A stretch of 64,000 nucleotides of DNA from Myxococcus fulvus (GTDB lineage Bacteria > Myxococcota > Myxococcia > Myxococcales > Myxococcaceae), in contig NZ_FOIB01000004.1 of the NCBI RefSeq assembly GCF_900111765.1, positions 496,001 through 560,000 on the forward strand. Direction: 5' to 3'. The notes under the pieces are model-generated. The model made no database searches and was not told the origin of the DNA. It worked only from the letters and a program-made list of their open reading frames with translations. Made by a program: the position numbers and the translations under genes. Shown here piece after piece: positions 1 to 64,000 of this stretch. Numbering within the stretch: the stretch's first letter is position 1; every line of letters begins with the position of its first letter.

Positions 1-136
1 GCTCGCGTTGACCGAAGCGGTCCACCCAGAACGCGAGGCCGAACACACCACACGTCGCCACGCCGACGGACACGACGAACAGTCGGCGGAGACGACCAGG
101 ACGGGAGCGCAGCGAAGCGGGAGGCACGCACCGCAC
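1..136 (-). CDS. Membrane-anchored protein, N-terminal fragment (possible SanA/YdcF family)
   Basis: A stop-free frame runs from a GTG at 136 off the left edge of the window, giving 45 residues. A basic segment rich in Arg is followed by one hydrophobic helix (about residues 19-36, containing 'LFVVSVGVATCG') and then 'FWVDRFG'. This is the layout of an N-terminal membrane anchor and it resembles the start of SanA/YdcF proteins, but the fragment is too short to prove the family. It lies 26 bp downstream of the lipoprotein gene ending at 163 on the same strand, so the two may be co-transcribed. Third codon positions are mostly G or C, as in real genes here. The start is a guess because no strong ribosome site is visible. 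Confidence 0.45.
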   Translation of the reverse strand, partial: MRCVPPASLRSRPGRLRRLFVVSVGVATCGVFGLAFWVDRFGQRE

Positions 137-162
137 ACTATCCGCGAGGCGATGCGTTTACC

Positions 163-1524
163 TCAGGGGTCGAACCCGCCGAGGAACACCTCCCACGCGC
201 CCTCCAGTCGACCTGTGCCCAGGTCCACCGGCCCCAACTGCGTGCCCAACACCGCGCCCGGACCCTTCGTCGACAGCGACACGAAGTCCCTCACGACGTC
301 CGCGTCACCGAGCGCCTCCCGGGGAAATCCCCTCGCCCACTGCACCACCCCATCCACGCGGTCCAGCTTCACCAGGAACAGGTTCATGCGGCTCCCCGCC
401 ACTCCCGTCATCGGGCCCGTGCCCAGGTCATCGCCCTCCTCGTATCGACCGACGACGAGCGCCCCCTCCTGCGCGTCCAGCGCGAGCCCCGTCCCAATGA
501 AGCCGAAGTCACGCAGCCAGCGCGGCGTGCCCTCCGGGTCGAACGCCGCCACGAAACCCCTGCCACCCCCGGACTCCACCGCGCAGGTCCGCTCCAGGAA
601 CGTGAGCGGCGCGGTGAAGCCCCCCGTCACCAGCACCCGCTGCCCTTGCACCGCCACCCCCGTGGCCCGGCCCGAGCGCGTGTCGAGCCGTCGCTCCCAC
701 CGCGTCCGCCCTCGCGCATCCAGCTTCACCAGGAACGGCTGCGAGTCCATGGCCCCACGAACACGCGACGCCTGGAGCACCCCCGCGACATAGACCTGCC
801 CCTCCACGTCCACCGCCGCTGACACCGCCTCGCCCTGCCCGTCGTGCGCATACGTCCAGAGCAGCGCGCCCTTCGCGTCCAGCTTCACCGCGGCGGGAAC
901 CCGGCCCCGCTTCGCGTCGGCCAAGGAGCCCACCAGCACCAGGTTGCCCAACCCATCCACGTCCGCGTGCCGCGGCAGCAACGTGTCCGGCACCCCGAGC
1001 AACTCCAGACTCCGTGCCCCGATGAAGACACCGTCACGCCCCAGCTCCAGCAGGAACCGGCCCGCCGGCAACGGCCCGCCCCCCAGGTCCGCCCCCGCCA
1101 CGTTGCGCCCCACCACGAAGACGCGCCCGCGCGCGCTCACCGCGAGCACCTCCGCGAACCCCGGCAACGACAGCGACCACTGACGCTCACCGCCCGTGCC
1201 GTAGCGCGCCACCGCGAAGGTCTCCGGTGTCACCGGCCCCGTGCGAGGGTTGAGCAGCGGACCGAAGAAGTCCGCCACCGCCGCGTCCGAGTTGAGCGCC
1301 ACCACCACCTCGCCCCGCGCGTCGTGCGCGAGCCCCGCGGCCGACTCGCGCCCCGGGCCCGTCAACGGCCGCACCCACCGTGTCGCGCCCGTCGGACGCG
1401 GGCCCCGGGTGACACGCTCGACGCTCGAGCCCTTCTCCGTGGCCGGGAGCTCGTGCCGCTCACAGGCCAGGGCGAGCACCACCACCACCCAGCCCACCCT
1501 CCAGCTCCGTCCGCCATGAAGCAT
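163..1524 (-). CDS. Lipoprotein with SBBP-like beta-propeller repeats
   Basis: This 453-residue protein starts with a lipoprotein signal: a hydrophobic run of Val and Leu ending in 'LALAC', so Cys21 is the predicted lipidated residue. The mature part contains repeated segments of the type 'GEVVVALNSDA', 'GNLVLVGSLADA', 'GQVYVAGVLQ' and 'GALVVGRYEEG', spaced about 50-60 residues apart. This is the pattern of SBBP or delta-60 beta-propeller repeats that are common in myxobacterial secreted proteins. ATG 1524 is preferred over upstream codons because it gives the lipobox and leaves the divergent gene at 1682 intact. The ligand and role are unknown. The protein probably sits on the periplasmic or outer surface of the cell. 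Confidence 0.75.
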   Translation of the reverse strand: MLHGGRSWRVGWVVVVLALACERHELPATEKGSSVERVTRGPRPTGATRWVRPLTGPGRESAAGLAHDARGEVVVALNSDAAVADFFGPLLNPRTGPVTPETFAVARYGTGGERQWSLSLPGFAEVLAVSARGRVFVVGRNVAGADLGGGPLPAGRFLLELGRDGVFIGARSLELLGVPDTLLPRHADVDGLGNLVLVGSLADAKRGRVPAAVKLDAKGALLWTYAHDGQGEAVSAAVDVEGQVYVAGVLQASRVRGAMDSQPFLVKLDARGRTRWERRLDTRSGRATGVAVQGQRVLVTGGFTAPLTFLERTCAVESGGGRGFVAAFDPEGTPRWLRDFGFIGTGLALDAQEGALVVGRYEEGDDLGTGPMTGVAGSRMNLFLVKLDRVDGVVQWARGFPREALGDADVVRDFVSLSTKGPGAVLGTQLGPVDLGTGRLEGAWEVFLGGFDP

Positions 1525-1681
1525 CGCGTCGTGCCCCCAACCCACCTGCGTAGGCCCATGAAATTCCGAGGAAGCGTCGGGCAGGGTGGGGACCGGCGGC
1601 TGTCCGGTCGAGGGGCCCCCGGGTGCGAGATGACGAACCGCATCTGGACGTGGGCCCTGTGCGTGGGCTCCAATCCGTCGG

Positions 1682-2068
1682 GTGATGACCCAGGATGAAG
1701 TGGCGAAGGTGCTCTCGGACGTGGAGCTGGTGCCGTGCGCGGAGATGGCGCTGGCGGACGCGCGACGTCTGGTGGACGCATGTCTCGAAGCGGACGTCCC
1801 GGCGCTGGTGCACCGCGAGGCGTGCGCGAAGCCTGGCTGCAGTCCGAAGTTCCAGGTGCTGGTGCGCCCCGAGGACGGCGTGCGCGTGGCCACCCTGCTC
1901 CAGCAGCGGTGGATGGACAGCATCCAGCGCGAGGGCGTGCTGGCGGAGGGCGCCGCGCCCTTCGTGCTGCCCGCGTCCGAGGAGGGCGAGCCCCCCTGTC
2001 CCGCCTGCGGCACCGTCGCGCCCCTGGTGGAGGGGGCGTGCGCCGACTGTGGTCTTCAGCTCGAGTAG
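1682..2068 (+). CDS. Small DUF2007-like protein with C-terminal zinc ribbon
   Basis: The 128-residue product has an N-terminal part (about 8-80) with the beta-alpha-beta pattern of DUF2007-type putative signal-transducing proteins, including 'ALADARRLVDACLEADVPA' and a 'FQVLVRPEDGVRVA' strand-helix end. The last 30 residues hold a zinc-ribbon knuckle pair, 'CPACG' and 'CADCG'. Translation could begin at GTG 1682 or ATG 1685; neither has a convincing ribosome site. The gene is divergent from the lipoprotein gene at 1524 with 157 bp between them. No enzymatic motif is visible and the function is unknown. Family assignment to DUF2007 is inference from the fold pattern. Confidence 0.7.
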   Translation: MMTQDEVAKVLSDVELVPCAEMALADARRLVDACLEADVPALVHREACAKPGCSPKFQVLVRPEDGVRVATLLQQRWMDSIQREGVLAEGAAPFVLPASEEGEPPCPACGTVAPLVEGACADCGLQLE

Positions 2069-2178
2069 CGACCGGGCGGCGCCTGCGGCGCGAGCCCGAG
2101 CACCCTAACCTTCCCGGAGATGACCGGGATGGACTCCCCGAGCGCGGCCCCGCGCGGGGCAGCAGTGGAGGCACACGG

Positions 2179-2730
2179 ATGGAAGTCAAAGGCGTGGCGT
2201 TCCTGGCACGACAGCAGATGGCGGTGCAGGCGCACGGTGAGCAGGCGTGGCGGGACTTCCTGGCGGACATCAAGAGACGCGAGCCCGTCTTCTCCATGCC
2301 CATCCTCCCGGTGACGCGCATCCCGGTGGATGCGTTCCTCCGGTTCAACGAGGAGATGGTCCAGCGCTTCTACGGAGGGGACCAGGGCGTGTGGTGGCAG
2401 TTCGGCGTGAAGTCCGCCGAGTACGCGCTGGGGCAGGGACAGCTCAAGGCGATGTTCAGCCCCGGCGACTTCCGCCGCTTCCTCTTCTTCACGCCCGGCA
2501 TCTGGAAGGGCTACTTCACCGAGGGCGAGATGGAGGTGCTGCCGGGTCAGGGGTACACGGACCTGCGCATCTTCAAGGTGCCCAAGCCGCACGTGTACTT
2601 CGAGCTGTCGGTGATGGGCTTCGGGGCGGGCGGCCTGACGTTCCTGGGCGCGAAGGACCTGAAGCACGAGGTCATCAAGGGCTTCACGCGCAAGGACTCC
2701 GAAGTGGTCTACCGCTTCAACGTGAGCTGA
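2179..2730 (+). CDS. Conserved myxobacterial protein of unknown function (DUF2378-like layout)
   Basis: The 183-residue soluble protein opens with 'MEVKGVAFLARQQM' and is rich in aromatic residues in its second half ('FLFFTPGIWKGYF', 'PHVYFELSVMGFGAGG'). The opening 'KGxxFxxxxxxM' and a late 'GxxxF' region resemble the small paralogous proteins of myxobacteria grouped as DUF2378/TIGR02265, and the gene at 47905 in this window has a similar layout. No catalytic or metal site is evident and there is no signal peptide. ATG 2179 is chosen because it lies after a purine-rich stretch ('agtggaggcac'). Its 3' end overlaps the convergent nuclease gene by 14 bp. Family assignment is tentative. Confidence 0.65.
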   Translation: MEVKGVAFLARQQMAVQAHGEQAWRDFLADIKRREPVFSMPILPVTRIPVDAFLRFNEEMVQRFYGGDQGVWWQFGVKSAEYALGQGQLKAMFSPGDFRRFLFFTPGIWKGYFTEGEMEVLPGQGYTDLRIFKVPKPHVYFELSVMGFGAGGLTFLGAKDLKHEVIKGFTRKDSEVVYRFNVS

Positions 2731-3571
2731 GCGCGGCGTCCGCCTCGGTGGTGGACGCGGGCACGTCCAGGCGCAGGTCCGCCACCACCGGGTAGTGGTC
2801 GGACGCGTCCACGCGCAGCACGCGGCTGGCCACGGGCGTGAAGGCGTCACACGCCAGCACGTAGTCGATGCGCAGCGTGGGCAGGAACAGGGGCATGGGG
2901 TAGGTGCCCCGTGCTCCGCCCGTGGCGGCGACGACGTCCTTCATCTGCCGGCGCAACAGGCGCAGCGGGTTCGAGTCCGGGTCGTCGTTGAGGTCCCCCA
3001 TGAGCAGGTGGGGCCGGGTGTCACGGGCGAGCAGGTTCGCCACGAACGCGCTCTGGCGCAGGCGCGCGCGGGCGTTGAAGGGCCGGCGGATGAGGTGCGT
3101 GAGGTAGACGCTCACCTCGCGGCCATCCACGTTCATCACCGCGTGGGCGAGCGTGCGCGGCTCGGCGCCCGCCGGGTTGGGCAGCGGGTATTGCGCGAGC
3201 GCCTCGAGCGGGAAGCGGGACAGGAGCGCGATGCCGTACGCGCCGCCGTGAAGGTCCGTGGTGCGGAAGTGCGCGCGGTGGGACAGGCCGGTGAGGCGCG
3301 CGAGGGCCTCCACCTGGTCCACGCCGCCGGCGCGGGCGGAGCCGACGTCGACCTCCTGGAGCGCGACGACATCCGGCACGGAGGCTCGGATGACGCGGGC
3401 CACGCCGTCGAGGCCGCGGGCGCCGGACTGGATGTTGAAGGTCATCACCCGCAGCGTCCCCGGCTCGCGGTGCACGGCGGCCACGGGGACTTCGGGGGGG
3501 AGCAGACCGGGGCCGGTCGCACACGCGAGCGGCCCCAGCATGAGCAGCATGGGGAGGAGGCGGAGGTGCAT
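2717..3571 (-). CDS. Exported endonuclease/exonuclease/phosphatase family protein
   Basis: The 284-residue protein has a signal sequence ending near Cys17 ('LGPLAC'); the residue at -3 is Pro, so lipid attachment is uncertain. The rest is one endonuclease/exonuclease/phosphatase domain. Seen residues are 'TFNIQSG' (Asn46), 'ALQEVD' (Glu73), 'THLIRRP' (His159), 'GDLNDDP' (Asp193, Asn195), 'RIDYVLA' (Asp236) and 'SDHYPV' (Asp258, His259). This is the full metal-dependent DNase I-like active-site set. Such exported enzymes hydrolyse nucleic acids, phosphoinositides or sphingomyelin; the substrate cannot be told from sequence. It overlaps the convergent gene ending at 2730 by 14 bp. Confidence 0.85.
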   Translation of the reverse strand: MHLRLLPMLLMLGPLACATGPGLLPPEVPVAAVHREPGTLRVMTFNIQSGARGLDGVARVIRASVPDVVALQEVDVGSARAGGVDQVEALARLTGLSHRAHFRTTDLHGGAYGIALLSRFPLEALAQYPLPNPAGAEPRTLAHAVMNVDGREVSVYLTHLIRRPFNARARLRQSAFVANLLARDTRPHLLMGDLNDDPDSNPLRLLRRQMKDVVAATGGARGTYPMPLFLPTLRIDYVLACDAFTPVASRVLRVDASDHYPVVADLRLDVPASTTEADAALSSR

Positions 3572-3654
3572 GGGACGAAGGCGCGATGCTACGTCGCGCC
3601 GTCGTCCGTTGTCGCCTCGCCCCCCGGGGCCTGTCCGATGGGCAGGCGGGCGGG

Positions 3655-4281
3655 TTACTCGTCGCGGCGGCGCAGACGCGCGCCGAGCAGCATCAGCGCC
3701 GCGCCGAGCAGGGGCGCGCCACCGGCGGCGGCGCAGCCACCGCCGTCGTCATCACCGCCGCCGTCGCCGCCACCGTCGCCGACCTTGACCTTGAGCTGGG
3801 TGGCGCCGGACGCGTCACCGGTGTCCTCGCCGTTGCCGTTGGTGGAGTTGCCGGCGCCGAACAGGGTGAGGGTGGTGGCGGTGGACGGGGCGACGACGGT
3901 GAAGGCGAAGCTCACCGAGCCGTTGGCGAAGGCCTTGGGCTGGGCGTGGGTCAGCTCGCCGGAGAGCTTCTTGGAGTCGGAGCCGCCGGCGGTGAGGGTG
4001 GCCTCGCCGCCGTCCACGGCGACGTTGTAGCCACCGCGCACGCCCGGGCCGCCGGTGATGGTCAGGGTGTAGTTGCCCGTCTGGCCCGGGTTGAGCGTCG
4101 TGGGGCCGTCGATGGTCACCGTGGGCGCGGTGCCCGAGCGCGAGTGGCAGCCGGAGGAGCAGGTCTGCCCGCTCTTGCCGCTGTAGTTGCTCTGGCCCGT
4201 GGCGTAGGCGAAGGCGGAGCCGGAGACGAGGCACGCGGCCAGGGTGGCGGCGACCTTGAGGGACGGAAGGAACGACTGCAT
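3655..4281 (-). CDS. MXAN_6652-family MYXO-CTERM-anchored protein
   Basis: The 208-residue protein has a Sec signal peptide ending near 'SAFA' (residue 25). Right after it comes 'CSSGCHS' (Cys41, Cys45, His46), a CxxxCH variant of the haem-c attachment motif. An Ig-like beta domain follows ('APTVTIDGPTTLNPGQTGNY' and on), then a Gly/Asp-rich spacer. The C-terminal tail is a typical MYXO-CTERM sorting signal: 'GGGCAAAGG', a hydrophobic helix, then 'ARLRRRDE'. Known MYXO-CTERM proteins are processed by a myxosortase at the Gly-Cys site and displayed on the surface. The start is supported by a GGAGG five bases before ATG. Haem binding is unproven, as CX3CH is a rare form. Confidence 0.85.
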   Translation of the reverse strand: MQSFLPSLKVAATLAACLVSGSAFAYATGQSNYSGKSGQTCSSGCHSRSGTAPTVTIDGPTTLNPGQTGNYTLTITGGPGVRGGYNVAVDGGEATLTAGGSDSKKLSGELTHAQPKAFANGSVSFAFTVVAPSTATTLTLFGAGNSTNGNGEDTGDASGATQLKVKVGDGGGDGGGDDDGGGCAAAGGAPLLGAALMLLGARLRRRDE

Positions 4282-4483
4282 GAAGCCTCCAGGTTGAGGA
4301 ACCCGAGAAGGAAGGGGGAAGACTTCATACCGCGACGCGCCAACGCTTCCCAGCACTCGCCCGGGAGGGTCCACGTGACGGTTTCGTCGAGGGTTTCGCT
4401 CTGGCGCGAGGACTCCAGTCACTCGGTATCAGAGGTCCCGGCTGACACCTCGAAGGGGTGCGGCGTTCTGTCCTGGGCGCACG

Positions 4484-4966
4484 TCACGGGTGATACGGAT
4501 ACCGCTCCACACGCCCATCGGGAGACACGGCGTACAGCTCGAACCAGTCGGTCTCGAGTGAGACACCGGGGCCGAAGCCAGGGCACCTGTCCACGCGCCG
4601 GTTGACCCGGACGAAGTACCAGCCGTCCTTCTGGGCGACGAGGACCTCGAGGGCGCGCGGAGAGAATGCACAGGAGCGGCCTGCGTCCTTCGCGAAGCGG
4701 TGTTTCAGGACCTGCTCCAACACGGTGTGCGCGGCCATGACGGCGGAGCCATCGAGCGTGGCCAGGGGAGACAGCTCCTCCTCGGGCCAGGGAATGTCCG
4801 CGCCGGCCAGGGTCCCCGCGTCACGAGGGCCCGCGTCCACCTGGGACACGAGCGGTCCGGAAGAAGCGACACCCGCGTCGCGCGCACCCGCCCCACCCGG
4901 CGCCGGAAGGGCACCGCCTTGCGCCAGCCAGGTGGCGAGCAGGAGGTAGAGCTGTGGCTTCGGCAT
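4484..4966 (-). CDS. Exported hypothetical protein
   Basis: The 160-residue product starts with a short hydrophobic signal-like segment ('LYLLLATWLAQGGA'), continues with an Ala/Gly/Asp-rich low-complexity stretch up to about residue 60, and ends in a compact domain with two Cys (in 'SCAFS' and 'RCPGFG') that could form a disulphide. The domain contains 'DGWYFVRVNRRVDRC' and 'YAVSPDGRVERYPY', which reads like a small beta-rich fold. I do not recognise a family. It stands upstream of the MYXO-CTERM gene on the same strand with about 200 bp between, and is divergent from proS. It probably acts in the envelope. Confidence 0.6.
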   Translation of the reverse strand: MPKPQLYLLLATWLAQGGALPAPGGAGARDAGVASSGPLVSQVDAGPRDAGTLAGADIPWPEEELSPLATLDGSAVMAAHTVLEQVLKHRFAKDAGRSCAFSPRALEVLVAQKDGWYFVRVNRRVDRCPGFGPGVSLETDWFELYAVSPDGRVERYPYHP

Positions 4967-5178
4967 GGAGCACTTCCTCCCCTCTCGGAGCGTGACGGTC
5001 CGTTCAGGTACGTGTGTGGATGCCGGCTGGCCGCTCCCTCGGAGCCCTCACATCCGGTGGGCCGTGCCCGTCAGGGTGACACACGGGGGAGGTCCGGGGC
5101 GACGGGGCCGTTGATTTCTGGGTGGCCCCAGCGTAGGCAACCGTCCTCTTTCCACGACTTTAGAAGGGTGCTCCGCAC

Positions 5179-6612
5179 ATGGCCGAGAAGCTCACGCCCC
5201 GCGAGAAGGGCTTTTCCGAGTGGTACGTCGACGTGGTCCAGAAGGCGAAGCTCGCCGACTACTCGGACGTGAAGGGCTGCATGGTCATCCGGCCCAACGG
5301 CTACGCCATCTGGGAGAACATGCAGCGCGTCCTGGACAAGATGTTCAAGGACCTGGGCCACAAGAACGCCTACTTCCCGCTACTCATCCCCGAGAGCTAC
5401 CTCAAGAAGGAGGCCGAGCACGTCGAGGGCTTCAACCCCCAGCTCGCCGTCGTCACCCACGCGGGCGGCGCCAAGCTCGAGGAGCCCTACGTCATCCGGC
5501 CCACCTCCGAGACCATCATCAACCGCAGCTTCGCCAAGTGGATCCAGAGCTACCGCGACCTCCCCCTGCTGCTCAACCAGTGGGCCAACGTCATGCGCTG
5601 GGAGATGCGCACCCGCCTGTTCCTGCGCACCACCGAGTTCCTCTGGCAGGAAGGCCACACCTGTCATGAGACCGAAGAGGACGCGGAGAAGGAGACCCTC
5701 CAGATGCTGGAGGTCTACCGGACCTTCGCCGAGGACTACATGGCCATGCCCGTCATGACGGGCCGCAAGTCCGAGTCCGAGCGCTTCGCCGGCGCCCTGC
5801 GCACCTACAGCATCGAAGCCATGATGCAGGACAAGAAGGCCCTGCAGGCCGGCACCAGCCACAACCTGGGCCAGAACTTCGCCAAGGCCTTCGAGACCAA
5901 GTTCCAGGGTCGCGACGGCCGCGAGCACTTCGTCTGGCAGACGTCCTGGGGCGTGTCCACGCGCCTCATCGGCGGCCTCATCATGACCCACTCGGATGAC
6001 TCGGGTCTCATCGTCCCGCCGAAGCTCGCCTCCAACCACGTCGTCATCATCCCCATCTTCGGCAAGGCCTCCGACGCGGAGAAGGCCCAGGTCCTGGAGA
6101 AGAGCCACGCTCTCGCCGCGGACCTGCGCAAGGCGGGCCTGGGCGTCGTGGTGGACGATGACGAGAGCAAGGGCCCGGGCTTCAAGTACTTCGAGCACGA
6201 GCTCATCGGCACCTGCGTGCGCATCGAGATCGGCCCCAAGGACCTGGCCAAGGGCACCTGCGTCATGGTGCGCCGCGACCTCAAGGTGAAGGAGTTCATC
6301 CCGCTCGGCGAGGCCGCCGCCAAGGCCCAGTCCATGCTGGACGCCATGCAGAAGGACCTGTTCCAGAAGGCCAAGGACTTCCGCGAGGCGCACACCTTCG
6401 AGGTCAACTCCTACGAGGAGATGAAGGAGAAGGCGGACGCGGGCTTCCTGCTCGCCCACTGGAACCTGGACCCCAAGGTGGAGGCCCGCATCAAGGAGGA
6501 GACCGGCCTGACCACCCGCAACCGGCCCTTTGCCCTCAAGCAGGAGCCGGGCAAGTGCGTCGTCACCGGCGAGGACTCGCCGGGCCGCATCGTGTTCTCC
6601 AAGGCGTACTGA
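5179..6612 (+). CDS. proS: Proline--tRNA ligase (archaeal/eukaryotic-type ProRS)
   Basis: The 477-residue enzyme charges tRNA-Pro with proline in the cytoplasm. All three class II synthetase motifs are visible: motif 1 around residues 35-70 ('[19 protein letters not shown]'), motif 2 ('[20 protein letters not shown]') and motif 3 ('[18 protein letters not shown]'). The C-terminal anticodon-binding domain follows ('[12 protein letters not shown]'). Length and organisation match the short archaeal/eukaryotic-type ProRS; the INS editing domain of the long bacterial form is absent. A purine-rich 'agaaggg' lies about ten bases before ATG. The gene is alone on its strand and is closed by a strong hairpin at 6625. 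Confidence 0.97.
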
Positions 6613-6624
6613 GCCGCGTCACAC

Positions 6625-6668
6625 CGAGGGCCGTGGGAGGAGCCGTGTCGCTCCCCTCGCGGCCCTCG
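6625..6668. terminator. Hairpin terminator between convergent proS and adenylyl cyclase
   Basis: The arms CGAGGGCCG (6625-6633) and CGGCCCTCG (6660-6668) pair perfectly and enclose a second near-perfect stem (GAGGAGC with GCTCCCCTC). It sits between two genes that end facing each other, so it probably stops transcription from both sides. A short T run ('ctttg') follows on the plus strand. Confidence 0.75.
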
Positions 6669-6675
6669 CGCTTTG

Positions 6676-7932
<1,257 letters not shown>

Positions 7933-8022
7933 CTAGCCCACCCTCCCCTCGCCCCTCCAGGGAGGCCCGACACACGCGCCTGGGTCCTCGCGGACGGCTA
8001 TCCTCGCGCGCCGGAGACATCC

Positions 8023-8547
8023 ATGGCGAGCATCGGTCACGTGGCGGTGGGGCTGGCGTTGGGGCGGTACGAAGCGAACGGCAAGGCGACGAGGCGGCTG
8101 CTCGCCTCCATGGCGCTGTTCTCCGCGCTGGCGCTGCTGCCCGACGCGGACGTGGTGGCCTTCGTGTTCCGCATCCCCTACTCGGCGCCCTGGGGACACC
8201 GCGGCGCGTCGCACTCGTTCGTCTTCGCCGCGGGCATCGCGCTGCTGGTGGCCCTGGTGGCGAGGTGGCGCGGCGCCTCCGCCACGAGGTGGGGCGGGCT
8301 GGCGTTCGTCGCGGTGGCGAGCCACGGACTCCTGGACGCGCTCACCGACGGCGGGCTGGGCGCGGCGCTCCTGTGGCCCTTCTCCAACGCGCGCATGTTC
8401 GCGCCCGTGCGTCCGCTGCCCGTGTCCCCCATCGGCGCGGGCATGCTGTCGCCGCGAGGGATGTACGTCGTCGGCGCGGAGCTGCTCGCGTTCATCCCCC
8501 TCTGGGCCTACGCGCTGTGGCCGCGCCGGTCCGCGAGAAGGAGCTGA
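8023..8547 (+). CDS. Membrane-bound metal-dependent hydrolase (YdjM/LexA-regulated type)
   Basis: The 174-residue membrane protein opens with 'MASIGHVAVGLALGR' and carries 'LLPDADVVAF' and 'HRGASHSFVFAAG' before several hydrophobic helices. The pattern of His, Asp-x-Asp and HRGxSHS is that of the YdjM-like (PF04307) membrane-bound predicted metal-dependent hydrolases. The substrate is not known for the family in general. ATG 8023 is chosen for 'ggag' nine bases upstream and the conserved N-terminus. It is divergent from the cyclase and ends four bases before thpR, so the two are probably co-transcribed. Confidence 0.85.
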   Translation: MASIGHVAVGLALGRYEANGKATRRLLASMALFSALALLPDADVVAFVFRIPYSAPWGHRGASHSFVFAAGIALLVALVARWRGASATRWGGLAFVAVASHGLLDALTDGGLGAALLWPFSNARMFAPVRPLPVSPIGAGMLSPRGMYVVGAELLAFIPLWAYALWPRRSARRS

Positions 8548-8551
8548 AGCC

Positions 8552-9106
8552 ATGCGACTGTTCACCGCCGTCACGCTGGGCGACGTCATCGAGGCCCGCG
8601 CCGCCGAGGAGCTGTCGCGGCTGCGCGCGCTCGCGCCCACCGCCCGCTTCGTGCGCGCCGAGGGTGTGCACCTCACGTTGGTGTTCCTGGGGGAAGTGGA
8701 GCCCTCGCGGCTGCCCGCCATCCGTGAGGCTCTCGCGTCGGTGGGCCCGCGACACGCGCCCTTCACCCTGTCCGTGGGAGGCGGCGGCACGTTCGGCACG
8801 CCGTCGCATCCGCGCGTGCTCTGGTCCCACGTGCGCGGGGACGTCGAGGCGCTGGAGGCGCTGCAGACGGACACGGCCGCGCAGTTGCTCCCGCTCGGCT
8901 TCGAGCCCGAGCACCGTGACTACGCGCCCCACCTGACGCTGGCCCGGGCCAAGGCCCCCAAGGGCGACCCCGCGCTGCTCGCGTGCGCGCAGGCGCTGGC
9001 GAGCGTCGAGCTGGGCGAGGGGCGCGTGGACCGGCTCGTGCTGTTCGAGAGCCGGGGGCCCGACTACGTCCCCGTGGTGGAGGTGCCGCTCACGCGCGCG
9101 GGATGA
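8552..9106 (+). CDS. thpR: RNA 2',3'-cyclic phosphodiesterase (LigT family)
   Basis: The 184-residue cytoplasmic protein is a 2H phosphoesterase. The two HxTL motifs are 'HLTLVFLG' (His40) and 'HLTLARAK' (His127), spaced as expected. The family opens 2',3'-cyclic phosphates at RNA ends and can ligate tRNA halves in vitro; the physiological substrate is unsettled. 'MRLFTAVTLGDV' is a typical N-terminus. The stop codon TGA at 9104-9106 overlaps an ATGATG that opens the downstream repeat region, and the last bases of the gene already resemble the repeat unit ('cacgcgcgcggga'). Confidence 0.92.
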   Translation: MRLFTAVTLGDVIEARAAEELSRLRALAPTARFVRAEGVHLTLVFLGEVEPSRLPAIREALASVGPRHAPFTLSVGGGGTFGTPSHPRVLWSHVRGDVEALEALQTDTAAQLLPLGFEPEHRDYAPHLTLARAKAPKGDPALLACAQALASVELGEGRVDRLVLFESRGPDYVPVVEVPLTRAG

Positions 9107-9426
9107 TGGCGCGTGCCACAGTCGAGCCTCCGCGTCGTGCTGACGCAGTGCGCGCTCATGCGCGCGGACGGATGGCACGTGCTTCAGGCGAGCCCACGTA
9201 TCGCACCGACGCGGTGCCCGCTCATGCGCGCGGACCGATGATGGCACGTGCTCCAGGCGAGCCCACGCGTCGCACCGACGCGGTGCCCGCTCATGCGCGC
9301 GGACGGATGGCGCGTGCCCCAGACAAGCCCACGCATCGCACCGACGCGGTGTCCGCTCATGCGCGCGGACGGATGGCGCGTGCCCCAGACAAGCCCACGC
9401 ATCGCACCGACGCAGTGCCCGCTCAC
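9105..9426. repeat. Tandem 66-bp repeat, about five copies
   Basis: Copies lie at 9105-9169, 9170-9235, 9236-9304 (69 bp, with a 3-base insertion), 9305-9370 and 9371-9426 (partial). The common core runs 'gatggcgcgtgcc', 'gcccacgcatcgcaccgac' and 'gctcatgcgcgcggac'. Copies 4 and 5 are almost identical while copies 1 and 2 have drifted. Because every unit length is a multiple of three, several frames stay open through the array, including one that continues into the YiiX-like gene. Codon third positions are far less GC-rich than in real genes here, so the array is probably not coding. Confidence 0.9.
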
Positions 9427-9546
9427 AAGAGTCACGGCGAGGACGGACCCACACGGTGTCAGGATGACCTCGCCCCGGACGCACACTGGCACCACCCCTG
9501 CAACCCACGCAGGCGAGCGCACGCAAGCGCCGGAAAGGACGGGCAC
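9427..9546 (+). other. Spacer between repeat array and YiiX-like gene
   Basis: Together with the repeats this makes a 440-base stretch without a confident gene. The spacer holds no clear hairpin or promoter. Its end supplies a ribosome site ('ggaaaggac') about six bases before ATG 9547. Confidence 0.5.
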
Positions 9547-10164
9547 ATGCGGTGGATGATGGGGTGGGCGCTGTGGCTGTGGGGACTCAGCGCGGTCGCG
9601 GCGCCACGCGATGCACTGGAGGCGAAGCTGCGGACGGGGGACATCGTCCTGCACACCTCGCGCTCGCGGCAGTCGCAGGCCATCCAGGTGGCCACGCACA
9701 GCCCGCTGTCCCACGTGGGCCTGGTGGAGGTCACCGAGAAGGGCGCCTTCGTGGTGGAGGCCGTGCAGCCCGTGCAGCGCGTCCCCTTCGCGAAGTGGAA
9801 GGCGCGCGGCGTGAAGGACCGCATCCTGGTGCTGCGCGCGGAGGACATCGACGCGGAGACGAAGCAGCGCGTGCTCGCGGCGGCCAAGGCGCACCTGGGC
9901 AAGCCGTACGACTGGCGCTTCGGCTGGGGCGACGACGCGATGTACTGCTCGGAGCTGGTGCGCAAGGCGTACGCCCAGGGCGCGGGCGTGGAGTACGGTG
10001 AGATGGAGACGCTGGGCTCACTCAACGTCGCGGGTCTCGAGAAACAGATGCGTGAGCGCTACGGCGCCAAGGTGCCCCTCGAGCTGACCCTGATAACGCC
10101 GGTGAGCCTGGCCCGGGATACCCGCCTGTCTGTGGTTCACTCGGATTTTCCGGAAGCGCCGTAG
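9547..10164 (+). CDS. YiiX-like permuted papain-fold hydrolase, exported
   Basis: The 205-residue protein has a signal peptide ('MGWALWLWGLSAVAA') followed by a YiiX/NlpC-P60-like permuted papain domain. The catalytic pair is reversed in order, as in this family: His56 in 'LSHVGLVEV' and Cys134 in 'MYCSELVRKAY'. 'LRTGDIVLHTS' and 'GKPYDWRFGWGDD' are typical flanking motifs. Relatives cleave amide or lipid ester bonds in the envelope. The start is fixed by an 'aagga' site and by the signal peptide, although the same frame is open back to ATG 9103 through the 66-bp repeats. Confidence 0.85.
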   Translation: MRWMMGWALWLWGLSAVAAPRDALEAKLRTGDIVLHTSRSRQSQAIQVATHSPLSHVGLVEVTEKGAFVVEAVQPVQRVPFAKWKARGVKDRILVLRAEDIDAETKQRVLAAAKAHLGKPYDWRFGWGDDAMYCSELVRKAYAQGAGVEYGEMETLGSLNVAGLEKQMRERYGAKVPLELTLITPVSLARDTRLSVVHSDFPEAP

Positions 10165-10245
10165 CGCCTCCGCATATTCCAGGGTGTATTCAGCCCCGTC
10201 ACGCGAACACGTGAGAGAGGGCCCGGAGCAGGTAGACTCCGTCTC

Positions 10246-12324
10246 ATGAGACGCCTCCTGCTCGTACTCCCCTTGGTCCTCATCGTCGGCTGCAAGAAGG
10301 ACGTCACCCAGGGCGCGGTGAAGGTCACGGTGAACTACACCCGTTTCCTGCCCGGCTGCCTGCGCGTCCAGGCGCGCGACGTGGAGAGCGGCAAGGAGCT
10401 CACCCAGGACGTGACGGAGCTGCGCGGGACGCGGGCCCAGGGCGGCACGATGACGGTGGGCGTGGGGCCTCCGACGGACTGGGGAAAGACGGTGGAGGTG
10501 CGCGCCACCGCCTTCGAGCAGGCCTGCGTGGGTGACGGCGTGGTCACCGACTCGCAGCGCGTGACGCTGGTGATGGATGCCATCCAGGACACCACCCTGA
10601 CGTTGCAGGCGGTGGACGCGGACCAGGACGGCTATGTCGACGTGAGCAGCAACGGCACCGACTGTCGGGACGACCGGCCCGACATCAACCCGGGCGTCGA
10701 GGAGCGGTGCAACGAAGTTGACGACAACTGCGACGGCATCGGGGACGCGGAGCACTTCCAGCTCAACACGGCCTGCTCGACGTCGGCGGACTGCCACGGT
10801 GTCTACCGCTGTGACCTGACCGACTTCGTCCAGTTCTGCGACACCCCGCCGAGCAGCAGCGTGTATCCGGACAATGACAGGGACGGACACGGCCGGCTGG
10901 GCTCCGAGGCGCGCATCGTCTGCACCGCCGTGCCGGAGGGTTACACGGCGGGCCCGCCGGACGACTGCGACGACGACGCCTACAGCATCCACCCGGGCAG
11001 CCCCGACCGCTGCGACGGCGAGGACACCAACTGCGACGGAGAGAAGGACGAGGGCTTCCCCCAGCTCACCGAGGTGTGCACGGACTCGTTCCAGTGCGCG
11101 GGCGCATATGCCTGCGCGGCGGACGCGCTGGGGGTCACCTGCGTGTCCATGGTGACGCCGACGTCGTGGTACCCGGACGAGGACGGGGATGGCTTCGGCG
11201 CGGCCACCGGAGAGGTGCGCTCCTGCGTGAAGCCCGCGGGGGCGTACGTCGCCAACAACACGGACTGCAACGACGGCAACCCGCTGACGAACCCGGACGC
11301 CCCGGAGATTTGCGACGGGCTCGACAACAACTGCGACGGAGCGACGGAGGACGTGCTGACCGTGTGCCCGGGTGGAGCGGCGCCCACGTGGACCTCCAGG
11401 AATGTCGGCGTCTCAGGGACCGGCAACATGCGGGACTGGTACTCGGCCTCCGCCTGGATGAAGGGCGGCGTCTGGGTGGGAGGCGACGACAACCGTCGCG
11501 CGCGGCTGGTCCCTCCCGCCACGTCCTTCGCGGTCATCACGGATGGCAGTTGTGGCGCGAGCTCCACTCAGTGGCGCAGCGTCTGGGCCGACCCCGGAAA
11601 CAACGGACGCGCGTGGCTCGGCTCCGAGGGTGGCAAGAAGGCCCATCAGAACGTCAACGCCTCCGGGTGCTCGGAAATCCAGGACGATGACCAGTGGATC
11701 TTCGGAATGACGGGCATCAGGACGAACAACGTCCTCACGATTTATGGCGCGGCGTCTCCGACGGAGTTCAACACGGCGACGACAGGCCGGGTGTTCGCCT
11801 GGGACGGGGGTGGCAACCTCAGCTACAACAGCCACGGCAACAACCCGCTCCCCAAGGTCGAGGACGTACACGGCTTCTCCCAAACACACTTGTTGCTGGT
11901 GGGCGGACAGTCGAATGCGCCTCGTGTCTTGCGCTTCAACCCGGGCAACAACCGGTGGGAGTCGGAGAACGCGGAGCAGAACACGCCGGGCGCTCGCCCC
12001 CTGAAAGGGGTATGGGTCGTCAACGAGCGGGTCGCTTTCGCGGTGGGCAACGAGGGCACGGTGCTGAGGAAGGTCGATGGCTCGACGTGGGCCAAACAGA
12101 GCTTCCCCAACAACGACAACCTCACGTCCGTCATCGCCTTCGGTGCCGCGTCCGCTTATGCCACCTGCGCGTCCGGCCACATCTACCGATACACCGGGGC
12201 AGACTGGTCACGCGTCCACGAGGGCTCTGGGAGTTACAACGACATCACCGGCACGGCCCCCGATGACCTGTGGGTGGTGGGCACCGGTGGACGCATCGTC
12301 CGCTGGCCGGCGTGGCCGCAATAG
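10246..12324 (+). CDS. Lipoprotein with MopE-like metal-binding motifs and a propeller-like domain
   Basis: The 692-residue protein has lipobox 'LIVGC' (Cys16) followed by two Lys; lysine at +2 is associated with inner-membrane retention in M. xanthus. Residues of about 120-370 hold three MopE-type putative metal-binding modules, each with a DxDxDG loop ('DADQDGYVD', 'DNDRDGHG', 'DEDGDGFG') and a Cys-rich end such as 'CDGLDNNCDG'. The rest (about 380-692) contains repeated Trp/Gly-rich units ('GVWVGGDDNR', 'RAWLGSEGGK', 'VAFAVGNEGTVLRKVDG', 'DLWVVGTGGRIVRW'), which look like a beta-propeller. A TAGACT box lies seven bases before ATG, so the mRNA may be leaderless. Function unknown. Confidence 0.85.
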   Translation: MRRLLLVLPLVLIVGCKKDVTQGAVKVTVNYTRFLPGCLRVQARDVESGKELTQDVTELRGTRAQGGTMTVGVGPPTDWGKTVEVRATAFEQACVGDGVVTDSQRVTLVMDAIQDTTLTLQAVDADQDGYVDVSSNGTDCRDDRPDINPGVEERCNEVDDNCDGIGDAEHFQLNTACSTSADCHGVYRCDLTDFVQFCDTPPSSSVYPDNDRDGHGRLGSEARIVCTAVPEGYTAGPPDDCDDDAYSIHPGSPDRCDGEDTNCDGEKDEGFPQLTEVCTDSFQCAGAYACAADALGVTCVSMVTPTSWYPDEDGDGFGAATGEVRSCVKPAGAYVANNTDCNDGNPLTNPDAPEICDGLDNNCDGATEDVLTVCPGGAAPTWTSRNVGVSGTGNMRDWYSASAWMKGGVWVGGDDNRRARLVPPATSFAVITDGSCGASSTQWRSVWADPGNNGRAWLGSEGGKKAHQNVNASGCSEIQDDDQWIFGMTGIRTNNVLTIYGAASPTEFNTATTGRVFAWDGGGNLSYNSHGNNPLPKVEDVHGFSQTHLLLVGGQSNAPRVLRFNPGNNRWESENAEQNTPGARPLKGVWVVNERVAFAVGNEGTVLRKVDGSTWAKQSFPNNDNLTSVIAFGAASAYATCASGHIYRYTGADWSRVHEGSGSYNDITGTAPDDLWVVGTGGRIVRWPAWPQ

Positions 12325-12333
12325 CCACGCGCC

Positions 12334-13101
12334 TCACCCACCCCGCCGCGCCACCACGAAGCGGCGGGTGAACAGGAACGCAGTGCCCCGCGCCTGCGCG
12401 GGGTACGCCTGACGCAGCCGGGGCCGCAGCTCCTCCACGAAGGCGCGGCCCTCCTCGTCGCCCAGCGCCGCCAGCACGGGCCGCAGCGTCGTCCCCAGGA
12501 GCCACTGGAGCACCGCGTCCTCGCCCGGCAGCAGGTGCAGGTACGTGGTCTCCCACGCGTCCACGGACAGGCCCGCGTCGGAGAGCAGGGCCTCATAGCG
12601 CTCCAGCGTCTCCACGGGCCTGCGCCGCACGGGCGCGAGCTTCGAGGCGAAGCGCGGCAGGGCGCGCGCCTCGTCGACGAGCCGATGCGACGGCGCCTCG
12701 AAGTTGGCGGGGACCTGGAAGGCCAGCACGGCGCTCGGGGCCAGCTTCGCCACCAGGCGCCCCATCAACGTCGCGTGGTCCGGCAGCCAGTGCAGCGCCG
12801 CGTTCGACACGAGCACGTCCAGCGGCCGCTCCGGGCGCCAGTCCGCCAAATCCCCCACCTCGAAGCGCACGGTGGCCGAGGCCGGACGGCGGCGCGCCTC
12901 CTCGACCATCTCCACCGAGGAGTCCACGCCCACCACCTGCGCCTGGGGCCAGCGCTCGGACAGCACGCGCGTGAGGTCCCCTGTCCCGCAGCCCAGGTCC
13001 GCCACGTGCGAGGGAGACTCCGCGTCCACGCGCGACAGCAGCTCGAAGAACGGGCGCTTCCGCTCGTCACGGAAGCGCGTGTACTGCGTCGGGTCCCACA
13101 T
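12334..13101 (-). CDS. tam: Trans-aconitate 2-methyltransferase
   Basis: The 255-residue cytoplasmic enzyme uses S-adenosylmethionine to methylate trans-aconitate, a by-product that inhibits aconitase. The SAM motif I is 'VADLGCGTGDLTRVLSERW', motif II includes 'VVGVDSSVEMVEEAR', and the post-motif 'VLVSNAALHWLPDHATLMG' is characteristic of Tam. The C-terminal half follows E. coli Tam closely in order and length ('VPANFEAPSH', 'WETTYLHLLPG', 'GTTLRPVL', 'RRFVVARR'). ATG 13101 gives the typical 'MWDPTQYTRF' start. The gene ends nine bases from the convergent lipoprotein gene and has no metabolic neighbours here. Confidence 0.88.
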   Translation of the reverse strand: MWDPTQYTRFRDERKRPFFELLSRVDAESPSHVADLGCGTGDLTRVLSERWPQAQVVGVDSSVEMVEEARRRPASATVRFEVGDLADWRPERPLDVLVSNAALHWLPDHATLMGRLVAKLAPSAVLAFQVPANFEAPSHRLVDEARALPRFASKLAPVRRRPVETLERYEALLSDAGLSVDAWETTYLHLLPGEDAVLQWLLGTTLRPVLAALGDEEGRAFVEELRPRLRQAYPAQARGTAFLFTRRFVVARRGG

Positions 13102-13227
13102 GCCTGTCCTCCCACACGACGCGTCCGCGCCGCGCACCGGAGGATGTAACCCACGACGAGGGCCCGTGCTCGCACACCGACGTGCACCGTGAGGTGGAGC
13201 ACTCGGGCCCCACCTCACGCCGCACGC

Positions 13228-15447
13228 TCAGCGTCGGATGCGCAGCACCTGGAAGCCCGTCCCCGCGCTCCCGAAGCCGCTCACGTTCTCCATCCGCACC
13301 ACCAGGTCCCCGGAGGGCAACACGCCCCACACATCGGCACGCGCCAGGTCCGCGCCACTCAGCCGCTCATACCGCCGCGCCTCGTTCCACGTCGCCCCAT
13401 CGCCGCTGGTGAACAGCCGCACGAAGACATCCCCCGCCGCGTGTACATCCCCGGCGCTGGACCACGCCGTGCCCAGCACCCATCCACCGCCGGGCGCCGC
13501 CGCCAGCGAGTACGCCGGCCCCGGCAGCTCGAACACCGTGCTCACCTGCCCCGTGCGCGACACCCGCAGCAACTTCGGATGCTCGGGCTCGAACAGCGTC
13601 GACTGTCCGAACAGCAACGTGCCGTCCGCCAGCACCCCGCCCGCCACGCCATTCGCCGCGTAGCCCTGCAGCATCGACGTCCACGTCCGCCCGCCATCCG
13701 TCGAGCGCAGCACCGCCGCCTGCGTCTTGTTGCTGCCCATCATCGCCCACAGCGCGCCCGTCGCCGGGTCCGCCACCAGCGCATAGCCATGCCGGTGCGC
13801 CGTCAGCGTGGAGCGCACACTCCAGCTCGCCCCGCTGTCCGTGCTCGCCCACAGCCGCACCGGCACCGCGGACGAGGTGAACGTCTGGTACTCGAGGAAG
13901 AACCAGGTGCTCCCGAGCTGCGCGAAGCTGCGCGGCCCCATCGCCCGGTAGCTGCCCAGGCTCACCTCGTCCCGCCACGTGCGCCCCCCGTCCGTCGAGC
14001 GCTTCAGGAAGTACGCGCCGCTGTGACTGACCACCGCCAGCAGCGTCCCGTTCGACATCGCCGCCATCGTCCACAGGTTGCCGCTGTCCTGCGCCCGCGC
14101 GGAGAAGCTCACGCCCCCATCCGTGCTCGCCATCAACCGCGAGCGCTCGCCCCCCACCGCGAGCCCGTACAGCGTGCCCGCCCCATCCACCGCGAGCAAC
14201 TCGTGACTGGAGGAGGAGCGCACCACGTCGAGCGAGAACGGCCCCTCCCCCGGCGGCTCCTCGTCCCGCACCCACGCCACCCGCGACACCGTGCCCCGCG
14301 AGCTCGCGTCCGGCGCCTCGCCATACAGACACGGCACCTCCGCGCTGTCCTCGGGCAGCACGTCCACCGCGTTGGGATAGCCCTTGAACGTCGCGTCCCC
14401 ATCCAACGTCACCGCGCTGCCCAGCGTGCCATCCGGCGCGAGCACCTTCGCGCGCAGCTCGTAGTGCGCGTTGAGCACGCGCATGCGGTTGTAGAAGATG
14501 TAGAGCGAGTCCCCCACGCGGGTGACGGCGGCCTGGATGGCCCAGTCCGACGTGCCCTCCACCAGCGTGCGCGGCCCGAAGGACGTCCCGTCGAAGCGCC
14601 GGTAATACAGCCGCTCCTGCTCGTCCTTGTAGACCAGGTGCATGCCGCCCCGGCCGTCCGCCACCGCGCTCAGCGCCGCGCCATGGTAGATGCCGTCGGA
14701 GAACGCCTCGCGCACGGGCGCCCAGGTGCCCGTCGGGTCATCGTCGTCACGCACGCGCATCCGCGTGGGCACGAAGCCGTCATGCATGGCGTAGACGAAG
14801 ACCAGCCGCGTCCCCACGCTCAGCAGCCGACCTCCACCGCGCCTGCGCACCTTGTCCAGCGCCTGGTGCCCACCGAAGCTCTCGCCCCCGTCCGTGGACA
14901 CCGCCACCACCGCCGTGGAGCCGCCGTCCGACTCCAGCCGGAAGGCCTGCACCCACAGCCGCCCCTTCGAGTCCCGCGCGAGCAGCGCCCGCGAGTAGCC
15001 CGTGCTCGCGTCCGCGTTCATCACCCGCACCGCGGGCTGTGGCGTCCACGTGTCCGCGCCGGACTGGTAGCGCCACCACTGGAACCAGACGTCGTGCCGG
15101 CTCGAGGGCTCCAGCTGCGGCCCCTCGTAGGAATAGACGAGCGCCACGTCCCGCCCCACCGCGACGAGCTCCGCCCGGTCCGCGTGCGTGGCATCCGGCT
15201 GGATGTCCCCCACCCGCCGCACCGTGCGCAGCGCGTCCTCGGAGCGGTAGAGCACCAGCCCCTTGGACTCCACGTTGCCGTGCTGGATGGCCACCAGCAG
15301 GCTCGCGGGACGACCACTGCCTGTCTCGACTCGAACGATGTGGCGCTGCGCCGGGAGCGTGAGGGCATTACCCCCGCTCACCGGTACCAACGCCGTCCCA
15401 CCCGCCGCGAGCACCGCGGCGAGCAAGGCCCCTGCCAGCCCTGTCAT
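13228..15447 (-). CDS. Exported Asp-box (BNR/sialidase-like) beta-propeller protein
   Basis: The 739-residue protein begins with a hydrophobic signal segment ('LAGALLAAVLAAGGTAL') after a good ribosome site (GGGGAGGGG, five bases before ATG). It contains at least five Asp boxes, S/T-x-D-x-G-x-x-F/W: 'STDGGESF', 'STDGGVSF', 'STDGGRTW' (twice) and 'STDSGASW', spread over residues 180-640. Asp boxes mark six-bladed sialidase-type propellers and related glycan-binding or hydrolase folds. The arginine triad needed for true sialidase activity cannot be assigned by eye, so catalysis is not claimed. It is exported and may bind or process polysaccharide. No clear partner lies next to it. Confidence 0.8.
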   Translation of the reverse strand: MTGLAGALLAAVLAAGGTALVPVSGGNALTLPAQRHIVRVETGSGRPASLLVAIQHGNVESKGLVLYRSEDALRTVRRVGDIQPDATHADRAELVAVGRDVALVYSYEGPQLEPSSRHDVWFQWWRYQSGADTWTPQPAVRVMNADASTGYSRALLARDSKGRLWVQAFRLESDGGSTAVVAVSTDGGESFGGHQALDKVRRRGGGRLLSVGTRLVFVYAMHDGFVPTRMRVRDDDDPTGTWAPVREAFSDGIYHGAALSAVADGRGGMHLVYKDEQERLYYRRFDGTSFGPRTLVEGTSDWAIQAAVTRVGDSLYIFYNRMRVLNAHYELRAKVLAPDGTLGSAVTLDGDATFKGYPNAVDVLPEDSAEVPCLYGEAPDASSRGTVSRVAWVRDEEPPGEGPFSLDVVRSSSSHELLAVDGAGTLYGLAVGGERSRLMASTDGGVSFSARAQDSGNLWTMAAMSNGTLLAVVSHSGAYFLKRSTDGGRTWRDEVSLGSYRAMGPRSFAQLGSTWFFLEYQTFTSSAVPVRLWASTDSGASWSVRSTLTAHRHGYALVADPATGALWAMMGSNKTQAAVLRSTDGGRTWTSMLQGYAANGVAGGVLADGTLLFGQSTLFEPEHPKLLRVSRTGQVSTVFELPGPAYSLAAAPGGGWVLGTAWSSAGDVHAAGDVFVRLFTSGDGATWNEARRYERLSGADLARADVWGVLPSGDLVVRMENVSGFGSAGTGFQVLRIRR

Positions 15448-15616
15448 GAATCCCCTCCCCGGACATCCGGAGGAGAGAATGTGGGCGAAGGCCTACCGAG
15501 GGAAGTCGCCCCGCAGCGTGCGGGCCCTCATCCGTTGAACAGCAACGGGGCCCGTGTCGCCGGCTGCACGCTCCCCAGTGAAGGGAGCGCGGCCCGGGGC
15601 GATGCCTCCGACGTGA

Positions 15617-16393
15617 CTACTTGGCGCGACGGCGCTTGGCGGGGGCCGGAGCGCCCGCGTCGGTGGGGCCCGCGTCCGGAGCCGTGGCCTCGACAGCGCC
15701 CGCGTCCGCGTCCGTGCCACCGTCACCCACGCCACCATCCGCGCCCGCCGCGCCCGCGCGCGGAATGGCCGGAGGAGGATTCACCAGCCCCAGCGAGCCC
15801 AGGAAGTCCTCCGCGCCCGGCGCGCCGATGCTCGGGTTGTAGAGGACCAGCATGGTGTAGAGGCGCGGGCCCACCAGGTAGTTGCGCGCGCGCACCTCGC
15901 CGTTGGGCGAGGACACCGTGTAGGACTTGCCGGGGTAGCCATCCAGCGTGAGCTCCTGCTCGTTGCTGACGGTGCCCTTGAGCTGGTTGGTGAGGCCGTC
16001 GCGGCCCTCGTTGAGGAACGCCTCCGGAGGACGGCTCGCGACGACCTTCTCCGGGTAGTCCGCGGTGCTGATGGAGTAGATGACGCCCTCGGCGGTCTGC
16101 AGCGAGTACGCCGCCGTGGAGACCTCGCCCGCGGGGATGTTCACCTTCTGGCGCTGGACCTGGGGCTGGCCCGGCATCTTCACGGTGAAGCCCTCTTCGG
16201 CGGTCACCTCGGTGAGCTGCGGGCCCGCGGCGGCGGCCGGCTGCTCGCCCCCCGTCTCACCACCCTCGTTCGGGAGCTCCTCGATGGTGGAGGTCGCCTG
16301 CTGGTTGGAGTCGGTCTTCTGGGCGCTGACGCACGCGAGTGAAATCAGCGACAGGGTGGCAAGGGCGGCAAGGAGGCGAGACAACGAAGGCAT
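15617..16393 (-). CDS. Lipoprotein of unknown function
   Basis: The 258-residue protein has a lipoprotein signal ('LATLSLISLAC', Cys21). After a Gln/Glu/Ala-rich spacer there is one folded region (about 60-195) with 'GFTVKMPGQPQVQRQKV', 'ISTADYPEKVV', 'ELTLDGYPGKSYTVSSPNG' and 'RLYTMLVLYNP'. This pattern of short beta hairpins resembles small periplasmic proteins of the PsbP/DcrB-like type, though that is a weak resemblance. The C-terminus is Ala/Gly/Asp-rich and ends in the basic 'KRRRAK'. The gene follows the liv operon on the same strand but is separated from it by a hairpin, so it is probably transcribed alone. Confidence 0.7.
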   Translation of the reverse strand: MPSLSRLLAALATLSLISLACVSAQKTDSNQQATSTIEELPNEGGETGGEQPAAAAGPQLTEVTAEEGFTVKMPGQPQVQRQKVNIPAGEVSTAAYSLQTAEGVIYSISTADYPEKVVASRPPEAFLNEGRDGLTNQLKGTVSNEQELTLDGYPGKSYTVSSPNGEVRARNYLVGPRLYTMLVLYNPSIGAPGAEDFLGSLGLVNPPPAIPRAGAAGADGGVGDGGTDADAGAVEATAPDAGPTDAGAPAPAKRRRAK

Positions 16394-16550
16394 GGGCGCG
16401 CTTCCTGAAATTTGGTGTGGGAGATGAACGCGGTGCGTCGGACGACGCTAATAGAACTGCTCGACTTCTGACTACCCGAGATTGGGACGGCCGCCAGTTT
16501 CCAGGTGTCACGCACACCCCAGAAGCGTCCGCGGCAGGACGGAAGCGGGC

Positions 16551-16582
16551 GCTTCGGAGGCTGAAAATCGGCCTCCGGAAGC
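16551..16582 (-). terminator. Hairpin at the end of the liv operon
   Basis: GCTTC-GGAGGC (16551-16561) pairs with GCCTCCGGAAGC (16571-16582) with a single bulge. The hairpin begins at the livF stop codon. No T run follows on the minus strand, so termination by this stem is likely but not certain. Confidence 0.55.
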
Positions 16583-17337
16583 TATTCACCCAGGTAGGCG
16601 CGGCGCACCTCCGCGCTCTCCAGGAGCGCCTTGCCGGGGCCCGCCATCGCCACCTCGCCCGTCTCCAGCACGTAGCCGTAGTGGGCGCAGTTGAGCGCCA
16701 GGTGGGCGTTCTGCTCCACCAGCAGCACGCTGACGCCCGTCTGATTCACCTCGCGCAGGGTGCGGAAGATGGTCTCCGTCACCTGCGGGGCGAGGCCCAG
16801 CGAGGGCTCATCCAACAAGAGCAGCTGGGGCCGGCTGAGCAGCGCGCGGGCGATGGCCAGCATCTGCTGCTCGCCGCCGGACAGCGTGCCCGCCATCTGG
16901 GTGCGCCGCTCCTTGAGCACGGGAAAGAGCGTGAAGCTCTTCTCCATGTCCGTCTTCACCTCCGCGGTGTCGCGGCGCAGGTAGGCGCCCAGCTCCAGGT
17001 TCTCCAGCACGGACATGTTGGGGAAGATGCCCCGCCCCTCCGGCGCGTGCGCCATGCCCCGGGGCACCAGCTGATGCGCCTTGAGACTGGTGGTGTCCTG
17101 GCCGCCGAAGCGAATCTTCCCGGCGCTGGCCTTGAGCATGCCGCTCACCGCGCGCAGGGTGCTCGTCTTGCCCGCGCCGTTGGCGCCGATGAGGGCCACG
17201 ACTTCGCCCTTGCCCACCGTCAGCGACACGCCCTTCAGGGCCTGGATGGCGCCGTAGTGGACCTTGATGCCCTCCACCGTCAGGAGCGGCGCGAAGGCCT
17301 GGCGCTCACCCAGCGTCTTCACCTGCGCCTCGCTCAC
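16582..17337 (-). CDS. livF: Branched-chain amino acid ABC transporter ATP-binding protein LivF
   Basis: This 251-residue ATPase is the smaller of the two nucleotide-binding subunits of a HAAT-type (branched-chain amino acid) importer. Walker A is 'GANGAGKT', the signature is 'LSGGEQQML', and Walker B is 'LLLLDEPSLGLAP', followed by 'VEQNAHLAL' with the switch region. It opens with 'LLTVEGIKVHYGAIQALKGV', as LivF proteins do. The GTG start at 17337 overlaps the livG stop (GTGA), which suggests coupled translation. It is the last gene of a five-gene operon. Confidence 0.95.
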   Translation of the reverse strand: MSEAQVKTLGERQAFAPLLTVEGIKVHYGAIQALKGVSLTVGKGEVVALIGANGAGKTSTLRAVSGMLKASAGKIRFGGQDTTSLKAHQLVPRGMAHAPEGRGIFPNMSVLENLELGAYLRRDTAEVKTDMEKSFTLFPVLKERRTQMAGTLSGGEQQMLAIARALLSRPQLLLLDEPSLGLAPQVTETIFRTLREVNQTGVSVLLVEQNAHLALNCAHYGYVLETGEVAMAGPGKALLESAEVRRAYLGE

Positions 17338-18218
17338 GCCGCGCCTCCGTGACTCTCCAGGTAGCTGTCGCCCAGGTACGCCTCGATGACCTTGCGGTCG
17401 CTGCGCACCTCGGCGGGCGCCCCGCGCGCAATCGTCTCGCCGTGGTCCAGCACGGTGATGCGCTCGCAGATGCCCATCACCAGCTTCATGTCGTGCTCGA
17501 TGACCAGCACGCCCAGGTTGAAGTCGTCGCGCAGCTTGCGGATGAGCACCATCAGGTCCGCCTTCTCGCGCGTGTTCATGCCCGCGGCGGGCTCATCCAA
17601 GAGCAGCACCCGGGGCTGGCTGCCCAGGGCGCGGGCGATCTCCAACCGGCGCTGTTCGCCGTACGGGAGGTTTCGCGCCTCCTCGTCGCGGCGGTGCGAC
17701 AGGCCCATGACGTCCAGCAGGTGCTCGGCCTGCTCGGTCAGCCGCCGCTCCTCGCGCTGGAAGCCCGGGGTGAGCAGCAGCGAGCGCCACCAGTCCGCGT
17801 AGTTGTGGGCCGCGTTGCGCAGCTTGGAGCCCACGCTCAGGCTGGACTGGTGCAGCGCCGTCTGCGCGCGGCAGGCCACCTTCACGTTGTCCAGCGCGGA
17901 GAGCGCGCGGAACAGGCGGATGTTCTGGAAGGTGCGCGCCACGCCCAGCAGGTTGATTTGATGCGGCTTGCGCCCGTTGACCTGGGTGCCGCCCACCCGC
18001 ACCACGCCCTGGGTGGGCTGGTAGACGCCCGTCAGCACGTTGAACGCGGTGGACTTGCCCGCGCCGTTGGGGCCGATGAGGCCCAGCAAGTCGCCTTGCC
18101 GGATGGACAGGTGGAAGTCGGTGAGCGCCTTGAGGCCGCCGAACTGGATGCTCACGCCGTCCGCCACCAGCACGGGCTCGGAGGACGCGACAGGGATGGC
18201 CGTCACGTTCGCGCTCAC
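17334..18218 (-). CDS. livG: Branched-chain amino acid ABC transporter ATP-binding protein LivG
   Basis: The 294-residue ATPase pairs with LivF at the cytoplasmic face of the LivHM permease. It has 'GPNGAGKST' (Walker A), 'LPYGEQRRLEIARAL' (signature) and 'VLLLDEPAAGMN' (Walker B), and the LivG-specific insert between Walker A and the signature ('GVARTFQNIRLF', then a long helix-rich segment). The C-terminus 'RSDRKVIEAYLGDSYL' is characteristic. The frame is open well upstream, but GTG 18218 is chosen because it overlaps the livM stop by GTGA, like the other junctions here. Confidence 0.94.
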   Translation of the reverse strand: MSANVTAIPVASSEPVLVADGVSIQFGGLKALTDFHLSIRQGDLLGLIGPNGAGKSTAFNVLTGVYQPTQGVVRVGGTQVNGRKPHQINLLGVARTFQNIRLFRALSALDNVKVACRAQTALHQSSLSVGSKLRNAAHNYADWWRSLLLTPGFQREERRLTEQAEHLLDVMGLSHRRDEEARNLPYGEQRRLEIARALGSQPRVLLLDEPAAGMNTREKADLMVLIRKLRDDFNLGVLVIEHDMKLVMGICERITVLDHGETIARGAPAEVRSDRKVIEAYLGDSYLESHGGAA

Positions 18219-19278
18219 GCCAGCCCCCGGCGCTTGCGGGGCAGCCACCGTGGCAGCACGTCCCAGATCTCCTTCGTGCCGAACAGGCCCTGCGGCCGCG
18301 CGAGCATCAAGACGACGAGCAACAGGCCGTAGATGGGCATGCGAATCTGGTCCACCCGCTGCGCCAGGCTGCCCTCGGTGCCCAGCGCGCCGAACAGGGA
18401 GCGCATGCCTTCGGGCAGCAGCGTCAGGAAGATGGCCGCGACAAAGGCGCCCGTGGTGGAGCCCAGGCCGCCCAGCACCACCATGACGACGATTTCCATC
18501 GAGCGCACGAAGGTGAAGGAGCCGGGGTTGATGATGGGCACGAAGTGGGCGAACAGGCCGCCGGCGATGCCCGCGAAGAACGACGAGAAGACGAACGCGC
18601 GCACCTTGTAGCCGGTGGTGTCCACGCCCATGGCCTCGGCGGCCACCTCGTCCTCGCGGATGGCCCACAGGCTGCGCCCGTGGCTGGAGCCGGCGATGCG
18701 GCGCGCGGCCAGCACCACCAGGAACACCCAGAAGAACACCATGCCGGGGCTCGAGTACTGGGGGATGCCCGACAGGCCCAGCGCGCGGCCGAACGCGTCC
18801 GTGTTCTGCACCACGACGCGGATGATTTCGCCGAAGCCCAGCGTGACGATGGCCAGGTAGTCACCGCGCAGGCGCAGGGACGGCAGGCCCACCAGGAAGC
18901 CGCACGCCGCCGCCGCGACGCCGCCCGCGAGCAGCGCCACCGTGAAGAGCACCTGGTCGCTGGCCGCCACGGGGAGGAAGGACAGCGCCACCTCCTTGAG
19001 CTGCAGCGAGCAGTACCCGGCGATGTACGCGCCCACGGCCATGAAGCCCGCGTGGCCGATGGAGAACTGCCCCGTCATCCCGTTCACGATGTTGAGGCTC
19101 ACCGCGAGGATGATGTTCACGCCGACGACGGACAAGAGGTACGTGGCGAAGTCGGAGCCGCTCAGGGCCCACTGGAACAGCACCAGCGTGGGGATGGCGA
19201 TGAGGACCGGCAGCACGCCACGCAGCGAGGGCGGCACGAGCGTGCGGGCCTCGGGGATGGGAAGCGCGGGGGTCTCCA

Positions 19279-19279
<1 letters not shown>
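18215..19279 (-). CDS. livM: Branched-chain amino acid ABC transporter permease LivM
   Basis: The 354-residue inner-membrane permease has about nine to ten hydrophobic helices. The LivM signature region 'NIVNGMTGQFSIGHAGFMAV' is near residue 65, and 'FGEIIRVVVQNTDAFGRA' and 'WAIREDEVAAEAMGVD' are the usual cytoplasmic loops that contact the ATPases. It forms the translocation channel with LivH for leucine, isoleucine, valine or related amino acids. Its ATG overlaps the livH stop by one base (TGATG). Confidence 0.94.
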
Positions 19280-20199
<920 letters not shown>

Positions 20200-21408
20200 T
20201 TAGGGATTGATGGTCGTCACGTACTGCGTCTTGCCATCCCCGACCTTGAGGACGACGGCGGACTTCACGGCGTTGCGCTTCTCATCCAGGGTGACGGTGC
20301 CCGCCACGCCCGGGAAGTCCTTGGTCTGGGCAATCGCGTCGCGCACGGACGGGCCGCTCAAATCCTTGGCGCGCTTGAGCGCCTCAATCGCCACGCGGGC
20401 CGCGTCGTAGCCCAGCGCCGCGAGCGCGTCCGGGACGCCGCCGTAGGCCGCCTTGTAGTCCGCGATGAACTTCTGCACGCGGGGGTCCGGGTTGTCCGGC
20501 GAGTAGTGATTGGAGAAGTAGCTGCCGGAAATCGCGCTGCCGCCCAGCTCGAAGAGCTTCTCGGAGTCCCAGCCGTCGCCGCCCATCAGCGGGACCTTGA
20601 GGCCCACCTCGCGCGCCTGCCGGGCGATGACGCCCACCTCGCTGTAGTAGCCCGGCACGTAGATGCCGTCCGGCTGCGTCTTCTTGATGGCGGTCAGCTG
20701 CGCGCGGTAGTCCGTGTCGCCCTGGCTGTAGCTCTCCGTGGTGGCGATCTTCCCGCCCATCTCCGTGAACTTGCGGGTGAAGACGCCCGACAGGTCGATG
20801 GAGTAGGCGCTCTTGTTGTCCTGCAGCACCGCCACCTTGCCCAGCTTCAGGTCCTCGCGGGCGAACTTCGCCATCACGAAGCCCTGGAACGGGTCGATGA
20901 AGCACACGCGGAAGATGTAGTCGCCCTTCTCCGTCACCGTGGTGTTGGTGGACGAAGGGGTGATCATGGGCACGCCCGCCGCCTGCGCCTTCTCCGCCAT
21001 GGCCAGCGAGTTGGACGACGCCACGTCGCCCAGGATGAGCACCACCTTGTCCTGCGTAATCAGGCGGGTGGCGGCCTGCGCGGCCTCCTCCGGCTTGCTC
21101 TGGTTGTCGTAGACGCGGATCGCGAGCTTCTTGCCGTTCACGCCGCCCGCGGCGTTGGCCTCCTTGAGCGCCAGCTCGATGCCGTTGCGCGTGGAGATGC
21201 CGAACGTCGCCTGCCCGCCGGTGAGCGCGCCCACCTGGCCCAGCAGGATGGTGTCCGCGCTCGCGGGCGTGCCGCCGCCGGGGCTTGCGGCCTGTCCCTG
21301 CGCGGCCTGCGTGCCGGCCTCACCAGAAGGGGTGGGCTGCGTCTTCTTCTCGCAGGCGGCCGCCAAGACGGCGAGCGCGGCGAGCAGCATCGGGGCAAGG
21401 CGTCGCAT
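20200..21408 (-). CDS. livJ: Branched-chain amino acid ABC transporter substrate-binding lipoprotein
   Basis: The 402-residue protein is the periplasmic binding component (type 1 periplasmic-binding fold) of the importer. It has a lipoprotein signal ('LAVLAAACEKK'), a Gly/Ala/Pro spacer, and the family's opening 'ILLGQVGALTGGQATFG', plus 'LAIRVYDNQSKPEEAAQAA' and 'GVPMITPSSTNTTVTEKG'. Lys follows Glu after the cysteine. ATG 21408 is chosen over the in-frame TTG 21417 because the GAGGAGGA site (21418-21425) is nine bases from the ATG but abuts the TTG. The gene is first in the operon behind a sigma-70-like promoter. The exact amino acid bound cannot be told; the name livK would be equally valid. 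Confidence 0.93.
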   Translation of the reverse strand: MRRLAPMLLAALAVLAAACEKKTQPTPSGEAGTQAAQGQAASPGGGTPASADTILLGQVGALTGGQATFGISTRNGIELALKEANAAGGVNGKKLAIRVYDNQSKPEEAAQAATRLITQDKVVLILGDVASSNSLAMAEKAQAAGVPMITPSSTNTTVTEKGDYIFRVCFIDPFQGFVMAKFAREDLKLGKVAVLQDNKSAYSIDLSGVFTRKFTEMGGKIATTESYSQGDTDYRAQLTAIKKTQPDGIYVPGYYSEVGVIARQAREVGLKVPLMGGDGWDSEKLFELGGSAISGSYFSNHYSPDNPDPRVQKFIADYKAAYGGVPDALAALGYDAARVAIEALKRAKDLSGPSVRDAIAQTKDFPGVAGTVTLDEKRNAVKSAVVLKVGDGKTQYVTTINP

Positions 21409-21417
21409 GCGGAGCAA

Positions 21418-21425
21418 TCCTCCTC
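21418..21425 (-). promoter_or_regulatory. Ribosome binding site deciding the livJ start
   Basis: GAGGAGGA on the minus strand stands nine bases before ATG 21408. It is too close to the alternative TTG at 21417 to serve that codon. Confidence 0.8.
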
Positions 21426-21456
21426 AACAGGGGGTGCTGCGAGTCAAAGCCCCGGT

Positions 21457-21485
21457 TTTCTAGGGGAGCCCTCTCCATGGGTCAA
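21457..21485 (-). promoter_or_regulatory. Sigma-70-like promoter of the liv operon
   Basis: On the minus strand TTGACC (21485-21480) is followed after exactly 17 bases by TAGAAA (21462-21457). The -35 box matches the consensus at five of six positions and the -10 box at four. Transcription would begin near 21450, leaving a leader of about 40 bases before livJ. Confidence 0.6.
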
Positions 21486-21777
21486 GCGCGCTGCCAGACA
21501 GGCCCTCCCCCCACGTACCCTCCGTGCGGCGCGTCACGCGGGTCCCCGTCGAGGGCGGAGCGCTCGAATCCCCGTCTGAAGACGCCATCCCACCCGCTTC
21601 ACCGGGGGCGCCCGGAAAGTGGACAGGGCTGGAGTTGGCGAGGGCGGGCGAGCATGGGGCGCGGCGGCGACCACGGGGGCAAGCCCTGAGCACGCATGTT
21701 GGCGAGACACTGTTCATCCGCGGACCCGCTCCCACCTTCCCGTTGATGCAGCAGGAGGCATTCAGGAGGAGCCAGCC
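21486..21777. other. Intergenic region upstream of DUF2382 gene
   Basis: This stretch of about 290 bases between the divergent liv operon and the DUF2382 gene shows no open frame with coding character. It ends with the AGGAGGA ribosome site at 21764-21770. I see no clear promoter box for the plus-strand gene and no strong hairpin. Confidence 0.5.
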
Positions 21778-22635
21778 ATGCTCAAGAACAAGAAGGACGT
21801 ACGCGAAGGGATGGTTGTCCGCAGCATCGACGACGAGAAGCTCGGCAAGGTCTTCGCCATCGGCGACGACGCGTTCCACATCGAGAGAGGCCTGTTCTTC
21901 CCCAAGGACTACCGGGTCTCCTTCACCGAGGTGAGCGAGATTCGCAACGGGGAGGTCATCCTCAACCGTGGCAAGGAGGCGCTGCAGCAGGTCTCCGAGG
22001 CCGAGCGTGCCCGCTCCACCACGGACGTGAGCACGGGCGCCATGGGTCTGGCCTCCGAGCGCACGGTGACGGAGACGCGCGTCCGGGAGACGGACCTGAA
22101 CGCGGGCCGGGCCTCCGTGACGCCGCTGCCCACCCCGGGCCTGAAGGAGGACGTCGGCTACAAGGCCAACATGAAGGCGGACACGGAGCTGCGGCGCGCC
22201 AAGACGGAGTGGGACGACAACCGTGACATCTCCATCCCCGTTCACCGGGAGCGGCTGAGCGTGGAGAAGCACGACATGCAGGCCGGAGAGCTGCGCGTGC
22301 ACAAGGAGATCGTGGAGGAGGAGGAGGTGGTGAAGGTCCCCCTGCGCCACGAGCGGGTCCGCGTGGAGCGGCGGGCGGTGACGTCGGACACGCCGGTGAC
22401 GGGCGCGTTCAAGGACGAGACCATCGTCGTCCCCCTGCACGCCGAGGAGGCGGAGGTCATCAAGCGCCAGGTGCTCGACGAGGAGGTCGTCATCCACAAG
22501 GACGTCGTGGAGGAGGAGCGTCGCTTCACCGAGCGGGTGCGCCACGAGAACGTGGACATCCGCACCGAGGGCGAGGTCGACGCGCCGCGCACCCTCAACG
22601 CGACGTCCGACGACCCGTCGCTGCGCCGCTCCTGA
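21778..22635 (+). CDS. PRC-barrel-like/DUF2382 (YsnF/AvaK-type) stress protein
   Basis: The 285-residue soluble, strongly charged protein has an N-terminal PRC-barrel-like segment (about 8-60: 'GMVVRSIDDEKLGKVFAIGD', 'VSEIRNGEVIL'). The second half is a DUF2382 domain built as an internal duplication: 'IPVHRERLSVEKHDMQAGEL' and 'VPLHAEEAEVIKRQVLDEEV' each lead into a 'HKEIVEEE' or 'HKDVVEEE' helix. YsnF/AvaK family members are general-stress or desiccation proteins with no known enzyme activity. A perfect AGGAGGA site sits seven bases before ATG. The gene stands alone, closed by the hairpin at 22665. Confidence 0.88.
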   Translation: MLKNKKDVREGMVVRSIDDEKLGKVFAIGDDAFHIERGLFFPKDYRVSFTEVSEIRNGEVILNRGKEALQQVSEAERARSTTDVSTGAMGLASERTVTETRVRETDLNAGRASVTPLPTPGLKEDVGYKANMKADTELRRAKTEWDDNRDISIPVHRERLSVEKHDMQAGELRVHKEIVEEEEVVKVPLRHERVRVERRAVTSDTPVTGAFKDETIVVPLHAEEAEVIKRQVLDEEVVIHKDVVEEERRFTERVRHENVDIRTEGEVDAPRTLNATSDDPSLRRS

Positions 22636-22664
22636 GGCGTCGGCCGCGTGAAGTGAAGGCATGG

Positions 22665-22709
22665 CACCCGGCCACCGCTCCCCGACAGCACGGGGGGCGG
22701 TGCCGGGGT
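22665..22709. terminator. Bidirectional hairpin terminator
   Basis: ACCGCTCCCC (22674-22683) pairs with GGGGGGCGGT (22692-22701) with one mismatch, extended by CACCCGGC and GCCGGGGT outside. It lies exactly between two genes that end facing each other, the DUF2382 gene and the S/T kinase. Confidence 0.75.
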
Positions 22710-24247
22710 CAGCGCGCGGCCTTCTTCTGGGGCTGGGGCGAGGGACGCGGACGCGGCTCGGTGTCCACGTCCTCGATGTCCGGCTCCACCGCGGGCGGGG
22801 ACACGCCCAGGCGGGCTTGCGCCTCGGTGCGGTCCAGCTGCTGCAACTCGCGCAGCCGGTCCGGGAAGTGCCGGGCCATCAGCCGCGCCAGCTCCGCGTC
22901 CTTCACCGGCGTGAGGGCCTCCTGCAGCCGCTCCGCCATCTCCAGCGCATCGGAGAAGCGCGCCGTGGGCGACTTGGCCAGAGCCACCTCCAGCACGTCC
23001 CACAGCGGCTGGGAGATGGAGTCCGGGCGCGTCAGCCGCTCGTCGCAGATGGCCTGCATGGAGCGCAGCTCGTCGCCCCGGTCGAACGCCCGCTTGCCGG
23101 TGAGCGCCTCGTAGAGGATCAGCCCCATCGCGAACAAGTCACTGCGCGCGTCCAGCCGCTGCCCCCGCGCCTGCTCCGGCGACATGTACAGGGGCTTGCC
23201 CTTCACGATGCCCGGCAGCGTCATGGTCCGCTGGGCCCGCGCCTTGGCCACCCCGAAGTCCAGAATCTTCACCCGCCCGTCGAAGCCCACCATCAGGTTG
23301 TGCGGGGACAAATCGCGGTGCACCAGGAGCAGCGGCTTGCCGTCCTCGCCCTTCAGCGAGTGCGCCGCCTGCAGGCCATGCAGCGCCTGCACCACCACCG
23401 CCACCGCCTGCTCGGGCATCAGGGGCCCCCGGCGCGCGCGCAACAGCCGGTCCAGGTCCACGCCCCGCACCAGCTCCATGGCGATGAAGTACGCCCCCTG
23501 CGCCTCGCCGAAGTCGTACACGTGCACCAGGTTGGGGTGCGCCAGCCGCAGGCCGATGCGCGCCTCGTCCAGGAACTGCTGGACGATGGCCGGGTCCGCC
23601 GTCAGGTGCGGGAGGATGCGCTTGAGGGCCACCAGCCGGCCCAGCCCCTCGGGGCCCCGGGCCCGCGCCACCAGCACCTGGGCCATGCCGCCGGTGCCCA
23701 GGGGCGTGAGGACCTCGTACTTGCCGATGCGCCCGCGCGGCACCGGCGTGTCGTCCATGGCCAGGTCGTCCAGCCGCTCCAGCGGGCCCTGCCCGTCCGT
23801 CAGCGCCAGGAAGGCCAGCACCGACGTGTCGAGCTGCTCGCCGATGGCCTCCACCAGCTTCATCACCAGCCCGCCGCCGTCCGGGAAGGCGCCCTCCACC
23901 GCCAGCCCCATCCCGCCCAGCTCCAGCGTGCCCAGCTTCAGCCGGGTGCAGAACAGCATCCGTCCGTTGGGGAGCCGGCGGGGGCCGCGCCAGAGCGCCG
24001 CCTCGAACACGTCCGCGCCCAGCTCGCCCAGCACCCGCGTCAGCACGGGCCCCCGGGTGCCGCGCAGGGACACGAAACCCGCGGGCGCATGCACCATGCG
24101 CGCGCACTGCGTGAGGAAGACGTCCAGGCCCGCGTCCAGCGTCAGGCCACGCTGGAGGCAGTCCTCCAGGATGTCGTCCGCCATGCGCTGCACGGCCACC
24201 AGCCCACGCAGGAACGCGACCTCTGTCTCCAAGGAAGGGAATTCCAC
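22709..24247 (-). CDS. Serine/threonine protein kinase with N-terminal GAF-like domain
   Basis: The 512-residue cytoplasmic protein has an N-terminal region of about 170 residues that reads like a GAF-type sensor ('LTQCARMVHAPAGFVSLRG', 'VMKLVEAIGEQLDTSVLAFL'), then a Hanks-type kinase domain (about 173-440). Kinase motifs are intact: 'GTGGMAQVLVAR' (Gly loop), 'ALKRILPHL' (Lys), 'DEARIGLRLAHPN' (Glu), 'HRDLSPHN' (catalytic loop), 'DFGVAKA' and 'MSPEQARG'. HRDLSPHN is the usual myxobacterial form. There is no transmembrane helix, and the C-terminus is a Pro/Arg tail. The putative sensor lies before the kinase, unlike PASTA-type receptors. It is one of very many such kinases in this group; its target is unknown. 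Confidence 0.9.
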   Translation of the reverse strand: MEFPSLETEVAFLRGLVAVQRMADDILEDCLQRGLTLDAGLDVFLTQCARMVHAPAGFVSLRGTRGPVLTRVLGELGADVFEAALWRGPRRLPNGRMLFCTRLKLGTLELGGMGLAVEGAFPDGGGLVMKLVEAIGEQLDTSVLAFLALTDGQGPLERLDDLAMDDTPVPRGRIGKYEVLTPLGTGGMAQVLVARARGPEGLGRLVALKRILPHLTADPAIVQQFLDEARIGLRLAHPNLVHVYDFGEAQGAYFIAMELVRGVDLDRLLRARRGPLMPEQAVAVVVQALHGLQAAHSLKGEDGKPLLLVHRDLSPHNLMVGFDGRVKILDFGVAKARAQRTMTLPGIVKGKPLYMSPEQARGQRLDARSDLFAMGLILYEALTGKRAFDRGDELRSMQAICDERLTRPDSISQPLWDVLEVALAKSPTARFSDALEMAERLQEALTPVKDAELARLMARHFPDRLRELQQLDRTEAQARLGVSPPAVEPDIEDVDTEPRPRPSPQPQKKAAR

Positions 24248-24328
24248 CCCCCTATTACAACCTGGGAGGGATTCCCCGGGAAGCCGGGGGCCGAGAACAG
24301 CGTGCGTGGGTCAACGACACCGCCCGCT

Positions 24329-24628
24329 TCAGACGCGCTCGCGGTCCTTCAGGGCCGTGGCGCCGGGCGGCAGGCGCTCGGCGGGGCTGGTGGGGTGCAC
24401 CACGCGGCGGTCCTCGATGAGACCGTGGGCCTCCAGCACGCGCTCCAGGTAGGCCACGCGCTCGCGCAGCAGGGCGTTCTCCGGGTGGGAGCCCAGCTGG
24501 GCCTCGCGCAGACGGATGAAGGCCTCCAGCACGGGCTTGAGCGAGAAGCGCAGCGTCAACCCCAGCAAGGGGATGCCGCACGTCATCGCCACCACGAGCA
24601 CCATGACGACGCCTTCGACTGGATCCAT
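24329..24628 (-). CDS. Small membrane-anchored coiled-coil protein
   Basis: The 99-residue protein has one N-terminal membrane helix ('VVMVLVVAMTCGIPLLGLTL') followed by a predicted coiled coil ('ENALLRERVAYLERVLEAHG') and a short basic tail. The layout resembles PspB-like or envelope-stress accessory proteins, but no family is recognised. ATG 24628 is preferred because a GAGGT ribosome site lies eight bases upstream. It sits between the S/T kinase and dnaK on the same strand, with gaps of 81 and 90 bases. Confidence 0.65.
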   Translation of the reverse strand: MDPVEGVVMVLVVAMTCGIPLLGLTLRFSLKPVLEAFIRLREAQLGSHPENALLRERVAYLERVLEAHGLIEDRRVVHPTSPAERLPPGATALKDRERV

Positions 24629-24718
24629 GACTGAGACCTCGCAAACGGACAGGGGGTGACTGACTCTACGCCGGAGGCCCTCCGGCGATTGCATCCCCCC
24701 GTCCGCGAGGCGGGTGCT

Positions 24719-26542
24719 TCAGCTCGCCTGGCCCGTGTAGATGGCGTCGGCGATGCGGTAGGCGCTGCCCTCCAGGCGCTGGAAGGCTTCCTTGAGGGCG
24801 ACCGGGTCGGAGGTGTTGAGCAGGCCCTTGAGCCGCTCCAGGTCCTGCTTGATCTCCTCGCGGTCCTTCTCCGACAGGAGGCTGGCGTACTCCTCCAGGC
24901 TCTTCTCGGTGGTGTAGATGAGGCCGTCCGCGTTGTTGCGCAGCTCCGCCAGCTCCTTCTTCTTCTTGTCGTCGGCGGCGTGCGACTGGGCGTCGGAGAT
25001 CATCGCCTGGATTTCGGCCTCCGACAGGCCGGAGTTGCTCACCACGCGCACCTGCTGGACCTTGCCGGTGCCCAGGTCCTTGGCGCTGACGTGCACGATG
25101 CCGTTGGCGTCGATGTCGAACGAGACTTCAATCTGCGGCACGCCGCGGGGCGCGGGCGGGATGCCCACCAGCTCGAAGCGGGCCAGCGTCTTGTTGTCCG
25201 CCGCCATCTCGCGCTCGCCCTGGAGCACGTGCACGCTCACCAGCGGCTGGTTGTCCACCGCGGTGGAGAACACCTGGCTCTTCTTGCAGGGGATGGTGGT
25301 GTTCTTGTCGATGATCTTCGTGAAGACGCCGCCGGCCGTCTCGACGCCCAGGGACAGCGGCGTCACGTCCAGCAGGAGGACGTCCTTCACCTCGCCCTTG
25401 AGCACGCCGCCCTGGATGGCCGCGCCCACGGCGACGACCTCATCCGGGTTGATGCCCTTGTGCGGCTCCTTGCCGAAGAACTCGCGCACCTTCTGCTGCA
25501 CGCGGGGCATGCGCGTCATGCCGCCCACCAGGAGCACCTGGTTGATGTGCTGCGCGCTGAGGCCCGCGTCCTTGAGGGCGATCTTGCAGGGCTCGATGGT
25601 GCGGTCGATGAGGTCCGAGACCAGCGCCTCGAAGGTGGAGCGGTCCACCGTCTCCGTCAGGTGCTTGGGGCCGGACGCATCCGCGGTGATGAACGGCAGG
25701 TTCACCTCCGTCTCGGGCGCGCTGGACAGCTCGTGCTTGGCGCGCTCGGCGGCCTCCTTCAGGCGCTGCAGCGCCATGCGGTCGCGGCGCAGGTCCAGGC
25801 CGTTGTTCTGCTCGGCGAAGCGCTTGGCCAGGTAGTCGATGAGCCGCTGGTCGAAGTCCTCGCCGCCCAGGAACGTGTCGCCGTTGGTGCTCTTCACCTC
25901 GAAGACGCCGGCGGTCAGCTCCAGGATGGAGATATCGAACGTGCCGCCGCCCAGGTCGTAGACGGCCACGCGCTCGGTGCCGCCGTCCTTCACCTTGTCC
26001 AGGCCGTACGCGAGCGCCGCGGCGGTGGGCTCGTTGATGATGCGCAGGACGTTGAGGCCCGCGATGCGGCCGGCGTCCTTGGTGGACTGGCGCTGGCTGT
26101 CGTTGAAGTACGCGGGGACGGTGATGACCGCCTCGGTGACGGGCTCGCCGAGGTAGTCCTCCGCCGTCTGCTTCATCTTCATCAGGACGATGGCGGAGAC
26201 CTCCGGCGGGCTGTGGCCCTTGCCGCGAATCTCCACCCACGCGTCGCCGTTGGGGCTGGAGACCACCTTGAAGGCGCTCACGCCGATGGCCTTCTTGGCC
26301 TCCGGCGAGTCGAACTTCCGACCGATGAGCCGCTTCACGGCGAACACGGTGTTCTCCGGGTTGGTGATGGCCTGACGCTTGCCAATCTGGCCCACCAGCC
26401 GCTCACCGGAGTCCGTGAAGCCCACCATGGAAGGCGTGGTGCGGCTGCCTTCGCTGTTGGGGATGACCACCGGCTCGCCGCCTTCCATGACGGCGACGCA
26501 GGAGTTGGTGGTCCCCAGGTCGATTCCAATCACCTTGCCCAT
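24719..26542 (-). CDS. dnaK: Hsp70 chaperone DnaK (SglK-like)
   Basis: The 607-residue ATP-driven chaperone opens with '[20 protein letters not shown]' and keeps the Hsp70 signatures '[16 protein letters not shown]' and '[20 protein letters not shown]'. The substrate-binding domain follows ('[19 protein letters not shown]'). It is shorter than E. coli DnaK (638) and ends in '[13 protein letters not shown]', without the usual acidic C-terminal tail. In M. xanthus a DnaK homologue called SglK, preceded by the GrpE homologue GrpS, is needed for fibril production and social motility. The grpE-dnaK order here and the nearby dif operon suggest this is the SglK orthologue; that identity is inference. 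It lies five bases after grpE. Confidence 0.93.
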
Positions 26543-26547
26543 GATGC

Positions 26548-27450
26548 TTACTGACTCCCCCCGGAAGTGCTGTCCGTGTGCTGCTCGGGTGCTTCGGCCC
26601 GCGGCTCGGCTTCCGCCGGAGGTGAGTCCTCGGCGGGCGCGGGGGTGGATGAGGCGGCCTCCACGGCGGCGGCTTCCACGACGGGGGCCGGAGCCTCGGG
26701 CGCGCGCGCGACGACGACCATGGCCGGGCGCACCAGCCGCTCGTTGAGGAAGAAGCCGCGCACCACCTCGTAGACCACGTGGCCCGCGGGCGTGTCGGCC
26801 GTCTCCACCTGCTGGATGGCCTCATGCATGCGCGGGTCGAAGGGCTGGCCCTTGGCGCTGAAGGACTTCACGCCGTGGCGGCCGAGCGCGTCCTCGAAGG
26901 ACTTGCGCGTCATGGCCACGCCCTTCTGGAAGCTCTCGATGTCGGGCGACTTGGTCGCGGCCTCGAGCGCGCGGTCCATGTTGTCCATCACCGGGAGCAG
27001 GTCCTTGAGCAGCTTCTCCGAGCCGAAGCGCTGGACCTCCTCCTTCTCCTTCTGCGCGCGCTTGCGGTAGTTCTCCAGGTCCGCGGCGGCGCGGACCATG
27101 CGGTCCTGCGCTTCCTTCGCGCGCTCGTGCGCCTCGCGCAGCCGCTCCATCGTCTCGCGGCCCTTGGCCTGACTGAACTCGACCTGCGCCTTGAGAGACT
27201 CCACCTCCTGACGGAGCTGGGCGACCTCGTCCGCGGTCGCGGGAGGCGCTGGGGAGTCCTGGGGAGTCACGGAATCCTCGGGGGCGACGGAGGCGTCCGC
27301 GTCCTCGGAAGCAGGGGCCTCGCGGGCCTCCACCTCGATGACGGTCACCTCTTCATCCTCCATGCGACGCTCGACACTGCGGACCGCCGCGTCGATGACG
27401 TCCTGCCCGATTTCCGCCTGGATGCTGTCCTTTTCACTGGAGCCGGCCAC
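26548..27450 (-). CDS. grpE: Nucleotide exchange factor GrpE (GrpS-like)
   Basis: GrpE dimers release ADP from DnaK. The product of about 300 residues has a long N-terminal coiled coil ('[14 protein letters not shown]', then '[20 protein letters not shown]') and the C-terminal beta domain signature '[17 protein letters not shown]' with '[21 protein letters not shown]'. It carries unusual extensions on both ends: about 85 acidic N-terminal residues and a Glu/Ala/Pro-rich C-terminal tail of about 50. The start is unsure; GTG 27450 is chosen, and ATG 27363 ('[11 protein letters not shown]') is a shorter option. A GATAGT box sits seven bases before GTG 27450. With dnaK five bases downstream the two are one unit, matching M. 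xanthus grpS-sglK. Confidence 0.88.
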
Positions 27451-27555
27451 GGCGCGCACTATCTCACGCGCCGCACACCGTTCCAACTGGCGGCAATGAC
27501 TGACGGAACCGGAACCTGGAGTCCGGGCCTGTCTGATTCAAGGCCGGGCGGAACT

Positions 27556-28041
27556 TCACGCTCCGGCGGTGGGCTTCTTCGCGCGGCCGACGGTCTTCTT
27601 GGAAGTCGCGGCGGCCTTCTTGGCGGCCGGGCGCCCGCCGGCCTTCTTGCGGCCGATGGACTTGGTGCCGGGCGCGGCCTTCTTCGCGGCCTTTGGCTCG
27701 GGCTTGGGGCGCGGGGCCTGGGGGGGCTCGGCGTCGGCGGCCTCGGACTTCGTGGCGCCCGGCGCGCCCGCCTCCCCTTCCTCGGGACGGAAGGCGCGCT
27801 CCACGGCGCCCTCGACCTGGCGCACGGCGGTCTCAATCTTCTCCGCGGCGACCTTGGTGGTGCTGGCGGCCCAGGTGCGCAGTTGCACCAGGCCCTCCTT
27901 CACCTTGGCCTGCTTGTCCGGGTCCTTCACTTCCTTGAGGAGGCGCTGGGCCTCGCCGCGCAGGTCGTCGGTGGTGCGCTTGAGCTCGTCGCCGGTGCGC
28001 TTGAGGAACTCCATCAGGTGCTTGTCCCACTTCTCGGCCAT
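27556..28041 (-). CDS. Helical protein with lysine/alanine-rich histone-like tail
   Basis: The 161-residue protein has two parts. Residues 1-85 are helical and phasin-like ('HLMEFLKRTGDELKRTTDDL', 'VAAEKIETAVRQVEGAVERA'). Residues 95-161 are a Lys/Ala/Pro-rich tail with repeated 'KKAA' and 'KKA' units ('AAKKAAPG', 'RPAAKKAAATSKKTVG') like histone H1 or AlgP C-termini, suggesting nucleic-acid or polyanion binding. No signal peptide is present. Whether it coats granules, DNA or something else is unknown. It lies upstream of grpE on the same strand with 105 bases between, and is divergent from the nuclease lipoprotein gene. Confidence 0.75.
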   Translation of the reverse strand: MAEKWDKHLMEFLKRTGDELKRTTDDLRGEAQRLLKEVKDPDKQAKVKEGLVQLRTWAASTTKVAAEKIETAVRQVEGAVERAFRPEEGEAGAPGATKSEAADAEPPQAPRPKPEPKAAKKAAPGTKSIGRKKAGGRPAAKKAAATSKKTVGRAKKPTAGA

Positions 28042-28248
28042 TGCGCTGGTCCTCTCGTCCGGGCGGCGGCGCCCCCCGTGGGTTTCGCGGCCCTCGGATA
28101 TGTATGTCACGGACATCCCACGGCGCCATTGCAGTTCCCCCGAGGGGACACGTCCCGCGAGCATCCCTCCACGGGATACGGCTAGAGTGTCTGATTCCAT
28201 ATAGGGGGAACGGCCGAGCCCCCACCGCTCCTCGGGGAGACCACCTTC

Positions 28249-30537
28249 ATGTCCATCCAACGCGCGGTCGGGATGCTGCTGCTCCTGACCTTCCTGGGCG
28301 CCTGCTCCGGCGGAGACGACCCGAACCCCGGCAGCGGCCCGAAGCTGCCCAACATCTCCGCGCTGACCGACACCACGGTGGGCGCGCCCTACGACACGCG
28401 GATCACCGCCACCGGCGGCGTCGCGCCCCTGCGCTACGCGCTGAAGTCGGAGGTGCCCCCGGGCTTCTCGTTCTACTCGACGGACGGGCGGCTGACGGGC
28501 CCGGCGAGCGCCGCGGGGGACTACTCCCTCCAGGTCGGCGTGGTGGACGTGGAGAAGAGCGAGGACTCGCGGACGTACACCCTCAAGGTGTGGCCGGCGC
28601 CGGCGCTCGTGGGTGCCACGCTCACGGCGGCCGTGGCGGGCAATGGCTACACGTACACCTTCAGCGGCGTGGGCGGGCGTCCCCCGGTGACGTTCTCCGT
28701 GGTGGAGGGCGCGCTGCCGGAGGGCCTGTCGCTGTCGCAGGACGGCGAGGTGACGGGCGTCGCGACGCTCGCGGGCACGACGAGCTTCACGGTGAAGGTG
28801 GAGGACGCCAGCGGCGTCACCGCGCAGGCGCGCTACTCGCTGGAGGTGAAGGCGGGCACGGGCACGCCGGATGGGGGTGGGACGGATGGCGGGACGGACG
28901 GCGGCCCCTCGACGAGCTTCCCGCTGGCGGTGGGCAACTGGAACATCGAGTGGTTCGGCCACACCGGACAGGGTCCGTCGGACGAGGCGCTCCAGTTGGC
29001 CAACGTGAAGACGGTGATTGCCGGCGCGGGCGTGGACGTGTGGGGGCTGGCGGAGGTGGTCGACGCGGCGCACTTCGAGGCGCTCAAGGCCCAGCTGCCC
29101 GAGTACGACGGCTTCCTGGCCAGCGACTCGCTCGTGCCGTCCGGTTCTTCCTACTACGACGCGGACGAGCAGAAGGTGGGCATCCTCTACAAGAAGGGCC
29201 TGGTGCAGGTGCGCGAGGCGCGCATCGTCCTGGGCTCGAGCGACTTCTACTTCGCCGGCCGGCCGCCGCTGCGGGTGGACCTGCGCGTCACCCGGTCCGG
29301 CATCAACGTGGACCTGTCGGTGCTGATGCTGCACATGAAGGCCACCGGCACAGGCACCGAGTCGGCGGACTACGAGCGGCGGCTCGAGGCGGGGCAGTTG
29401 CTCAAGGGCTATCTGGACAGCAACCTCCCCACGCAGCGGGTGATGGTGGTGGGCGACTGGAACGACGACGTGGACGTCTCCAACGTCGGCAACCGCGAGT
29501 CGCCCTACCAGAACTTCGTGGACGACACGGACAACTACCGCTTCGTCACCATGGACATGTCCCAGTCCGGCATCGGCTCCACGGTGAGCCGCAACACGTT
29601 CATCGACCACCAGCTGATCAGCAACGAGATGCTGGCGTCCTACGTCCCGGGGTCCGCCGCGGTGCTGCGCCCGAGCATCACCCGCTATGGCGCCACCACG
29701 TCCGACCACTACCCCATCATCAGCCGCTACAACTTCGGACAGGTGACGGCGCGCACGCTGAAGGTCACCGCGCCCAACGGGGGCGAGTCGCTCACCGCGG
29801 GCAGCACGTTCGACATCACCTGGACGGCCTCCGGCGTGCAGAACGTGCGGCTGCAGTACTCGCTCGACAACGGCGTGGTGTGGAGTGACATCGCCGCCTC
29901 CGTGGCCGCGGCCTCGGGCAGCTTCACGTGGACGGTGCCTTCGGAGGGCTCCTCCACCGCGCGGGTGCGCATCAACGACGCGGCGGACTCCACCCTGGCG
30001 GACGTCAGCGACGCCCCCTTCACGCTCAACCGGCCCGTGCCCACGCTGTTCATCAACGAGTACCTGCCCCAGCCGCTGCCGCCCAGCGGGAGCACCACGC
30101 CGGACTACGACAAGATGTTCGTGGAGGTGCGCAACACCGGAGCGTCGGCGGTGAACCTGGGCGGCTACTCGCTGCACGACGACGAGTCACGGCGCGGCGA
30201 CAAGCCCGCGCGCCACGTCTTCCCCTCGGGGACGATGCTGCAGCCGGGCGCCGTCTACACCGTGTATGGCGACGCCTCGGCCGTCCCCATGGGTGTGCCC
30301 AACACCGCAGGCGCCAACGGTGGCGACGGACTCCGCTTCAACCGCTCGAACGACTCCGCCTATCTGGTCCGTCCGGACGGCTCCGAGCAGGACCACGCCA
30401 CCTACGGCACCACCACGCTGGGCGTCTCCTTCAACCGCAACCCGGACGGCACGGGCGCGGGCGAATGGGTGCGCCACGATTCGCTGTCCTCCTCGCTCGC
30501 GTCTCCGGGCCGGCGCGTGGACGGCTCGGCCTTCTGA
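28249..30537 (+). CDS. Lipoprotein nuclease: Ig-like, endo/exonuclease/phosphatase and lamin-tail domains
   Basis: The 762-residue lipoprotein (lipobox 'FLGAC', Cys19) is modular. Residues of about 35-200 hold two putative Ig (He_PIG-type) repeats ('TGGVAPLRYALKSEVPPG', 'SGVGGRPPVTFSVVEGALPE'). After a Gly/Asp linker comes an endonuclease/exonuclease/phosphatase domain (about 225-495) with 'GNWNIEWFGH', 'GLAEVVD', 'VGDWNDD', 'FIDHQLIS' and 'TSDHYPI'. Next is a beta domain starting 'TAPNGGESLTAGSTFDITW', and finally a lamin-tail domain (about 600-700: 'FINEYLPQP', 'FVEVRNTGASAVNLGGYSL'). Lamin-tail domains occur on many exported bacterial nucleases. Cell-surface DNA degradation, perhaps of prey or matrix DNA, is a reasonable inference. 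Confidence 0.9.
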   Translation: MSIQRAVGMLLLLTFLGACSGGDDPNPGSGPKLPNISALTDTTVGAPYDTRITATGGVAPLRYALKSEVPPGFSFYSTDGRLTGPASAAGDYSLQVGVVDVEKSEDSRTYTLKVWPAPALVGATLTAAVAGNGYTYTFSGVGGRPPVTFSVVEGALPEGLSLSQDGEVTGVATLAGTTSFTVKVEDASGVTAQARYSLEVKAGTGTPDGGGTDGGTDGGPSTSFPLAVGNWNIEWFGHTGQGPSDEALQLANVKTVIAGAGVDVWGLAEVVDAAHFEALKAQLPEYDGFLASDSLVPSGSSYYDADEQKVGILYKKGLVQVREARIVLGSSDFYFAGRPPLRVDLRVTRSGINVDLSVLMLHMKATGTGTESADYERRLEAGQLLKGYLDSNLPTQRVMVVGDWNDDVDVSNVGNRESPYQNFVDDTDNYRFVTMDMSQSGIGSTVSRNTFIDHQLISNEMLASYVPGSAAVLRPSITRYGATTSDHYPIISRYNFGQVTARTLKVTAPNGGESLTAGSTFDITWTASGVQNVRLQYSLDNGVVWSDIAASVAAASGSFTWTVPSEGSSTARVRINDAADSTLADVSDAPFTLNRPVPTLFINEYLPQPLPPSGSTTPDYDKMFVEVRNTGASAVNLGGYSLHDDESRRGDKPARHVFPSGTMLQPGAVYTVYGDASAVPMGVPNTAGANGGDGLRFNRSNDSAYLVRPDGSEQDHATYGTTTLGVSFNRNPDGTGAGEWVRHDSLSSSLASPGRRVDGSAF

Positions 30538-30595
30538 GTCGAGCTGAGCGGCCACGGGAGACGGGCCCTTGGAGCCCGGACGTCCATCATCGACA

Positions 30596-30656
30596 GCGGG
30601 AGCCCTCGACCTCGCCCACGCCCCATCGGCGCGGGGGTGGGTCGGGGCGCTCCCGC
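30596..30656 (+). terminator. Long hairpin after the nuclease lipoprotein gene
   Basis: GCGGGAGC (30596-30603) and GCTCCCGC (30649-30656) pair perfectly and enclose a further imperfect GC stem; 'ttcaatat' follows. It is the likely terminator of the gene ending at 30537. The next 150 bases up to the toxin gene are clearly richer in A and T than the surroundings and hold a GATAAT box at 30775-30780 that could be a -10 element, but no good -35 box. Confidence 0.7.
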
Positions 30657-30812
30657 TTCAATATCGACCCAGGCGGGTCGCTCCATCACTCGATGGAAGT
30701 CTTTGAAAGGAATCAGCGCAAGCCGTTGAATCCACTGGCCTTTCTCCAAACGCAACTCAAGGTCAGGTGGGAGGGATAATCTCCTCAAAGCCAGTCGAGC
30801 CGGAGAAGACCG

Positions 30813-31664
30813 ATGTCCCTCCCTCCCTTGTCAACGCGTCGTCCCCCCACGCCTGTCACCTCGCGAGAGGAGGCCCCGCGTGAGGCGCCCCGGACGGAGC
30901 CCGCCGCGCCGGCGATGGCGCCTCGGGCGCAGCCTCCGGCGGAGTTCCGTGGCGTCTCCAGCTTCGACCCCGCTCCGGCGGGAGAGCGCCGACAGGTCGC
31001 GCAGGCGGTGACGGGCGCCGCGCCCAGCGCTCCCGCCGAAGCGCCGCGCGCGGGCTGGGCCCAGCGGGTCGGCAACTGGGCGGCGGACACGGCCCGGGGC
31101 TACGCCACGGGCGCCGCGAACCTCGTGCTGGACTCGGCGAGCCTGGTGAACGCCGGCGTCAACCGGGGCCTGGGGGCCGCCGGCATCGACTTCCGCTTCC
31201 GCACCGACCTGGCCATCCAGCCCCGCTCGCAGGCGGAGGCCGCCGCGCAGAACGCCGTGAGCCTCTCCTCGATGCTGCTGGGAGGCGTCGGGGCGGCCCG
31301 CGCCGCGGCGGGTGCCATCGCCCCCCGCGTGGGGGGTGCGGCGGCCGCCGCTGGAGTGGAGGGTGTGGCCGCGCCCGCCGCGGCGAGGGTGCTGTTGGAG
31401 GAGGCCAAGCAGGGCAAGCACATCGTCGGACACCAGAACTACATCCCGGGCCGCAGCCCCTTCACGCACTCCAACCCGCAGGGCCTGCTGGACCGCTTCT
31501 CCGGCCAGGGCCAGCCCGTGGGCAACGTCGCGCGCGGTCAGCCGGGCTTCCGGGAGCGGGTGGACTTCGGTGAGGTCATCGGTCAGGTCAACGGCCAGCC
31601 GACGACGCGCGGAATCATCCACTACTCGAGCCAGGGCGCGCATATCGTCCCCGCCAATCCATGA
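30813..31664 (+). CDS. Polymorphic toxin type 50 domain protein
   Basis: The 283-residue protein has a Pro/Ala/Arg-rich N-terminal third, a middle hydrophobic/Ala-Gly-rich region ('GYATGAANLVLDSASLVNAG', 'SSMLLGGVGAARAAAGAIAP') and a C-terminal domain of about 85 residues beginning 'KQGKHIVGHQNYIPGRS' and ending 'RGIIHYSSQGAHIVPANP'. The C-terminal pattern (KH...PGRS...H.NPQ.LLD, RVDFG..IG, HY...G.HIVPA) is that of polymorphic toxin type 50 (Ntox50), a predicted nuclease module. No recognised secretion domain is present, so the delivery route is unknown. The stop overlaps the ATG of the next gene (ATGA), the usual linkage for toxin and immunity genes. Confidence 0.8.
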   Translation: MSLPPLSTRRPPTPVTSREEAPREAPRTEPAAPAMAPRAQPPAEFRGVSSFDPAPAGERRQVAQAVTGAAPSAPAEAPRAGWAQRVGNWAADTARGYATGAANLVLDSASLVNAGVNRGLGAAGIDFRFRTDLAIQPRSQAEAAAQNAVSLSSMLLGGVGAARAAAGAIAPRVGGAAAAAGVEGVAAPAAARVLLEEAKQGKHIVGHQNYIPGRSPFTHSNPQGLLDRFSGQGQPVGNVARGQPGFRERVDFGEVIGQVNGQPTTRGIIHYSSQGAHIVPANP

Positions 31665-31960
31665 GCACCCCCAACCGAAGCAGCCTGGTCCACCTGTCGC
31701 TGCAGCGGGCGCTGCTGGGAGCGATTCCCTCCCGGCTGCGCGCCGTCACCGTCCGCTTCGATGACACCAAGGTGCACTTCGAGGCGTTCTTCGACGGCGC
31801 GATTCGCGACGAGGACCGCGAGACGATGTCCGAGGTGGAGACCGAGCTCATCGCGGACTTTCCCGATGACCACGAGATCTCCCACGAGTTGATCCGCCTG
31901 GACCCCCCGGCCCTGATTCCCAAGGACCGGGCGTGGGTCTACTACCGCCAGGAGTCGTAG
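31661..31960 (+). CDS. Probable immunity protein for the type 50 toxin
   Basis: The 99-residue acidic protein contains 'LQRALLGAIPSRLRAVTVRF', 'VHFEAFFDGAIRDEDRE', 'VETELIADFPD' and 'RAWVYYRQES'. This beta-alpha-beta order with a late 'I.ADFP' motif is a small family often found beside polymorphic toxins. Its ATG overlaps the toxin stop, and its net negative charge suits binding of a basic nuclease. Function as the cognate immunity protein is inferred from position and family resemblance. Confidence 0.72.
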   Translation: MSTPNRSSLVHLSLQRALLGAIPSRLRAVTVRFDDTKVHFEAFFDGAIRDEDRETMSEVETELIADFPDDHEISHELIRLDPPALIPKDRAWVYYRQES

Positions 31961-32010
31961 CCCTCGGGCCCGAGCGGTCAGGGCGTCACGCCAGCCCGCG
32001 TCGACGGCAC

Positions 32011-32031
32011 GCCATGCCTTCCCGGCATGGC
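32011..32031 (+). terminator. Small perfect hairpin after the immunity gene
   Basis: GCCATGCC (32011-32018) and GGCATGGC (32024-32031) pair perfectly over eight bases with a five-base loop. It lies between the immunity gene and the next gene, only 26 bases before that gene's ATG, so it may end or attenuate transcription. Confidence 0.5.
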
Positions 32032-32044
32032 CCTGCCCTTCCTC

Positions 32045-32050
32045 GAGGAG
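32045..32050 (+). promoter_or_regulatory. Ribosome binding site fixing the start at 32057
   Basis: GAGGAG six bases before ATG 32057 favours this codon over the in-frame ATG at 32027. Confidence 0.75.
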
Positions 32051-32056
32051 ACGCCC

Positions 32057-32485
32057 ATGGTGGAGACGCTCACGCTGTACCGCCCGGTGGGGCTGAAGGA
32101 GGCGCAGCTCGTCCGGGAGGTCGACGGCCGGGGCTTCCCTCCCCGGCTGCCGGACCAGCCCTTCTTCTACCCCGTGATGAACGTGGACTACGCCCGGCAG
32201 ATTGCCCGGGACTGGAACGCGCCGGACGCGGGCAGTGGCCACGTGGGCTTCGTCACCGCCTTCGACGTGGAGGCGCCCTTCCTCGCCCGCTACCCCGTCC
32301 GCACCGTGGGCGCGCGGCTCCACCAGGAGCTGTGGGTCCCCGCCGAGGAGCTCGCGGAGTTCAACGCCCGCATCGTGGGCCCCATCCGCTTCCTCGAGGC
32401 CTGGTTCGGCGCCGACTACCAGGGCCCCGCCATCCCCTGGGTCCCCGCCAGCGACCAGCACACCGTCGCCCGCCCGGCGCGCTGA
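32057..32485 (+). CDS. ADP-ribosylation/crystallin J1-like small protein
   Basis: The 142-residue soluble protein reads 'ETLTLYRPVGLKEAQLV', 'FPPRLPDQPFFYPVMN', 'YARQIARDWN', 'VGFVTAFDVEAPFLARYPV', 'HQELWVPAEELAEFNARIVG'. This is the conserved pattern of a small family commonly annotated as ADP-ribosylation/crystallin J1, although the family is not shown to have that activity. It is separated by hairpins from both neighbours and probably transcribed alone. No membrane segment or signal peptide is present. Confidence 0.75.
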   Translation: MVETLTLYRPVGLKEAQLVREVDGRGFPPRLPDQPFFYPVMNVDYARQIARDWNAPDAGSGHVGFVTAFDVEAPFLARYPVRTVGARLHQELWVPAEELAEFNARIVGPIRFLEAWFGADYQGPAIPWVPASDQHTVARPAR

Positions 32486-32520
32486 ACCCGAGGGCCCGGG
32501 CCCGTCCAGCCTGAAGTGCC

Positions 32521-32546
32521 GCCGGGAGGGAAAGCCCCCTCCCGGC
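32521..32546 (+). terminator. Perfect 10-bp hairpin terminator
   Basis: GCCGGGAGGG (32521-32530) and CCCTCCCGGC (32537-32546) pair perfectly around a six-base loop, followed by 'aactattt'. It isolates the sigma-factor operon downstream from the J1-like gene. Confidence 0.8.
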
Positions 32547-32694
32547 AACTATTTCCGACCCGCCACGCAAGGAAATCGACCCCTCTTCGTTGAGGTGGAC
32601 GACCCATTTCGAGGGCACGCTCCGTATCCTTTTTCGAGGATGACGGCTGGCCGGGCATTGGGCCCGGACTCGGCTCGCGTGGGTCGGAGACACC

Positions 32695-33390
32695 GTGCTG
32701 CCAGGCAATGATCGCTCCGTCCTGGAGTCCTTCCGTCGTGGGGACACCACCGTCCTCACCCAGGTGTACCGCGCCTATTCGCCGGAGGTGCTGCGCTACC
32801 TCTCGCGACGGTTCGCGGTGGGCGCGGAGGGAGGAGGCAGCCGCACCATCTCCCTGTCCTCGCTGGACCTGGACGCGGCCCACCAGGAGACGTTCGTGCG
32901 CGCGTTCCGCCCCAACATGCGACAGGCCTACGACGGGGTCCGCCCCTACCTGGGCTTCCTGCTGACGGTGGCGCGCTCCACGGCCATCGACCTGATGCGC
33001 GCGTCGGGGCGGGTGTCCCGGGAAGCGGTGTCCCTGGACGAGGCGCCGGAGCTCGGTCAGCTCCCCAACGAGGGGCGCAGCCCGGAAGAGGAAGCGCTGG
33101 GCACCGAGGTGCGCGAGCTGGTGCGCCACTTCCTGGAGTCCCAGCCCGAGGAGGCCCGCGCGCTCGCCCAGCTGCGCTTCGTCGACGGGCTGTCCCAGGA
33201 GAGCGCCGCCGAGCAGCTCAAGCTCACCCGCGGAGAGGTCCGGGTGCGCGAGCGGCGGCTGCGCACGCAGTTCACCGAGTACCTGAAGACCTCCGGCTGG
33301 TTGGATTCGGCGGCGGAGCCCGGGAGCATGGAGCTGGGTGTGCTCCTGGCGACCCTCGCCCTGTGCGCCATAGGGAGCATCCCATCATGA
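32695..33390 (+). CDS. ECF-type RNA polymerase sigma factor with hydrophobic C-terminal tail
   Basis: The 231-residue protein has sigma region 2 ('DAAHQETFVRAFRPN', 'YLGFLLTVARSTAIDLMRAS') and region 4 ('ARALAQLRFVDGLSQESAAE', 'RGEVRVRERRLRTQF'), separated by a short linker as in ECF sigmas. The last 20 residues ('MELGVLLATLALCAIGSIPS') are hydrophobic and look like a membrane segment, which is unusual for a sigma factor. GTG 32695 follows a 'cggag' site. The stop overlaps the start of the anti-sigma gene by ATGA. The 148 bases upstream, after the terminator at 32546, must hold its promoter; two direct copies of 'tttcgagg' are the only regularity I see there. Confidence 0.85.
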   Translation: MLPGNDRSVLESFRRGDTTVLTQVYRAYSPEVLRYLSRRFAVGAEGGGSRTISLSSLDLDAAHQETFVRAFRPNMRQAYDGVRPYLGFLLTVARSTAIDLMRASGRVSREAVSLDEAPELGQLPNEGRSPEEEALGTEVRELVRHFLESQPEEARALAQLRFVDGLSQESAAEQLKLTRGEVRVRERRLRTQFTEYLKTSGWLDSAAEPGSMELGVLLATLALCAIGSIPS

Positions 33391-34133
33391 GGTGGTACGA
33401 GCGACACATCGACGCGGGACTGACGCGACAGGCCCAGGGTGAGCTGCCCTCGCCCCAGGCCGCCCGCCTGCTGCGCCATGCGCATCTGTGTCATCGATGT
33501 GGCCCGCTCTATGAACGCTGGGCCCGGGCGCAGCGCGCCCTGGAAGGCTCGCTGGACACGCCCTCCTCCGTGGAGCGTCACACCCTGACGGAAGGTGGCC
33601 TGGAGGCGGCGCTCGCGGCGGCGGCCCCGCTGGAGGCGCCCTCGCGCTGGCCCTCGCTGACAGCCCTGGGCGGCGCGCTGGCGGCGGTGGTGCTCGCGGT
33701 GGTGCTCACGTCGCTGCCCCGGGACGAGTTCCGCTCACGGGGCCTGGGCACGCCCCCACCCGGCGTCGCGCTGCGCATCTTCTGCGCCACGCCCGGCCAG
33801 CCGCTCAAGGAGCTCCACGCGAGCGAGGCCTGTCCCGCCGGCGCCATGCTCGCCTTCGCCGCCGGAGGCCAGGCGCCCTACACCCACGTGGCGCTCCAGG
33901 TCCGCGGCACCCAGCGCGCGGAGCTGATGGCCGGGCCCTTCGTGCTGACGGGCACCCCGGGTCAGGAGGCACCACTGGAGCTGACGGTGCCCTTGCCGGA
34001 GACGGTGGGTGAGGCGGAGGTGACGGCCGCGTTCGCCGGCAGCCCGTCCGCGGCCCTGGCGGCCTTGCGAGGGGAGGAGCAGGGGGGGGCAGTGGTGCTC
34101 AAGCAGACACTGAGGGTAGAGGAAGGTCCATGA
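33387..34133 (+). CDS. ZAS-like membrane anti-sigma factor
   Basis: The 248-residue protein has an N-terminal cytoplasmic part with 'HAHLCHRC' (His31, Cys35, Cys38), the H-x3-C-x2-C signature of zinc-containing anti-sigma domains. One transmembrane helix lies at about 92-110 ('LGGALAAVVLAVVLTSL'). The rest (111-248) is a periplasmic domain with beta-rich segments ('VALRIFCATPGQPL', 'APYTHVALQVRGTQRAELM'). Its place directly after, and overlapping, a sigma-factor gene strongly supports an anti-sigma role. Its stop overlaps the caspase gene start (ATGA). The periplasmic domain matches no sensor family I recognise. Confidence 0.8.
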   Translation: MRWYERHIDAGLTRQAQGELPSPQAARLLRHAHLCHRCGPLYERWARAQRALEGSLDTPSSVERHTLTEGGLEAALAAAAPLEAPSRWPSLTALGGALAAVVLAVVLTSLPRDEFRSRGLGTPPPGVALRIFCATPGQPLKELHASEACPAGAMLAFAAGGQAPYTHVALQVRGTQRAELMAGPFVLTGTPGQEAPLELTVPLPETVGEAEVTAAFAGSPSAALAALRGEEQGGAVVLKQTLRVEEGP

Positions 34134-35860
34134 ACAAGCTGGGAGTGCTCCTCGGGGTCGCCGCGCTCTTCGCAGCCCGCGACGCCTCGGCGGATGCCCT
34201 GGTCCGACGTGCCCTCGTGATTGCCCACAACGGGAGCGACGACCCGTCGCTGCCCGCGCTGCGCTTCGCCGACGATGACGGCGTGCTGTGGGCGGAGACG
34301 CTGCAACGGCTGGGCGTGGAGACCACGCTGCTGGTGGACCCGGACGCGGCGACGCGCGCGGGAGGACGGCCCGTGCTCGCGGGCGCGCGGCCGCCCACGC
34401 CGGACGAGGTGAAGCGCGAGGTGGCCCGGCTGCGCGCCGCCAGCCTGGCCGACGACGAGGCGGGGCGCGCCACGGACGTGCTCGTGGTGTACGTGGGCCA
34501 CGGCAACACGGACGAGGCGGGCCGCGCGTACTTCACGCTGGCCGGGGGCCGGCTGGACAAGTCGAGCCTCTACGCGGACGTGGTGGACCCGCTCGCCGCC
34601 GACTACGTGCACCTCATCGTGGACGCGTGCCGCGCCTCGGGCGTCGTCGGCAGCCGCGGCGGCCAGACGGAGGCGGCGGTGCTGGCGGAGCTGCGCGGCA
34701 TGCTCGCGCGCGAGCAGCTGGCCACGCGCCCCTCGGTGGGCGCCGTGTTCGCGGAGAGCGACGACGGCGAGACGCACGAGTGGTCGCGCATCCGCGCCGG
34801 CGTCTTCAGCCACGTGGCGCGCTCGGGCCTCTTGGGCGCCGCCGACATCAACGGCGACGGCCAGGTGGAGTACAGCGAGCTGGGCGCCTTCGTGTCCGCG
34901 TCGCTGCAGGGCGTCAAGGGCCTGCCCGCGCGGCTGAGCATCCACGCCTTCGCGCCCACCGGCGAGCCGCGCCGTCCGCTCGTCGGCGCCGCGCCCGCGG
35001 GCCCCAGCCTGGTGCTGAGCTCGAACTTCGGCCAGTCGCGCGTGTCCGTGGAGGACGCGGAGGGCCGGCGGCTCGCGGACGTGCGGCGCGCGGACGACCA
35101 GTACGTGATGCTGCGGCTGCCCGAGCGCGACGTGTACTGGCTGCGCACGCCCACCAGCGAGGCGCGCATCACCCTGGCGGAGCTGAGCCAGGGCGTGCTG
35201 GACTTGAAGCCGCGCGAGCTCCAGGAGCGCGGCCCCGCCGAGGAGGCGCTGCGCCGGGGCCTGTTCGCGGTGCCGCTCGACAAGAACTTCTATGACCAGT
35301 ACGTGGCGGCCGCGGGCCTGGTGCCGGTGGACTTCTCCCGCGCCTTCCCGCCGGCCGCGGGCGGCGGCCTGGTGCCCCGCTCGCTCGTGCTGACGGCCCC
35401 CCACCCGTTCTTCTCCGGCCTGGAGGTGGGGCTGGTGGGTCAGCAGGCGCCGCTGGGGCTCGACGCGTACGCCACCGGCCCCAGCCTGTCGTGGCGCAGC
35501 CAGGGCTCGTCGAACTTCTATTACGGCGGGCGCGCCAGCTACACGGTGATGCCCAAGCGGTTCGAGAACGTGCGCACGCACCGGGCCACGGTGCTGGCGC
35601 TGGTGGGCACCAGGGACGTGCAGCGCACCCCGCTGTTCCTGGAGGCCGGAGCGGGCTGGGGCATGCTCGGGGTGTCGTCGCCGAACAAGCGCATGGGGGA
35701 CCTCACGGTCTCCACGGGCCACTTCGCGGCGGGGGCGGCGGGGCGGCTCTTCGGCATGAACCTGCGGCTGGCCGCCACGGCCTCCGCGGACCGCGTCACG
35801 CTGGATGGCGACGACGCGTGGGACACGATGTTCGGTCTCGAGCTCGCGTTCCGACGCTGA
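34130..35860 (+). CDS. Exported caspase-like protease (peptidase C14) with EF-hand loop and C-terminal barrel
   Basis: The 576-residue protein starts with a signal peptide (cleavage near 'DASA', residue 21). Residues 25-235 are a caspase p20-like domain with both catalytic residues: His124 in 'VVYVGHGNTDE' and Cys167 in 'LIVDACRASG'. An EF-hand-type loop 'DINGDGQVEYSE' (239-250) follows. From about 415 to the end, alternating polar and apolar strands ('FFSGLEVGLVGQ', 'FYYGGRASYTVM', 'MFGLELAFRR') suggest an outer-membrane beta-barrel of roughly eight strands. Caspase homologues cleave after Arg/Lys or Asp; specificity here is unknown. The gene is third in a translationally coupled sigma/anti-sigma operon, so its expression is probably under that sigma factor. 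Confidence 0.85.
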   Translation: MNKLGVLLGVAALFAARDASADALVRRALVIAHNGSDDPSLPALRFADDDGVLWAETLQRLGVETTLLVDPDAATRAGGRPVLAGARPPTPDEVKREVARLRAASLADDEAGRATDVLVVYVGHGNTDEAGRAYFTLAGGRLDKSSLYADVVDPLAADYVHLIVDACRASGVVGSRGGQTEAAVLAELRGMLAREQLATRPSVGAVFAESDDGETHEWSRIRAGVFSHVARSGLLGAADINGDGQVEYSELGAFVSASLQGVKGLPARLSIHAFAPTGEPRRPLVGAAPAGPSLVLSSNFGQSRVSVEDAEGRRLADVRRADDQYVMLRLPERDVYWLRTPTSEARITLAELSQGVLDLKPRELQERGPAEEALRRGLFAVPLDKNFYDQYVAAAGLVPVDFSRAFPPAAGGGLVPRSLVLTAPHPFFSGLEVGLVGQQAPLGLDAYATGPSLSWRSQGSSNFYYGGRASYTVMPKRFENVRTHRATVLALVGTRDVQRTPLFLEAGAGWGMLGVSSPNKRMGDLTVSTGHFAAGAAGRLFGMNLRLAATASADRVTLDGDDAWDTMFGLELAFRR

Positions 35861-35886
35861 AGCGCCGAGCGGCCTCAGGGGGCCTC

Positions 35887-37827
35887 ATGATGCGACGTCT
35901 GGGAGTGACGCTGCTGAGCCTGCTGCTCGCCGGCTGCGACGGAATCAACCTGTCGCAGCTCGCCTGGCGCTACCCGCCATTGACCGTCTTCGACGTCGAG
36001 CCCCCGGGGCACCGGTGCCCGTACGGAGGGGACCGCGTCCTCACCGGGATGGACCACAACCAGGACGGGGTGCTGTCCGGCACGGAGGTGGTCTCGGAGC
36101 ACTTCAACTGCGCCGGCCAGCCGCTGGCCTGGCTGACGCAGGCGCGCCCCGTGGAGCCCACCGACTCCTGCCCCCTGGGCGGCGTGAGCACGCGCTCCGG
36201 CCTGGACCAGAATCGTGACGGCGAGCTGAGCGACGCGGAGGTCACCCACGAGCGGCTCGACTGCGCGGGCGTGTACCCGGTGAAGGTCCGGGTGCGGGGC
36301 GCCGCGGAGGGACATCCCGCGTGCGAAGGGGAAGGCACGCTGGTGGAGGCGGGGCCCGACCTGGATGGGGATGGTCAGCTCGGCGCCATCGAGCGGAGGT
36401 CCGTGGCGGTGCACTGTGGTGAGGCCCCCTCGCGAATCCTGGCGCGGCTGGAGGGCGAGCCCGTCGGGGCGCGCTGCGCGATGGGCGGCCACCGGGTGGA
36501 CTCCGGAGTGGACCAGAACGCCGACGGCATCCTCCAGGAGACGGAGGTCACCGAGCGCAGGCGGGTGTGCCTGGGACCGCCCATCCTCGACGGGACCCTC
36601 TTCGCGACCACCGCGGACGACTTCGCGCTGCTCAAGACGCTCTTCCGCATCGAGGGCTCGCTCGTGCTCTTCCGCACGCCGCTGGAGCAGCTCGTGCTGC
36701 CGCGGCTGGCGGAGATCTCCGGCGGGCTGGTGGTGGCGGAGAACGCCGCGCTGACGCGCCTGGAGCTGGACGCGCTGCGCTTCGTGGGCAACGAGGTCCA
36801 GATCTCCGTCAACCTGGAGCTCACGGTGCTGCGCTTCGGCGCGGCGACGCAGCCCGGGCCGGTGTGGCTGGAGAACAACCTCTCGGTCTGGAACAACCCC
36901 CGGCTGGCGAGCCTGGACGGGCTGCGGAGCGTGCGCGTCCGCCAGGAGCTCTACCTCGCCTACAACGACTCGGCGCAGAGCCTGGTGCCGTGGGACCTCA
37001 CGGACCTGGGGGGAACGCTCTCCGTCTCCGACCACAAGAGCCTCAGCCGGCTGCCATTCCAGAACCTGCGACGGGTGGGCGGCTCGCTCGCCCTCCACAA
37101 CAACCCGGCGTTGACCACGCTGAACTTCCCCGAGCTGCTGGAGGTGGGGCAGTCCATCGACATCGGCAACAACGCCGCGCTCAGCCGCCTGTCGGGGCTG
37201 TCGGCCCTGCGCAGGGTCCACGACGTCTTCATGGTGAGCAGCAACGAGTCCCTGCACTCCATCGACGCGATGCCGGGGCTCAACCACGTGGGCTCGCTGA
37301 TGCTGATGAACAGCCCTCGGCTGGAGACCTTCGACTTCACGAACCTCCAGACCATCCGCGGCCAGTTCGTGGTGGCCTACTGCCCGAAGCTGTCGCGCCT
37401 GGGAGCCTTCCCGCGCCTGGAGTCGGTCGCCGACCTGGAGCTCCTGGACAACGCCTTGCTGTGGGATGTCTCGGGCCTGGACCGCGTCCGGAGCCTGCGC
37501 TCGCTCGTGGTGCGGGACAATGCCTCCCTGCAAGGCCTGGCGGGCCTGCGCAAGCTCCTGTCCGTGTCGGACCTGACCATCCAGGACAACGGCAGGCTGC
37601 TGACGTTGGACCTGGACGGGCTGGTGGAGGTCGGCGCCACGCTGACCATCCAGCGCAACACGTCACTGCCGTCGTGTCTGGCGAACCAGCTGGCGGACCG
37701 CGTCTTCCGGGGTGAGACGCGCACCATCCAGGACAACGACGAGCAGGCCCCCTGCTCCTCGCCCCTGCTTCCCCTCGGAGAGCCGGTCGCGGCCCGCGTG
37801 GTCGTCACTGGAGACGACGCACCATGA
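35887..37827 (+). CDS. Lipoprotein with four DUF7151 (EF-hand-like) modules and L-domain repeats, paralogue 1
   Basis: The 646-residue lipoprotein (Cys17 in 'LLLAGCDG', Asp at +2) contains four modules of about 45 residues, each of the form C..GG....G.D.N.DG.L...EV.....C, for example 'DHNQDGVLSGTE', 'DQNRDGELSDAE' and 'DQNADGILQETE'. These match a 12-residue EF-hand loop and the DUF7151 pattern. From about residue 245 there are receptor-L-type leucine-rich repeats, each with a strand and an Asn turn ('LVVAENAALTRLELDALRFV', 'LSVWNNPRLASLDGL', 'LTIQDNGRLLTLDL'). Two ATGs (35887, 35890) are possible starts. It begins 26 bases after the caspase gene, and its stop overlaps the next paralogue. Confidence 0.85.
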   Translation: MMRRLGVTLLSLLLAGCDGINLSQLAWRYPPLTVFDVEPPGHRCPYGGDRVLTGMDHNQDGVLSGTEVVSEHFNCAGQPLAWLTQARPVEPTDSCPLGGVSTRSGLDQNRDGELSDAEVTHERLDCAGVYPVKVRVRGAAEGHPACEGEGTLVEAGPDLDGDGQLGAIERRSVAVHCGEAPSRILARLEGEPVGARCAMGGHRVDSGVDQNADGILQETEVTERRRVCLGPPILDGTLFATTADDFALLKTLFRIEGSLVLFRTPLEQLVLPRLAEISGGLVVAENAALTRLELDALRFVGNEVQISVNLELTVLRFGAATQPGPVWLENNLSVWNNPRLASLDGLRSVRVRQELYLAYNDSAQSLVPWDLTDLGGTLSVSDHKSLSRLPFQNLRRVGGSLALHNNPALTTLNFPELLEVGQSIDIGNNAALSRLSGLSALRRVHDVFMVSSNESLHSIDAMPGLNHVGSLMLMNSPRLETFDFTNLQTIRGQFVVAYCPKLSRLGAFPRLESVADLELLDNALLWDVSGLDRVRSLRSLVVRDNASLQGLAGLRKLLSVSDLTIQDNGRLLTLDLDGLVEVGATLTIQRNTSLPSCLANQLADRVFRGETRTIQDNDEQAPCSSPLLPLGEPVAARVVVTGDDAP

Positions 37828-39716
37828 GATGGACCTGGCTGGCCCTGCTGCCGCTCACGGCGGGGTGTGACTCCTTGAGCATCCGCGACCTGATGGACCA
37901 CCCGACGGCGGTCAGCCGGAACGTGGTGGAGCTGCCCGGCGAGCGGTGTGAGCTGGGAGGCCGCGACGTGCTGGTAGGCACGGACGACAACCGCAACGGC
38001 GTGCTCGACGACGAGGAGGTGACGGGCTCGACGCTCGTCTGCGCCATCTCCGAGGCACAGATGCGGGTGGAGCAGCAGCCGGTGCCCCCGGGCGAGAAGT
38101 GTCCGGGCGGAGGGTGGGTCACCCGCGCGGGCTACGACTTCGATGAGGACGGCGTGCTGGACATGGAGGAGGTCGCCCGCGAGGTGTACTCGTGCCGTGA
38201 CATCGCCGAGGCCCAGCTGCTCACGCGCACGCGCGCGGCCACGCCCTCCTCCCGCGTCTGCCTGGAGCCCACCGTGCTCACCGTCGTCGAGGCGGGCCAC
38301 GACGAGAACGGCGACGAGGTGCTCGGCGACGACGAGGTGCGCACCCGCATGGACATCTGCGTGGAGGCCTCCCGACTGCTCGTCACGCGCGCCTGGGAGC
38401 CGACGTGCGCGGCCGGGGGCACCCGCGTCAGCGCGGGCATGGACCTGGACGCGGACGGAGTGCTCGACGACGAGGAGGTGCTCGCCTCGAACCCCATCTG
38501 CGAGGACCTGAACACGTTCGACGGCACCTTCGTCATCCGGGGGCCGGTGGACCTGGCCGTGCTGAAGGGCATCTCCCGCATCCGGGGCAGCCTGGAGGTG
38601 AGGACGGGCACCACCCCGGTCTCCGAGCTCCGGCTCACCGCGCTGGAGGTCGTCGACGGCACGCTGTACGTGCAGGACAACGCGTCCCTCACGCGGCTGG
38701 AGCTGCCCGGGCTGCGGTTCATCGGCCAGGGGCTGAGCGTGCTGAACAACGCCGCGCTGGAGACGGTGACGGTGGGCGGCGCGACGGGACAGTCCTCCTG
38801 GGTGGGCACCAACCTGGAGGTGGCGCACAACCCCCGACTCCAGAGCCTGGACGGGCTCCAGTCGGTGGTGCCGCGAGGCGGCGTGCTCATCGAGGACAAC
38901 GCGCGGCTCGCCCACACCTCCGAGGGCCTGGGACTGCGCGCCATCCAGACGCTGACGGGCTCGCTGCGCATCAAGGACAACCCCGCGCTGGCGCTGCTGC
39001 CGCTGCCGAACCTGACGAGCGTGGCGCAGAGCGTGCTCATCGAGAACAACGCCCGCCTCACCACCCTGGAGGGCACGCGGCTGGAGCACATCGGCAAGAA
39101 CCTGGAGGTGACGAACAACCCCGCGCTGCGCACGCTGACGGGGCTGGCGGCGCTGCACACCATCGGGGTGACGCTGGAGGTCCGGCTCAACGCGGCGCTC
39201 GTCGACAGCAACGGGCTGGGCTCGCTCGCGCAGGTGGAGAGCATCTTCTTCTCGCGCAACGACGCGCTGGCGTGGTGGGGGAACATGCCCCGGCTGCAGA
39301 GCCTGCGAGGCACCCTCTCGCTGGAGGCCCACGCGCGCCTGGTGGAGGTGCGCGGCATGGAGTCGCTGCGGATGCTGTCGTGGCTGAGCCTCTACAACAA
39401 CCCCGCGCTGACGACGCTGACGGGGCTTGCGGGCGTGGAGCGGCTGACGGGGCTGGCCTCGGAGCAGAACGGCGCGCTGACCAGCCTCGCGGACCTGAAG
39501 GGCCTGCGCACCTTGGAGTCGCTGATGCTGCTGGACAACCCCCTCCTGACGGAGCTGGGGCTGCCCGCGGTGCAGCAGGTGTCCCGGTACTTCTCCATCC
39601 AGCGCAATCCCCAGCTCCCCACGTGCCGGGTGAGGGCCTTCGGTGAGCGCGTCTACACCGGTCCGGGGAACGTCTACCTGGTGGCGGGCAACGACGACGC
39701 GGCCACCTGTCCCTGA
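37824..39716 (+). CDS. Lipoprotein with four DUF7151 modules and L-domain repeats, paralogue 2
   Basis: The 630-residue lipoprotein (Cys15 in 'LTAGCDSL') has the same plan as its neighbours: four EF-hand-like modules ('DDNRNGVLDDEE', 'DFDEDGVLDMEE', 'DENGDEVLGDDE', 'DLDADGVLDDEE') and then L-domain repeats from about 230, beginning 'FDGTFVIRGPVDLAVLKGIS'. The third module has Glu where the second loop Asp-Gly normally gives Gly ('GDEV'), so it may bind calcium poorly. Its ATG overlaps the stop of paralogue 1. Sequence identity to the others looks moderate, so the duplication is old. It probably acts as a periplasm-facing or surface binding protein; the ligand is unknown. Confidence 0.84.
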   Translation: MRWTWLALLPLTAGCDSLSIRDLMDHPTAVSRNVVELPGERCELGGRDVLVGTDDNRNGVLDDEEVTGSTLVCAISEAQMRVEQQPVPPGEKCPGGGWVTRAGYDFDEDGVLDMEEVAREVYSCRDIAEAQLLTRTRAATPSSRVCLEPTVLTVVEAGHDENGDEVLGDDEVRTRMDICVEASRLLVTRAWEPTCAAGGTRVSAGMDLDADGVLDDEEVLASNPICEDLNTFDGTFVIRGPVDLAVLKGISRIRGSLEVRTGTTPVSELRLTALEVVDGTLYVQDNASLTRLELPGLRFIGQGLSVLNNAALETVTVGGATGQSSWVGTNLEVAHNPRLQSLDGLQSVVPRGGVLIEDNARLAHTSEGLGLRAIQTLTGSLRIKDNPALALLPLPNLTSVAQSVLIENNARLTTLEGTRLEHIGKNLEVTNNPALRTLTGLAALHTIGVTLEVRLNAALVDSNGLGSLAQVESIFFSRNDALAWWGNMPRLQSLRGTLSLEAHARLVEVRGMESLRMLSWLSLYNNPALTTLTGLAGVERLTGLASEQNGALTSLADLKGLRTLESLMLLDNPLLTELGLPAVQQVSRYFSIQRNPQLPTCRVRAFGERVYTGPGNVYLVAGNDDAATCP

Positions 39717-39770
39717 AGGCGACACGTCGTGCGAGCCGGGTCTCCACGCCCGGGAAGAAAGGGGGCTCCC

Positions 39771-41795
39771 ATGCGGTGGTACTGGCTGGTGCCGCTGGCC
39801 TGGCTGTGCGGCTGTGATGACATCCGACTGAGCAACTTCCTCGAGCCGCGCCCGACGTTGAGCCGCAAGGAGGTGGTGCCTCCCGGCGAGCACTGCGCGC
39901 ACGGCGGTCAGGTGGCGTACGCGGGCGAGGACCTGGACGGCGACGGGCTGCTCGCCGAAGACGAGGTCACCCGCGCGGAGTACCTGTGCACGCCCCAGGC
40001 GCTGTCGCGCACGCGGACCGAGCTCGCGGGCGTGCACTGCGAGCTGGGCGGCCGCGCGGTGGAGACGGGCGTGGACACCAACGCGAACGGCACGCTCGAG
40101 GATGACGAGGTGGACGCCGTCGAGTACGTCTGCGCCACCCCCTTCCCCGGTGTGCTGGTGCGCATGCGGAACGAGCCCTCGGGCACGACGTGTCCGCAGG
40201 GAGGGCAGGTCACCCACGCGGGGCTCGACACGAACGGGGACGGCGTCCTCCAGACCGATGAAATCACCCGCGAGGTCGTGGGCTGCATGGAGCCGGCGCA
40301 AGTCCTCTCTCGGCTCGAGTCCCTGGGCATCCTCGCGGGCGGCGACTGCGGCGAGCGGCCCGTGTACGCGGTGGAGTCCGGGCCGGACGAGGACGGTGAC
40401 GGCACGCTCGACGACGACGAGGTGCGGGCCACCCGTCGCCTGTGCGCCTCGACGAGCGCGCTGCTGTGGCGCCAGGTCGACGAGCCCGGCGGCCTCCACT
40501 GCGTCTCCGGTGGCGTCGCGGTGGCCTCGGGCAGCGACACCAATCAGGACGGCGCGTTGCAGGAGAGTGAAGTCCTCGCCACCGCGTATGTCTGTCACCC
40601 TTCCGCGACCCATGACGGCGACTACGAGGTGAGGACGCCCTCGGACCTCGCGGCGCTGCAGGGCATCTCGCACATCCGGGGCGACCTGCTCATCTCCTCG
40701 CCCGGCATCCAGGCGCTCTCCCTCCCAGGCCTGGAGTCCGTCGAGGGGCACCTGCGCATCCGGAGCAATCCCCAGCTCGACCGCGTGGCGCTGACGGGCC
40801 TGCGCTTCGTGCGCGAGGACCTGTCCATCACCGAGAACGGCCTGCTGGTGATGGTGGTGACCGACGCCAACCGTGCGTTGCACGTGGGCGGCTCCCTGCG
40901 GGTGGAGCGGAACATGCTCCTGCGCTGGCTGGGCCTGAACTCCATCGTCCCGCATCGGGACTTCCACCTCACGAGCAACGCCTCGCTGGTGGAGGTGGGC
41001 CCCCTGCCCTTCATGGATGCGCTCACCGGCGAGCTGGTCATCGAGGACAACCGGGCCCTGACGGGCGTGCTCATCCCCAAGCTCCTCCGCATCGGCACCC
41101 ACCTCACCATCCAGGGCAACGTCGCCCTGCGCTCGCTCGAGGGCCTCAAGGGCCTTCAGAGCGTCGGAGGGGACTTCACCCTGGCGGAGAACGGCGTGCT
41201 GCCGGGCGTCGCGGGGCTGGCCAGTCTCGAGCGCGTGGGAGGAGACGTGCTGGTCTGGGACAACGCAGCCCTGACGCGCTTCACCCTGCCCCAGCTCAGG
41301 AGCGTCGGGAGCCTGTCGTTCCTGGAGAACCCGGCGTTGACCACCATCGGCCCGCTCGTCGCGCTGGTGGACACGGGCCACGCCTTCAGCCTCTTCCTGA
41401 ACGACAACCTGGACACCCTCACGGGGCTGACTCAGTTGCGCGCCCTGAACGGCACGCTCTCCATCCAAGGCAACCCGAAGCTCGACAGCCTCATGGCCTT
41501 CGAGCCGCTGGAGTCGTTGACCTACCTGCAGGTCACCGAGAACCACGCCCTGCCGAGCCTCGCGGGCCTGCACAACCTCCGCACCCTGGACACGCTGTCG
41601 GTGCGCGAGAACCCGGCCCTCACGACGCTTGGGCTCCAGGCGCTGCGACAGGTGCGCGGCGCCTTCGCGGTGCTCAACAACGACAGGCTGCCGCAGTGTG
41701 CCGCCACCGCGCTGGCGGACTCCGTCTTCACCGGCCCCGAGGACGAGCGCTCCGTCCAGGGCAACGACACGATGGCGGTGTGCACGCCTCCTTGA
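39771..41795 (+). CDS. Lipoprotein with five DUF7151 modules and L-domain repeats, paralogue 3
   Basis: The 674-residue lipoprotein (Cys15 in 'WLCGCDDI') carries five EF-hand-like modules: 'DLDGDGLLAEDE', 'DTNANGTLEDDE', 'DTNGDGVLQTDE', 'DEDGDGTLDDDE' and 'DTNQDGALQESE'. L-domain repeats start near residue 285 ('YEVRTPSDLAALQGISHIRG') and run to the end. It is 54 bases after paralogue 2 and probably the last gene of the operon. ATG 39771 is preferred over the in-frame start at 39729 because it gives the lipoprotein signal that lines up with the two paralogues ('MRW.WL...L..GCD'). Confidence 0.84.
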   Translation: MRWYWLVPLAWLCGCDDIRLSNFLEPRPTLSRKEVVPPGEHCAHGGQVAYAGEDLDGDGLLAEDEVTRAEYLCTPQALSRTRTELAGVHCELGGRAVETGVDTNANGTLEDDEVDAVEYVCATPFPGVLVRMRNEPSGTTCPQGGQVTHAGLDTNGDGVLQTDEITREVVGCMEPAQVLSRLESLGILAGGDCGERPVYAVESGPDEDGDGTLDDDEVRATRRLCASTSALLWRQVDEPGGLHCVSGGVAVASGSDTNQDGALQESEVLATAYVCHPSATHDGDYEVRTPSDLAALQGISHIRGDLLISSPGIQALSLPGLESVEGHLRIRSNPQLDRVALTGLRFVREDLSITENGLLVMVVTDANRALHVGGSLRVERNMLLRWLGLNSIVPHRDFHLTSNASLVEVGPLPFMDALTGELVIEDNRALTGVLIPKLLRIGTHLTIQGNVALRSLEGLKGLQSVGGDFTLAENGVLPGVAGLASLERVGGDVLVWDNAALTRFTLPQLRSVGSLSFLENPALTTIGPLVALVDTGHAFSLFLNDNLDTLTGLTQLRALNGTLSIQGNPKLDSLMAFEPLESLTYLQVTENHALPSLAGLHNLRTLDTLSVRENPALTTLGLQALRQVRGAFAVLNNDRLPQCAATALADSVFTGPEDERSVQGNDTMAVCTPP

Positions 41796-41886
41796 GCCTC
41801 CATCACTGACGCCCGCCCCCCGAGCGCGCCACGGGTCGCCCGTCCCGTCGCCTGGAGCACGCAGCCGCGCCGATGCGCTCCTTCCC

Positions 41887-41893
41887 GGAGGAG
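41887..41893 (+). promoter_or_regulatory. Ribosome binding site deciding start 41901
   Basis: GGAGGAG stands seven bases before ATG 41901 and only one base before the alternative GTG 41895, so the ATG is the likely start. Confidence 0.8.
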
Positions 41894-41900
41894 CGTGCGC

Positions 41901-43562
41901 ATGGCCAAGCCCGTCATCCTCGCGGTGGACGACGACACGGAGGTGCTTCGCGCGGTGGAGCGCGACTTGCGGCGCCAGTACGGCCGCGAGTACCGGGTGC
42001 TCAGCGCGGACCGGGGAGAGGCCGCGCTGGAGACGGTGCGCCAGCTGCGGCTGCGTGGTGACCCGGTGGCGCTCTTCCTCGTGGACCAGCGCATGCCGGG
42101 CATGTCCGGCGTGGAGTTCCTGGAGCAGGCGAAGGCGCTCTACGACGAGGCCCGGCGCGTGCTGCTCACCGCGTACGCGGACACGCAGGCGGCCATCCAC
42201 GCCATCAACGAGGTGCGGCTGGACCACTACCTGCTCAAGCCGTGGGAGCCGCCCGAGGAGCGCCTGTATCCGGTGCTGACGGACCTGCTGGAGGAGTGGC
42301 GGGCGCACCACCCGCCGGCCTTCGAGGGCATCCGCGTGCTGGGCAACCGCTGGGCCCCCCGCTCGCATGCGCTGCGCGACTTCCTGGGCAGCAACCAGGT
42401 GCCGTACCAGTGGCTCGACGTGGAGGCCAGCGACGAGGGCCGCCTGCTGCTCGCGCAGGCCGGAGGCGCCGCCGTGGAGAAGCTGCCGCTGGTGCTCTTC
42501 CCGGACGGCACGCGGTTGATGGGCCCGTCCACGCTGGAGGTGGCCGAGCGCATCGGGTTGAAGGTGCGCGCCACCAAGCCCTTCTACGACCTGGTCATCA
42601 TCGGCGGAGGTCCCGCGGGGCTGGCGGCCGCGGTGTATGGCGCGTCCGAGGGGCTGGGCACCGTGATGGTGGAGCGCAGCGCGCCGGGAGGACAGGCGGG
42701 CACCAGCTCGCGCATCGAGAACTACCTGGGCTTCCCCGCGGGGCTGAGCGGCTCGGACCTGGCGCGGCGGGCGGTGGCGCAGGCGGCGCGCTTCGGGGTG
42801 GAGATATTGACGCCGCAGGAGGTGAGCCACCTGCGCGTGGAGGACCCGTACCGCATCGTCACGCTCGCGGACGGCACGGAGCTGAGCTGTCACGCGCTGC
42901 TGCTCGCGATGGGTGTGCAGTGGAAGAAGCTCTCCACGCCCGGCATGGAGGCGCTCACCGGGGCGGGCGTCTACTACGGCTCGTCGCGCACGGAGGCGCT
43001 GTCGTGCAAGGACGAGGAGGTCTACATCATCGGCGGCGCCAACTCCGCCGGACAGGCCGCGCTCTACTTCGCGCAGTTCGCCCGCCGGGTGACGTTGGTG
43101 GTGCGCGGGGACTCGCTGGAGAAGGGCATGTCCCATTACCTCGTCGAGCAGGTGCGCTCGCTCGCCAACGTCACGGTGCTGCTCGACACGGAGGTGACGC
43201 GCGTGGAGGGCGGCGCGCATCTGGAGCGCGTCACGCTCGCCACGCGAGGACAGCCCGAGCGCACCGTGCCCGCGAGCACGCTGTTCGTGATGATTGGCGC
43301 GGTGCCGAGGACGGAGTGGCTGGACGGCCTGGTGGCGCGTGACGAGCGCGGCTACATCCTCACCGGTCCGGACCTGATGCCGGCCGGACAGCGGCCCAAG
43401 GGGTGGAAGCCGGAGCGGGCGCCGTTCCTGTTGGAGACGAGCGTGCCGGGCATCTTCGCCGCGGGCGACGTGCGCCACGCCTCCATCAAGCGCGTGGCCT
43501 CCGGCGTGGGCGAGGGCTCCATCGCCATCTCCTTCATCCATCAGTACCTGAGCGAGGTGTGA
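41901..43562 (+). CDS. Fused response regulator/thioredoxin reductase-like protein
   Basis: The 553-residue cytoplasmic protein has three parts. Residues 1-125 are a receiver domain with 'VDDD', phospho-acceptor Asp62 ('LVDQRMPGMSG'), 'LLTAYAD' and 'LLKPWE'. Residues of about 145-225 form a thioredoxin/glutaredoxin-like fold ('IRVLGNRWAPRSHALRDFLG', 'PLVLFPDGTRL') without a CxxC. Residues 230-553 are an FAD/NAD(P)-binding thioredoxin-reductase fold ('VIIGGGPAGLAAAVYGAS', 'APGGQAGTSSRIENYLGFP', 'IIGGANSAGQAALYFA', 'GIFAAGDVR'). The usual CATC redox pair is replaced ('VYYGSSRTEALSC'), so it cannot act as a standard disulphide reductase. The next gene, one base away, is a histidine kinase and probable partner. 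Confidence 0.9.
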   Translation: MAKPVILAVDDDTEVLRAVERDLRRQYGREYRVLSADRGEAALETVRQLRLRGDPVALFLVDQRMPGMSGVEFLEQAKALYDEARRVLLTAYADTQAAIHAINEVRLDHYLLKPWEPPEERLYPVLTDLLEEWRAHHPPAFEGIRVLGNRWAPRSHALRDFLGSNQVPYQWLDVEASDEGRLLLAQAGGAAVEKLPLVLFPDGTRLMGPSTLEVAERIGLKVRATKPFYDLVIIGGGPAGLAAAVYGASEGLGTVMVERSAPGGQAGTSSRIENYLGFPAGLSGSDLARRAVAQAARFGVEILTPQEVSHLRVEDPYRIVTLADGTELSCHALLLAMGVQWKKLSTPGMEALTGAGVYYGSSRTEALSCKDEEVYIIGGANSAGQAALYFAQFARRVTLVVRGDSLEKGMSHYLVEQVRSLANVTVLLDTEVTRVEGGAHLERVTLATRGQPERTVPASTLFVMIGAVPRTEWLDGLVARDERGYILTGPDLMPAGQRPKGWKPERAPFLLETSVPGIFAAGDVRHASIKRVASGVGEGSIAISFIHQYLSEV

Positions 43563-43563
43563 C

Positions 43564-44586
43564 GTGTCCGTGGAAGCAAAGCAGCCCCAGGAGCGACTGC
43601 GGTGCCTGGAGCACACCGTGCTGCGCCAGGAGAAGCTGGCCGCGCTGGGGCGACACGCGGCGGGGCTCGCGCACGAGATGAACAACCCGGCCTCCGCGGG
43701 CCGACGCGCCACCGAGCAGCTCACCCAGGCCATGGACGCGCAGGAGGACCTGTCCGTCGCGCTCGACCAGTGGCGCCTGACGCAGGCCCAGCGACAGCTG
43801 CTCCTGCGCACCTGCCGACAGAGCCAGGGCCGGGGCGCGACCCGGGACATGGACCCGCTCACGCGCGCAGACGCCGAGGACGCGCTGGCCACATGGATGG
43901 ACGCGAAGGGCGTGGTGAACGCGTGGGACCTGTCCCCCACGTTGCTGGACGCGGGCATCGGAGAGGCGCAACTGGAGCCGCTCACCCAGGCCCTGCCCGC
44001 CGAGGCACTGCCGGACGCGCTCGCGTGGTTGGAGGCCCTGGTGCGCACGCGCGCGCTGCTGGCGGAGGTGCGGCAGAGCACCACGCGGCTGTCGGAGCTG
44101 GCGGGCGCGGTGAAGTCCTATACCCACGCGGGCAAGGAGCAGCCCGAGCCCGTGGACGTGCACGAGGGACTGGAGAACACGCTGCTCCTGCTCAACTACA
44201 AGCTGAAGCACGGCGTCGAGGTGAAGCGCGAGTACGACCGGAGCCTCCCGCGCGTGCAGGCGCTGCCCGGGATGCTGAACCACGTGTGGACCAACCTGGT
44301 CGACAACGCCATCGACGCCATGGGCGGCAAGGGCCACCTCACGGTGCGCACCGCGAAGGACGCGGACTCCCTCCTCGTGGAGGTGGTGGACGATGGGCCC
44401 GGTGTCCCGCCGGAGCTGCTCGAGCGCATCTGGGAGCCCTTCTTCACCACCAAGCCCATGGGTCAGGGCACCGGACTGGGCCTGGACATCATCCGCCGCG
44501 TCATCGTGGACCGGCACCACGGCGACGTGCGCGTGGAGTCGAAGCCGGGCCGCACCGCCTTCCAGATACGCCTGCCCCTGAAGTGA
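43564..44586 (+). CDS. Soluble sensor histidine kinase, partner of the fused regulator
   Basis: The 340-residue kinase has its phospho-acceptor in 'AGLAHEMNNPASAG' (His37), only 36 residues from the start, so there is almost no input domain. A long helical middle region precedes the ATPase domain with the N box ('WTNLVDNAIDAMGG'), G1 ('VVDDGPGVPPELLERIWEPF') and G2 ('GTGLGLDIIRR'). It has no membrane segment. GTG 43564 follows the fused response regulator/reductase stop by one base, so the two form a two-component pair. Its middle region ('DAEDALATWMDAKGVVNAWD') is clearly related to the kinases at 44590 and 46367. Confidence 0.9.
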   Translation: MSVEAKQPQERLRCLEHTVLRQEKLAALGRHAAGLAHEMNNPASAGRRATEQLTQAMDAQEDLSVALDQWRLTQAQRQLLLRTCRQSQGRGATRDMDPLTRADAEDALATWMDAKGVVNAWDLSPTLLDAGIGEAQLEPLTQALPAEALPDALAWLEALVRTRALLAEVRQSTTRLSELAGAVKSYTHAGKEQPEPVDVHEGLENTLLLLNYKLKHGVEVKREYDRSLPRVQALPGMLNHVWTNLVDNAIDAMGGKGHLTVRTAKDADSLLVEVVDDGPGVPPELLERIWEPFFTTKPMGQGTGLGLDIIRRVIVDRHHGDVRVESKPGRTAFQIRLPLK

Positions 44587-44589
44587 GGC

Positions 44590-46137
44590 TCACGCGCCGC
44601 GCAGCTCCTCGGGCTCCGGCCGCTGACGCGGCGAGGGCGCTCGAGGCCGCGCGGGCTCGGGGATGAAGGCACCGTCGAGCTCGAAGGGCAGACGGACCTG
44701 GAAGCACGTCTCACCGGGGCGCGAGGTGACGATGACCTCGCCCTGGTGGAGCAGGGACACCACGCGGTGGGTGATGCTCAGTCCCAGGCCCGTCCCCTCG
44801 CCCACGCCCTTCGTGGTGAAGAACGGGTCGAAGATGCGCGGCAGCACCTCGGGCGGAATGCCGGGCCCGTCATCCACCACCTCGACCACCACGTGGTCCG
44901 TGTCCCGGTGCGTGCGCAGCCGCAGCGTGCCGCCGCCGTTCTCCTTGATGGCGTCGGTCGCGTTCTCGATGAGGCTGGTCCACACCTGGTTGAGCTCCGT
45001 GCCGTACGCGGTGATGGGCGGCAGGCTCCGGTCGTACTCGCGCACCACGTGGACGCCGCGCAGCCGGTGGCCCAGCACCGCCAGCGTGCTCTCCAGGCCG
45101 TCGTGGACATCCACGCGCTGCAGCGGGGCCTCGTCCAGGTACGTGTACGCGCGGGCCGCGTTCACCAGCGAGGCGATGCGACCTCCCGCCTGCCCCACCT
45201 CGTCGAGCAGCACGGAGATGCCCCGCGTGGCGGCCACCCAGCGCAGCGTGCCCTTCAGCACCTCGCCCGACAGCGACGCCAGCTCGTGCTCCAGCTTCTC
45301 GAGCGACAGCCCCGACTCCACCAGGTCCGGCGCCATCACCCAGGCCTCCTCCACGCCGCGAGCATCCAACCAGCGCGCGAGCGCGTCCTCCGCGTCACCC
45401 TTGTCCAGCGGGTTGAGCGTCTCGGCGGACACCGAGGCGCGGGCCTCCAGCGCGCGCACCTGGGGCTCGGACAGCGTGCGGCAGTCCAGGGACAGGGCCA
45501 GCGCGGGCAGCTCGCGCAGACGGTCGCCGAGCGCGCGCACGCCGCGCATCACGGCGGACACGGGGTTGTTCAGCTCATGGGCCAGCCCCGCCGCCAACGT
45601 GCCGAGAGACGCGAGCTTCTCCTGCTGGAGCGAGATGGACTGGAGCGCCTTCATGCGCTCGGCCATCTTGCTCAGGATGCGTTGATTGGCCGTGGGACAG
45701 TCCGCGAGCATCCGCCAGAAGGACGGGTGCGACAGCCTCAGGAGCCGGCAGTGTGTGAGCGCGCGGCTGCTGGCGAGGAAGCACTGACCGAGCAGGAGCG
45801 GCACCTCGCCGAAGAAGTCGCCCGCGCGGAACACGGAGATGAGCGTCTCCACGCCGCCCACCGTCTTGGTGATGCGAAGCTCGCCCTCGAGGATGAGGTA
45901 GAAGGAGGCGGGCTCGCCCTCGTGGCCCAGCCACTCCTGGGGTTGGAGCTCCAGGTGGGTGGACTCGGCGCGCAGGCGCTCGGCCTCCTCCGCGTCCACT
46001 TCCGAGAAGAGGGTGCTGCTTCGCAGCTCCGCGAGGAAGCGCTCCGCCGTGTCTGCGTCCTCCGCGCTCGCCAGGGTGGGACGCGGCACCGGACCCGGGG
46101 CGTCGGGGCGCAGCGGGGGAGCGACGTGCGGCTCCAT
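44590..46137 (-). CDS. Histidine kinase with cyclic-nucleotide-binding domain
   Basis: The 515-residue soluble protein has a cyclic-nucleotide-binding domain (about 35-150: 'FYLILEGELRITKTVGGVET', 'FRAGDFFGEVPLLLG') and then a histidine kinase core. The phospho-acceptor is His187 in 'AGLAHELNNPVSA'; the N box is 'WTSLIENATDAIKENGG', G1 'VVDDGPGIPPEVLPRIFDPF', G2 'GTGLGLSITHR'. The conserved Arg that contacts the cyclic phosphate in CRP-type domains is not obvious ('FFGEVPLLLGQCFLASSRA'), so the ligand is uncertain. A GGAG site precedes ATG 46137. It converges on the kinase gene ending at 44586 with three bases between, and no receiver gene lies next to it on its strand. Confidence 0.9.
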   Translation of the reverse strand: MEPHVAPPLRPDAPGPVPRPTLASAEDADTAERFLAELRSSTLFSEVDAEEAERLRAESTHLELQPQEWLGHEGEPASFYLILEGELRITKTVGGVETLISVFRAGDFFGEVPLLLGQCFLASSRALTHCRLLRLSHPSFWRMLADCPTANQRILSKMAERMKALQSISLQQEKLASLGTLAAGLAHELNNPVSAVMRGVRALGDRLRELPALALSLDCRTLSEPQVRALEARASVSAETLNPLDKGDAEDALARWLDARGVEEAWVMAPDLVESGLSLEKLEHELASLSGEVLKGTLRWVAATRGISVLLDEVGQAGGRIASLVNAARAYTYLDEAPLQRVDVHDGLESTLAVLGHRLRGVHVVREYDRSLPPITAYGTELNQVWTSLIENATDAIKENGGGTLRLRTHRDTDHVVVEVVDDGPGIPPEVLPRIFDPFFTTKGVGEGTGLGLSITHRVVSLLHQGEVIVTSRPGETCFQVRLPFELDGAFIPEPARPRAPSPRQRPEPEELRGA

Positions 46138-46366
46138 GCGGGAGCTCCTTTTCGACGGGGTTCCCCCGAACAGTGCGCCCCGCCCTCCGTGCTCGCCGTC
46201 CTTCGCGCTCCGCCGTTCGCCTCCCGGAGGGGCCCTCGGGCGGTGCCTGCCTGCCCTGTCTGGATGTGGGTGGGCGATGCGCGCACCGGACGTTCGGACG
46301 ATTCCGGGCTTCGGGTGCAGGTGGAGATGGACACCCTTCCGTCCACCCAGGCAGCATCCAGGCGAC

Positions 46367-47755
46367 ATGGGAAGCGAGGACATCGTCACAGCGCTGCGCC
46401 GGGTACCGCTGTTCTCCCGGCTGGGCGACGAGCAACTGCACTGGGTGGCCAGCCACGGGCGGCAGCTCCACTTCCCAGCGGGGGCTCGCGTCGCCGCGCA
46501 GGGCGACCCGGCGGACGGGCTCTCCGTCATCCTCGAGGGGCGCACGGTGTGGGCCCGCCGCGTGGGCGAGCAGGACACGCCCACGGGCGCGCTGGAGGCG
46601 GGCGACATCTTCGGGGAGCTCATCCTCTTCCTGAACTCGCCCTACCCCACCACCGGGCACGCGCACACGGACGTGCGCCTGCTGCGGCTGGAGCCCGCCG
46701 CCTTCTGGGAGCTCTTGCGACTGGCGCCGTCCTTGAGCCGGGGGCTGATGGAGGTCGCGGCCCAGCGCACCCAGCCGCAGGAGGTGGTGTCCACGCAGCA
46801 GCCCCTGGCGCTGAAGCCGGGGCAGATGGTGGCGGGGCTCGCGCCGGAGCTGGGCAACCCCGCGGCGTCGGCGAACCGGAGCGCGTCGCGGCTGCGGGAC
46901 ACGCTGCGGCTGGTGTCCGCGCGGGCGATGGCGCTCGGGCAGCACGGGCTGTCCTCCGCGCAGCGCGGGGCGCTGTTGGCCCTGCCTCGCGAGGCCGCCG
47001 ACCGCGCGCGGGCCACGCCGGCGCTGGAGCCGCTCGCGCGGACGCGGCGCGAGGAGGAGATTGGCTCGTGGCTGGAGCTGCGCGGGATGACGGACGCGTG
47101 GGACGTGGCGCCCGCGCTGGTGGCCTCCGGGCTGGATGTGGCCTGGCTGGACTCGGTGGCGCGCCGCGTGGGTGAGGCGCTGCTGCGCGACACGCTGTCC
47201 TGGTTGGTGGCGGCGGTGAGCGGCGACGTGCTGCTGGCGGAGGTGGAGCGCGGCAGCGCGCGGGTGCACGCGCTGGTGGAGGGCGTGAAGGCCTACAGCT
47301 TCATGGACCGGGCGCAGACCACCGAGGTGGACGTGCACGACGGCCTGGAGAACGCGCTGTCGGCGCTGCGTCACCGGCTGGAGGGCGACCACGTCCGCAT
47401 CGAGCGGCAGTTCGCCTCGGACGCGCCGAAGCTCCAGGCGGAGGCGCACGCGCTCGACGAGGTGTGGACGCAGCTGGTGCTCAACGCGCTGGAGGCGCTG
47501 GGTGAGCGGGGCGGCACGCTGCGGCTGCGCTCGTGGACGGAGGAGCAGCGACTGGTGGTGGAGGTAGCGGACGACGGCCCTGGCATTCCGCGGGACTTGA
47601 TGCCGCGCATCTTCGAGCCCTTCTTCAGCACGAAGCCGAACGCGGCGGGGCTGGGGTTGGACATCAGCCGGCGCATCATCGAGCGGCATGGCGGGGACGT
47701 GCGCGTGCTCTCCGCGCCGGGGCACACGCGGGTGCAGGTGCGGCTGCCGGCGTGA
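46367..47755 (+). CDS. Histidine-kinase-like protein lacking the phospho-acceptor His, with cyclic-nucleotide-binding domain
   Basis: The 462-residue protein has the same architecture as its divergent neighbour: a cyclic-nucleotide-binding domain (about 10-125: 'GLSVILEGRTVW', 'LEAGDIFGELILFLNSPY') and a kinase core. In the H box the expected 'AHELNNP' reads 'APELGNP': His is replaced by Pro160 (codon CCG at 46844-46846). The ATPase part looks intact ('QLVLNALEALGERGG', 'VADDGPGIPRDLMPRIFEPF', 'AAGLGLDISRRI'). It therefore cannot autophosphorylate in the normal way and may be a regulator or heterodimer partner of the related kinases. A divergent 229-base region separates it from the kinase at 46137. 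Confidence 0.88.
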   Translation: MGSEDIVTALRRVPLFSRLGDEQLHWVASHGRQLHFPAGARVAAQGDPADGLSVILEGRTVWARRVGEQDTPTGALEAGDIFGELILFLNSPYPTTGHAHTDVRLLRLEPAAFWELLRLAPSLSRGLMEVAAQRTQPQEVVSTQQPLALKPGQMVAGLAPELGNPAASANRSASRLRDTLRLVSARAMALGQHGLSSAQRGALLALPREAADRARATPALEPLARTRREEEIGSWLELRGMTDAWDVAPALVASGLDVAWLDSVARRVGEALLRDTLSWLVAAVSGDVLLAEVERGSARVHALVEGVKAYSFMDRAQTTEVDVHDGLENALSALRHRLEGDHVRIERQFASDAPKLQAEAHALDEVWTQLVLNALEALGERGGTLRLRSWTEEQRLVVEVADDGPGIPRDLMPRIFEPFFSTKPNAAGLGLDISRRIIERHGGDVRVLSAPGHTRVQVRLPA

Positions 47756-47904
47756 GGTCGGCTGTCATCCGGCGCACGCGCGGAGCATCCACCGGGTGAC
47801 GGAAGCGCACGGCGAGCGTCGAGCCGTGTACGCAGGCGGAGGCCGGAGACTGGCTCCGGGCGCGGCGGGGAGGTGGAGTGCCTCCACATCAGGGGGAGCA
47901 CTCC

Positions 47905-48402
47905 ATGTCCGGCGAAATCCAGGGCGCCTGGTTCAAGGCCATCCTCGGCTCGATGACGGCGGCGGCGTCGCGGTTTCCCACGCACCAGCGCACCATCAAC
48001 GGCATGCGCGACGACACGTGGTACGCGTGGGAGGACTACGTGCACATCATGCGCGAGCTGCACAAGTCGCTGGGAGACCGCGCGGTGGAGGCCATCGCCC
48101 AGCGCTCGGGGATGCGCACGTTGCCGTTGGCGCGGGCGAAGGGCTTCGACTCGGTGGAGAAGGTGTTCGGCGACTTCGACTCGGTGCTGCGCTCGCTGGT
48201 GAAGGGGCTGCCCTCGACGGACAGCGCGCGCACGGTGGCCTTCATGCCGCTGGCGGCGGAGCTGGAGAGCGGCTCGCGGCTGCCGGCCCCGCTGTTGTTG
48301 GGGACCTTCCGGGGCTTCCTGATGGGCTTCGGGAAGATTGTTACCGAGGCGAAGACGACGCCCCGCATGGGGATGCAGCGCTACTCGCTCAAGTGGATGT
48401 GA
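47905..48402 (+). CDS. Conserved myxobacterial protein of unknown function
   Basis: The 165-residue soluble protein starts 'MSGEIQGAWFKAILGSM' and contains 'DTWYAWEDYVHIMRELHKSL', 'VEKVFGDFDSVLRSLVKGL' and 'LLLGTFRGFLMGFGKIV'. Layout and size resemble the protein at 2179 and the small myxobacterial paralogous families (DUF2378-like), but no function is known. A GGGGGAG ribosome site precedes ATG 47905 by seven bases. Its 3' end overlaps the convergent DUF2238 gene by 14 bases. It could belong with the kinase gene 149 bases upstream, but nothing in the sequence proves this. Confidence 0.65.
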   Translation: MSGEIQGAWFKAILGSMTAAASRFPTHQRTINGMRDDTWYAWEDYVHIMRELHKSLGDRAVEAIAQRSGMRTLPLARAKGFDSVEKVFGDFDSVLRSLVKGLPSTDSARTVAFMPLAAELESGSRLPAPLLLGTFRGFLMGFGKIVTEAKTTPRMGMQRYSLKWM

Positions 48403-49123
48403 TTCGGGCGCGAGTCACCAGGCGCTCCACGCTCTTCAGGTGGGCGCGGCCGAAGAGGAGCATGGCCAGCACGGCGCCGCAGAGGGCGAGGAACATGTCC
48501 CACTGCGCATCCCAGATGTCGCCCTGGGTGCCGAGGAACGCGTCACCGCCGGCCGGGTCCAGCGCGAGCGCGGCCCACCACTCGAGCAGCTCGTAGAAGG
48601 CGCTGATGGCCAGCGCCACCGAGCCGGTGAGGAAGTTGAGCCACCCGCCCCGACGCAGCGGCGTGGAGCGCAGCAGCACCTCGCGGATGATGAACGCGGG
48701 GAAGAAGCCCTGCACGAAGTGACCCAGCCGGTCGTAGGGATTGCGGGACAGCTCCAGTGCATCGCGCACCCAGTTGCCCAGGGGCGTGAGCGCGTAGGTG
48801 TAGTAGCCGCCGTAGGTCAGCACGAGGATGTGCAGGAAGACGCAGACGTAGACCCAGCGCGACATCGGGAAGCGGCGGAACGTGGAGGCCAGCACCACCA
48901 TGCCCGCGAGGCCCGGCCCCACCTCCAGCAACCAGTTGAGCTTGCCGGCGGGGCTGAGGAAGAACGTGGCGACGAGGATGGGCGCGAGCACGGCCGCGAG
49001 CAGCAACGGGGTACGCGCCTCTTCACGGGTCCCGCGCACGGGCGGATAGAAGGGCGCGACGCTGTCGACGGCGGGAGCATCGAGCGGGACGGCGGGCTGC
49101 ATGAGGGGCCTTTGCTCAGTCAT
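48389..49123 (-). CDS. DUF2238 (YjdF-like) integral membrane protein
   Basis: The 244-residue membrane protein has about six hydrophobic helices. The order 'VFLHILVLTYGGYYTYA', 'NPYDRLGHFVQGFFPAFIIR', 'YELLEWWAALALDPAGGDAF', 'LGTQGDIWDAQWDMFLALCG' is typical of DUF2238/YjdF proteins, whose role is unknown. ATG 49123 ('MTEQRPLMQP') is preferred over farther upstream codons, which lack coding character. It is divergent from the oxidoreductase gene at 49368; the 244 bases between show no clear promoter boxes. Confidence 0.88.
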   Translation of the reverse strand: MTEQRPLMQPAVPLDAPAVDSVAPFYPPVRGTREEARTPLLLAAVLAPILVATFFLSPAGKLNWLLEVGPGLAGMVVLASTFRRFPMSRWVYVCVFLHILVLTYGGYYTYALTPLGNWVRDALELSRNPYDRLGHFVQGFFPAFIIREVLLRSTPLRRGGWLNFLTGSVALAISAFYELLEWWAALALDPAGGDAFLGTQGDIWDAQWDMFLALCGAVLAMLLFGRAHLKSVERLVTRARITST

Positions 49124-49367
49124 GTCCGGACTCGGGAAGGACGGGCGCCGCGCAGCATGGCACGGAGATGGAACGGGCGTCGCCGGGTCGCTCCCGAGCC
49201 AGCGCTGGCGGGTGGCGCCGCATGACGACGCGCCACAAGGCACAAGAGGCCCGTTGGGTCACTCCGGGCGGCTCGGAATGTCACCGCGCCATGACGCGAA
49301 GGCGCGAGTGGCACCTCCAGGTCATGCGCGAGCACGCACGCGGGGCATCTCTGGCAGGCTGCGCCGC

Positions 49368-50363
49368 ATGACGACGCGCATCGGCATCATCGGCACCCGG
49401 TGGGGACTCATGCACGTGGGTGCGTTCCGCGCGGCGGGCGCGCAGGTGGTGGCACTGTGTGGCCGCTCCCCGGAATCCACCCACGCCGTGGCCCAGCGTG
49501 AGGGCATCCCCTTCGCCACCACGGAGGTCGATGAACTGTGCGCCGCCGTGGACGCCGTGGTGGTCGCGAGCCCCGATGCACTGCACGCACCTCACCTGCT
49601 CACGGCACTCGAAGCCGGGCGCGCGGTGCTGTGTGAGAAGCCCCTCACGCGCACCGTCGAGGACGCGCGGCGCGTCGTCCTCCGCGCCCGTGAGCTGTCG
49701 AGCCCCAGCGCCGTCAACTTCCCCTACCGCATGCTGCCACCCCTGCGCGCCCTGAAGTCCTGGCTCTCGGGACGCAAGGTGCAGCACCTGGTCGTCACGC
49801 TCCGCACCGGCTTCGTCACGCGCCATCCATCCGACCTCGAGGACGCATCAGGAGATTGGGGCGGCCTGTCCCACGTGCTCGACGCCGCGCTGTGGCTGAC
49901 GGACGCGACGCCGCTGTGGGTACAGGCCACGCTCTCCGGACGTCCCGTGCACACCGCCGCGCTGCACGTCGGGCTCTCCAACGGCGCCGTGCTCGTCCTC
50001 ACCCACGCCGCCTGCGCGGAGCCAGGAATCCACGGAGGCTGGAGCCTGCTCGGCCAGGACTGGGAGGTCGGCTTCTCCGCGGGCTATGTGCCCGCGCGTG
50101 AAGGCTGGTGCATCTCCTCCATCCGCGGCTTCGAGCACGGCGGTTGGAGCGACATCGCCCCCGGCGCCGAGCCCCACCCTGGACAGCTCGAACCCTGGGC
50201 CCAGGCCCACGTGGAGACCGCGCGCCGGTTCCTCGGCCTGCGACGTCACGCGCCTCGCGACGGGCTCGCCACCGTGGAAGACGGTGCCCTCGTGCAAGAG
50301 GTCCTCGCGGCCGCCCTCCGCTCCGACGCAGAGGGCCGCCGATTCCCCGTGCCGCACGAATAG
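49368..50363 (+). CDS. Gfo/Idh/MocA family oxidoreductase
   Basis: The 331-residue protein has an N-terminal Rossmann domain ('TRIGIIGTRWGLMHVGAFRA', 'VALCGRSPESTHAVAQREGI', 'VVVASPDALHAPHLLTALEA') and the family's 'VLCEKPLTRTVEDARRV' motif with the catalytic-region Lys. The nucleotide loop is 'GTRWG' rather than GxGxxG. The C-terminal alpha/beta domain follows ('DWGGLSHVLDAALWLTD'). Such enzymes oxidise or reduce sugars, inositols or bile pigments with NAD(P); the substrate is not predictable. No sugar gene cluster surrounds it. The VOC gene follows after 42 bases. Confidence 0.88.
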   Translation: MTTRIGIIGTRWGLMHVGAFRAAGAQVVALCGRSPESTHAVAQREGIPFATTEVDELCAAVDAVVVASPDALHAPHLLTALEAGRAVLCEKPLTRTVEDARRVVLRARELSSPSAVNFPYRMLPPLRALKSWLSGRKVQHLVVTLRTGFVTRHPSDLEDASGDWGGLSHVLDAALWLTDATPLWVQATLSGRPVHTAALHVGLSNGAVLVLTHAACAEPGIHGGWSLLGQDWEVGFSAGYVPAREGWCISSIRGFEHGGWSDIAPGAEPHPGQLEPWAQAHVETARRFLGLRRHAPRDGLATVEDGALVQEVLAAALRSDAEGRRFPVPHE

Positions 50364-50405
50364 AGTCCCGCCAACCCACACCCCTGCATCCAAGGACACT
50401 CCCCC

Positions 50406-51167
50406 ATGCCTTCCATCGACCACCACGCTCCGGGCACGCCCAACTGGGTGGACCTGAACACGCCCGACCTGGAGCGCGCGCGCCGCTTCTACGGCGAACT
50501 CTTCGGCTGGGAGTTCCTCGTCGGTCCGAAGGAGGACGCCCATTACACGATGTGCCTGCTCGGCGGCCGCAAGGTCGCGGGCATGAGCTTGAAGGACCCC
50601 GCGTCACCCGGCCGCCCGTACTGGGCGCTCTCCTTCGAAGCCGCGGACACGAAGGCCCTGGCCGCGCGCGTCGTGGAGCTGGGAGGCAAGCTGGTGGTGC
50701 CCCCCACGGACGCCTCGGGGCTGGGGACGTTCGCATCCTGCGTGGACCCCACCGGCGCGGGCTTCAATCTCTGGCAGTCTGGCAAGCACCAGGGCGCGCA
50801 GGTGGTCCGCGAGCCGGGCAGCATGACCTGGCACGAGGTGAACACCCGTGACGGCGTTCGCGCGAAGGACTTCTACGCCGCCCTCTTCGGCCTGGAGCCT
50901 CGCAAGCGGGACGACATGAGCTACTGGGCCCTCCACCTGGGCGACACACCCGTGGCCGGCGTCCTCCAGATGGGCCCCATGTGGCCCAAGGACCTCCCGC
51001 CCCACTGGATGAACTCCTTCGCCATCGCCGACGTCGACGGGGCGGCCGAGCAGGTCAAACGCCTGGGTGGCCACGTCCACGTGCCTCCCACGGACTCGCC
51101 CTTCGGACGCTTCTGCATCGTGACGGACCCCGCCGGGGCGGGCTTCACCCTCATCCACCCCACGTAG
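50406..51167 (+). CDS. VOC family protein with two glyoxalase-like domains
   Basis: The 253-residue protein contains two tandem vicinal-oxygen-chelate domains. Domain 1 begins 'GTPNWVDLNTPDLERARRFY' and domain 2 'MTWHEVNTRDGVRAKDFYA', each with the 'FY..LFG.E' helix and a late 'DP.GAGF.L' strand. This arrangement matches the Cfp30B/27-kDa antigen type found in many actinobacteria and myxobacteria. Typical metal-binding positions cannot be fully assigned, so activity is unknown. It may be co-transcribed with the upstream oxidoreductase. A hairpin at 51209 probably ends the unit. Confidence 0.88.
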   Translation: MPSIDHHAPGTPNWVDLNTPDLERARRFYGELFGWEFLVGPKEDAHYTMCLLGGRKVAGMSLKDPASPGRPYWALSFEAADTKALAARVVELGGKLVVPPTDASGLGTFASCVDPTGAGFNLWQSGKHQGAQVVREPGSMTWHEVNTRDGVRAKDFYAALFGLEPRKRDDMSYWALHLGDTPVAGVLQMGPMWPKDLPPHWMNSFAIADVDGAAEQVKRLGGHVHVPPTDSPFGRFCIVTDPAGAGFTLIHPT

Positions 51168-51208
51168 CCCGTCGCGTCGAGGCCCTGTCGGGCGCAAGCC
51201 ATTGCAGC

Positions 51209-51237
51209 GCCCCCTCGTTTTCGTCTGGCGAAGGGGC
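51209..51237 (+). terminator. Possible hairpin terminator after the VOC gene
   Basis: GCCCCCTCG (51209-51217) pairs with CGAAGGGGC (51229-51237) with one mismatch, with a T-rich loop. The same stretch leads into a TAGAGT box at 51242-51247, nine bases before the next ATG, so it may also belong to that gene's promoter region. Confidence 0.4.
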
Positions 51238-51256
51238 CCACTAGAGTAGCGGGGGA

Positions 51257-52825
51257 ATGTCGTCCCCCGCCCCCGGCAGCGCCAACGCCCACCGTCCCGC
51301 CGAGCCGTGGCTCGAGGAGCTCGACATCCTCGTGCGGGCCCGCTACCCGCTGCTCTACCTGGTGTCGTGGGAGGAGCACCGCGTGGACGCCATCCTCGCG
51401 GAGCTGGCGCGCGCGCACGGCAAGGCGCTGTTCCAGTGGTCCATCACCAAGGGCCTGCGCGCCTCGGGCACCACGCGCAGCGCGCCCCTGCCCGACGACA
51501 CCCGCAACCCCATCGACGCGATGGCCGCCATCGAGAAGCTGGGCGAGCCCGCGCTGGTGGTCCTCAAGGACTTCCATCCCTACCTGGAGGAGAAGAGCGT
51601 GGTGCGCGCCCTGCGGGAGCTGGCGCACTTCCTCAAGAGCACCTTCACCACCGTCATCCTCCTGTCGCCCACGCTGCTCATCCCCGTGGAGCTGGAGAAG
51701 GAGGTCTCCGTCATCGACGTGCCCATGCCCGGGTACAACGATTTGCTCCAGCTGCTGCGCGAAATCGTCGCGGTGGTGCGCCGCACGAACAAGGCCACCA
51801 TCGAGCTGTCGCGCGAGCACGCCGACCAGCTCATCAAGGCCGCGCTCGGGCTGACGATGTCGGAGGCGGAGAACGCCTTCGCCAAGGCCATCGCCCATGA
51901 CGGCAAGCTGGGCCCCGAGGACATCAAGCGCATCCAGGACGAGAAGCGTCAGGTGATTCGCAAGAGCGGGCTGCTCGAGTACTACCCGCCCGAGGAGTCC
52001 CTGGGGAACGTGGGCGGCCTGGAGTACCTCAAGGCGTGGCTGAGCCAGCGCACCGCGGCCTTCGGCGAGCGGGCCCGACAGTTCGGACTCCCGGAGCCTC
52101 GGGGGCTGCTCCTGCTCGGAGTGCAGGGCTGCGGCAAGAGCCTCACCGCCAAGGCCATCAGCGCGCACTGGAACCTGCCGCTCCTGCGCCTGGACATGGG
52201 CCGCATCTTCAGCGGGCTCATCGGCTCGTCCGAGGAGAACCTGCGCAAGGCCATCCGCGTGGCCGAGGGCGTGGCGCCCGTGGTGCTGTGGGTGGACGAA
52301 ATCGAGAAGGGGCTGTCGGGCGTGGCCTCCTCGAGCACCGCGGACAGCGGCGTGTCCGCGCGCGTCTTCGGCACGCTGCTCACGTGGCTCCAGGAGAAGA
52401 CGGCGCCCGTGTTCGTGGTGGCCACCGCCAACCGCATCGAGGGCCTGCCGCCGGAGGTGCTGCGCAAGGGCCGCTTCGACGAGATCTTCTTCATCGACCT
52501 GCCCGAACAGGCCGAGCGCGAGGACATCTTCCGCATCCACCTGCGGCGCCGCAAGCGCGAGCCGTCGAGCTTCGACGTGGTGGAGCTGGCCACGCTCACC
52601 CAGGGCTTCAGCGGCGCCGAAATCGAGCAGGTGGTGGTGGCCGGCCTGTACGAGGCCTTCGCGGAGAACAGCGAGCTGGCACAGCAGCACCTGGTGCGCA
52701 CGCTGCGGGACACCTTCCCGTTGTCGGTGACGATGCGGGATGAGATTCGCCGCCTGCGCGACTGGGCCAAGGGACGCACGCGGCCGGCCTCGTCCTCGGG
52801 CGCGCTGGTCGAGAGGGCGCCATGA
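51257..52825 (+). CDS. Ycf46-like AAA+ ATPase
   Basis: The 522-residue cytoplasmic protein has an N-terminal region of about 250 residues ('LEELDILVRARYPLLYLVSW', 'EKEVSVIDVPMPGYNDLLQL') typical of Ycf46-type ATPases, then one AAA+ module. Walker A is 'GVQGCGKSLTAKAI', Walker B 'VVLWVDEIEKG', sensor 1 'VVATANRIEGLPPEVLRKGR' with the arginine finger, and the C-terminal lid follows ('LTQGFSGAEIEQVVVAGLYE'). The family is related to proteasome/FtsH-type ATPases, but its job in bacteria is not established. Its stop overlaps the start of the zinc-ribbon gene (ATGA), so the two products probably work together. Confidence 0.9.
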   Translation: MSSPAPGSANAHRPAEPWLEELDILVRARYPLLYLVSWEEHRVDAILAELARAHGKALFQWSITKGLRASGTTRSAPLPDDTRNPIDAMAAIEKLGEPALVVLKDFHPYLEEKSVVRALRELAHFLKSTFTTVILLSPTLLIPVELEKEVSVIDVPMPGYNDLLQLLREIVAVVRRTNKATIELSREHADQLIKAALGLTMSEAENAFAKAIAHDGKLGPEDIKRIQDEKRQVIRKSGLLEYYPPEESLGNVGGLEYLKAWLSQRTAAFGERARQFGLPEPRGLLLLGVQGCGKSLTAKAISAHWNLPLLRLDMGRIFSGLIGSSEENLRKAIRVAEGVAPVVLWVDEIEKGLSGVASSSTADSGVSARVFGTLLTWLQEKTAPVFVVATANRIEGLPPEVLRKGRFDEIFFIDLPEQAEREDIFRIHLRRRKREPSSFDVVELATLTQGFSGAEIEQVVVAGLYEAFAENSELAQQHLVRTLRDTFPLSVTMRDEIRRLRDWAKGRTRPASSSGALVERAP

Positions 52826-53535
52826 GTCCCAAGCTGTCGCGCTTCCTGCACCTGGAGAAGGACCGGAGCGAGCGCACGAAGCGCGAGCAGCCGTCCCAGC
52901 TCCAGAATGGTGGCCGCCGCTTCGAGGACATCGCCGAGCGCGGCGCGATGCCCCAGGGGGACGTCCCCGAGGCCCACCTGGAGCGCTTCAAGGCGGAGGC
53001 GCCCGTGGTGCTGGAGCCGCGCGCCGCGAGCCTGGAGGAGGCCTGGGACTTCCCCCGCTGCGTCGTGTGTGCTTCCGACAACGGCCGCTTCGCGAAGCTC
53101 TGTCAGCAGTGCGGCGCGGACCTGGGGACGCCGCAGCAACTGGAGCACCGGGCGAGGCTCGCGGTGGAGCGACGCGAGGCGCGCGCCCGTGAGCAGGGCG
53201 AGGAGCGACAGGGCGCGCTCGAACGACTGGAGCAGGAGCGCCGCGCGGACTCGGAGCGCTACGCGTACCTGCTGGAGAAGCTGCGCGCCGAGGAGCAGTC
53301 CTACCGGGGCTGGCGCATCTTCGCGCGGCACTCCACCGTGGGCACGGGGCTGCTGGCGCTCCTGCCCAACACGCTCACGCGGTGCCTGACGGTGGCGGGC
53401 TACGTCGGCGTGTGCGCGGGCCTGATGCGCTTCGGGACGGGCAACACCCGCGGGGTGGGCGCGTGGCTGCTCATCGTCTTCGTGCTGCTGTTCGTGCCCA
53501 GGTCGGCGCTGCGTCACCGCTGGCGCCTGCGCTGA
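52822..53535 (+). CDS. Zinc-ribbon protein with C-terminal membrane helices
   Basis: The 237-residue protein has a charged N-terminus, then a zinc ribbon at about 78-100 ('CVVCASDNGRFAKLCQQCG'), a long Glu/Arg-rich coiled coil ('RLAVERREARAREQGEERQG' and on to about 165), and two C-terminal hydrophobic helices ('TRCLTVAGYVGVCAGLM', 'AWLLIVFVLLFVP'). I know no family with this architecture. The ATGA overlap with the AAA+ gene suggests it is a membrane anchor or adaptor for that ATPase; this is inference. Confidence 0.75.
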   Translation: MSPKLSRFLHLEKDRSERTKREQPSQLQNGGRRFEDIAERGAMPQGDVPEAHLERFKAEAPVVLEPRAASLEEAWDFPRCVVCASDNGRFAKLCQQCGADLGTPQQLEHRARLAVERREARAREQGEERQGALERLEQERRADSERYAYLLEKLRAEEQSYRGWRIFARHSTVGTGLLALLPNTLTRCLTVAGYVGVCAGLMRFGTGNTRGVGAWLLIVFVLLFVPRSALRHRWRLR

Positions 53536-53649
53536 CCGCCGCGCTCTTCGAGCCGGAGAAGGAACGCGCTCGCGACGGCTGCCGCCGCTGGCGCCCCCGT
53601 CGAGCCAGCGAGGCACCGCGCGCGCACGGTTCCTCGCGGCGCTCGCGCT

Positions 53650-53681
53650 GACCGCTCCCCCTTCGCACCGAGGAAGCGGTC
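53650..53681. terminator. Hairpin between convergent genes
   Basis: GACCGCT (53650-53656) and AGCGGTC (53675-53681) pair perfectly. It lies in the 161-base gap between the zinc-ribbon gene and the convergent papain-like gene and could stop transcription from both sides. Confidence 0.5.
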
Positions 53682-53696
53682 TCGCTCACACGAGCA

Positions 53697-55037
53697 CTAC
53701 GCGCTGGGGGTCTCGGTCTCCGGGGTGGCCGCCCCGTTGACGGCGATGGCGCCCGGGTTGCCGCGCATGAAGGCATCCAGCTCCCCGGGAGACAGCTCGA
53801 TGGGAGCCGCCGTCGGCTTCGTGTGCGCGGGGTCGCAGACGATGAAGTTGCCCTCGGGGGTCCTGCCCACCACGGCGACCAGGTGCATGGTGGAGCCGTG
53901 CTGGCCCTTCCACGTGTCCGCCTTCTGGTGCCACTCGTTGGGCACGCCATTCTTCAGGTCCGGCGCGCCGTCCTTGTCGCTGTCGACGTAGAGGTTCCCG
54001 TTCGCCGGATTCACCAGCGCCTCGGGCGTGCCCTCCGGGGCTTTCCTCGTCTCCACGAAGGTGCCGGAGATGACCACGGTGCTCCCGTTGTCGATGGCCG
54101 CCATGATGTCCGTCGAGTTCGCGGCCACGCTCGACGTCGTCCCGCCCGCCGCGGCCACCGCGTTCGCCACGTCCTTGAAGCCGGTGAACGTGGAGTTCTC
54201 GTTGCCCGCCCCATCCAGCGAGTACGCCAGCGTGCCGTCCTCCTTCGTGAAGACGCCGTCGCTGCCCGTGTCGTCCGCCTGGTTGCCCCAGTAGCGCACC
54301 GCCTGCACGTCCGCGCCCGTGGTGCCGTTGTGCTCGATGCCCGGGATGTCCGGAATCTCGAGCCCCTCGTTGAGCAGCGCCGTCAACGTGGAGGAGGGCC
54401 CGCAGTTGGCGTTGCTGGCGTCACCCCCCACGTCCTTCTCGGCCGCGAACTGGTTGACGAAGACGCTCTGGTACGCGGCGGCGGCCGGCGTGGTGATGCC
54501 ACCCGTGGGGCCGCGCTGCGCGGCCTCCTCCGCCGTCAGCTCCCGCGTGAACTCCGCGCTCACCCAGCCCGTCTCCCCGCCGGGCCCGCGCACGTAGACG
54601 AAGCCGTTCTTCTCCGACGGGCCTCCATCCGGCGGCGTGGCCACCTCCAGCCGCGCGCCCGACGGGAAGCTGCCCGTGGGCTTCTGGGACGTCCCCGCAT
54701 CCGGGCGGAGGTTGAGCGTGTCATCCCCCGTGGTCACCGTCCGCTTGTCCCCCGGCTGCACCACTCCATCCCCCTGGTTCGCGGAGACCGGGGCGGCGGT
54801 GACGGGGGTGCTGGCTGGCGGGATGACGGTGGGGCTGGTGAGAATCACCGTCGGCGGCGGCATGACGTTCAGCGCCACCGGGGCCCGTGCGGGCTTGCCC
54901 TGCTCGAACGAGGACACCGCGAAGTCCACCGCTGCCTTGGCCGCCGGCTGCATCGCGGGCGGCACCGCCTGCTGGACGGTGGCGTTCGCCACGGTGCGGA
55001 TGATAGGACCCAGACCCCTACGGATTGCATCAGTCAT
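53697..55037 (-). CDS. Papain-like (C39-type) cysteine peptidase with SH3b domain
   Basis: The 446-residue protein has an Ala/Pro/Val-rich N-terminus (1-95) with no classical signal peptide, an SH3b-like domain (about 98-165: 'DTLNLRPDAGTSQKPTGSFP', 'GFVYVRGPGGETGWVSAEF') and a C39/papain-like domain from about 188. Likely catalytic residues are Cys212 in 'NANCGPSSTL', His385 in 'GSTMHLVAVVG' and Asp402 in 'VCDPAH'. A DxDxDG loop ('DSDKDGAPD') lies between. An N-terminal SH3b domain suggests peptidoglycan or surface binding, so this could be a secreted lytic enzyme or effector. Transcription starts at a promoter overlapped by a perfect inverted repeat; GAGGGGG serves as ribosome site. Confidence 0.78.
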   Translation of the reverse strand: MTDAIRRGLGPIIRTVANATVQQAVPPAMQPAAKAAVDFAVSSFEQGKPARAPVALNVMPPPTVILTSPTVIPPASTPVTAAPVSANQGDGVVQPGDKRTVTTGDDTLNLRPDAGTSQKPTGSFPSGARLEVATPPDGGPSEKNGFVYVRGPGGETGWVSAEFTRELTAEEAAQRGPTGGITTPAAAAYQSVFVNQFAAEKDVGGDASNANCGPSSTLTALLNEGLEIPDIPGIEHNGTTGADVQAVRYWGNQADDTGSDGVFTKEDGTLAYSLDGAGNENSTFTGFKDVANAVAAAGGTTSSVAANSTDIMAAIDNGSTVVISGTFVETRKAPEGTPEALVNPANGNLYVDSDKDGAPDLKNGVPNEWHQKADTWKGQHGSTMHLVAVVGRTPEGNFIVCDPAHTKPTAAPIELSPGELDAFMRGNPGAIAVNGAATPETETPSA

Positions 55038-55055
55038 GTAATTTCCCCCTCTGCT

Positions 55056-55090
55056 GAAAACATTCTACTCGAAATGTTTTCGCATGACCA
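55056..55090 (-). promoter_or_regulatory. Promoter with overlapping perfect inverted repeat (putative operator)
   Basis: GAAAACATT (55056-55064) and AATGTTTTC (55073-55081) form a perfect 9-base inverted repeat with an 8-base centre, in an otherwise GC-rich region. On the minus strand TAGAAT (55067-55062), five of six matches to a -10 box, lies inside it, and TGGTCA (55090-55085) stands exactly 17 bases upstream as a -35 box. A repressor bound to the repeat would block RNA polymerase. The leader to ATG 55037 would be about 20 bases. Confidence 0.6.
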
Positions 55091-55133
55091 GGGCCCGGCG
55101 TTCATCCGTCAACTGGACGCGGGGCAAGTCACG

Positions 55134-56306
55134 TCAGGAGGGCAGGCCGAGCGCCACCAGCGCGGCGGCCACCACCTGCTTCACGGGGACACCGGCGGCC
55201 TCGGCGACGCGGCGGCAGTCCTCGAACTCCGGATGCGCGTTGAGGACGGCGCCGTCACGCAGGCCCCGCTTCACGCGGACCGGGCCCCACGGCGTCTCCA
55301 CCTCCACCCAGTCGCGCGCCAGGGCCTGACGCTCGACGCGGTGGTAGCGCACGCCCAGGGACGTGGACTCGCGCAGGAGCAGGTCCACCGTGGTGTCGCG
55401 CAGCCCTCCCTCCACCAGCGCGCTCAAGAGGTGGCCCGGGCGGCTCTTCTTCATCACCACGGGCGCCACCCACGCGTCCAGCGCGCCCACGGCGAGCAGC
55501 CGCTCCACCAGGTGCCCCACCAGCTGCGGCGTGGCGTCGTCCAGGTTCGCCTCCACCACCCACAGGCCCTCGGTGCGCGAGTCCTCCAGCCGCCCCAGCG
55601 ACGCGCGCAGCACGTTGGGCCTGTCGCGGAAGTCCTTCGTGCCCACGCCGTAGCCCACCTTCTCCACGATGAAGTCGGGCGGGTGGCCAATCTTCGCGAG
55701 CACCTTGAGCAGCGCCGCGCCGGTGGGCGTGGTCAGCTCCCCCACGCCCTCGAAGCGCACGGGCACGTCGCGCAGCAGTTCCAGCGTGGCCGGCACGGGG
55801 ATGGGCATCATGCCGTGCGCCACGCGGATGGAGCCGCTGCCCAACGGCGGCGGCGCCGCGTGGACCTCCGGGTCGCCCAAAAGCTCCAGCACCACCGCCG
55901 CGCCGCAGATGTCGACGATGGAGTCCACGGCGCCCACCTCGTGGAAGTGGATGTCGTCGATGGAGACGCCGTGCACCTTCGCCTCGGCCTCGCCAATCGC
56001 GCGGAACACCGCGAGCGCCCGCTCCTTGGCGCGCGAGGGCAGCGTGGACGCGGACTCGATGAGGCGGCGGATGTCCGCGTAGGCGCGGTGCGGGTGCGCC
56101 TCGCGCGCGTCCAGCACCACGTCCAGGTGCGTGCCGCTGATGGCGTGGCGCACCGCGCGGCTCACCGCCAGCTTCCAGCCCGGGACACTCAGCCCTCGCA
56201 GCGCCGCTTCAATCGCCGCGGGCTCCAGGCCCAGGTCGATGCCCGCCGCCAGGAACATGTCCCCGGCGATGCCGCCCACCGGCTCCAGGTAGAGGATGCG
56301 CCGCAT
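55134..56306 (-). CDS. larC: Nickel pincer cofactor biosynthesis protein LarC
   Basis: The protein of about 390 residues inserts nickel into pyridinium-3,5-bisthiocarboxylic acid mononucleotide, the last step in making the nickel-pincer cofactor. It has the family's 'ILYLEPVGGIAGDMFLAAGI' start, 'DIHFHEVGAVDSIVDICGAA' with its His/Glu/Asp set, 'TPTGAALLKVL' and the C-terminal 'EANLDDATPQLVGHLVERL' with 'PVVMKKSRPGHLL'. It is one continuous frame, unlike the Lactiplantibacillus larC that needs a frameshift. ATG 56306 is given; GTG 56315, overlapping the larB stop, is an equally possible start. It is the last gene downstream of the dif-like cluster; larA and larE are not in the window. Confidence 0.9.
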   Translation of the reverse strand: MRRILYLEPVGGIAGDMFLAAGIDLGLEPAAIEAALRGLSVPGWKLAVSRAVRHAISGTHLDVVLDAREAHPHRAYADIRRLIESASTLPSRAKERALAVFRAIGEAEAKVHGVSIDDIHFHEVGAVDSIVDICGAAVVLELLGDPEVHAAPPPLGSGSIRVAHGMMPIPVPATLELLRDVPVRFEGVGELTTPTGAALLKVLAKIGHPPDFIVEKVGYGVGTKDFRDRPNVLRASLGRLEDSRTEGLWVVEANLDDATPQLVGHLVERLLAVGALDAWVAPVVMKKSRPGHLLSALVEGGLRDTTVDLLLRESTSLGVRYHRVERQALARDWVEVETPWGPVRVKRGLRDGAVLNAHPEFEDCRRVAEAAGVPVKQVVAAALVALGLPS

Positions 56307-56311
56307 GCCGC

Positions 56312-57064
56312 TCACCGCCGCCCCTTCGTGCGCGAGACGAGCGCGGCGTAGAAGCCCCCGCCGAAGCCGTTGTCGATGTTCACCGTCGCCACGTTGGAGG
56401 CGCACGAGTTCACCATCGCCAGGAGCGCGGACACGCCCTTGAAGTTGGCGCCGTAGCCCACCGACGTGGGCACCGCGACGATGGGGATGCCGACGAGCCC
56501 GCCCAACGCGCTCGCCAGCGCGCCCTCCATGCCCGCCACCACCACCGCGGCGTGGCACTCCTGGATTTCCTCCCGGCGACGCAAGAGCCGGTGGATGCCC
56601 GCCACGCCCACGTCGTAGACGCGGCGCACCTCCGCGCCCATGGCCTCGGCCGTCACCGCGGCCTCCTCCGCCACAGGGATGTCGCTGGTGCCCGCGGTGA
56701 CGATGGCCACGCGGCCCGCGCGCACCTTGCCCTGCTTGAGATGGAAGATGCGCGCCACCGGGTGGTACAGGCCCTTGGGGAAGCGCGCCACCAGCGCCTC
56801 CGCCTTGTCCGGCTGCAGCCGCGTCACCAGCACCGTCTGCTTGCGCTCCACCAGCGCGCCGACGATGCCCAACAGCTGCTCCACCGTCTTGGGCTCTCCC
56901 AGCACCACCTCCGGGAAGCCGAAGCGCAGGTTGCGGTGGGTGTCGAGCGTCGCGTACCCCAGCTCCGCGAAGGGGAGGTCCTTGAGCTTGCCCACGGCGT
57001 CATCCACCGAGACGCGGCCCGACTTCACGCTCCCCAAGAGCTGCTTCAGCGCCTTCTCATCCAT
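56312..57064 (-). CDS. larB: Nickel pincer cofactor biosynthesis protein LarB
   Basis: The 250-residue enzyme carboxylates and hydrolyses nicotinic acid adenine dinucleotide to pyridinium-3,5-biscarboxylic acid mononucleotide, the first step of the nickel-pincer pathway. The C-terminal half is PurE-like ('VAIVTAGTSDIPVAEEAAVT', 'YDVGVAGIHRLLRRREEIQE', 'VVVAGMEGALASALGGLVG', 'VPTSVGYGANFKGVSALLAM'). The N-terminus ('LKDLPFAELGYATLDTHRNL') is also typical. It starts 24 bases after the CheC-like gene and overlaps larC, so the lar genes may be read from the dif promoter. Confidence 0.93.
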   Translation of the reverse strand: MDEKALKQLLGSVKSGRVSVDDAVGKLKDLPFAELGYATLDTHRNLRFGFPEVVLGEPKTVEQLLGIVGALVERKQTVLVTRLQPDKAEALVARFPKGLYHPVARIFHLKQGKVRAGRVAIVTAGTSDIPVAEEAAVTAEAMGAEVRRVYDVGVAGIHRLLRRREEIQECHAAVVVAGMEGALASALGGLVGIPIVAVPTSVGYGANFKGVSALLAMVNSCASNVATVNIDNGFGGGFYAALVSRTKGRR

Positions 57065-57088
57065 GGCGCCCCTGTACCCCGAAACGGG

Positions 57089-57688
57089 CTACACGCCCAG
57101 CCGCGCCAGGAGGGCCCGGGAGCTGTCGCGCTCCAGCACCAGCAACAGCTGCCCGCTCACCGGGGGCGTGGCCGCCGCCATGAAGCGCGCCTCCAGCACC
57201 ACCACGCGGCCGGGGTCTCCCTCCACCTGCCCCACCGCCGCGCCCACCAGCTCGCGAGCGCTCGCCCGCCGCAGCGTGGGCACCGACGGCATCAGCCGCC
57301 AGGACGTCAGCTTGCCGATGGCGGACAGGCACGCGCTCGCGACGATGTTCGCCGCCTCCGACACCGCGCTGTCGCGCTCGGCCTGCCCGCACTCCTGCGC
57401 GCCGAGCAGCAGCGACTCCAGCGCCTGCGCATCCGAGGCCGGCAGGGCCAGCATCAGCACGCCCCTCAGGGCGCCAGTGATGGCGAGCCAGGCCGCCACC
57501 GCGGACGCGTCGCCGCCCAGGAGCCCCGCGGCGTCCTCGGGGCCGGTGAGCACCACGCGGGGGACGGACAGGTCCACCTGACGTCCGCCCATGAGCCGGG
57601 AGAGCGCGTTGGCCGCATGGCCGCAGCCGATGTTGGCCACCTCGCGCAGGGCATCGAGCTGCGCATCGCTGGGAAGAGGCAGGCTCAC
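57089..57688 (-). CDS. difG: CheC-family phosphatase (DifG-like)
   Basis: The 199-residue protein is a CheC-type phosphatase of the receiver protein. Both active-site helices keep the E-x2-N motif: 'LREVANIGCGHAANALSRLM' and 'SEAANIVASACLSAIGKLTS'. In M. xanthus, DifG and the receiver DifD together lower exopolysaccharide production, acting as a phosphate sink. GTG 57688 overlaps the cheA stop by GTGA. No cheD-like gene lies beside it, although CheC often works with CheD. Naming as difG rests on gene order and family. Confidence 0.85.
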   Translation of the reverse strand: MSLPLPSDAQLDALREVANIGCGHAANALSRLMGGRQVDLSVPRVVLTGPEDAAGLLGGDASAVAAWLAITGALRGVLMLALPASDAQALESLLLGAQECGQAERDSAVSEAANIVASACLSAIGKLTSWRLMPSVPTLRRASARELVGAAVGQVEGDPGRVVVLEARFMAAATPPVSGQLLLVLERDSSRALLARLGV

Positions 57689-60471
57689 GCGGACAGTAAC
57701 CTCGGAACATCCAGGATGAAGACCGGACGGCCGCTGCCGAGGATGGTCACCCCGGAGAGGCCGGGCAACAGGTCCAGCGGACGCGACAGCGGCTTGAGCA
57801 CCACTTCCTCCTGGCCGAGCAGCCGGTCCACGCCCAGCGCCACCCGTCCGGAGTCCCCCTCCATCACCACGAAGGGCCGCACCCCGCGCAGGCCCGGCGC
57901 AGGCACGCCGACGAGCGAGTCCAGCGCGTGCACGGGCAAGAGCGAGTTGCCGTGCGGCAGGAGCGCCGTCTCTCGGCTGCGGCTGAGCGCGTCGCTGTCC
58001 GCCTCCGTGGCGCCCACCACCTTGGCGATGGGCAGGCCGAAGACCTCCTCGCCCACCTCCACGAGCAGCAGGTGCACCACCGCCACCGTCAGCGGCAGCC
58101 GCAGCGTGAAGCGCGTGCCCCGGCCCGTCTCGCTGTCGATTTCGAGCGTGCCACCCACGCTCTCCACCACGCGCTTGACGGCGTCCATGCCCACGCCTCG
58201 GCCGGAGATGTCCGTCACGTCCTTGGCCGTGGACACACCCGGCAGGCACGACAGCATGAAGGCCTCGCGGTCCGTCATCCGCGCGGCGGCCTCCGGGGTG
58301 AGCAGCCCGCGCGCCACCGCGGCGGCCTTCAGCTTCGCGGGGTTCATGCCGCGGCCGTCGTCCTCCAGCTCGATGATGACGCGATCCCGGGCGCGCTTGA
58401 CGGCCACCAGCACGCGCCCGCGCGGGCCCTTCTTCGCGGCGACGCGCTCCTCGGGCGACTCCAGGCCGTGGTCGATGCAGTTGCGCAAGAGGTGCAGCAG
58501 CGGGTCCGCCAGCTCGTCGAGGATGGCGCGGTCCAGCTCGATTTCGGCGCCGGTGATGACCAGGTCGACCTCGCGCTCCTTGCGTCGGGCGATGTCGCGC
58601 GCGGCGCGGGGGAGCCGGTCGGTGATGAGCGACAGCGGCGTCATGCGCGCCGTCATCACCTTGTCGTGCAGGTCCTTCACCAGCGTGTGCAGCCGGTAGA
58701 CGCCCTCCTCCAGCGCGGGGCGCACGTTCTCCGGCAGCACCTTTCCCACCTCGCGCAGGCGCGCCGTGGCGAGCATCAGCTCACCCACGGTGTCGAGGAA
58801 GTAGTCGAGCAGCTCCGTGCGCACGCGCACCGTGCGCGACGAGGAGTCCGCGCCCACGCCGCGCCCCGCCTCCGCCGCCGACGCCGGAGCGACCACGGGG
58901 ATGGGAATGGCCACCGCGGGCTTCACGGAGACGACGTCCACCTCGGCCACGTTCTTGAGCGACTGCTGGATGCCCGCCTCGCCCACGGACGTCTCCAGCT
59001 CCAGCTGGATGTAGCCGTCCGGGATGCGACCGGCCTTGAGCTCCTCGAGCGCGGGCCGCAGGTCCACCAGCGTGCCCAGCGTGGTGAGCCGCTTGTGCAC
59101 GAGGAAGGCGCGCACGCCGGGCACCTGGCACGTGGGGGAGATGCGCAGCCGCACCGCCCAGCGCTGCGTGCCGCCCTCGGGGCGCTCGCCAGGGAGCGGC
59201 GCCGTGGAGGCGGCCTTGAGCGCGCTGCCCAGGTCGTTCATCACCGCTTCGCTGAGACCGGGCGGAGTTCCGGTGGACGCGTTGCCGTGCGGGGAGGACG
59301 CGGGCGCGCCGATGCCGAGCACCTCGCGCACACCGCCGACACCGGGGTCCAGCGAGGTCAGTCGAGGAGGGATTGGGGACTGGGGACCGGGGTCCGCGCT
59401 GCTCGCGCCCGTGGGGCCGGTCGATGGGGAGGACGTGCCGGGAGCGGCACCGGACGCGGAGGCCGGACCACTCGCCGTGCCGCCCGGTGAACCGTTACCC
59501 GAGTTCGTGCCACGCGATGAAGTCGCGCCGCCCGTCGAGTTAGCGCCGCCCGTCGAGCCTGCACTGTCATTCGCGCTGCCTGGCGAGCCCGCATCACCTG
59601 CCGAGCTCGTGCCGCCCGAGCCGGTGCCATCGGCCGAGCCTGCCGCGCCCGTGCCGCCAGTCGTGCCCGAGCCACCCGCGCCGGTGCCACCGGCCGAGCC
59701 AGCCGCGCCCGAGCCACCCGCGCCAGTGCCACCCTCTGTCGAGCCCGCGCCGGAGGAGCCACCACCCGTCGCACCCGAACCACCCGTCGAGCCCGCGCCA
59801 GAGGAGCCAGCGCCCGTCGAGCCCACGCTGCCTGCACCGGAGCCACCCGTCGAGCCCGCGCCCGAGCCACCCGTCGTGCCCGAACCACTCGCGCCCGAGC
59901 CACCAGCAGGCGAGCCACCGGTCGCGCCCGAGCCACCGCCCGTCGAGCCGCCGGTCGTGCCCGAACCACCCGCGCCCGAGCCGCCGGCCGAGCCACCACC
60001 CGAGCCGCCAGACGAGTCTCCACCGTCGGAGCCCTCCGGCTTGAGCACGGTCACCTTCGCGACGCGCGTGGCGGTGGGGGCGTGGCCCGTCATCGTGGTG
60101 ACGCGGGCGGCGAGCTGCGCGAGGAGCGGAGCGGCCTCATCCGGAGGATGTCCCTCGGCCACGGCGCGCACCTGCGCCAGCAGCGTGTCCGAGGCACTCA
60201 GCAGCAGGTCCACCAGGTCCCGGTCCAGCCGGCTCCGGTCCTGCCGCACGGCGTCCACCAGGTCCTCCACCCGGTGCGCCAGAATCGCGATGGGCTCGAA
60301 GCCCATCGACGACGCCATGCCCTTCACGGAGTGGGCGTGGCGGAACATCGAGTCCACCGCGCTCGAGGACCCCTCGCGCTCCAGCTGTACCAGGTCCCTG
60401 CCGAGCGCCTCGAGGTGCTCGGTGGCCTCCGAGATGAAGAGGCCCAGGTAACGGGACATGTCCATCGTCAT
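57685..60471 (-). CDS. difE: Chemotaxis histidine kinase CheA (DifE-like) with a long low-complexity linker
   Basis: The 928-residue kinase has an Hpt domain (1-125; phospho-acceptor His47 in 'FRHAHSVKGMASSMGF'), then about 210 residues (roughly 158-370) made almost only of Gly, Ser, Thr and Ala. After it come a P2-like segment ('RWAVRLRISPTCQVPGVRAF'), the dimerisation helices ('TELLDYFLDTVGELMLATAR'), the ATPase domain ('LLHLLRNCIDHGLESPEERV', 'ELEDDGRGMNPAKLKAAA', 'ISGRGVGMDAVKRVVESVGG') and a C-terminal CheW-like domain. In M. xanthus, DifE phosphorylates DifD and is required for fibril polysaccharide and social motility. The neighbouring genes support this identity; the length of the linker is the odd feature. 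Confidence 0.9.
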   Translation of the reverse strand: MTMDMSRYLGLFISEATEHLEALGRDLVQLEREGSSSAVDSMFRHAHSVKGMASSMGFEPIAILAHRVEDLVDAVRQDRSRLDRDLVDLLLSASDTLLAQVRAVAEGHPPDEAAPLLAQLAARVTTMTGHAPTATRVAKVTVLKPEGSDGGDSSGGSGGGSAGGSGAGGSGTTGGSTGGGSGATGGSPAGGSGASGSGTTGGSGAGSTGGSGAGSVGSTGAGSSGAGSTGGSGATGGGSSGAGSTEGGTGAGGSGAAGSAGGTGAGGSGTTGGTGAAGSADGTGSGGTSSAGDAGSPGSANDSAGSTGGANSTGGATSSRGTNSGNGSPGGTASGPASASGAAPGTSSPSTGPTGASSADPGPQSPIPPRLTSLDPGVGGVREVLGIGAPASSPHGNASTGTPPGLSEAVMNDLGSALKAASTAPLPGERPEGGTQRWAVRLRISPTCQVPGVRAFLVHKRLTTLGTLVDLRPALEELKAGRIPDGYIQLELETSVGEAGIQQSLKNVAEVDVVSVKPAVAIPIPVVAPASAAEAGRGVGADSSSRTVRVRTELLDYFLDTVGELMLATARLREVGKVLPENVRPALEEGVYRLHTLVKDLHDKVMTARMTPLSLITDRLPRAARDIARRKEREVDLVITGAEIELDRAILDELADPLLHLLRNCIDHGLESPEERVAAKKGPRGRVLVAVKRARDRVIIELEDDGRGMNPAKLKAAAVARGLLTPEAAARMTDREAFMLSCLPGVSTAKDVTDISGRGVGMDAVKRVVESVGGTLEIDSETGRGTRFTLRLPLTVAVVHLLLVEVGEEVFGLPIAKVVGATEADSDALSRSRETALLPHGNSLLPVHALDSLVGVPAPGLRGVRPFVVMEGDSGRVALGVDRLLGQEEVVLKPLSRPLDLLPGLSGVTILGSGRPVFILDVPRLLSA

Positions 60472-60520
60472 GCCCGACCTCGTCAGAAAGCGCCGAGTGA
60501 CCGCCCGCGGGCGACGTCGC

Positions 60521-60895
60521 TCACGCCCCTCCCACTCCCAGGACCTTCTTCACCACACCCAGCACGTCCTCGGCGCGGAACGGCTTGACGATGAAGTCCG
60601 AGGCGCCCGCCTCGATGGCCTCCATCACCAGGCTCTCCTGACCGAGCGCGGAGCACATGATGACCACCGCGCTGCTGTCGTGCTTGATGATCTCCCGCGT
60701 CGCCTCGATGCCGCTCTTGAACGGCATGACGATGTCCATCGTCGTGAGGTCGGGCTTGAGCTCCTTGTACTTCTCCACGGCCTCCAGGCCATTGGCCGCT
60801 TCGCCGACGACCTCGAACCCTCCAGACGCGAAGATGTCCTTGATCATGTTGCGCATGAAGATGGCATCGTCGACGACCAGGACCCGCTTAGCCAT
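60521..60895 (-). CDS. difD: CheY-like response regulator (DifD-like)
   Basis: This 124-residue single-domain receiver has all key residues: 'VLVVDDAIFMRNMI' (acidic pair Asp9, Asp10), phospho-acceptor Asp54 in 'TTMDIVMPFKSG', Ser in 'VIMCSALGQES' and Lys in 'FIVKPFRAEDV'. There is no output domain. In M. xanthus DifD takes phosphate from DifE without being the main output, draining signal. A GGAGG site lies about a dozen bases before ATG 60895. It sits between the CheW and CheA genes. Confidence 0.92.
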   Translation of the reverse strand: MAKRVLVVDDAIFMRNMIKDIFASGGFEVVGEAANGLEAVEKYKELKPDLTTMDIVMPFKSGIEATREIIKHDSSAVVIMCSALGQESLVMEAIEAGASDFIVKPFRAEDVLGVVKKVLGVGGA

Positions 60896-60970
60896 GTGAA
60901 GAACTCCGCCTCCGAATCGCCTAGCCTAGAGGAGCGCGCACACTAGCATCCGCGCTTTCCAGGGGGCTAC

Positions 60971-61393
60971 TCACTTGGAATGGGTGAACAAGGCAACCAC
61001 CGCGGCGTCCAGTCCCTCCGGGTCCAGCACGGTCACTCCCAGCCCACCCAGCCGGGCGACGCCACGGATGGCCGGTGTCGACTTCCCCGGCGCCGTGCTC
61101 ACCCGCTCGACCGCCTCGATTCCATCCACATCCGTCACCAACAGTCCCAGATCCCTCCGGCCGCGGTCCAGAAGAACCACGCGGGAAGGAGGCGAAGCCC
61201 CATCTGGGAGCCCCAACAGCTGGCGCAGCTCCACCACCGTCACCACCCGGCCCCGCAGGTTCATCACCCCGGTAATCGCAGCCGGTGCGCGCGGCACCCG
61301 GGTGAAGCGCTCCGGAGGCACGACGACCTCCCGCACCGCCGACAATGGCAGTCCGTAGCGCTCCTTCTCCACCCGGAAGATGACGTGCCGCAC
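60971..61393 (-). CDS. difC: CheW-like coupling protein (DifC-like)
   Basis: The 140-residue single-domain CheW links the receptor DifA to the kinase DifE. It reads 'HVIFRVEKERYGLPLSAVRE', 'VPRAPAAITGVMNLRGRVVT', 'VVLLDRGRRDLGLLVTDVDG', the standard order of the two CheW beta-barrels. The GTG start at 61393 is 15 bases after the difB stop. The C-terminus is short and uncharged compared with E. coli CheW. Confidence 0.92.
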   Translation of the reverse strand: MRHVIFRVEKERYGLPLSAVREVVVPPERFTRVPRAPAAITGVMNLRGRVVTVVELRQLLGLPDGASPPSRVVLLDRGRRDLGLLVTDVDGIEAVERVSTAPGKSTPAIRGVARLGGLGVTVLDPEGLDAAVVALFTHSK

Positions 61394-61408
61394 AGAGGTC
61401 GTGTTGTA

Positions 61409-62173
61409 TCAGCTTTGCATTGAGCGGGACGCCGTGGCGCGTCGCGCCGTGCGGGGCCGCTTCACCCCGGGCGCCACTTTCCTCGCGGACGGTTTGCCTG
61501 CCGCCGCCGCCGTCTTCTTGCCGGGACGCTTCACCTTCGCGCCCGGGGTCTTCGTGCCTGCCGGTGTCGCCTTCGCACCAACCGCCTTCACCTTCACGCC
61601 CGTCGACTTCGCCTTCGCGCCCGCCGTCTTCGCCTTCGTGGCGGCCGGCTTCACCTTCGCGCCCGTCGGCTTCACCTTCACGCTCGCGGTCTTCTGCTTC
61701 GCGGCGGCCGGCTTCACCTTCGCGCCCGACGCCTTCGCCTTCGCGCCCGACACCGTCGACTCCGCGCCCACCGCCTTCGTCTTGCTCGCGGCGGACTTCT
61801 TCACCACGGACGCACCGTCACCCAGGGACTTGGGCGCCACGGCGCGGAAGCTCTCCTGGATCCACAGGGCCATCAGCTCCACCGGGACCTCTTGTCCGGG
61901 GGTGAAGCGCGCCGTCACCCAGCCGCTCTTGCCCAGTCCGTAGCCCGTGGGCTCGGCGAACGGCAGCATCAGCGCCGCCTCGTGGGACGTGGGCAGCTTG
62001 GTGGTGATGCGCAGCCCCTCCTCGTCGAGCACGAGGATGGCGAACATCTTCCCGCGCACCTTCGCGGTGCGGTGTCCCCAGGGGAACTCCTCGGTGACGT
62101 CCGGCAGCGCGAGCATCACCTCGCGCAGCCGCGCCTCCGCGGCGCCCAACACGACGGTGGCGCCCTGGCTCAT
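61409..62173 (-). CDS. difB: MmcQ/YjbR-family protein with long lysine-rich histone H1-like tail (difB position)
   Basis: The 254-residue protein has an MmcQ/YjbR (CyaY-like fold) domain in residues 10-120 ('[16 protein letters not shown]'-type start: '[19 protein letters not shown]', then '[20 protein letters not shown]', '[20 protein letters not shown]'). Residues 125-254 are a Lys/Ala/Pro/Val tail with repeats such as '[20 protein letters not shown]', like histone H1. Such tails bind DNA or other polyanions. Its ATG overlaps the receptor gene stop (ATGA). In M. xanthus the gene at this place is difB, of unclear function; the symbol is given by position only. Confidence 0.8.
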
Positions 62174-63570
62174 GAACCCAGGCGGAAGCTGCGCACCACG
62201 CTCTGCAGCTCGACGGAGAGGTTGGTCAGCTCGCTCGCCAGCGACGTCATCCGCGACACGGCGGCCGTCTGCTCCTGGATGACGGACTGGATGGCCTCGG
62301 TGGAGGCGGCGTTGTTGCGCGCCACCAGCTTGATCTCCTCGATGGCCTTCACCATCTCCTCGCTGCCCTTGTGCTGCTCGCGGGTGCTCTCGGAGATGAG
62401 GTGCACCTTCTCGGAGCCTTTGCGGATGGTGTCGGTGATGGCGCCCATGGAGCGCACGATGTTGGTGAGGTCCTCGCGGCCCTCCGCCAGCTCCGCGATG
62501 CCCTCCTTCATGGCGCTCACCACGGACGTCGACTGACCGGAGATGTCCCGGGCCAGCTTGGAGATCTGCTCGGCGGAACGGCCCGCGCTCTCCGCCAGCT
62601 TGCGCACCTCGTCGGCCACCACCGCGAAGCCTCGGCCGTACTCACCCGCGCGCGCCGCCTCAATCGTCGCGTTGAGCGCCAGGAGATTGGTCTGCTGCGC
62701 CACCTGGGTGATGGCGTCGACAATCTTGGAGATCTCCTGCGTCTTCTCGCCGAAGGCGAACACCTGCTGGCTGGCGGACTCGATGCGGTTGAAGACCTTC
62801 TTCACCTTGTCGCCGGCCAGCCGCGCCGCCTTGGAGCCATCCTCCGCCGCGCTGCTCGTCTCCGCTGTCGTGCGCGCCGCGTCCTCCGCGCTGCCCGTCG
62901 TGCGCTGGATGCTGCTGGCCATCTCCGTGATGACCTTGGAGGCCTTGGACACCAGCTGCGACTGCGTCTCCGCGCCGCCCGCGATGATGTTCATCGACGA
63001 GCCCACTTCCTCCGTGGAGCCGTTGACGTTCTCCGCCGAGCGCTGCAGGTCGATGGCGGTGTCCGCCACGCTCTTGGCCGTCTCCTGGATCTTGCCCACC
63101 AGCTCGCGCAGGTTCTCCTGCATGCGGATGATGGCGCCCGTCAGCTCGTCGATTTCGTCGCGCGTGCTGCCGCCCTCGGCGGCCACGGGCTTGGACAAGT
63201 CACCCTGCGAAATCTCGTACGCGGAGTTGCTCAGCACCTTCACGCGCGTGACGCGCGCCAGCAGCGACGGCAGCGCGAAGGCGGCCAGGCCCGTGATTCC
63301 AATGGCCCCGAGCATCCGGATGGCCACCTTCCACTCGGCCACCTGGTCCATGCCCAGCTTCTCGACCAGCCACTGCGCCACCGGCTCCGAGAGGACCATC
63401 CAGATGGTGAGCGCCAACCCCAGCACCACATAACCCTTGGTGATGCTGGATTGGAGGGAGACCACCTTGGTCGTACGACGCCCGTCCACCGCGGCGCGCA
63501 CCAGGCGCTGCAGGGGCTCGCGGCGAGGCGTCAATCCGGGGGCAGTGTCGTCACGTAGGGGACGGCGCAC
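62170..63570 (-). CDS. difA: Methyl-accepting chemotaxis-type receptor (DifA-like)
   Basis: The 466-residue transducer has two membrane helices (about 44-60 and 84-104) with only about 25 residues between them, so there is almost no periplasmic sensor domain. A HAMP-like region follows ('[20 protein letters not shown]') and a long coiled coil with the hairpin tip '[20 protein letters not shown]' and '[20 protein letters not shown]' that binds CheA and CheW. This short-loop architecture matches M. xanthus DifA, the receptor-like protein that relays type IV pilus status to polysaccharide production. GTG 63570 is the best start but has no clear ribosome site; the leader is pyrimidine-rich. Confidence 0.88.
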
Positions 63571-63604
63571 GGGATGCTTTCGGGGGAGGGGCGGAAGCGC
63601 CCTG

Positions 63605-63633
63605 GGTTTAGCCTTGCTGTGGGGCAGGGTCAA
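63605..63633 (-). promoter_or_regulatory. Putative promoter of the dif-like operon
   Basis: TTGACC (63633-63628) is followed after 17 bases by TAAACC (63610-63605) on the minus strand, in the 59-base gap between thiL and difA. The -35 box has five of six consensus matches and is the same hexamer as in the liv promoter; the -10 box has only three. Confidence 0.4.
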
Positions 63634-64000
63634 TCCACCCGGGAGGCTTGTCGGAAGTGGTCGAACCCGCCCGGCCGGCGCACGTCGCGTCCGGACTCGT
63701 CGTGGATCACCCACCCCGCCCCCTCTAGGAGCGTCCCCACGCGCGTCACCGGATGGCCGCCCCGAGCACACGCCCGCTCGAAGGCACGCCCCCGCGCCGA
63801 GGGGACGGCCATGAGCAGCTCGTAGTCCTCCCCTCCCGCCAGCGCCCCCTCCGGGCCCAGCTCCCGCCGCACCGCGGCCGACATCGGCAGCTTCGACAAC
63901 TCCACCACCGCGCGCACACCGGACGCGGTGCACAGGTGACCCAGGTCCTGTGCAAGGCCATCGGAAACATCCAGTGCCGCGGATGCGAAGCGCGCGGCGA
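63630..64000 (-). CDS. thiL: Thiamine-monophosphate kinase, C-terminal part
   Basis: The frame runs off the right edge; about 122 C-terminal residues are visible. ThiL phosphorylates thiamine monophosphate to thiamine diphosphate. Diagnostic motifs are '[19 protein letters not shown]' at the edge, '[20 protein letters not shown]', with '[12 protein letters not shown]' the conserved ATP/Mg site of the ThiL/PurM family, and the final '[19 protein letters not shown]'. It lies 59 bases upstream of difA on the same strand. Being incomplete, its start and any thiamine riboswitch lie outside the window. Confidence 0.92.

Follow-up and report, generated by a model that had tools for sequence, protein, structure and literature searches.

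Operons that pair a sigma-70 factor with a metacaspase were published in 2012, when they were described for four of the five metacaspases of Myxococcus xanthus (Asplund-Samuelsson et al. 2012, PMC3501461). That report also lists the pairing in Anaeromyxobacter, Haliangium, Sorangium, Ralstonia and Fibrobacter. In the type III-E CRISPR system with Csx29, Csx30 and CASP-sigma, a CHAT protease, which belongs to the caspase clan, cuts a protein that inhibits an ECF sigma factor (PMC10028731), and the ECF54 sigma factors have CHAT, subtilase or carboxypeptidase neighbours (PMC8999054). The first-pass annotation of the locus analysed here knew of no described system that joins an ECF sigma with an exported caspase and lipoproteins of this kind; the sigma–caspase pairing is not new, because sigma-metacaspase operons were already reported in 2012 (PMC3501461).

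The window is a stretch of 64,000 nucleotides from Myxococcus fulvus, in which genes, protein features and the promoter are all given on the + strand. Its re-reading confirmed six same-strand genes from 32695 to 41795, joined by ATGA overlaps at 33387, 34130 and 37824 and separated elsewhere by 26 and 54 bases, as the first-pass annotation had described, and the six-gene operon is real. A hairpin with a perfect 10-bp stem and a 6-nt loop, read from the sequence at 32521..32546 (no strand assigned), had been taken to isolate the operon. The hairpin does exist, but it has no U-tract, is not called by the terminator scan and lies upstream of the promoter, between it and the preceding gene. The promoter is a conserved ECF-type sequence, ACGACCC-N16-CCGTATC, at 32599..32628, ~67 nt 5' of the sigma start. 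The strict pattern was found in 29 of 35 orthologue upstream regions versus 0.46% of shuffles; one Corallococcus sequence differs by one base (TCGTATC). Since this conserved promoter is essentially unique in the genome, with only one further match elsewhere, the regulon of the sigma factor is probably the operon itself.

The first gene (32695..33390, GTG start) encodes an ECF sigma factor of 231 aa with a hydrophobic C-terminal tail, identified by family HMMs. TIGR02937 scored 66.5 bits against a cut-off of 42.9 (2.1e-18), Sigma70_ECF and Sigma70_r4 were also above their cut-offs (Pfam/NCBIfam), and the protein contains regions 2 and 4 only, which bears out the ECF type first assigned to it. 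The second gene (33387..34133) encodes a transmembrane anti-sigma factor of 248 aa, recognized from the homologue alignment and AF2. The membrane anti-sigma with H-x3-C-x2-C proposed at the outset was upheld, as the zinc anti-sigma (ZAS) motif H31-x3-C35-x2-C38 (33477..33500) is invariant in 21 homologues and a hydrophobic stretch is present. The AF2 model shows a helical N-terminal domain, a low-confidence transmembrane stretch and an Ig-like beta-sandwich (residues 127-245). The motif, the AF2 helices, the hydrophobic stretch and the adjoining sigma gene together mark a ZAS protein, whose binding to the sigma factor is predicted. No Pfam family matched this anti-sigma; that of the paralogous module L148 reaches the zf-HC2 cut-off. 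Structure comparison of the beta-sandwich returned generic matches only (best Z 7.9), so it is not assigned to a family.

After the transmembrane helix the anti-sigma carries R118-G119 (33738..33743), a candidate caspase cleavage site that is invariant in the 21 homologues. The [KR]-G motif was found near the transmembrane helix in 11 of 11 anti-sigmas from other families and in every module of the M. fulvus genome; one anti-sigma of the ~39% class has R-S-G in its place. In the AF2 model, R118 falls in a low-confidence linker ahead of the beta-sandwich, which starts at residue 127, and the spacing of [KR]-G is tied more to where the beta-sandwich begins than to the transmembrane helix. The conservation of [KR]-G was considered as proof of cleavage and rejected, as L176 and L177, two sigma/anti-sigma pairs of the genome without a caspase domain, both keep it. 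Because of these two pairs, [KR]-G may be a structural motif. No other DUF4384 protein was found in this genome to serve as a [KR]-G control.

The third gene (34130..35860) encodes an exported caspase (orthocaspase) of 576 aa with a predicted C-terminal outer-membrane beta-barrel, as indicated by Pfam, AF2 and Foldseek. Residues 24-289 (34199..34996) adopt a predicted caspase fold (VIA-align Z 15.6 to caspase-6) of the C14/orthocaspase family, and Peptidase_C14 (PF00656) scored 23.0 bits against a cut-off of 21.4 (7.4e-5). The His-Cys dyad noticed earlier, H124 (34499-34501) and C167 (34628-34630), proved invariant down to ~20% identity, as did L44, R45, D50 and an EF-hand-like loop, D239-E250 (34844..34879). 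In this loop D239, D243 and E250 are invariant in divergent caspases, and Pfam EF-hand_5 reached 0.0063, below its cut-off. The metacaspase TbMCA2 has Asp95 and Asp211 in its proposed S1 pocket (PMC4357240), and D50 and D165 are likely their equivalents, that is, putative S1 aspartates. Orthocaspases cut after basic residues (PMC6426788). Here, with conservation of a putative S1 aspartate, cutting after Arg or Lys is predicted.

The protease had been annotated as simply exported. The signal peptide stands, but the prediction goes further, to an anchor in the outer membrane formed by residues 424-576 (35399..35857), which AF2 and structure comparison assign to an eight-stranded beta-barrel. Eight strands of 9-21 residues lie at 431-575, with AF2 block-mean pLDDT of 74-92 from residue 431. 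The best matches were NspA (Z 17.0, rmsd 3.3 over 149) and OmpA (Z 16.2, rmsd 2.5 over 147), and Foldseek matched OprF (1.6e-5). As a fold prediction, the segment belongs to the OmpA/OmpX/NspA class, and its insertion into the membrane is likewise predicted. Outside the two domains the caspase model is poor (mean pLDDT 64.8; below 50 in region 210-270), and much of the stretch 290-424 has no confident model. The caspases of the ~39% class are without the barrel. A home-made amphipathic-strand score was also tried as a barrel detector and rejected, since it did not separate barrels and gave the caspase of the window itself a z of 0.5; the barrels of the paralogues are thus assigned from C-terminal sequence only. 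Our literature search for a caspase or orthocaspase combined with a beta-barrel found no report, and the modelled caspase with a C-terminal eight-stranded outer-membrane barrel is apparently undescribed; if true, it would be a new protein architecture within the literature searched. It should be noted that a caspase tethered in the outer membrane has to span the distance to a site close to the inner membrane.

The last three genes encode lipoproteins, designated here LP1 (35887..37827, lipobox AGC-D, DUF7151 modules), LP2 (37824..39716, four DUF7151 modules) and LP3 (39771..41795, five DUF7151 modules; absent at the corresponding place in sister genome G058), each with an L-domain/LRR region found by Pfam. 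Their first description as modular lipoproteins with L-domain repeats agrees with these results: the lipobox is present, 3-5 stretches in each lipoprotein passed for DUF7151 (down to 8.9e-57), and there were matches to Recep_L_domain. A genome-wide search with PF01030 gave nothing at E 0.001, though the whole-protein Pfam scores are clear, and the literature search on DUF7151 found no report. The dN/dS values of 0.06 for the anti-sigma and 0.12 for the caspase indicate strong constraint, which is much weaker in the lipoproteins (0.65 and 0.40). The DUF7151/L-domain lipoproteins are fast-evolving, occur in 1-4 copies and are largely confined to this genus; in Corallococcus, in Archangium-type genomes and in the paralogous modules, unrelated lipoproteins fill the slot. 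These proteins are lineage-specific cargo. Asp occupies position +2 in 55 of 69 lipoproteins, which under the E. coli rule means the inner membrane. In M. xanthus, the inner-membrane mark is Lys at +2, and Ala at +7 marks the matrix (PMC3222651). As the M. xanthus mark is not +2 Asp, an outer-membrane location is favoured for the lipoproteins.

The triad of sigma, anti-sigma and caspase was adjacent in all 40 fetched orthologue loci of Myxococcaceae, and the sigma gene preceded the caspase in 16 of 16 scorable loci from ten other Myxococcota families (four more loci were left unscored, as the gene caller did not call the caspase gene). In loci of the ~39% class, the sigma/anti-sigma pair and the caspase remain neighbours although they are transcribed divergently. 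The M. fulvus genome has ~60 strong ECF-type genes in 10.8 Mb, and eight of its ten caspases lie in such triads; for L075, a 45% paralogue, no upstream genes were called. A lipoprotein follows in six of these eight modules, against a background of 12%; L148 and L019 keep the triad with no adjoining lipoprotein. Downstream of L176 only a protein with a signal peptide and a barrel-like part was found, and downstream of L177 only a lipoprotein. Co-occurrence of all six families across Myxococcota, as first envisaged, was therefore borne out in part: the caspase hardly ever stands apart from the sigma pair, whereas the lipoproteins are replaced by unrelated ones. The idea of one fixed six-gene system was abandoned in favour of an exchangeable cargo slot that varies by lineage. 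The layout is well supported, and the operon represents a single copy of a module found across the Myxococcota, the triad plus a 3' slot for exchangeable lipoproteins.

The reading that we prefer, quite possible though short of probable, is a trans-envelope relay in which the caspase cleaves the anti-sigma and the freed sigma re-expresses the caspase and lipoproteins. At rest, the anti-sigma would hold the sigma at the inner membrane, as its ZAS motif and transmembrane helix suggest. Eight-stranded barrels have both ends in the periplasm. The catalytic domain of the exported caspase, anchored by its predicted C-terminal barrel, would for this reason face the periplasm. A surface or envelope signal, possibly Ca2+ or the state of a lipoprotein or the barrel, might activate the caspase, which would cut the anti-sigma at R118-G119, acting like a site-1 protease. 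The freed sigma would then transcribe its own operon from the promoter at 32599, which is itself supported by conservation, raising the amounts of caspase and of the fast-evolving lipoproteins. The latter may act as surface or envelope binders that set what is sensed or displayed. We infer the cleavage step, and its case is weakened by the two caspase-less modules with the same motif. The envelope-sensor idea of the first-pass annotation is plausible. It is rather unlikely, in our estimate, that a whole family of outer-membrane-anchored myxobacterial caspases acts as site-1 proteases on cognate anti-sigmas at juxtamembrane Arg/Lys-Gly, with the exchangeable lipoprotein defining the input; if true, information would pass from the outer membrane to transcription through about eight parallel relays per genome.

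Alternatively, the sigma pair may sense alone through other proteases, and the outer-membrane caspase may process or shed the co-encoded lipoproteins at the surface, both being output. This is a doubtful but real possibility: because the regulon seems to be the operon itself, the caspase and lipoproteins would be products of sigma activity, caspase-less sigma/anti-sigma modules have a barrel-like protein or a lipoprotein alone downstream, and lipoproteins follow the caspase in most modules of the genome (six of eight). However, the folds that accompany the caspases (LRR, BNR-like, fn3/FG-GAP and Ig) are unrelated, which makes a shared substrate site unlikely, and L148 and L019 retain the triad with no lipoprotein beside it. 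The rapid evolution of the lipoproteins, their copy number of 1-4 and the unrelated lipoproteins in the same place would also fit a separate variable locus for surface recognition of kin, prey or phage that just happens to be transcribed together with an unrelated stress operon of sigma and caspase. We regard this as unlikely: the coupling is tight (26-bp gap, ATGA overlap), the genus members examined retain one or more DUF7151 genes immediately downstream of the caspase, and unrelated modules carry lipoproteins in the same slot. Regulated cell death, with the caspase as a developmental or defence death protease under control of the sigma pair, seems very improbable. The possibility was raised for the M. 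xanthus metacaspases and their conserved operon in the 2012 report (PMC3501461), but an exported, outer-membrane-anchored caspase is badly placed for degrading cytoplasm, and both the lipoprotein cargo and the count of ten caspases per genome speak for a role at the envelope.

What bacterial caspases do is, to our knowledge, largely unknown. The phylum-wide module, which couples a predicted outer-membrane caspase to a transcription switch of its own, names a candidate substrate and a candidate site of cleavage and offers a readout from one promoter, so that caspase function becomes testable in laboratory strains of Myxococcus.

Compared with the described systems, the locus shares the pairing of a sigma factor and a caspase homologue with the sigma-70/metacaspase operon of Myxococcus; the accessible part of that report gives no transmembrane anti-sigma, barrel, promoter, lipoprotein slot or mechanism (PMC3501461). 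It resembles ECF54 in that a caspase-like protease is encoded in the neighbourhood of an ECF sigma (PMC8999054). Among the operon genes and near neighbours, Pfam identified no cas gene or CHAT protein, which sets the locus apart from type III-E CASP; Csx29/Csx30/CASP-sigma is RNA-guided with Cas7-11, whereas here the protease is exported and the anti-sigma transmembrane. The OmpA/OmpX/NspA barrels share the predicted fold of caspase residues 424-576, but here the barrel is fused behind a caspase domain. The DegS/RseA/RpoE pathway offers a parallel, in that a protease of the envelope would here cut a transmembrane anti-sigma on its periplasmic side. In regulated proteolysis of the DegS/RseA type, the cut in the periplasmic domain is followed by intramembrane proteolysis; of these steps, the locus shows a conserved candidate site for the first. 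DegS belongs to the inner membrane and is a serine protease; the protease proposed here is an outer-membrane-anchored cysteine protease from the same operon and, if true, would add to the known proteases that control anti-sigma factors.

On the + strand, the six genes at 32695–41795 are joined by three ATGA overlaps and by gaps of 26 and 54 bases in the sequence as read. Profile matches identified the first gene (32695–33390) as an ECF sigma factor, the third (34130–35860) as an exported caspase, 84–86% identical to its relatives in named Myxococcus species, and genes four to six (LP1, 35887–37827; LP2, 37824–39716; LP3, 39771–41795) as lipoproteins that combine DUF7151 modules with receptor-L-domain/LRR repeats. 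From its motif and sequence, the second gene (33387–34133) encodes an anti-sigma factor with a single TM segment and H-x3-C-x2-C. The coordinates, overlaps, gaps and protein types of the first-pass annotation were all borne out, and this anatomy is confirmed well beyond the window. The sigma C-terminus (33320–33387) carries a hydrophobic stretch, MELGVLLATLALCAIG, like a short membrane anchor; most close orthologues retain it, and it is missing in Archangium.

The sigma and anti-sigma genes lie immediately 5' of the caspase gene in 40/40 of the Myxococcaceae orthologue loci fetched (58–97% identity). The gene order is identical in the paralogous class with ~50% identity; in the ~39% class the sigma/anti-sigma pair is divergent from the caspase, yet adjoining. 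In the genome carrying the window (G000), 8 of the 10 caspases are preceded at ~1 kb by a same-strand ECF sigma, a TM anti-sigma lying in between, and one further caspase has the anti-sigma only. Among top matches, not randomly sampled, from ten other Myxococcota families, sigma was upstream of the caspase in all 16 scorable loci, with the anti-sigma detected between them in 14. The initial belief that no system pairing a sigma factor with a caspase had been described was wrong, because a 2012 report already places 4 of the 5 M. xanthus metacaspases in operons with sigma-70 factors, and lists such operons in Anaeromyxobacter, Haliangium, Sorangium, Ralstonia and Fibrobacter (PMC3501461). The sigma–caspase link was known in outline there, and the triad linkage extends it.

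Co-occurrence of all six families, proposed as a check, held for the triad and failed for the DUF7151 lipoproteins, which are replaced in other lineages. One to four of them lie directly 3' of the caspase in every genus member examined, and Citreicoccus has one. The slot holds a lipoprotein with weak or no BNR similarity in Corallococcus, Hyalangium and some Archangium-type genomes, a 1227-aa fn3/FG-GAP protein in other genomes, and a putative-Ig protein in the ~39% class. The first downstream gene encodes a lipoprotein in 6/8 G000 modules vs 30/247 genes in sampled loci. Against the sister genome G058, which lacks LP3, dN/dS was 0.06 for the anti-sigma and 0.12 for the caspase, rising to 0.29 in sigma, 0.40 in LP2 and 0.65 in LP1. 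The lipoproteins are the cargo of the module.

Several neighbouring genes were also recorded. A lipoprotein at 28249–30537 combines Ig domains, an endonuclease/exonuclease/phosphatase domain and a Lamin Tail Domain. The region 31008–32485 holds a gene whose C-terminus matches Ntox50 (the Pfam family bacterial toxin 50, at 2e-22) and then two small genes, the last of which (32027–32485) has a dN/dS of ~1.05 against the sister genome, a value that might resemble that of an immunity gene. Directly 3' of the operon, 41901–44586 encodes a response-regulator/pyridine-nucleotide-oxidoreductase fusion and then a histidine kinase; many genus members have a pair of matching length 3' of the lipoproteins.

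The AlphaFold2 model of the caspase, built with 18 orthologues, showed a caspase fold followed by eight long C-terminal strands (block-mean pLDDT mostly >80). In VIA-align, residues 19–289 superposed on caspase-6 (Z 15.6). In the same comparison, residues 424–576 reached Z 17.0 against NspA (rmsd 3.3 over 149) and Z 16.2 against OmpA (rmsd 2.5 over 147); Foldseek was concordant on the barrel (OprF, 1.6e-5). The caspase is therefore predicted to be anchored in the outer membrane by an eight-stranded barrel, with its catalytic domain in the periplasm, so that the earlier description of an exported caspase was correct but too narrow. Residues invariant across the G000 caspases (~20% identity) include L44, R45, D50, H124, C167, D239, D243 and E250, which cover the dyad, a putative S1 aspartate and a Ca-binding-type loop; the proposed S1 pocket of metacaspase TbMCA2 contains Asp95 and Asp211 (PMC4357240). 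Elsewhere in G000, loci L147 (C5) and L150 (C1) encode long caspases with repeat-like glycine-rich stretches ahead of a barrel-like C-terminal end, and no sigma gene adjoins them. At L176:3900–5796 (C1), sigma and anti-sigma are followed by a signal-peptide, beta-barrel-like protein without a caspase domain, where the barrel alone seems to persist. At L177:7435–9858 (C3), the caspase gene is absent and the pair is followed directly by a lipoprotein akin to that of the L149 module.

In the orthologues, a promoter-like element, ACRACCC-N16/17-CCGTAT, precedes the called sigma start, mostly by 60–75 nt. The strict pattern was present in 29/35 orthologue upstream regions vs 0.46% of shuffles, and one Corallococcus sequence has a one-base variant. 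RACCC-N15-17-CCGTATC occurs twice in the genome, at the operon and at one other place, which is no more often than the reversed control pattern. Given this conservation and scarcity, the simplest reading is that the operon would be autoregulated and constitute its own regulon. A somewhat less likely account than the one proposed next is an effector model, in which sigma and anti-sigma would respond unaided and the caspase and lipoproteins would be output and nothing more. With somewhat less than an even chance, we tentatively propose that the caspase would cut the anti-sigma and free sigma, the candidate site being R118-G119. This pair, just outside the membrane, is invariant in the homologue alignment; residues 117–122 have pLDDT <50 in the AF2 model, and a beta-sandwich starts at 127. 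[KR]-G is found near this position in 11/11 other-family anti-sigmas and in all G000 modules. Against this proposal, the modules without a caspase domain, L176 and L177, also keep [KR]-G, and one ~39%-class anti-sigma has R-S-G instead; the motif could therefore be structural or acted on in trans by a paralogue.

Within the literature searched, the predicted outer-membrane architecture of the caspase, the exchangeable lipoprotein slot, the promoter by which the operon would regulate itself and the candidate site for cleavage of the anti-sigma appear to be new. Orthocaspases cleave after positively charged residues (PMC6426788), and Arg or Lys before Gly would suit, by analogy, a caspase-fold protease with basic P1 preference. 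MALT1 cleaves BCL10 after Arg228 in the sequence LRSR (PMC3500650), compared with FRSR-G in the window anti-sigma. The logic of the proposed cleavage of the anti-sigma by the caspase would be comparable to that of Csx29/Csx30/CASP-sigma (PMC10028731) and of DegS/RseA.
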